From a virus: a stretch of DNA of 23,413 nucleotides. The notes beneath the pieces were generated by a model, which was not told the origin of the DNA, did no database searches, and saw only the letters and a list, made by a program, of their open reading frames with translations. Of the stretch, positions 1-23,413 are shown piece after piece (the stretch's first letter is position 1; every line of letters starts with the position of its first letter). Location of the stretch: positions 1-23,413 of IMG/VR virus record IMGVR_UViG_3300012532_000113; one strand, written 5' to 3'. Position numbers and translations under genes: made by a program.

Positions 1-38
1 AACCGCGCCGTGGCTACAGCTTCTCCAAACCGAGGTGA
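1..38 (+). CDS. possible 3' end of an upstream gene (partial)
   Basis: The third reading frame is open from the window edge and ends in TGA at 36-38, encoding ...PRRGYSFSKPR. The stop lies just before the next gene's ATG at 44, the tight spacing used elsewhere in this window. The fragment is too short for a family call. The frame of the next gene is also open to the window edge, so that gene could instead begin upstream. Confidence 0.25.
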   Translation, partial: PRRGYSFSKPR

Positions 39-43
39 CACAC

Positions 44-718
44 ATGCCAGACGAAGCAGACATCAGCACAGCTCCAGTGACCGCGACGGTGCCAGAGCCT
101 GAAGCTGCCGCGCCCGCTGCGCCCGCCAACCCCTACAACCCCACGCACATCCCTACCTGCCGCTGCCCATCCTGCTGCAAAAAGGCCAAGCTAGCACGTG
201 GTGAGCTGCTTAACACCAAGCAGACAGCTCCGGCTGCTGCCCCGGCGGCAACTACCTCCCCGGCACCCGCACCTCCCTCTCCCTCCCCCCACATCGCTCG
301 CGCTTCCGCTGCTGCGCGCGCCCGCTGGGATCGCGAAGCCGCGTCTCAGTTTGACTGGGAAGGTGCGCCGCTCGACCAAGCCTGTGACCACCTCGCACAT
401 CTGCGCCGTGAGATAGAGCTGGGTGGCCGGATGTTGCAGCAACGCTTCTCCACCCGCACTGCTGCTACCGTCCCCTGTCACGTCTGTGGTAAGCAGATTG
501 AGAATGGTCGCTGGGCACAGCAACGTACAGTCCGCAGCGAGCGTACCGGCTTGCTGGAGGCCATCTTCCTCTGCGGCCAACTCTGCATCAGCCGCTACCA
601 ACATCACCCAGGTGACTACCCTCCCCCCAGCGAGCTTGGCCCTACCGGACGGCCAAAGCCAGAGCTACCTGCAGCCGTACAAGCTGAGGAGCTGGCACGT
701 CAGCGGAGAACACAATGA
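44..718 (+). CDS. hypothetical protein with two cysteine clusters (possible zinc binding)
   Basis: This 224-residue protein is of unknown function. I chose ATG 44 because GAGGTG at 32-37 is a well-spaced ribosome binding site; a GTG at 35 in the same frame overlaps that site. An Ala/Pro-rich, probably disordered N-terminus leads into a cysteine cluster (C39, C41, C44, C45). A second Pro/Ala-rich linker follows, then a charged helical part (about 88-135). A second motif has CHVC at 145-148 and a C-x3-C at 177-181 followed by Tyr, which looks like a zinc ribbon or treble clef. The gene lies two genes upstream of the large terminase and overlaps the next gene by ATGA. A DNA-binding or packaging role is possible from position, and the missing small terminase could be here, but nothing in the sequence proves it. 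Confidence 0.7.
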   Translation: MPDEADISTAPVTATVPEPEAAAPAAPANPYNPTHIPTCRCPSCCKKAKLARGELLNTKQTAPAAAPAATTSPAPAPPSPSPHIARASAAARARWDREAASQFDWEGAPLDQACDHLAHLRREIELGGRMLQQRFSTRTAATVPCHVCGKQIENGRWAQQRTVRSERTGLLEAIFLCGQLCISRYQHHPGDYPPPSELGPTGRPKPELPAAVQAEELARQRRTQ

Positions 719-915
719 GCGTGCGCGTCCACCTCGGGCTCCCGATCTGTTGGGAATGCGGTATGGCTTACTTCCATGACTGGCGTCTGCCAAACGAGGC
801 CGTTCATCCTGAGACTGCCAAGTGCTCCAACAGTAGCAAGCGGATAGGGGTACCCTGCTTTACATGTAAAGAGCTTCCTCCCCGGCCCCCCCACGCGGTA
901 TCGCCGCGTGCTTAA
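715..915 (+). CDS. small cysteine-rich protein (zinc-ribbon-like)
   Basis: This 66-residue protein has CWEC at residues 12-15 and CFTC at 48-51, with another Cys at 37. Two CxxC knuckles about 32 residues apart suggest a small zinc ribbon. It starts with an ATGA overlap on the previous gene, so translation is probably coupled. Its last 8 bases overlap the terminase start. The C-terminal tail is Pro/Arg-rich. It is the second cysteine-knuckle protein in a row before the terminase. Function is unknown; a nucleic-acid-binding accessory factor is a guess. A short ORF could be chance, but the paired motifs and exact overlaps argue for a gene. Confidence 0.6.
   Translation: MSVRVHLGLPICWECGMAYFHDWRLPNEAVHPETAKCSNSSKRIGVPCFTCKELPPRPPHAVSPRA
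892..910 (+). promoter_or_regulatory. hairpin containing the terminase start codon
   Basis: CACGCGG at 892-898 and CCGCGTG at 904-910 are perfect inverted repeats around a five-base loop (TATCG). The last three bases of the right arm are the GTG start of the terminase gene. No ribosome binding site lies just upstream of that GTG. Ribosomes finishing the 66-residue gene (stop at 913-915) would melt the stem, so translational coupling is the simplest reading. Confidence 0.45.
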
Positions 916-2719
916 CTTCGAGCGAGCTGAGACGCTGCTGGCTAGGCTACCTATCCGTGACCGCCTCACTCGCCGCCTGATCCCTTTCCGTCTCAAATAC
1001 GCCCAACAGCAAATGCAAGCTGCAGCCATCAAGCAACAGCGTGCAGGGAAGCCTATCCGCATCATCATCCTGAAGGCCCGCCGGGTGGGGGGCAGTAGCT
1101 GGACAGAAGGTATAGGGTTGATGCACTGCATCAGCGAAGAAGCCGCGCTAGGTCTGATTGTCGCTCACTTGTTCAAAAGCAGTAAGGGGTTGTTTGAAGT
1201 CCCTTCCAACCTCGTAGACCGCGCTCTCCCCCGGCGGCAGCCCCTCACTGATCTATGCGGCATCTACCACACCAAGCACGAAGTAACTGTTCCACGCCCA
1301 ACGGGCGACAGCATAATGTCGCTTGCTACTGCCGGTGCGGTCAGTGGTGCAGGCGGTCGGGCGCTGTCCTTCACCTTCCTTCATCTCAGCGAGGCAGCTT
1401 ACTTCCCAGGCATCCAGCCCTTCACATCCCTACTCCCCACTGTCGCTTACGATCCCAACACGATTGTAGTCATCGAAAGCACCGCTAATGGTCGCGTCGG
1501 CCCAGGTGCAGCTTTCTACGATTACTGGCAGAAAGCCTGCGAAGGCCGCAACGACTACGAACCTGTGTTCATTCCTTGGCACGCTGACCCTACTTACATC
1601 CGTCCTGAAGAAGCCGCTGCTGACGCTCCTGCCGACGATTACGAAGAATGGCTGATGAAGGACTTTCACATCAGCAAGGCTCAACTCGCATGGTGGCGTG
1701 CCACACTCGAAACCGAGTGTAAGGGCGTGCTGCAGATTATGCAGCAAGAATACCCAACCAGTGCTGAAGAAGCCTTCGTAGCCACCGGCGATCCCAGCTT
1801 CGAACCAGAGGAGCTGGAGTATGTTCGCAAGCTGGTATGCGACCCTATCGCGGTAGGTGACATCCACTGCCCCCCAGGTGGCATCGCAACCTTCCGTGAG
1901 CACGGCACAGGCGACTGGTGTATATGGAAGATGCCTGTACCCGGGCACAAATACTTCATCGGCGCAGACGCAGCACGTGGCCTTCAGCTTGAGCCTGGCG
2001 ACATTGAACCTGTAAGCGAAGGCGACTTCGCAGCCGCTGCTGTGTGGGACGCCAACACCAACGAGCAGGTAGCGCGTTATGCTAAGCGTGACAACCCTGA
2101 GATACTAGCCCACAAACTCTATGCCGCTGGTCACTTCTACAACAAAGCTATGATCAGCATCGAACTTACTGGCAACCTAGGTGTGTGGGCACAGAAGGTA
2201 CTACGCGACACCCCCTTCAACTACAGTAACCTCTACCGCTGGCGTGGCTCCCGCGATGACCGCACCCCTGACCAGAACCGTATCTACAAACGACAGGTCA
2301 TCGGCTGGGAAACTACCGAGCGTACCCGCCAGATGATCTTTGATGCCTTCCGTGCTGGTATCCGCCAAGGCATCATCAAGGTGTACGACAGGGCGCTTCT
2401 CACCCAAATGGAGAACGCACAGCGCAAAGAAGGCTTCAGGTGGGAAGTCATCCGAGGCCACGATGACATACTCATCAGCACCCTTGTAGGCTGGATCGCT
2501 CGCGAGCAGTGGGGGCCATCGTGGGCAACAGGCGGCACTATCGCAGGAGGAGTTGCGCCAGATGACGTAGAGCAACATCAGCCTCGCAACCTCGGCTATA
2601 CCACAGGCCCAGCCATCATCGATGGCACCGCCTTTGCTCTAGCCGACCACTACTACAAAATCCGTAAGCAGATTATTGCCACAGAAGCAGGCCGCATCAA
2701 TCCCCTGGAGGGTGTATGA
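908..2719 (+). CDS. terL: terminase large subunit (DNA-packaging ATPase and nuclease)
   Basis: This 603-residue protein is the motor that pumps phage DNA into the procapsid through the portal and cuts the concatemer. The ATPase half has a Walker-A-like KARRVGGSSW at 56-65, a Walker B strand ending in HLSEAA at about 155-164, and a coupling motif IVVIESTANG at 186-195. The C-terminal RNase-H-like nuclease has candidate acidic residues at D354 (GADAARG), E419 (IELTGNLG) and D519/D520 (GHDD). Length suits the family. GTG 908 is the only usable start: an in-frame TAG lies at 845-847 and the next ATG (about 1013) would cut into the conserved N-terminus. The start codon sits in a hairpin and overlaps the previous gene. 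No small terminase is recognisable next to it. Confidence 0.88.
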   Translation: MLNFERAETLLARLPIRDRLTRRLIPFRLKYAQQQMQAAAIKQQRAGKPIRIIILKARRVGGSSWTEGIGLMHCISEEAALGLIVAHLFKSSKGLFEVPSNLVDRALPRRQPLTDLCGIYHTKHEVTVPRPTGDSIMSLATAGAVSGAGGRALSFTFLHLSEAAYFPGIQPFTSLLPTVAYDPNTIVVIESTANGRVGPGAAFYDYWQKACEGRNDYEPVFIPWHADPTYIRPEEAAADAPADDYEEWLMKDFHISKAQLAWWRATLETECKGVLQIMQQEYPTSAEEAFVATGDPSFEPEELEYVRKLVCDPIAVGDIHCPPGGIATFREHGTGDWCIWKMPVPGHKYFIGADAARGLQLEPGDIEPVSEGDFAAAAVWDANTNEQVARYAKRDNPEILAHKLYAAGHFYNKAMISIELTGNLGVWAQKVLRDTPFNYSNLYRWRGSRDDRTPDQNRIYKRQVIGWETTERTRQMIFDAFRAGIRQGIIKVYDRALLTQMENAQRKEGFRWEVIRGHDDILISTLVGWIAREQWGPSWATGGTIAGGVAPDDVEQHQPRNLGYTTGPAIIDGTAFALADHYYKIRKQIIATEAGRINPLEGV

Positions 2720-2740
2720 TGCTGCCACAGGAGCCACCCA

Positions 2741-3202
2741 ATGAGTGATGCCTTCCGTCAGCAATGGATTCGCCAATCAGCCAGCCGTCAGCTCTGTGCC
2801 ATCCTCGCCTACCTCACAAAGCAGCAAGGCGAGATCACTATCCCCATACGTGACCTGGAGCGAATCCAAACAGGCGAGATGATCGTCCAAGCTATTGATG
2901 GCGACAGCCTCACCATCCGCTATGCCCCGCCTGACACCCGCATGTTTGTGCTCAACGAGGCTACTGTCGCAGAAAGGAGCGCACAATGTCTACCTCAAAA
3001 CGAGCGCCGCAACCCAACGCTCCCCTCCCGGCTGGAAACTCTGCTCGACCCGCCCCTGTCATCCCCGGTCTCGACCCTGGACGACGCGGAGATGGCGCGG
3101 CGCGAAGCAGCAATGACCAGAGCAGCAGCCTCAGCCGACCAAGCCCGCGTGATGCGGGGCCAGCCACTTCCGGTAACGCAGCCCCTGCACCCCCCAAGCT
3201 GA
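2741..3202 (+). CDS. hypothetical protein, 3' end overlapping the next gene
   Basis: This 153-residue protein is not recognised. It follows the terminase by 21 bases and has CAGGAG at 2728-2733 as a ribosome binding site. The N-terminal 75 residues look like a compact alpha/beta fold with a basic first helix. The C-terminal part is a charged Ala/Arg-rich helix (about 113-140). Its last 217 bases overlap the next gene in another frame, and its stop (3200-3202) follows directly after the run CCCCCCA at 3190-3196. Reading one base back at that run would continue into the downstream frame and give a 256-residue protein. It may therefore be the first half of one protein, by programmed frameshift or by sequence error, rather than a separate gene. 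Confidence 0.6.
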   Translation: MSDAFRQQWIRQSASRQLCAILAYLTKQQGEITIPIRDLERIQTGEMIVQAIDGDSLTIRYAPPDTRMFVLNEATVAERSAQCLPQNERRNPTLPSRLETLLDPPLSSPVSTLDDAEMARREAAMTRAAASADQARVMRGQPLPVTQPLHPPS

Positions 3203-3510
3203 GCCCCTCGGCAGTCGCAGCAGCAACGTGGGCCAAGATCGGGGCAGAGTTCGTCGCAAACCGCTCTCGCTCGCGCCACGTCGCCTTCAAGCAGCTCCAG
3301 CTTGCGGTGATGCAGAACTGTGCTATTCTCTCACCAGACTACCTCTCACCTAAGGACATCGTAGGGATGAGTATGGACATAGAGAAGTTCCTTAAAGAGA
3401 ACCCTGAGGAAACCGGAGCAGGACGCTCAGCACTCGACATCGTAAGCGACTTCCTCCAAGGTGACAGCCCTGGCACTGCTATCGACAGTCCCACTCAGCA
3501 GGTAATGTAA
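2986..3510 (+). CDS. hypothetical protein, 5' end overlapping the previous gene
   Basis: This 174-residue frame starts at ATG 2986 with a strong ribosome binding site, AAAGGAG at 2973-2979, six bases upstream. Its first 70 residues are Pro/Ser/Ala-rich low complexity and lie entirely within the overlap. From residue 71 (KLSPSAVAAATW) it becomes an ordinary helical, probably globular domain to about 160. The contrast suggests that the C-terminal domain is the selected part and that the N-terminal stretch may be a by-product of the other frame. It ends one base before the portal start. No family was recognised. Position between terminase and portal suggests a packaging or head accessory protein. 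Confidence 0.6.
   Translation: MSTSKRAPQPNAPLPAGNSARPAPVIPGLDPGRRGDGAARSSNDQSSSLSRPSPRDAGPATSGNAAPAPPKLSPSAVAAATWAKIGAEFVANRSRSRHVAFKQLQLAVMQNCAILSPDYLSPKDIVGMSMDIEKFLKENPEETGAGRSALDIVSDFLQGDSPGTAIDSPTQQVM
3190..3196 (+). other. candidate -1 frameshift site (C CCC CCA)
   Basis: The heptamer is in the X XXY YYZ phase relative to the 2741 gene (codons CAC CCC CCA), and the zero-frame TGA follows at 3200-3202. A -1 slip leads exactly into the 2986 frame, giving 152 plus 104 residues. C-run slippery sites are less usual than A or T runs, and the same run is a classic place for a base-count error. I did not identify a clear downstream stimulatory structure. Confidence 0.35.
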
Positions 3511-3511
3511 C

Positions 3512-5197
3512 ATGGCAACCAAAGCTGCAACGATCAGCAACGAGTCACTTCTCATCCGCGAGCTGGACACCCTCCAAGAGCTGTCACGTAACCATCGCGA
3601 TAACTACCTCGGTGCTAACTTCTTCTCTGGCGTTCGCGATGTGTACAACCTCACTCCACCTGCAGTCGCTGCCCCCACCTTCCGTCCTTATGTCAACATC
3701 CCACAATTCCAATCGTTGATGCTGATGGAAGCCAGCGACCTTGCTGACAGCGACCCCAAGATTTACATCACCGGCCCTGATGGCAAACAAGACCACGAGC
3801 GCGAAGCAGCCTTTAACGGCCAGTGGCACCGCGGCCAGTTTTCACTCCAAATCCTCTACGCCTCCTTGTGGTCACTGCTCGGCGGCACCGGCTTCATCCA
3901 GGTTGGCTACGATCCCCTTGCCCGGCGCGGTAGCGGCGAAACTTACCTACGCTGGCGTGACCCATCAACCTGCTATCCTGACCCTGCCTCTACCAGCGAG
4001 ACCGACTGGTACTACTTCCAGATCGAAGAGAGGCTGTGGCCTGACGAAATCCGCCGCCGCTTCCCGCGCGCCTACCCCACCGGCATCGGCCAAGCCACAC
4101 CCTCCAGCGGCATGGGCGGCAGCGAACATCAGTGGGGCTCAAGCGGCAATCTTCGTATGCCTCCAGGCCCGATGAGTGCGGTGGGCAACCAGCCTGCCGA
4201 ACGCACCCTTGGCCCTGCTGATGGTCGCCGCACAGTACGTTACACCTTCATTTACGACAGTAACGTAAGAGAAATCGTCAAGGACGCAGCAGGCAGCAGC
4301 ACCCCCACCGACCGCGTGATCCCTGCAAAGTTCGAGCTGCTATTCCCCAACGGGCGCTACATCGTCGATTGCGACGGGGTTGTTCTGTTCGATGGCGACA
4401 ACCCCTACCCTATGGCACAGTTCCCCATAGCCCGCATCCTCTCACTTCCCGCTCTCACCTCATTCTGGTGCCCCCCTCCCTCTCGCTACACCTACGAACT
4501 TCAAGACCTAGCCTCTCGTATGCTGCGTCAGGTGTTCGAAAACTTCGTGCGTACCAACAACAGTGTGTGGGTGCTTGACGGCAATAGTGGTCTCACGCGC
4601 GAGAACTTCAGTGGCCTTCCGGGTGAGATCGTGATGATCGACGGTAATGGTAAGCCGCCAGTACAGGTAGCCCCGCCACCCTTCCCCGCCCAAGCCCTCA
4701 ACTTCCCACAGTTCCTGCTTGCACTCCAGAAGGAACTCCAAGGCTTCCCACCTAGCCGCGAGGGCAAAACCGGCAGCGGTAACGTAGGCACAGACCTATT
4801 CGACAGCAGCGTGATGCAGTCTCAGGCCATCACCCGCCTCCGCGCCAAGCTGCTTGCCACCGGCGTCCAGCGTATCTCAGAGCTAGCTTTCTACACTATG
4901 GCTAAGTATCAACTCAAGGGCCGCTACCCCTCCTTCGAAAACGGCCTCAAGCTTACAGACTGGAAGAGCATCGAACCAGATAAGATGCGTGACTACGAGG
5001 TGTTCCTTGACCCCGCATCTATCCGCCCCATCAGCGCCTCAGCACTACGCAAGATGGTTCCTGAGCTACGCAAGCTGCAGGTGATGGACACCCGCTCCGC
5101 ACTGGGTATGCTTGACATCCCAGGCGCAGACGAGATAGCTAACCGGATCGAAGCTGAGAAGGCGCTGGAGGCTCTCTCCAAGCTGAAGCGGAGGTAG
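3512..5197 (+). CDS. portal protein (head-to-tail connector ring)
   Basis: This 561-residue protein would form the ring at the capsid vertex through which DNA enters and leaves. It follows the terminase at the expected place and has portal-like features. These include the strand pair around GGTGFIQVGYDP (about 124-135) followed by LRWRDPSTCYPDP, an NPYPMAQFPIARIL segment (297-310), the long stem helix YELQDLASRMLRQVF (about 328-342), and a wing segment ending in LPGEIV (369-374). The C-terminal part is helical and charged. The ATG at 3512 follows the previous stop by one base; the only ribosome binding site is a weak AGGT, so coupling is likely. Which portal family it belongs to needs a profile search. 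Confidence 0.82.
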   Translation: MATKAATISNESLLIRELDTLQELSRNHRDNYLGANFFSGVRDVYNLTPPAVAAPTFRPYVNIPQFQSLMLMEASDLADSDPKIYITGPDGKQDHEREAAFNGQWHRGQFSLQILYASLWSLLGGTGFIQVGYDPLARRGSGETYLRWRDPSTCYPDPASTSETDWYYFQIEERLWPDEIRRRFPRAYPTGIGQATPSSGMGGSEHQWGSSGNLRMPPGPMSAVGNQPAERTLGPADGRRTVRYTFIYDSNVREIVKDAAGSSTPTDRVIPAKFELLFPNGRYIVDCDGVVLFDGDNPYPMAQFPIARILSLPALTSFWCPPPSRYTYELQDLASRMLRQVFENFVRTNNSVWVLDGNSGLTRENFSGLPGEIVMIDGNGKPPVQVAPPPFPAQALNFPQFLLALQKELQGFPPSREGKTGSGNVGTDLFDSSVMQSQAITRLRAKLLATGVQRISELAFYTMAKYQLKGRYPSFENGLKLTDWKSIEPDKMRDYEVFLDPASIRPISASALRKMVPELRKLQVMDTRSALGMLDIPGADEIANRIEAEKALEALSKLKRR

Positions 5198-5199
5198 AC

Positions 5200-5418
5200 A
5201 TGCAGCCCTGTACGGAGCCGTCACGCCCCAGCCAGCTCCCTCCCACAGCGCTTGACCCGCTAGGTTGGGATAGCCTGCCTGAGCTAGCACGCCGCTTGGG
5301 ACGCCCTCCACGCACCGTCCGTAGGTGGGTGATAAGCGGCATGTTAGCTGACTTTGGCATCCCTAGCTACCTGGACACCCACCGTCGCTGGTGGGTTCGC
5401 GTCCCTACAACGATTTAG
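5200..5418 (+). CDS. small helix-turn-helix protein (excisionase or MerR-like)
   Basis: This 72-residue protein has a helix-turn-helix at about 25-50 (SLPELARRLGRPPRTVRRW...) followed by a short wing rich in Trp and Arg (HRRWWVRVP at 61-69). This is the layout of excisionase or MerR-type DNA-binding domains. GGAGG at 5190-5194 is five bases before the ATG and overlaps the portal stop. The N-terminal 20 residues are Pro-rich. It could be a late regulator or a DNA-recognition subunit for packaging. Its place right after the portal, not next to an integrase, makes a true excisionase less likely. Confidence 0.7.
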   Translation: MQPCTEPSRPSQLPPTALDPLGWDSLPELARRLGRPPRTVRRWVISGMLADFGIPSYLDTHRRWWVRVPTTI

Positions 5419-5436
5419 CATTGTGGTCACTACTGC

Positions 5437-5466
5437 TTGACGTTTTGCTCCTCCGCGTAGTCTATT
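5437..5466 (+). promoter_or_regulatory. weak promoter candidate in the 5419-5475 gap
   Basis: TTGACG at 5437-5442 resembles a -35 box and TCTATT at 5461-5466, after an 18-base spacer, matches four of six bases of a -10 box. Transcription would begin almost at the ATG at 5476, which has no good ribosome binding site, so a leaderless message is possible. The match is weak and host promoter rules are unknown. Confidence 0.2.
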
Positions 5467-5475
5467 AGTGCAGCA

Positions 5476-5736
5476 ATGCGCTACAGAGGCCACAACGTCG
5501 AGATCATAGAGCGCGGCACCAAAACAGGCGAGTACCGTCGCTGTCAAGTTGCCATCGATGGCGTTCCTTGCGTTCCCTTTGATGTCCACGAAGCTGATTT
5601 CCTTGGCTTCCACGACACGGCCTCTCGCAACGCTTTTCTAGCTCGTCAGGGCATGTCGCTAGTTGATACCTACGGTGACTACCGTCGGCCTCAGCTCCCG
5701 GCTGCTGCTGATTCGCACCTTGCCACAGGCAGGTGA
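5476..5736 (+). CDS. hypothetical protein, 86 residues
   Basis: No family was recognised. The first 35 residues read like a small beta sheet (RGHNVEIIERG, RRCQVAIDGVPC), followed by a helix with HDTASRNAFLARQGM (about 46-60) and a disordered tail. Two Cys lie at residues 23 and 32. The start is uncertain because there is no clear ribosome binding site before ATG 5476. The frame fills an otherwise empty space between two supported genes, which is the main reason to accept it. Confidence 0.5.
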   Translation: MRYRGHNVEIIERGTKTGEYRRCQVAIDGVPCVPFDVHEADFLGFHDTASRNAFLARQGMSLVDTYGDYRRPQLPAAADSHLATGR

Positions 5737-5760
5737 ACTCCAAAGAGAGGAGGTAATGCA

Positions 5761-5829
5761 ATGCTGCCCATCAACGAAAGTGAGCTGAAGGCGAAGCGCG
5801 GCAAAAAGCGTCACGGTCGCCGCAAGTAG
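5761..5829 (+). CDS. 22-residue basic micropeptide
   Basis: MLPINESELKAKRGKKRHGRRK is preceded by AGGAGGT at 5748-5754, one of the best ribosome binding sites in the window. Eleven of its 22 residues are Lys, Arg or His. The C-terminal KKRHGRR is also the C-terminus of the 67-residue basic protein ending at 17738, written with different codons. A nucleic-acid or capsid-interior binding role is possible but unproven. A competing ATG at 5756 gives only a ten-residue frame. Confidence 0.5.
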   Translation: MLPINESELKAKRGKKRHGRRK

Positions 5830-5837
5830 TCACCCCC

Positions 5838-5867
5838 GAGGGTAGCTACTGCGAAGTGGCTACCCTC
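5838..5867 (+). terminator. stem-loop in the 5830-5893 gap, possible terminator
   Basis: GAGGGTAGCTAC (5838-5849) and GTGGCTACCCTC (5856-5867) form a 12-base-pair stem with one G-T pair and a TGCGAA loop. No T-run follows, so it is not a canonical intrinsic terminator. It may attenuate transcription, be a processing site, or protect the message of the head genes downstream. Confidence 0.45.
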
Positions 5868-5893
5868 CTAACCTTCGCTCAAAGGAGCACCTA

Positions 5894-6082
5894 ATGGCTC
5901 TCAAGAAGAAAGCATACCCGGAAGAGTTTCTCAGCCCTATGAACGCGCAGAAGCCTGGCCCTGACCAGATGCCGGATGTCAACAACTTCGGCAACACCAT
6001 GCCCCCTGACCCGCTTGGTGTCGTCCCGCCCGCCTCTACCGGCGGCAGCATCGGCTCGCTCAAGGGCGGCAGCAAGCGTTAG
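5894..6082 (+). CDS. hypothetical protein, 62 residues
   Basis: A good ribosome binding site (AAAGGAG at 5881-5887) precedes the ATG. The protein is Pro/Gly/Asn-rich, with a basic N-terminus (MALKKKAYPEEF) and a basic C-terminus (LKGGSKR), and is probably largely disordered. It sits upstream of the scaffold and capsid genes and could be a minor head component. No family was recognised. Confidence 0.6.
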   Translation: MALKKKAYPEEFLSPMNAQKPGPDQMPDVNNFGNTMPPDPLGVVPPASTGGSIGSLKGGSKR

Positions 6083-6097
6083 GAGCAGGGAGCAGCA

Positions 6098-6559
6098 GTG
6101 ACACCAGGAAATCCAGCACTCGCAGCTATGGCGCGTAACGTGATCGACTCGCTCTCAAAGCGAGGTGCTGGCCCTTCCACGCAGGGCGGTGCCGGCGGCG
6201 CAGCTCCTGAGATGGCCGAACAAGCTCTCAGCAGCCGCCTCAATGAGCTGCAAGGTGCTGACCCTGGGGCTGTCCTGCGTAAGTTCACACAGATGAAGCA
6301 GGAGGTTGTGCAGCTTATCCCACAGGTAGCGTTCACCCTTCCTGGTGTCAGCAAGCACATGACCAATCTGTGGAAAGCGCTTGACGGTGCTATCAAGGAA
6401 GCTGAGCAAGCCCTCAGCACACAGCAATCTGTTCAATCCACACCTGTAGGCATGACAGCCGCACAGCCCCCACAAGCTGAGCAGCAGGGTGGGATGGCAG
6501 GGATGAGCCCTGGTGGCCCCAGCGGCGGCTCACCGTTCATGCCAGGAGGCATAATGTAA
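6098..6559 (+). CDS. hypothetical helical protein upstream of the scaffold gene
   Basis: This 153-residue protein starts at GTG 6098, with GGGAG or AGGAG a few bases upstream. Residues 37-110 are predicted helical by pattern (MAEQALSSRLNELQG, VLRKFTQMKQEVVQLIP, MTNLWKALDGAIKEAEQAL). The N- and C-termini are Gly/Pro/Met-rich and flexible. Its stop and the next gene's start overlap in TAATG, so the two are coupled. Such short helical proteins between portal and capsid genes are often scaffold-associated or minor head proteins; here that is inferred from position only. Confidence 0.65.
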   Translation: MTPGNPALAAMARNVIDSLSKRGAGPSTQGGAGGAAPEMAEQALSSRLNELQGADPGAVLRKFTQMKQEVVQLIPQVAFTLPGVSKHMTNLWKALDGAIKEAEQALSTQQSVQSTPVGMTAAQPPQAEQQGGMAGMSPGGPSGGSPFMPGGIM

Positions 6560-7383
6560 TGGCTGTAGACTTCAAGAAGCTCTTTGCCGACACTACTAAG
6601 TACCCCGACACCATCCAGCTCCAGCTTGGCGATGCTACCGTATCCCTTGGCGACCTTCGCCAGTACGATGCCAGCGCTGGTGGTGCGCTGCAGGCTGAGC
6701 TGAAGCTCCAGCAGGATGCCCTCGCAGCCGACCGCCTGAAGTTGGAAAAGGCAGGCGAGCAGGTAGCACAAACCTACTTGGCTCTCGAAGCCGAAAAGGC
6801 CAGACTGGCAGGTGCGCAACCTCCCCCTGCCGCCTCCACCGACCCCCTTGCGCGCTACGAAGCTGACGAAGTGTTCCGCCCGGTAGTCACCCACATGCGC
6901 GGGATCGAGGCACAGAACAAAGCAGCCTTGGAAGCCGTCACTTCAAAGCTGGATCAGGTGGTCAAGTCCATCGCACAGATGGGCACAACCTACATGGGCG
7001 ACAAGGCCCGCATGGACTTCTCAGCCATCCCCACCGACGATCCGGTGCGCCCCAAAGATCTCACCCTCGACTCGCTCTACAAGTTCGCTGTTGAGCGTCA
7101 GGTGTATGACCGCAACAACCTCCCTGACTTGCGCGAAGCCTACAACCGCCTCACTGCCGACGCCCGCCACACTTACGACATAGCTGCGGCTGAGCAGCGG
7201 GGTCGCGATGCTGCTACGCTTGAAGCGCGGGAAGGTGCAATGCTGCCCAGGCCGTCAAGTGGGCTACCAGCTCTCCCTGAGGGCATGAAGCCACCAATCA
7301 ACATTGGCGACGCCTTCGGCAAGGCTGCATCCGACAAGGATTTGTGGAAGCAGATTAACATGGCTACTGGGTCGCTCCAGTAG
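6559..7383 (+). CDS. probable scaffolding protein
   Basis: This 274-residue protein lies directly before the major capsid gene, the usual site of the capsid assembly scaffold. Residues 41-85 and 114-140 are heptad-like, charged helices (ELKLQQDALAADRLKLEKAG, AALEAVTSKLDQVVKSIA) consistent with coiled coils. The N-terminus begins MAVDFKKLFADTTKYPDTI. The C-terminal 40 residues are less charged and could be the capsid-binding tail. The ATG overlaps the previous stop by one base, with AGGAGG ten bases upstream. Scaffolds diverge strongly, so the call rests on position and helical composition. No protease motif was seen. Confidence 0.62.
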   Translation: MAVDFKKLFADTTKYPDTIQLQLGDATVSLGDLRQYDASAGGALQAELKLQQDALAADRLKLEKAGEQVAQTYLALEAEKARLAGAQPPPAASTDPLARYEADEVFRPVVTHMRGIEAQNKAALEAVTSKLDQVVKSIAQMGTTYMGDKARMDFSAIPTDDPVRPKDLTLDSLYKFAVERQVYDRNNLPDLREAYNRLTADARHTYDIAAAEQRGRDAATLEAREGAMLPRPSSGLPALPEGMKPPINIGDAFGKAASDKDLWKQINMATGSLQ

Positions 7384-7408
7384 CATATAGCAACAACAGG
7401 AGGCTTAT

Positions 7409-8404
7409 ATGCCAGCAGTCTCAGCAGCGGGAGCACAGGGAACCGGGTTGGCATCACCGCCGACTGTCCTCCTCAACACGGCCAACGCGGTTACACAAAA
7501 ATATGTGATGCCGGTTTTGGGCGATACTGTACTTATACCAAGCCCTACCTTCTGGGCGCTCACCCGCCGCGGCAAGAAGTTCAGCGGCGGCAGCTTGGTC
7601 TACCCGGTTCTCACTCAGGAAGAAACCACAGGCGGCGCTTATCAGGGCGACCAGATTCTCGACACCTCTGTAATCGACAGCGTTGCGCCTGCTGAGTCGC
7701 AGTGGCGCTTCTATCGCCAATCAATCACCCTCCCTATCACCGATGTCATCCTCAACCGAGGCGGTGCAGGGGCGCTTGATCTGATCAAGACCAAGTACAC
7801 CATCATGGCTGGCAGCTTCATGATGAAGCTGTGCCGGGCGCTGTGGCATACCGCCCCACAGAACACTACCATCGACATCGACGACATCGATGCTTGGGTT
7901 GGCTCAACCTCCAACACCATCGCAGGCATCGACCGCAGCGTGGCCGCAAACTCCTGGTGGCTGCCTCAGTCCAACGTCGCCATCGGCGCAGCTCTCTCTG
8001 CAACCAACGGCGAGGTTGGCTACCAAGCAGCAGTGTTCGGCTACGACGAGCCCGACACCCTCATCCTCGACCAGACGCGCTTCGCCAACTTCAAAACCAA
8101 CTTCACTCAGCTTATCCGCTTCATGGACACCATCCAGGACAAGGAAGCTCTCCAGGTTGGCTTCCGCTACCACTTCGTCTGGAACAACGCGACTGTACTG
8201 CCTGACCGTTTCTGTCCTGCATCAGTTGGTTACTTGCTGAACAGCAACTACATCTTCCCGGTGTTCCACGAGTCGGACTACTTCGTGGTTGATCCGTTCA
8301 TCAAGCCGTCCAACCAGCGCGTGATATCGAGTACCTGCTACCTCACATGGCAGCTTGTGTGCCCGTCGCCGCGCATGAACGTGAAGTATACGACGCTTTC
8401 GTAA
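7409..8404 (+). CDS. major capsid protein (HK97 fold expected)
   Basis: This 331-residue protein would build the icosahedral shell. Its size, position after the scaffold candidate and a strong AGGAGG site (7398-7403) fit a highly expressed capsid gene. Residues 167-184 (STSNTIAGIDRSVAANSW) match a segment I recall from phage major capsid proteins, where a T-x-x-GIDR stretch is followed by a Trp. Residues 40-115 give the expected E-loop and P-domain pattern (SGGSLVYPVLTQEE, ITLPITDVILNRGG). A C-terminal sheet includes RVISSTCYLTWQLVCPSPR. No long N-terminal delta domain is visible, consistent with a separate scaffold. Confidence 0.82.
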   Translation: MPAVSAAGAQGTGLASPPTVLLNTANAVTQKYVMPVLGDTVLIPSPTFWALTRRGKKFSGGSLVYPVLTQEETTGGAYQGDQILDTSVIDSVAPAESQWRFYRQSITLPITDVILNRGGAGALDLIKTKYTIMAGSFMMKLCRALWHTAPQNTTIDIDDIDAWVGSTSNTIAGIDRSVAANSWWLPQSNVAIGAALSATNGEVGYQAAVFGYDEPDTLILDQTRFANFKTNFTQLIRFMDTIQDKEALQVGFRYHFVWNNATVLPDRFCPASVGYLLNSNYIFPVFHESDYFVVDPFIKPSNQRVISSTCYLTWQLVCPSPRMNVKYTTLS

Positions 8405-8431
8405 GCCTGAGGAGCAGCAAAGGAGGTTACA

Positions 8432-8848
8432 ATGTCTTTCGTAAAGTCAATCCGTAGCTGGTTCCCAGGCACAGGCCACTGCACCGCTTACGGGCGCACC
8501 ACAAATGTCACTACCAACACCGGCGCTACAACCATCACGCTTGCCACGAACTCTACTGCCAGCGCTACCCTCATCCCGCTGTCACAGGGCTTGTCGAATG
8601 GCTTCATTCGCATCAAGAATGCAACCATCGGTGCAGCTTCAACTTCGAAGGTCACCAACATCACAGCGACTGACGGTACCACCACCATCCAGCTCTACGG
8701 TGGTGAGACCAATGCATCAGCCGCTGGTACCGGCATCGATGAGGTGCTTGAGTTCATCACTGACCTAACGCTGACCAGCTTCACGGTTGTTGTGACCACG
8801 GCTACTGCCAACTGCTCCCATGATGTCGAGGTGGGCGGGAACCTTTGA
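8432..8848 (+). CDS. beta-rich protein after the capsid gene, possible head decoration protein
   Basis: This 138-residue protein follows an AAAGGAGGT site. After a short basic N-terminus (MSFVKSIRSWFP) it is almost entirely Thr/Ser/Ala/Val/Ile-rich strand-like sequence, with no long helix. That composition and its place right after the capsid protein suit a decoration or cement protein on the outer capsid, but no conserved motif proves this. The only Cys are at about residues 17 and 132. The next gene (HNH) follows by 16 bases. Confidence 0.6.
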   Translation: MSFVKSIRSWFPGTGHCTAYGRTTNVTTNTGATTITLATNSTASATLIPLSQGLSNGFIRIKNATIGAASTSKVTNITATDGTTTIQLYGGETNASAAGTGIDEVLEFITDLTLTSFTVVVTTATANCSHDVEVGGNL

Positions 8849-8864
8849 CGTTAAAGGACTTAGC

Positions 8865-9326
8865 ATGATTTGCACCAAGTGCAAAGCAGATTTACCGGAG
8901 ACAGAGTTTCACGCCGATAAACGGCGACGGGTTTACGGAATTCGGCCTTGGTGCAAAGCGTGTATTAATACATACAACAGAATTAACTACAGCAAGCGTG
9001 TTAATCGCGGTGTATACACAGTAAGTGTATCCAGCCGACAGCGTCTCCGTGAGTTGGTGTTAGATGCTTACGGTAGACGCTGTACATGCTGCGGAGACAC
9101 ACAGGAGGAATTCTTGACAATTGACCACATCAATGGAGGAGGAAACGCGCATGTACGTGCTGTTGGCAATGGCTATCAGATGCTTGTAGATATAGTAGCG
9201 CAGAACTTCCCTAAAGATGAGTTCCAAATCCTCTGTTGGAACTGCAATGCAGTGAAGCGTTACGGTGCAACCTGTCCTCATACAGCCTTTGATGTAGCTG
9301 CCATAACTGAGGGTATGGCGTGTTAG
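8865..9326 (+). CDS. HNH endonuclease, stand-alone (homing-type)
   Basis: This 153-residue protein has an N-terminal zinc finger (C3, C6, C30, C33) and an HNH nuclease core. The core has C73 and C76, DHINGGG with D87, H88 and N90, H96, then C124-W-N-C127-N. The metal-knuckle and catalytic residues all appear present. ATG 8865 has AAAGGA upstream; an in-frame ATG at 8820 would overlap the previous gene and add 15 unlikely residues. Sample 60-base lines within it count 52% and 42% GC, against 58% for a line of the capsid gene. Its TAG stop is part of the next gene's AGGAGG, so the insertion leaves both neighbours intact. It is probably a mobile homing endonuclease, though a packaging-associated HNH is a less likely option. 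Confidence 0.88.
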   Translation: MICTKCKADLPETEFHADKRRRVYGIRPWCKACINTYNRINYSKRVNRGVYTVSVSSRQRLRELVLDAYGRRCTCCGDTQEEFLTIDHINGGGNAHVRAVGNGYQMLVDIVAQNFPKDEFQILCWNCNAVKRYGATCPHTAFDVAAITEGMAC

Positions 9327-9335
9327 GAGGCTGGG

Positions 9336-10580
9336 ATGCCGGTACTGGTAGGCGATGTCATCATTGCAGCTCGCTCCATCATCCCTGATATGCCTGGGGT
9401 GGTGCCTGTGCCTCCAGCCCCAACACTGACCCCAACCACAGGTGGCTCTCTCCCCGCAGCCACTTACTACCTCCGCTTCTCTGTCACAACCCCCTGGGGG
9501 GAATCGAGCTGCACGGCTGAGACCAGCGTGATACTCAGCGGTGCCAACAACGCCATCAACATTACGCTTCCCGGCAACATCCTTCCGCTGGGCACCGCAA
9601 CCCTCCGCGTCTACTTTGGCGCCTCACAAGGTGCTGAGAACCAATTTACCGACATCACCTCGCTCCCCTACAAACTCACAACCCCCGGCACCTCTGGCAT
9701 CGTCCCCAACATCAACCGTGCCTACCTACCAGACACAGACGGTGCGGTGTTCCCAGCGATCACCGTCTATGGCTGGCTCCGTGATGCGCTCAAGCAGATG
9801 GGCAATCTCACAGGTGGCATCTATGACACTACGGGCGTCACAACTAACGCTGCTATAGCAATGTACCAACTCACTGGCGACTGGAAGCGAATGACCCACG
9901 CTTGGGTTGACGGCTGGGTGTTCAATCTTGCCAACAAGGGTGAGATATTCTATCGTAACAAGATTACAACCAGCGGCAGCGGGATCGTGGTTGTGGACAC
10001 TCAGGCAGCTAACAGCATAGTCGAGTACTACCCCGTTCCGTCCCGCAACGGCGGTGTCACAACAATCACAACAGACATCCCGGCCTCATCCGCTACCTTG
10101 CTCTGCGCTGATCTCAGTGGCTTCCTGCTGCAGTATGGCCTCGCACTGATTGGCTCCTATGGTGCCGCTTCCCCTGAGATCATCGCCTATCAGCTCCTTG
10201 ACGGCAACAATCTCACCTTCTGCCTACGTGGCTTAGGCGGCACGCGTGCGGCAGCTTGGCCAAACGGCACAACTGTTAGCGAGCTTAACGCACGCTTTGC
10301 TGGCTACCGCTACCCTACCCTCCCACGTGTAGGCGACAGTGCTGCTGTGCTAGACGTACCTCCAGGCTGGGATGTCATCATCCAACTCTACATGGAGTCT
10401 CGCTACCGTGAAGCTGAACGCCGCTTCTCAGATGCCAAGCAGCTCCGCGATGCCTTCACTGCTGAGTGCCGGGCGCTAGCCTCCTCCAATCGCGGAATGC
10501 TCGGGCCGCGACAGGTAGGTGAGGTGCAAGTTAACGAGGTGTATAGTGCTGGACTTGGAGGGGGGTGGCTCCTCCCGTGA
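9336..10580 (+). CDS. probable head-to-tail adaptor with an inserted Ig/FN3-like domain
   Basis: This 414-residue protein is the likely ring between portal and tail nozzle. The N-terminal helix (VGDVIIAARSIIPDMP, 5-20) and the C-terminal amphipathic helix with MESRYREAERRFSDAKQLR (about 353-371) resemble podovirus adaptors. Residues 27-120 read as an Ig or fibronectin-III-like sandwich (ATYYLRFSVTTPWGES, then ATLRVYFGAS), placed between the first helix and the adaptor body that resumes at about 140 (ITVYGWLRDALKQMG). AGGAGG at 9325-9330 gives the start, shared with the HNH stop codon. Its stop overlaps the next gene's GTG as GTGA. The domain insertion makes it longer than typical adaptors. 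Confidence 0.62.
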   Translation: MPVLVGDVIIAARSIIPDMPGVVPVPPAPTLTPTTGGSLPAATYYLRFSVTTPWGESSCTAETSVILSGANNAINITLPGNILPLGTATLRVYFGASQGAENQFTDITSLPYKLTTPGTSGIVPNINRAYLPDTDGAVFPAITVYGWLRDALKQMGNLTGGIYDTTGVTTNAAIAMYQLTGDWKRMTHAWVDGWVFNLANKGEIFYRNKITTSGSGIVVVDTQAANSIVEYYPVPSRNGGVTTITTDIPASSATLLCADLSGFLLQYGLALIGSYGAASPEIIAYQLLDGNNLTFCLRGLGGTRAAAWPNGTTVSELNARFAGYRYPTLPRVGDSAAVLDVPPGWDVIIQLYMESRYREAERRFSDAKQLRDAFTAECRALASSNRGMLGPRQVGEVQVNEVYSAGLGGGWLLP

Positions 10581-13000
10581 CAATGCTCCCCCAGCGCAAG
10601 TTCATCCGTGGTTTCAACGCCTCAACCCCTGCGATCACGCAGCCTCAGGGCACCTTGCCGCGTGGCTCCAATCTCACGCTTGCTAAGCGCGGCGGGCTGC
10701 GCGTTGCATACGGCAGCTCAACCTACTCTCTACTCAACGGTGCCTTAGCTGCTAATGCCAGCATTGCCGATATGCTGCTGCTACAGACAATAGGTGTCAC
10801 CCCCGTCCTTATAGCGGCAGTGTTCGATGCTGCTGCAGGTGTCTATACACTAGTCTATGTCCCAGTTGGCTCCTACTCTCTCACTGGCCTAGGTCTCATC
10901 GGGCCACTTCTCATCAACGCTACAGTACCTCCTACAACCCCCCGCCTGATGCAGTTCAACGATCAGGTTATCATCACCTTAGGCAACAACACCACCCCTA
11001 ACTACTGGTGCGGGGTCAGTGTAGTTACAAATAGTTGGACAGCCTCAACGCTCACAGCTCTAAACACCATCATTGGTATAGATCGTGGGGCATACTTCGA
11101 TGTGTTCCGTGCCACTTTCATCACAGGTAACACCAAGACAGGCACCACGCAGCCAAACTGGGATGTCTCTCCTGGCAACACGACTGTAGACAACAACGTA
11201 ACTTGGACATATCTAGGACAGAACAAGCCAGCGCCCTTAGTCAACATCTTCCAGGTTGTGTACCCCCAGTGGCTTCCTACCACTACCATTACCCCTAACA
11301 CCGTCATCCAGGTGGGATTCTATGGTACTGGTGTTTACGGCTCCTGGCTAGGTAATCATAACTACGCCTTTGGCACCATCATCAAGGACAGTAACGGTAA
11401 CTTGCAGCAGGTAGTACTTGCTAACGGCAGCACCTCAGGCTTTGGTAAGTCCAGCCCTACCGTGCCCACCTGGGGCACAGCAATAGGCCAACAAACCACC
11501 GACAACCAGCTTGTGTGGCAGTGCCTTGGCCCAGCCGCGACCACAGCCGCAACCCTACTACTGTACTGGCAGCCAAGCACACGCTACAACTTTGGCTACA
11601 TCATCGACCCCAACAACAACGTCCAGAGGGCTGGTGACAATGACCCCACAGGCACATCTGAACCTGCCAACTGGGGCACAACTATAGGTGCAACCACCAC
11701 TGATGGCAGCACGGTCTGGACAAACAAAGGCCCAGCAACGTTCTACAACTTCACAGCCGTCCAAGGTGGCACCACAGGTGCAGGCCCGCAGCCTCCACAC
11801 TTCAGTAGCGCCATCAATAGCCGCTTAGCTGACAACAACGTGGTGTGGCAAAACACCGGTCTCACCTCTCAATCCTCCCAACCTCCCCGTGGCGCACGCT
11901 CTGCTGTTGTCTATGCAGGCTCACTTTGGGTGCTCAACACCTCCCCCTTCACTACTTCCGACAGGGCTGATGGCCCCACAGCGCTTCGTATGAGCGAGCT
12001 GAACAATCCTAATAGCTGGAACCCCATCAACATCGCCTTCCTCGGCAAAGACGACGGGACAGTTGGCACCGGCCTCGCAACCTTCACGATAGCTGAGAGC
12101 GGCATCACTCCTACCGGCTCGCTTATTGCATTCAAAGACTATAGCACCTACCAAATCATTGGTGTATTTGGCAGCGACAACTTCCAGATTATCCAAGCCC
12201 AAACTGACATGGGCTGCATCGCCTCTGACAGTATTCAGTTCCTTCCAGGTTACGGGATCGCACGCCTCACCCATCTCGGCCCGGCGCTGTTTAATGGCGT
12301 GCGTGACCAGCTTTTTGGTGAGGAAATTCGCCCCTACATCTTCGGTGACGTACCCGACATAACCCAGGTAGATGCAACCTTTATCTCACGTGCCTTCAGC
12401 GCTCAGTGTACCGACCCACCTATGTACCTCTTGGCTGTACCAATGCCAGGAACTAACGGCGGGCTCACGCGCATTCTCGCCTATGACCTTGTGCTTAAGT
12501 CCTGGGCAGCTCCTATCGACCTCCCTTGGCCTATAAGCTGCATCCGTGAGATTCGCCAAACCGGCAGCGGCCTTACAGTCATCACGCTCACAGGTGGCTC
12601 CACCGATGGCAGTTTCCGTCAGGTGTTCGATGACACAGGTCTCACAGGCTGGGTAGACACACCGGCTGTAGGCACTCTCACTCCTGTAGCATGGAGCGTC
12701 CGCACCCCAGAGGTGTTCAGTAAGAGCGTCGCGGAGGGTGTCTATGCACGTGGCCTTTATGTTCGTGGCAACGGTATGGCAAGTGGGATCAAAGCCACAA
12801 TCACTGCTGACAGCGGGGTTGTGCAAGCTCTCACCATGAAGCAGGTACAACTCGCAAACGGAGACTTTGAAGCGTGGCTCCCTTTCCACATCATCTGCAA
12901 AACCATCCACGCAGACCTTAGCGGCTCCGGCCCAGGCGAGCTGTATAGCTTCGATTGGGATGCTGAGCCACAACCCGCAGCTCCACAGGTGTTAATGTGA
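10577..13000 (+). CDS. tail nozzle or stabilisation-like protein with four internal repeats
   Basis: This protein of about 807 residues is the probable nozzle of a short tail, the role of T7 gp12 or P22 gp10. Beta-propeller-like segments occur near GSLWVLNTSPFTTS (448-461), LNNPNSWNPINIAFLGKDDG and SLIAFKDYSTYQIIG, a layout I recall from phage nozzle or stabilisation proteins. Inserted at 169-429 are four W-Y-G repeats. I chose GTG 10577 for its GTGA overlap with the adaptor stop; ATG 10583 and GTG 10565 are alternatives. GGAGG at 10557-10561 could pair with CCTCC at 10571-10575, so the binding site may be masked until the adaptor gene is translated. Its C-terminus overlaps the next gene. Confidence 0.65.
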   Translation: MTMLPQRKFIRGFNASTPAITQPQGTLPRGSNLTLAKRGGLRVAYGSSTYSLLNGALAANASIADMLLLQTIGVTPVLIAAVFDAAAGVYTLVYVPVGSYSLTGLGLIGPLLINATVPPTTPRLMQFNDQVIITLGNNTTPNYWCGVSVVTNSWTASTLTALNTIIGIDRGAYFDVFRATFITGNTKTGTTQPNWDVSPGNTTVDNNVTWTYLGQNKPAPLVNIFQVVYPQWLPTTTITPNTVIQVGFYGTGVYGSWLGNHNYAFGTIIKDSNGNLQQVVLANGSTSGFGKSSPTVPTWGTAIGQQTTDNQLVWQCLGPAATTAATLLLYWQPSTRYNFGYIIDPNNNVQRAGDNDPTGTSEPANWGTTIGATTTDGSTVWTNKGPATFYNFTAVQGGTTGAGPQPPHFSSAINSRLADNNVVWQNTGLTSQSSQPPRGARSAVVYAGSLWVLNTSPFTTSDRADGPTALRMSELNNPNSWNPINIAFLGKDDGTVGTGLATFTIAESGITPTGSLIAFKDYSTYQIIGVFGSDNFQIIQAQTDMGCIASDSIQFLPGYGIARLTHLGPALFNGVRDQLFGEEIRPYIFGDVPDITQVDATFISRAFSAQCTDPPMYLLAVPMPGTNGGLTRILAYDLVLKSWAAPIDLPWPISCIREIRQTGSGLTVITLTGGSTDGSFRQVFDDTGLTGWVDTPAVGTLTPVAWSVRTPEVFSKSVAEGVYARGLYVRGNGMASGIKATITADSGVVQALTMKQVQLANGDFEAWLPFHIICKTIHADLSGSGPGELYSFDWDAEPQPAAPQVLM
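11081..11863 (+). repeat. four degenerate protein repeats within the nozzle-like gene
   Basis: Repeat units lie at about 11081-11221, 11339-11533, 11564-11734 and 11735-11863. The shared pattern is W-x4-Y-x-FG-x2-I, then N-x2-Q, then GT(S/T)-x2-P-x-W-x-T-x2-G-x-TT-x-DN-x-V-x-W-x3-G. Units 2 and 3 are the fullest; units 1 and 4 lack the first half or have lost its key residues. The start of each full unit resembles small carbohydrate-binding modules, so glycan binding is a reasonable inference. The DNA is diverged, so the copies are old. Confidence 0.7.
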
Positions 13001-13413
13001 TTACTGCTAGCACTGCCACTGCAATCCGCCATCCTCACCAGGGTGAGCACATCCCTGAAGCTGCGTGGCCAAGCTTTGCTGCCTGCATCGATCCTGAGTG
13101 GGCATGGGTGGCGGTTGACGAGGATGACCGTGTTGTGGCCACGCTGCTGACCGCCCCTGCCCACGGCCTTGTCATGCTGCTTCGCTTGTGGGCAGCCCCA
13201 GGCACCTCTCCCCATTGGCTGCGAAAGCTCTTGCGCCAAGGTGCAAAGGAGTGCTATGCTCGCGGACAAAGGGTATGGGTAGTCATGCTCATGGCAGGTA
13301 GCAGCACTGAACTTCGCCTAGCTCGACTTGCTCTGCATCACAAAGGAACACCTACCAGCTTCCAAGGTTTCGTCTACGCCGGTAGTTTGGAGGATGTATG
13401 CCGCCACTCTTAG
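12997..13413 (+). CDS. GNAT-fold-like protein in the tail module
   Basis: This 138-residue protein starts at a GTGA overlap with the nozzle gene. The pattern WAWVAVDEDDRVVATLLTA (35-53), LLRLWAAPG (61-69), a helix HWLRKLLRQGAKECYARG (73-90) and a strand RVWVVMLMA (92-100) resembles the core of GNAT acetyltransferases. The acetyl-CoA loop (Q/R-x2-G-x-G/A) is not clear, so catalysis is doubtful. T7 gp13, in a similar genome position, is also described as GNAT-like, so a role in virion assembly rather than acetylation is plausible. The last 16 bases overlap the next gene. Confidence 0.45.
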   Translation: MITASTATAIRHPHQGEHIPEAAWPSFAACIDPEWAWVAVDEDDRVVATLLTAPAHGLVMLLRLWAAPGTSPHWLRKLLRQGAKECYARGQRVWVVMLMAGSSTELRLARLALHHKGTPTSFQGFVYAGSLEDVCRHS

Positions 13414-13883
13414 CGCTTCTCCCGGCCCTGATTGGGCTTGGAGGTGGCCTTGCTACCACAACCATGCAAGGAGACGCTGCTGCAGCGCAACGCAAGGCCC
13501 AAATGGAGGCTCTCAACGCGCAGCTCAACGCGCGGAAGCAAGACCAGCAGCGCTCTGCTGTGCTTGGTGGCGTGCAAGGTGCGTCCAGCGGCCAAGCGGC
13601 AACCAGCGGCACTGTGCTCCCTGAGTTTCTTGCCGGCATCGGTGCTGGCCCTGGCTCAACCCCCAACACCATCCAGCAAGCTGTCAATAGCTGGCTGGGG
13701 CTTAACCAAACCGGCAGCTCTCCTGGTGGTGGCACCGATCCGGCAGCAGCAGCCTCAGTCGCTGGTGGCGGTGGCAGCGCAGGTGTAGGCTTCCCCACAG
13801 CCGCAGTTCCAGCCTTTGCAGCTTTGCTAGAGCAGCAGCAAGGGGGCGGCGAGGCTGGCAGCCTGAGTGGAGGCATGTCGTGA
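13398..13883 (+). CDS. internal virion protein candidate with hydrophobic N-terminus
   Basis: This 161-residue protein begins with a membrane-like segment (PLLALLPALIGLGGGLATT, 3-21). A charged helix follows (AAAAQRKAQMEALNAQLNAR, about 27-46), then a long Gly/Ala/Ser-rich flexible tail. TGGAGG at 13388-13393 precedes the ATG. A short glycine-rich hydrophobic N-terminus followed by an Ala/Gln/Asn helix is typical of the small ejection proteins in the T7 gp14 position. The call comes from position and composition; no conserved motif is visible. It overlaps both neighbours by a few bases. Confidence 0.5.
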   Translation: MPPLLALLPALIGLGGGLATTTMQGDAAAAQRKAQMEALNAQLNARKQDQQRSAVLGGVQGASSGQAATSGTVLPEFLAGIGAGPGSTPNTIQQAVNSWLGLNQTGSSPGGGTDPAAAASVAGGGGSAGVGFPTAAVPAFAALLEQQQGGGEAGSLSGGMS

Positions 13884-14458
13884 GCGACTTCCTCACAACG
13901 ATCACCAAGACGTTTCCTGAGAATGGGCCGAATGCTGGCAGCCCGATGGCAGGTATCGGCACTCTCGGACAGCTTGGTGTAGGCGGCATGGGCATCATCG
14001 GCAACATCATCAGTGCCATCCGCGCTAACCAAGTCAGCAGTGACCTACAGAAGCAACAGAAGCTGGTGATGGAACTCGCACGCAACCCAGCGATGCTTGC
14101 TGCACGTGCCCGAGCGCTGCAACAGCCGCTGAGCCAGTCACTTCTCAGCAACGTAGGCAGTGGCGTACAGTCTCAGCTCCAGTCACGCGGGCTGGGCAGC
14201 AGCCCCGCACAGGCTGGTGCAATCATGTCGCAAACCCTCGCACCCTACGAACAGCGCCAACAGGAAGAGGCGATGAACTCGCTGCTCAACCTGCTCGGCA
14301 TGGGCAGCACAGCAGGCACGGCAGCAGCAGGTGCAGTCCCTAAGCCTGCTGACACCAGTGGCTTCTGGAAGACGTTCATGCCACAGGCGTCAACGCCAGC
14401 AACAGGTGCCCCAAGCCTCACTTTCGACACTGACACCGACAGCGGCTGGGGGGGTTAA
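13880..14458 (+). CDS. internal virion (ejection) protein candidate, 192 residues
   Basis: GTG 13880 overlaps the previous stop as GTGA. Residues 25-48 form a glycine-rich hydrophobic stretch (GIGTLGQLGVGGMGIIGNI) followed by a basic helix. Residues 50-140 are helical and Gln/Ala-rich (SSDLQKQQKLVMELARNP, AARARALQQPLSQSLL, PYEQRQQEEAMNSLLNLLG). The tail is disordered and acidic. Its length is close to that of T7 gp14 (about 196 residues), but the sequence does not identify it. With the preceding gene it probably encodes minor virion proteins ejected with DNA. The next gene begins three bases after the stop. Confidence 0.5.
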   Translation: MSDFLTTITKTFPENGPNAGSPMAGIGTLGQLGVGGMGIIGNIISAIRANQVSSDLQKQQKLVMELARNPAMLAARARALQQPLSQSLLSNVGSGVQSQLQSRGLGSSPAQAGAIMSQTLAPYEQRQQEEAMNSLLNLLGMGSTAGTAAAGAVPKPADTSGFWKTFMPQASTPATGAPSLTFDTDTDSGWGG

Positions 14459-14461
14459 CCT

Positions 14462-15661
14462 ATGGGCGGCTTTGGCGGTTTCGCGCAGGGGCTTGGTACT
14501 GAAGCCACAAACATCTCGCAAGCTAAGCGCGACCGCACCCAGGAGGGCATTGCTAAGGCTAACCTCGCCTTCCAACAGCGTCAGCAGCAGCTTCACAGTG
14601 AGCACTACAAAGCATTAGAGCGGATTGCGGAGCAGCGGCTGGCAGCAACCGGCAACAAGCCTGACAAACTCACGCAAAACAAGCTAGCCGTTGCAACCAT
14701 CTTTGGTGTTGATGACTGGGAAGCAATCCCCCCTGAGCAGCAAGACAAGGCCCGCACGCTTCTTGCTGTCCTTGAAAGCAACAAGCAGATTCTTGGCTCT
14801 GACGTTGTACAATCTCCTGACTCTGCCACAGGCGCATCCAAGCAACGCATCAACGCCCTTACAGGTCAGGTGCTCTCCACCACTCCCAACATCACCACCC
14901 CCGGCGCTGAGCACGACACCAAGGTAGCTATCCCGGCACGTAAGGAAGCACAGCAGGCAGGCTTTGCTGAGCAAGAAAAGCTACTCAAGATGCGAGGGGC
15001 TGAGCAGGAGAAGCTGCAACAGATGCGCCTCGCAGGCCAGACTTACTCCACCCGCCTCCGTGAAGCAGGGCAGATGGCGCGTCTCAAGTACCGCCTGAAG
15101 TATCAAACTGAGCACCCGAATGCGCGAAGCTCTGGCCAAGTCGGTAACGTGCTCGCTGGGCTTGCTGTGCTCAAAACCTCTCTTCATGGCGGCGAAAGCA
15201 TAGACGGCCAGCATGTCGCTGGGCTCGACAGCACCTTTAACGTTCTCGACAACCCCGCCAGCCGCGCTAAGCTGTCAGCCGTGTTTCACAAGCTAGGCGT
15301 CGAGCGTGACCAGAGTATCCTCAGCAAGCTGGTTCCTGAGTTCATCTCCGACCCAGCCAACGCTGCAGTCTTCAGCCAGCTCAGCGAACCTGAGCGCAAC
15401 TATCTCTACCAGATGCAGAACACCGCAACTGCTGTGCAGGTGCTGCGTACCATCGAGGGCACTCCTCGCTCCACCGAAGCGCTGATGCAGCGCTATGTAC
15501 GTGAGCTAAGCGACCCTGTGATGGTTACTAGCTCCAAGGACGCTAAGTACAAGATCGCGCTTATCGACCGCGACATCCACCAAGCTGAGAAGATGCTGCA
15601 GCTAAGTGCTGCCCCCACAGCGCCTAAGGCACCGCTTCAGAACGCTGCCGATCTACCGTAA
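14462..15661 (+). CDS. large internal virion protein candidate, coiled-coil
   Basis: This 399-residue protein has two long charged helical segments, at about 12-65 and 145-215, the second with a tandem repeat of AEQEKLxxMR. From about 225 to 390 it is an all-helical domain (SRAKLSAVFHKLGVERDQSI, AVQVLRTIEGTPRSTEALMQ, KIALIDRDIHQAEKMLQ). A Gly/Phe-rich start (MGGFGGFAQGLG) resembles the previous proteins. Genes of this kind after the nozzle usually encode proteins stored in the head or portal and ejected to form a channel. No lysozyme or transglycosylase motif is visible. ATG 14462 has no strong ribosome binding site; coupling to the gene that ends at 14458 is likely. Confidence 0.5.
   Translation: MGGFGGFAQGLGTEATNISQAKRDRTQEGIAKANLAFQQRQQQLHSEHYKALERIAEQRLAATGNKPDKLTQNKLAVATIFGVDDWEAIPPEQQDKARTLLAVLESNKQILGSDVVQSPDSATGASKQRINALTGQVLSTTPNITTPGAEHDTKVAIPARKEAQQAGFAEQEKLLKMRGAEQEKLQQMRLAGQTYSTRLREAGQMARLKYRLKYQTEHPNARSSGQVGNVLAGLAVLKTSLHGGESIDGQHVAGLDSTFNVLDNPASRAKLSAVFHKLGVERDQSILSKLVPEFISDPANAAVFSQLSEPERNYLYQMQNTATAVQVLRTIEGTPRSTEALMQRYVRELSDPVMVTSSKDAKYKIALIDRDIHQAEKMLQLSAAPTAPKAPLQNAADLP
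14966..15031 (+). repeat. two 33-base tandem coding repeats
   Basis: Bases 14966-14998 and 14999-15031 encode AEQEKLLKMRG and AEQEKLQQMRL. By hand count 23 of 33 bases match, and the differences in the first six codons are all synonymous. This is an old in-frame tandem duplication that lengthens a coiled-coil helix by three turns. Confidence 0.6.
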
Positions 15662-15666
15662 CCTAT

Positions 15667-17538
15667 ATGGCTGACACACCCACTATCGAGGTATTCAACG
15701 AAGCCAAGGGCACCAACGCCACTATCCGCAACACGCCTGAGGAACTCGCTACGGCCAAGTCCAAGGGCTATGCCCCGCGCCAGGAGCTGCCCCCACCACC
15801 GCTGCCTCAAAGTGTCCTGCACCCTACTGACAAGCTGGCTGGGCAGGTCAGCCGAATGGCTGCTGTTCCTACTGGCTTGGTGGGCAGCGTTGGCAAGGCG
15901 GTTACTGGCTCTGACCCAATCCAGCACCCAGGCCCGGCAGCAGGTGTAGGCGCCGCGATGCTGGCATCCCTCCTCATGGGGCCAGAGCTTGGCTTAGCAG
16001 CCCGTTCCGCAATCACAGGTGGCAGCGGGGCGCTTGGCTATACAGCAGCCTCTGAGCACCCAACCTTGAAAGGCGCAGCAGGCACTGCTCTCCTCGCTGG
16101 TCCTGGCATGGAGATTCCCAGCTCTCTCATCAGCAAGCTGGCAACTCGCCTCTTCACAGGCCGCTTAGGGACGCTCCCCGGTGGCCGCTTACCTGATGAG
16201 CCGCTCGTTCCAGCAAGGTTCGGCCAAGTCGCTTCCGATTGGTCTAAGCGCTACCTCAACTTCCGTGGCGTAAGCGGGCGGGCTCTCAAGGAAGAGATCA
16301 CCACACGTGCAGGCCAAGACATCATCGACATCGCGCAGGGCGGTGGCCCACTTGCGCCCTTTGGGCAAAGCGTGAAGGATACGCTGCTTGATGTAACCAA
16401 GCCAGCCTTCCAGAAGATCGCAGCCGACATGGTTGGCGACCTCAAGATGGCAACTCAAGGCATCGAGGTTAACACGCTTCCGCTTCAGCTCACTGCTCAG
16501 CAGCTCAGACACGAACTTATGCAAGTGTCGCAAACTGTAGACCCGCAGCTTGTCGCGGCAGCGCTTCAGGGTGGTGTCAATCCACCAATCCTCAACACTG
16601 CACTCCCTGCCACCGAGTCCATAAGCCTCCTACGTGACATAAGCAAGCTTCCAGAGAAAGCTGACTTCATGCAGCTCTTTGAGCTGCGCAAGCGCTGGTG
16701 GAAGGCCACAACCGAGCCATACCTCCAGCAAGGCATCAAGCCGCCTGCAATCTACCGTAAGATCTATGGCGAGTTGACACAAGCGATGGACACCGCAGCA
16801 GCTATCGACCCTGCCGCCAACACCATCTGGCAGGAGTTCCGCAACAACTATGCAGAAGACGCCAACCTCCTCCACAGTCGCCTGCTCAAGTACATCGCCC
16901 AACGTGATCCTGAACAGGTCGCCAAGAACTTTGGCAAGAACGCTGAGACACCTGCAAAGCAGCTTGTACGTGCCCTGGTCGGCATCCCTGAAGAGTACGC
17001 TCGCCGCTTCCCCGGCCCAGACAGTGCCGCAGCAGTCACCCAAGGCCAGCAGGCGCTACACAACTTCCGCATTGCGCTCATCCGCACCAAGCTGTCAGAC
17101 GGAGGTGTGTTCAAACTTAGCCAGCACCTTAACGACATGGGCGACACTGGCCTCACCACCCTCTTCGGTGGCGATGCTGAAGGCAAAGCGCTGCTGAGCC
17201 GCGTCCGCTCTGTAGCCGATCGCCTTGACTACCTCAGCACCATCCAAGCTCCTCAGCTCGCCACCTATGTTGGCTACCTCCGTGGCATCCCATCACAGAT
17301 AATGAGCCACATCCTCGCTAATCCACAACTCTCTAAGCTCTACATGACGGGGCTCAACGGACTGATCGACTCCAACTCTCGTGCCAAGGGGCCAATGCTG
17401 GCAGCTAGCCATATCGTAACCGACCGCACTGCACGCTACTTTGCACAAATCGGTCGGGCTTGGTATCTTGCTGAGCACCCCGAGGACATGAAGCCTCTCG
17501 CTTCGCACCTCCCTACGCTACTTGGAGGCAAGCCATGA
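15667..17538 (+). CDS. large internal virion protein candidate, 623 residues
   Basis: This protein is probably the largest ejected virion protein. A Pro-rich N-terminal region (to about 60) is followed by a Gly/Ala-rich hydrophobic stretch at 88-145 (AAMLASLLMGPELGLAARS, GAAGTALLAGPG) that could insert into membranes. Residues 185-600 are helical and charged, as in proteins that build a trans-envelope channel (QRDPEQVAKNFGKNAE, SRVRSVADRLDYLSTIQA). No enzymatic motif was recognised. The ATG follows the previous stop by five bases with only a weak ribosome binding site. The stop overlaps the next ATG as ATGA. Role is inferred from order, size and composition. Confidence 0.5.
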   Translation: MADTPTIEVFNEAKGTNATIRNTPEELATAKSKGYAPRQELPPPPLPQSVLHPTDKLAGQVSRMAAVPTGLVGSVGKAVTGSDPIQHPGPAAGVGAAMLASLLMGPELGLAARSAITGGSGALGYTAASEHPTLKGAAGTALLAGPGMEIPSSLISKLATRLFTGRLGTLPGGRLPDEPLVPARFGQVASDWSKRYLNFRGVSGRALKEEITTRAGQDIIDIAQGGGPLAPFGQSVKDTLLDVTKPAFQKIAADMVGDLKMATQGIEVNTLPLQLTAQQLRHELMQVSQTVDPQLVAAALQGGVNPPILNTALPATESISLLRDISKLPEKADFMQLFELRKRWWKATTEPYLQQGIKPPAIYRKIYGELTQAMDTAAAIDPAANTIWQEFRNNYAEDANLLHSRLLKYIAQRDPEQVAKNFGKNAETPAKQLVRALVGIPEEYARRFPGPDSAAAVTQGQQALHNFRIALIRTKLSDGGVFKLSQHLNDMGDTGLTTLFGGDAEGKALLSRVRSVADRLDYLSTIQAPQLATYVGYLRGIPSQIMSHILANPQLSKLYMTGLNGLIDSNSRAKGPMLAASHIVTDRTARYFAQIGRAWYLAEHPEDMKPLASHLPTLLGGKP

Positions 17539-17738
17539 AGGGTATCAAACGTAAGCGCGGCAGAGGCCACAGCGCCCACGCTGCCAACAACGCCATAGGC
17601 AACAAGATCAGAGTGCTGCGTCATGAGAACGTCCCTGAGAAGCAAGCTGTTGCGATGGCTCTCAACATGAAGCGTGAGGGCCGCTTAGGGCCACATGGGG
17701 AATATCGTCGCAAGAAGCGGCACGGCAGGAGGGGGTAA
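17535..17738 (+). CDS. small basic protein with a KQAVAMAL motif
   Basis: This 67-residue, very basic protein has VPEKQAVAMALNMKREG at 33-49. The KQA(V/I)A-x-AL stretch is one I recall from many small phage proteins encoded among structural genes; their function is unknown. The C-terminus RKKRHGRRG shares KKRHGRR with the 22-residue peptide at 5761-5829. Its last codons, AGG AGG GGG, also form the ribosome binding site of the next gene. It overlaps both neighbours (ATGA before, TAATG after). DNA or RNA binding is likely from charge only. Confidence 0.65.
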   Translation: MKGIKRKRGRGHSAHAANNAIGNKIRVLRHENVPEKQAVAMALNMKREGRLGPHGEYRRKKRHGRRG

Positions 17739-19579
17739 TGCGTCACAGACTGCTAGTTCTAGCAATCTTCATCACCACACTGGTAAGCAGCGCAGCAGCT
17801 CAGTACACCAATGTCAGTGGCACCATTCATGACGTGAACGGCACAGCTTACCAAAACTGCAAAGGGAGCATCAGCTTTATCAACCTGAGCACCCTCCCGC
17901 AGCAACCCTTGCTCCACGGCTCCGTGTTCCAAACAGAGATACCGATCAGCGGCTGCGATAGCTTTGGTCACTTCGCTGCACGCCTCGCAGATAACAACCA
18001 GATTACTCCCACTCCGTCGCAGTGGCAGTTTACCTTATGCAACTCTGCTGGTAACATTTGCTTCACCACGCGCCTGACCATCACAGGCAGCTCGCAAGAC
18101 GTAGGCACAGCTCTGAGTGCAGCAGCTCCCCCACTACCTAACCCTGGGGGCGGCGGCGGTGGTGGCTTCCCTACAGGTACTGGCATCGCGGCTGTGTCTA
18201 ATGGCAACGCTTGGGGAGCTACCTATAACGCCAGCAATCAGCTTCCCAAGGAGTTCGTGCCGTTTAGCTCCCCTGGCCCCTTAGGCAACGTAGCCCCCTC
18301 GACAGTCAACTCCACAGAGCTATACTCAAGTGAGGTTGCTACCACCCCTAGCTCCCTCCCTATCTGCCCCAACGGCAACGGCGGCAAGTTCACAACTACC
18401 GGCTGCTCCGGCAGCGCTTCAAACGTAAACGAGAACATAATCGCCAAGGCTGACAGCAGCCATGCGCTGATAAGCAGCTCCATCACCGACACAGGCTCAG
18501 CAGTCTCCACACCGTCACCAGTTACCATCGGCACCAGCAACCCTACTAATTACGTTACCATCGTGCCTCCTGGCACACTAGGCACAACCTACACTCAGCA
18601 GCTCCAAGCAGCTAACGGCACCATTGCGCTCCAAGGCGATTTCGACGCAACAGGTGCAGCAGCCAGCGTGCAGATCAACCTCACTTCAGAGACTAATCGT
18701 GCCATAGCAGCAGAAGCCCTCCTGGCTCCTAAAGCCTCACCAATCTTCACAGGTACCATCACAGCCCCAACAGCAAACGTTACCGACCTTACTATCTCAG
18801 GTACCTGCAACGGTTGCTCCAGCCCAGCGCCGTCATTCGCCAACCTCAGTAGCGGCACCAACACGGCTGCCACGATGACCGTAGGCACAGGTGCGAGCAT
18901 CGTACCGTCCGGCAGCGGCGCGATCCACGCGACCATCTCAGACAACCTCACTGGCACCCCAACTGTCCCCAATGGTACCGCTGCCACCACCCAGTCTCCC
19001 AGCGACGGAAGCACCAAGCTGGCTACCACAGCTTATGTGGATGCGGCTGTCGCAATAGGTGGAAGTGGTGACGTAAGCGGGCCAGCCTCGGCAGTAAGTG
19101 GCAACGTCGCAACATTCAACGGTGCGACTGGTAAGTTGATTCAGGACAGCGGCAAGGTGCTACCAGCAGGCACGGTTGTAGGTACATCTGATACGCAAAC
19201 CCTCACCAACAAGACTCTCGATGGCGTTACCCCAGCTACGATGGCCTTTGTTGACCCTACCAGTAGCATCCAGACGCAGCTCAACAGCAAGCAGGCTACG
19301 CTGATAGCCAACGCTACTACCACAGTCGGCACATCTGCTATCGGCGGCAACACCTGCACCAGTGCCACAACAGTTACAATGACAGGTGTAGCCACAACCT
19401 CAACATTTAACTTCACACCTAACGCAGATGTTAGTAGTGTCACTGGCTGGGGATCGACAGGTGGCCTCAAGATTGTACCTTGGCCTACCACCAACACCCT
19501 TAACTACAAGGTGTGTAACTCTACAACTGCTAGCATCATCCCATCAGCGTCAGTGACATTCAACGTAAGTGCGAGGTAA
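17738..19579 (+). CDS. tail-fibre-like protein with a Sec signal peptide
   Basis: This 613-residue protein begins with a clear signal peptide: basic MRHR, hydrophobic core LLVLAIFITTLV, then SSAAA-Q with cleavage after A21. AGGAGGG at 17727-17733 fixes the start, so the signal is translated. Residues 24-130 resemble a transthyretin-like fold found in secreted proteins (VSGTIHDVNGTAYQN). After a Gly-rich linker come tail-fibre motifs: LAPKASPIFTGTI (about 328-340), DGSTKLATTAYVDAAV (about 418-433) and GTSDTQTLTNKTLDG (about 481-495). The C-terminal 80 residues are a Thr-rich beta domain. Cys occur in close pairs (41/73, 101/108, CNGC near 357). It is probably a receptor-binding fibre, but export is unexpected for a virion protein. 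Confidence 0.75.
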   Translation: MRHRLLVLAIFITTLVSSAAAQYTNVSGTIHDVNGTAYQNCKGSISFINLSTLPQQPLLHGSVFQTEIPISGCDSFGHFAARLADNNQITPTPSQWQFTLCNSAGNICFTTRLTITGSSQDVGTALSAAAPPLPNPGGGGGGGFPTGTGIAAVSNGNAWGATYNASNQLPKEFVPFSSPGPLGNVAPSTVNSTELYSSEVATTPSSLPICPNGNGGKFTTTGCSGSASNVNENIIAKADSSHALISSSITDTGSAVSTPSPVTIGTSNPTNYVTIVPPGTLGTTYTQQLQAANGTIALQGDFDATGAAASVQINLTSETNRAIAAEALLAPKASPIFTGTITAPTANVTDLTISGTCNGCSSPAPSFANLSSGTNTAATMTVGTGASIVPSGSGAIHATISDNLTGTPTVPNGTAATTQSPSDGSTKLATTAYVDAAVAIGGSGDVSGPASAVSGNVATFNGATGKLIQDSGKVLPAGTVVGTSDTQTLTNKTLDGVTPATMAFVDPTSSIQTQLNSKQATLIANATTTVGTSAIGGNTCTSATTVTMTGVATTSTFNFTPNADVSSVTGWGSTGGLKIVPWPTTNTLNYKVCNSTTASIIPSASVTFNVSAR

Positions 19580-19580
19580 C

Positions 19581-22500
19581 ATGATGACCAGAGCTACACG
19601 CGCCGCACTTAACTTACTGTTCCTGCTGTTGTGCTTATCCTGCCTAGCTAACGCACAATTCACTGTTCCGGTATCTGATGACACAGCAGCTAGCGTCCCT
19701 GCTGGCCTCAACGTTGTGCAGTCCCGATCTAATTTCAGCAGTGGTACCAGCCAGACAACAATCACCGTCTCCATCAGCTCTACCCCAGGCCACCTGCTTG
19801 TAGCCTTCGTACGTGAGGGCAGCAACAACGCCGACAACTTCAGCGTTAGCGACAACCTCGCACAGGCTTGGACAACTACCAGCTACAACACTTTCAACAC
19901 CACCAACCGTAGCTGCTTCTTCTACAAAACAAACAGCAGCGCTGTCACATCAGTAACAGCTACCTTCACCACCAGTGGAGGGGTAACACGTCCTGGCATC
20001 ATCGTATACGAGATAAGCGGAGCAGCTACAGCGATTGACCCGAAAGACGCCGGGCCAGTACTCAACTCCACAGGCAACACTGTCACCTCTCTTGTAACTA
20101 GCCCTATGACTACTGTCCATGCGCCAGACATCTTACTAGTAGGTACAGATGTTGGATCTGACCAGACTGGCACTAATAATAGCTTCGCTCCTCCCGCTGG
20201 TTATGGCTTTGCAGTCACCGGCAGCTCTACCAATACCCGTCAAGCAGTGATGTACAGTATTGTCAACACTGTACAAACTGCTGTTACCGCTACCCCAGGT
20301 TGGGGTACAGGCGCACAAGCCAGCACATCATTTATCGCTTTCACAGTACCCAACACCAGCCCTGCAGCCCTCCAAGCTGTCACTGTCAATCCAACAACCG
20401 TAGTTGGAGGCAACAACTCAACAGGCACAGTCTCACTTACCAACGCCGCCCCGTCAGGTGGAGCCAACGTGCTACTATCCAGCAGTGATACGCACGCCCA
20501 GGTTCCTGGCAGCATAGTTGTACCATCAGGCGTCTCTAGTGCTAACTTCGTCGCCACCACCAGTGCAGTTACCACAAACATCTCTGCAGGTATCACAGGT
20601 ACCTACCTTGGTGTCCAAAGAACAGCCAATCTCACAATCACCCCACCGTCTCTTGGTGGCTGGTTCGCGGCTGATAGCTTTCTCAACACCCCTGTACCAT
20701 CCTGCGCACACGCCGGAACCTGCATAGCAGCTAGCTCTGCAGCATGGGTGTCGGGATCACTAATAAACACAGGAAATTGTCCGGGCGGCGGAAATACTTG
20801 CGAACATTTGTCTATTAGCGGTTATGGTGTAGGTGTGCTGTTATCAACATCAACTAATAGTACGGTACGAAGTGTGACTTGCACAAATTACAACACAAAT
20901 TCTTGTAATGTTGGCGGTACGGTACAGTTCCCTATTCCGAACGCGGCTGGGTCGAGTTCAATTCCGAGCGGATCGGATCACAGTATGGCGTTCATCTACG
21001 TGACGAACGACGCAAGCGGCTGGTATGGTAAGGAGCTAGATTGCTGGGCTACGACGTTCAACGGTACAACCTGGGCCTGCGATCCTAGCATTATTCAGAA
21101 CTTACCTGACGGCATCAACGATGGTGTACAGTCGCAAGCAGTAAAGAACAATGGCTGGGGAACGTGTGCTCCGTATGCAAACAAGCCTGTGCTGAATGCT
21201 GATGGTACGTTTGCCACTGGTACGAATTACGGATGCACTGGAAGTACAGCATCAGGCATCAGCTTCGCAGGTGGGCTGCTGAGAGCTAAAGAGGTAGGAC
21301 TATGCACGAATGAGACAACGTGTGCCACAGCAGTACGTCACTCCTTACAGTTTCAGGCCACGAATCTAGCCAACACCTCTAACTACGCCTGCCCCGCAAC
21401 TCATCAGGACACCGCTCCCAACCACGGAGCTGGCACAGGTGCCCCACAGGGCACACGGTTCTTCCTGCCAACAAGCTACAACATCGCGGCAAACGATGCT
21501 GGATGGACGCAGCTTGAAAAGGCGGTAGCCTATGCTCTACAGACCTATGGAGCATATGTACAAGACTACACAGGTGGTGGTTCACAAATCCAGGGTGAGA
21601 CTGCTGCCAATGACACAATCAATGGGAACACAGTGACGTGGAGTGGATTGGGCATTGGCGATGGTGCGCTGCTCAGTCACATCCCCTGGGCGCAGATGAA
21701 GTTCATGTCAGGCGCGTACTGTAATGGTGCAGGAGCAATCAGTACCGGCCCGACGTACTACGTAGCCACCACTGGGAATGACAGCAATGCTGGCACTGCA
21801 GCAGCACCTTGGCGCACCATCCAACACGCTGCTAACGTGGTCTCACCTGGTGATGTTATTCAGGTAGCAGCGGGAACGTATTCGGAAACGATTCTTAGCC
21901 AACGTAGCGGTACTGCTGCGGCACGCATTCGTTTTGTATCTACGACAAAGTGGGGCGCGCATGTTGTTTCGCCCGCAACTGGCGGCGGCGCGGCCTGGCA
22001 GAACGAAGCCAGCTATGTTGATATTGATGGGTTCGACGTTACTGGCAGCGCAGCATATGGGCTTAAGAACCAAACCGCCTCGTACACACATGTTACGAAC
22101 AACTACGTCCATGACATCCCAGCACTGAGCTGTATTCCTGGTGGTGGTATAGCTGAGGGCGGTTACAGCGCAGTACCCATGCCTACTGGCAATGAGTACA
22201 CCAGCAACCTAGTACGTGATGTAGGTCCGGCTCCTGGCACCTGCAACCAAAGCCACGGCATCTACATATCACTTCCCTATGCTAAGGCATACAACAACAT
22301 TGTCTACAACTCCGCAGGCCGTGGTATCCAGCTCTACCATGCGGCGACGAATGTGGTGGTGGAGAACAATACTATTTTTGGCAATGGTGATTGTATGGTG
22401 GTAAATGCCGACAGCGCTGCTGGCTACTCTATCAACGACAGCCGGATTTCAAACAACATCTGCTATCAGAACATCGGATACGGTATTTACTCTGGATCAG

Positions 22501-22760
22501 GCTTTGGCACCGGCAATCAGATTACGAATAACTCCGCATATGGCAACGGCACGAACTGGGGTACTATGCCGCACACGAGCGACATTGTGGGCGACCCTAG
22601 CTTTATCAACCCGACAGGGAGCTATTTCACCGGCAACTATCATCTCAGCTCAACTAGCCCGGCAATTGGTGCTGGGACAACAGTTGGCGCACCGCTAACA
22701 GACTTCGATGGCAACCCACGGTTGCCAACCACAAACGATGCTGGGGCTTACAGATACTAG
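19581..22760 (+). CDS. signal-peptide-bearing tailspike or depolymerase-like protein
   Basis: This protein of about 1059 residues has a signal peptide (MMTRATRAALNLLFLLLCLSCLANA, predicted cleavage before Q26). GAGGT at 19573-19577 suits ATG 19581 or 19584; an upstream GTG at 19569 is not needed. Predicted domains are a beta sandwich (about 27-255), an Ig-like repeat (about 258-352, VTVNPTTVVGG ... SGGANVLLSS), a Cys-rich central domain (about 353-722, with VAYALQTYGAYVQDYTGG), and a right-handed beta-helix (about 723-1059, starting TYYVATTGNDSNAGTAAAPW and ending SPAIGAG ... DFDGNPRLP). Beta-helices of this type occur in polysaccharide lyases and tailspikes. GC falls within the central domain. 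A host-cell glycan depolymerase is likely; the catalytic residues are not identified. Confidence 0.7.
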   Translation: MMTRATRAALNLLFLLLCLSCLANAQFTVPVSDDTAASVPAGLNVVQSRSNFSSGTSQTTITVSISSTPGHLLVAFVREGSNNADNFSVSDNLAQAWTTTSYNTFNTTNRSCFFYKTNSSAVTSVTATFTTSGGVTRPGIIVYEISGAATAIDPKDAGPVLNSTGNTVTSLVTSPMTTVHAPDILLVGTDVGSDQTGTNNSFAPPAGYGFAVTGSSTNTRQAVMYSIVNTVQTAVTATPGWGTGAQASTSFIAFTVPNTSPAALQAVTVNPTTVVGGNNSTGTVSLTNAAPSGGANVLLSSSDTHAQVPGSIVVPSGVSSANFVATTSAVTTNISAGITGTYLGVQRTANLTITPPSLGGWFAADSFLNTPVPSCAHAGTCIAASSAAWVSGSLINTGNCPGGGNTCEHLSISGYGVGVLLSTSTNSTVRSVTCTNYNTNSCNVGGTVQFPIPNAAGSSSIPSGSDHSMAFIYVTNDASGWYGKELDCWATTFNGTTWACDPSIIQNLPDGINDGVQSQAVKNNGWGTCAPYANKPVLNADGTFATGTNYGCTGSTASGISFAGGLLRAKEVGLCTNETTCATAVRHSLQFQATNLANTSNYACPATHQDTAPNHGAGTGAPQGTRFFLPTSYNIAANDAGWTQLEKAVAYALQTYGAYVQDYTGGGSQIQGETAANDTINGNTVTWSGLGIGDGALLSHIPWAQMKFMSGAYCNGAGAISTGPTYYVATTGNDSNAGTAAAPWRTIQHAANVVSPGDVIQVAAGTYSETILSQRSGTAAARIRFVSTTKWGAHVVSPATGGGAAWQNEASYVDIDGFDVTGSAAYGLKNQTASYTHVTNNYVHDIPALSCIPGGGIAEGGYSAVPMPTGNEYTSNLVRDVGPAPGTCNQSHGIYISLPYAKAYNNIVYNSAGRGIQLYHAATNVVVENNTIFGNGDCMVVNADSAAGYSINDSRISNNICYQNIGYGIYSGSGFGTGNQITNNSAYGNGTNWGTMPHTSDIVGDPSFINPTGSYFTGNYHLSSTSPAIGAGTTVGAPLTDFDGNPRLPTTNDAGAYRY

Positions 22761-22775
22761 GGGGTTACTAAAGTT

Positions 22776-23413
22776 GTGAAAAGGCTGACATACATAGTTG
22801 TGGTGCTGCTGTTAACTGGCGCTTACGTCCCTGCTCAACTCATCATCGGCAGCGGTGGGCAGATGATTTTAGGCGCTAACCCCGCAATTGTTGATGGCAA
22901 CACGCGTAGCGGCGTTGGTGTGCCCACCACCCCTGACGCAGCACTTAATGGCGACTTCTATACAGACACGTCCACCGGCTGCTTGTGGGGGCCTAAAGCA
23001 GCAGGGGCGTGGCCGGGATCAGCCGCTTTCTGCCCCAGCACCTCTCCGATGGTGTTTCCTGCTCAGGCAGGTATCCCTGTCTGCACAGGCACCCCATGCA
23101 CAGCTTGGACAACCAGTTTCGTCCCTCCTAGCAGCTCTATTGTCGGCATCAGCGATACACAGACGCTTACCAACAAGAGTATCAATGGCAGTGAGATTAA
23201 TAGTGGTACAGTCCCCCCAGCCTTCTTACCACTTCCTACAGCTAGCGCAGGTGGTGTCGTGCGCGCATTCGATTGTGCAACATTGGGTGCTGGCTATGTA
23301 ACACAGAAGATTGGCACAGATGGAATTATGACGTGTGCTGTAGCTAGCGGCGCAGTACCATCCAACTCATCGATTAAGGTAGCAACAACTACTGTGCTGC
23401 CAACAACAATTAT
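22776..23413 (+). CDS. second tail-fibre-like protein with signal peptide (3' partial)
   Basis: The frame is open from GTG 22776 to the window end (212 codons and two bases), with an in-frame TAG at 22758-22760 just upstream. It starts (M)KRLTYIVVVLLLTGAYVPA-QL, a signal peptide with predicted cleavage after Ala 21. Cys pairs follow in GCLW ... AFCPST, VCTGTPC and FDCA ... MTCA. GISDTQTLTNKSINGSEINSG is close to GTSDTQTLTNKTLDG in the 17738-19579 protein, a common tail-fibre motif. The AGGGGG before GTG is a weak ribosome binding site. It is probably a further fibre or fibre-like exported protein; the C-terminus is outside the window. Confidence 0.7.
   Translation, partial: MKRLTYIVVVLLLTGAYVPAQLIIGSGGQMILGANPAIVDGNTRSGVGVPTTPDAALNGDFYTDTSTGCLWGPKAAGAWPGSAAFCPSTSPMVFPAQAGIPVCTGTPCTAWTTSFVPPSSSIVGISDTQTLTNKSINGSEINSGTVPPAFLPLPTASAGGVVRAFDCATLGAGYVTQKIGTDGIMTCAVASGAVPSNSSIKVATTTVLPTTI

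Follow-up and report, generated by a model that had tools for sequence, protein, structure and literature searches.

In the accepted view, tailed phages assemble their complete virions in the cytoplasm, and the known spikes and fibres on the tails of P22-like and N4-like podoviruses are made and folded there without a signal peptide. The locus described here raises the question of why three consecutive fibre or depolymerase genes in viral DNA should each encode a Sec signal peptide, as was claimed in a first-pass annotation. The window (the whole stretch of DNA that was analyzed: 23,413 bases, the complete IMG/VR record IMGVR_UViG_3300012532_000113) comes from a member of a little-known, uncultured clade of soil podoviruses. 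Several internal virion genes extend up to position 17538, followed by a short gene (17535-17738) and then by fibre genes 1-3 (Table 1; referred to, together with the corresponding genes of relatives, as the cassette). We consider it somewhat probable that these are late fibre or spike genes of the clade whose products are exported by Sec, fold in the periplasm with disulfide bonds, and join the tails at lysis.

Table 1. Positions of virion genes and of fibre gene elements in the window.
Feature	Position	Strand	Remarks
TerL	908-2719		phrog_2
Portal, SU10/P22-like	3512-5197		
Major capsid gene	7409-8404	+	phrog_9953 (E=1.5e-21); query by which the clade was found; 29 relatives
Tail genes	starts 9336, 10565		
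Last large virion gene ahead of cassette	15667-17538	+	In relatives, cysteine-free proteins without signal
Shine-Dalgarno AGGAGG, fibre gene 1	17727-17732	+	Read in the sequence; 5-nt spacer to ATG 17738
Fibre gene 1, 613 aa	17738-19579	+	Signal peptide, N-terminal beta-sandwich domain, fibre repeats (ATTAYVDAA, SDTQTLTNK), conserved C-terminal domain
Fibre 1 signal peptide, residues 1-21	17738-17800	+	Predicted cut before Gln22
Fibre 1 conserved N-terminal domain	17801-18139	+	Covarying pairs Cys41-Cys73 and Cys101-Cys108; 37 called clade copies; model pLDDT 92
Fibre 1 C-terminal domain	19223-19576	+	Common to two other signal-bearing fibres
Fibre/depolymerase gene 2, 1059 aa	19581-22760	+	Cysteine-rich (21 Cys); C-terminal parallel beta-helix
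Gene 2 signal peptide, residues 1-25	19581-19655	+	Predicted cut before Gln26
Gene 2 beta-helix/DUF1565 region, residues 725-1059	21753-22757	+	
Fibre gene 3	22776-23413	+	Incomplete at contig end; SDTQTLTNK motif
Gene 3 probable signal peptide, residues 1-20	22776-22835	+	GTG start, weak ribosome site

Signals were called by our own n/h/c-region heuristic (basic n-region, hydrophobic core, and small residues at -3 and -1). By this heuristic the claim held for all three genes, the products of which fit the Sec/signal peptidase I pattern of a basic end, a hydrophobic core, a small-X-small cut site, and then Gln: MRHRLLVLAIFITTLVSSAAA in fibre 1, MMTRATRAALNLLFLLLCLSCLANA in gene 2, and MKRLTYIVVVLLLTGAYVPA in gene 3, each followed by the predicted cut and Q. 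Lipoprotein and Tat signals were rejected, no lipobox or RR motif being present, as were membrane anchors, because the cut site and Gln come after the core. The strong ribosome site that had been noted at the first start was found, and since this AGGAGG lies five bases upstream of an ATG that overlaps the stop codon of the preceding gene (TAATG), the gene 1 signal is surely translated. In the AlphaFold2 model of fibre 1, a helix (residues 3-14) is followed by an ordered domain. Gene 2 starts at ATG 19581 with a GAGG-type site. Gene 3 starts at GTG 22776, with a weak and distant AGGGGG, and is the least certain of the three because an ATG downstream (22863) would drop the signal. The fibre motifs reported earlier were also located (ATTAYVDAAV and SDTQTLTNKT in gene 1, and SDTQTLTNKS in gene 3), and gene 2 does end in a right-handed beta-helix (PF13229, E=1e-10), its C-terminal third being similar to secreted bacterial beta-helix proteins.

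Thirty-eight relatives were collected: 29 among viral contigs through the capsid protein, and nine through the N-terminal domain of fibre 1 (N-domain), all of the latter with the same capsid. Terminal repeats were present on 11 of these contigs (52-62 kb), which were taken as complete circular genomes. The scan of viral contigs for the N-domain was seeded with a four-row subset of the alignment; single-sequence scans of viral contigs with TerL, fibre 1, and gene 2 gave no matches, and no relative of fibre 1 was found in INPHARED. Chance was rejected as the origin of the signals, in agreement with the first-pass annotation, as were wrong starts: none of the 220 clade core structural genes with a product of 250 aa or more was marked at the called start (two when any nearby start was allowed), compared with 53 of 118 among the remaining large genes downstream of the capsid. 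The looser test (any nearby start) left 63 of these downstream genes unmarked, 45 of which encoded cysteine-free proteins, and the fibre-like exceptions examined turned out either to have a signal at an alternative start or to begin with a signal-like sequence that scored too low to be called. At least one signal-bearing cassette gene was found in all 11 circular genomes, and two to four in most; no large fibre gene without a signal was seen in these complete genomes.

Fibre 1 matched 17 of the 29 first relatives, many of the matches starting inside the signal peptide. An iterated profile retrieved 28, and later 37, copies of the N-domain (~115 residues), every one at the N-terminus of its protein. 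The signal stood directly before the domain in 36 of the 37 called copies; a 38th copy (relative G036), read by eye, was without a signal, and conservation across related contigs, a check suggested in the earlier annotation, was therefore observed in 36/38. The signal sequences diverged strongly among the copies and yet remained signals: in G031 and G033, nearly identical N-domains follow quite different sequences that are both still signals. The signal peptides are conserved and real, and, judging from these sequence patterns, almost certainly functional.

Cysteines within the N-domain copies (residue numbers are those of the window protein) occurred in pairs. Cys41 and Cys73 were both present in 19 copies, both absent in 16, and never single (p=2.5e-10); for Cys101 and Cys108 the corresponding numbers were 26, 8, and 1, and for a third, alternative pair, 4, 31, and 0. 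On a tree built without the cysteine-pair columns, the three pairs changed at least 5, 7, and 3 times, respectively, so that shared descent alone is insufficient to explain the pairing. In the AlphaFold2 model (pLDDT 92), Cys101 and Cys108 are located at the ends of two adjoining strands. Signal-bearing cassette proteins also contained more cysteine than core virion proteins (medians of 2.1 and 0.60 Cys per 100 aa, respectively), and both of the signs of an oxidizing compartment expected of Sec/signal peptidase I-exported proteins, cysteine pairs and cysteine enrichment, were thus found. Homologues lacking a signal, which the first-pass annotation held to count against its reading, were limited to G036 and G037, in which the N-domain starts with Met exactly at the position of the mature N-terminus; since the paired cysteines are missing there too, both support export. 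The G037 protein contains no Cys at all and clusters with signal-bearing, cysteine-paired copies in the tree, which suggests loss. That paired cysteines are gained and lost together suggests that fibre folding takes place away from the cytoplasm, the compartment in which phage heads are assembled, in contrast to the textbook course of phage assembly.

These observations bear on the reading that the signals are functionless, being either left over from captured host secreted genes or misread starts, with the fibres folding in the cytoplasm. Host-like domains are indeed present, and the start of gene 3 is weak, but the persistence of signals in spite of sequence divergence, the covariation of cysteines in pairs, the accompaniment of signal loss by cysteine loss, and the strong ribosome site of gene 1 make this reading very improbable. 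Conserved yet fast-diverging signals, together with the paired cysteines, show that selection acts on the signal, which is more than a remnant. The earlier proposal of host-derived secreted modules is partly right: it stands for the domains of bacterial secreted type that some cassette proteins contain (beta-helix/DUF1565, ASH/Cep192-type Ig, and GDSL lipase), but not for a signal merely retained. Export of the predicted precursors is well supported.

As to what is exported, the cassette either follows the internal virion genes or separates the capsid gene from the tail genes (G030, G033, and the cultured phage Tunturi_1), and its proteins contain beta-helix/DUF1565, GDSL lipase, and ASH/Cep192-type bacterial Ig-like domains. 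PHROG tail-fibre families were matched by some relatives' proteins, but not by window genes 1 and 3. Against viral structures, the N-domain model gave modest matches to beta-sandwich domains in the tail fibres of phages, some of them N4-like (best E=2.7e-5, TM 0.47-0.60); matches in the PDB were weak, and to dioxygenases. The C-terminal domain is common to three fibres, all of which bear signals, and the N-domain was found in only part of the cassette genes. No peptidoglycan-degrading Pfam domain was found among the 44 cassette proteins scanned, which separates them from exported or SAR endolysins. In P22-like and N4-like podoviruses, spikes and fibres are likewise encoded by late genes after the head-tail module, and have a constant N-terminal domain with a variable rest (beta-helix or repeats). 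The cassette proteins share with tail fibres and spikes the late structural block, motifs, modular repeats, and beta-helix, but not cytoplasmic folding without a signal. Such folding is usual for tail fibres, not strictly defining.

Less probable, although a serious possibility, is that the proteins are exported but never join the virion, acting as free depolymerases, adhesins, or receptor-masking decoys, either within the periplasm or beyond the infected cell, for example by loosening the matrix for progeny or blocking superinfection. The signals and cysteine pairing speak for export only, several cassette genes per phage are more than a tail might need, and GDSL, beta-helix, and ASH Ig domains are of the type found in secreted bacterial enzymes. 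On the other hand, since the complete genomes have no other large fibre candidate, virions would then lack receptor-binding fibres; in addition, in G030, G033, and Tunturi_1 the genes are enclosed by the head-tail operon, and fibres attached to virions usually combine, as here, a conserved N-terminal domain with a variable remainder. Among the explanations offered in the first-pass annotation, periplasmic export with attachment at or after lysis therefore fits best (late structural operon, tail-fibre-like N-domain fold, and no signal-free large fibre gene in complete genomes), the attachment itself being a step that we infer and that the shortage of other large fibre genes in those genomes favours.

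For attachment at lysis, the following sequence-based scheme may be proposed. Host Sec would move each fibre precursor across the inner membrane, and signal peptidase I would cleave it before Gln. The mature fibre would then fold in the periplasm, where, judging from cysteine pairing, disulfide bonds would form, while heads and tails would be built in the cytoplasm from cysteine-poor, signal-free proteins. Envelope breakage at lysis would bring both pools together, and the fibres would attach to the tails, with the conserved N-terminal domain as the probable point of contact. The gain may be an oxidizing compartment for cysteine-rich sugar-binding or sugar-cutting domains like those of secreted bacterial proteins. 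P22 tailspikes and T4 fibres are able to join finished particles in lysates. If true, clade-wide export adds a compartment to virion assembly, accounts for cysteine-rich spikes, and provides a route by which phages use host secreted domains as receptor binders; before lysis, exported fibres could also block superinfection or remodel the envelope.

Structural proteins made with cleaved signal peptides are known in filamentous phages (the coat proteins pIII and pVIII); unlike the phages considered here, whose virions are tailed and made in the cytoplasm, these phages are non-tailed and assemble at the inner membrane. To our knowledge, Sec-exported fibres are not known from any tailed phage, and the open-access literature searched yielded no previous description of Sec signals on the fibres of such phages. 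Sec export with a signal peptide has been described for tailed-phage endolysins: Lys44 of fOg44 and SAR endolysins (PMC6116005). As in the clade, a tailed-phage protein there uses host Sec, but the endolysins are lysis enzymes and not structural.

A cultured counterpart is Tunturi_1, a podovirus of the acidobacterium Tunturiibacter psychrotolerans (PMC11924767). Signals and 10-32 cysteines each are encoded by four of its tail genes, those at 10371, 13940, 15931 (annotated tail spike), and 19474 (virion structural protein), and its core virion proteins have few or no cysteines. In gp12, gp13, and gp17, the predicted cut is followed by Gln. Only TerL (E=2e-38) and, distantly, the capsid (4e-9) match the clade; the head-tail genes differ. 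Tunturi_1 and Tunturi_2 (PMC11924767) resemble the clade in their cysteine-rich, signal-bearing tail genes and in a common beta-helix domain; signal peptides are not mentioned in the main text of that paper. In Tunturi_3, Tunturi_4, BUCT555, and ctMlz233, none of the large genes tested for structural proteins and fibres showed a signal; since the first two infect the same host genus, the trait is a property of particular phages and not something that the host imposes.

GTDB genome scans with the capsid and N-domain alignments yielded no relative, no prophage, and no cellular N-domain protein, and the host of the clade, probably Acidobacteriota, is accordingly assigned through Tunturi_1 only. 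There is, in our estimate, an even chance that in this group of Acidobacteriota tailed phages the whole set of receptor-binding fibres acquires disulfides and matures in the host periplasm, with the cytoplasm as the site where heads and tails are produced, a two-compartment assembly finished at lysis. The Tunturi_1/T. psychrotolerans pair makes fibre export testable now. A mixed cassette, in which only one or two of the proteins, those with an N-domain, serve as virion fibres and the rest are free secreted enzymes, would agree with the presence of the N-domain in only part of the cassette genes, but is unlikely given Tunturi_1, in which no N-domain match was found in spite of the same kind of cassette; for the same reason, the N-domain is not required for the export-and-docking scheme.

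Tunturi_1 gp17 and a fibre of relative G015 have in common a beta-helix domain of ~590 residues (42% identity over 611 aligned columns), which follows 395 other residues in gp17 and comes directly after the signal in G015. Because these N-terminal contexts differ, the domain has been provided with signals on separate occasions. Among eight other homologous ORFs that were read, a signal or a sequence resembling one stands at the start of seven, and the remaining ORF is truncated at its 5' end.

A cysteine-rich beta-helix domain of approximately 590 residues was common to Tunturi_1 (L158), the cultured podovirus of the acidobacterium Tunturiibacter psychrotolerans, and the window's clade (G015), and was also contained in further viral contigs of up to 231 kb. 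In most of the relatives (G001-G038), cysteine was wholly absent from the internal virion proteins encoded 5' of the fibre cassette, including ones of more than 1000 amino acids.

A small gene within the structural operon was recurrent (21 genomes). In the phages BUCT555, ctMlz233, Tunturi_1, and Tunturi_3, the structural blocks contain annotated acetyltransferases, which this gene resembled in its position. The gene with paired CxxC motifs probably encodes an HNH-type homing endonuclease; other small endonuclease-like genes occupied the matching position in relatives. In G011, G016, G017, G025, and G026, the region 3' of the cassette carried a recurrent small gene whose product has a twin-arginine-like start (e.g., MDRRDFFRTAG... 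and MSLSRRDFFKK...); in several copies, this start was followed by a lipobox-like Cys.

Coordinates of the features described
Feature	Sequence	Position
CxxC gene, among capsid-side genes	window	8865-9326
Small structural-operon gene	window	12997-13413
Internal virion genes preceding fibre cassette	window	13880-15661, 15667-17538
Genes with the beta-helix domain, compared pair	L158	19474-23025
	G015	gene 29
Gene with twin-arginine-like start, example	G017 contig	9434-9991
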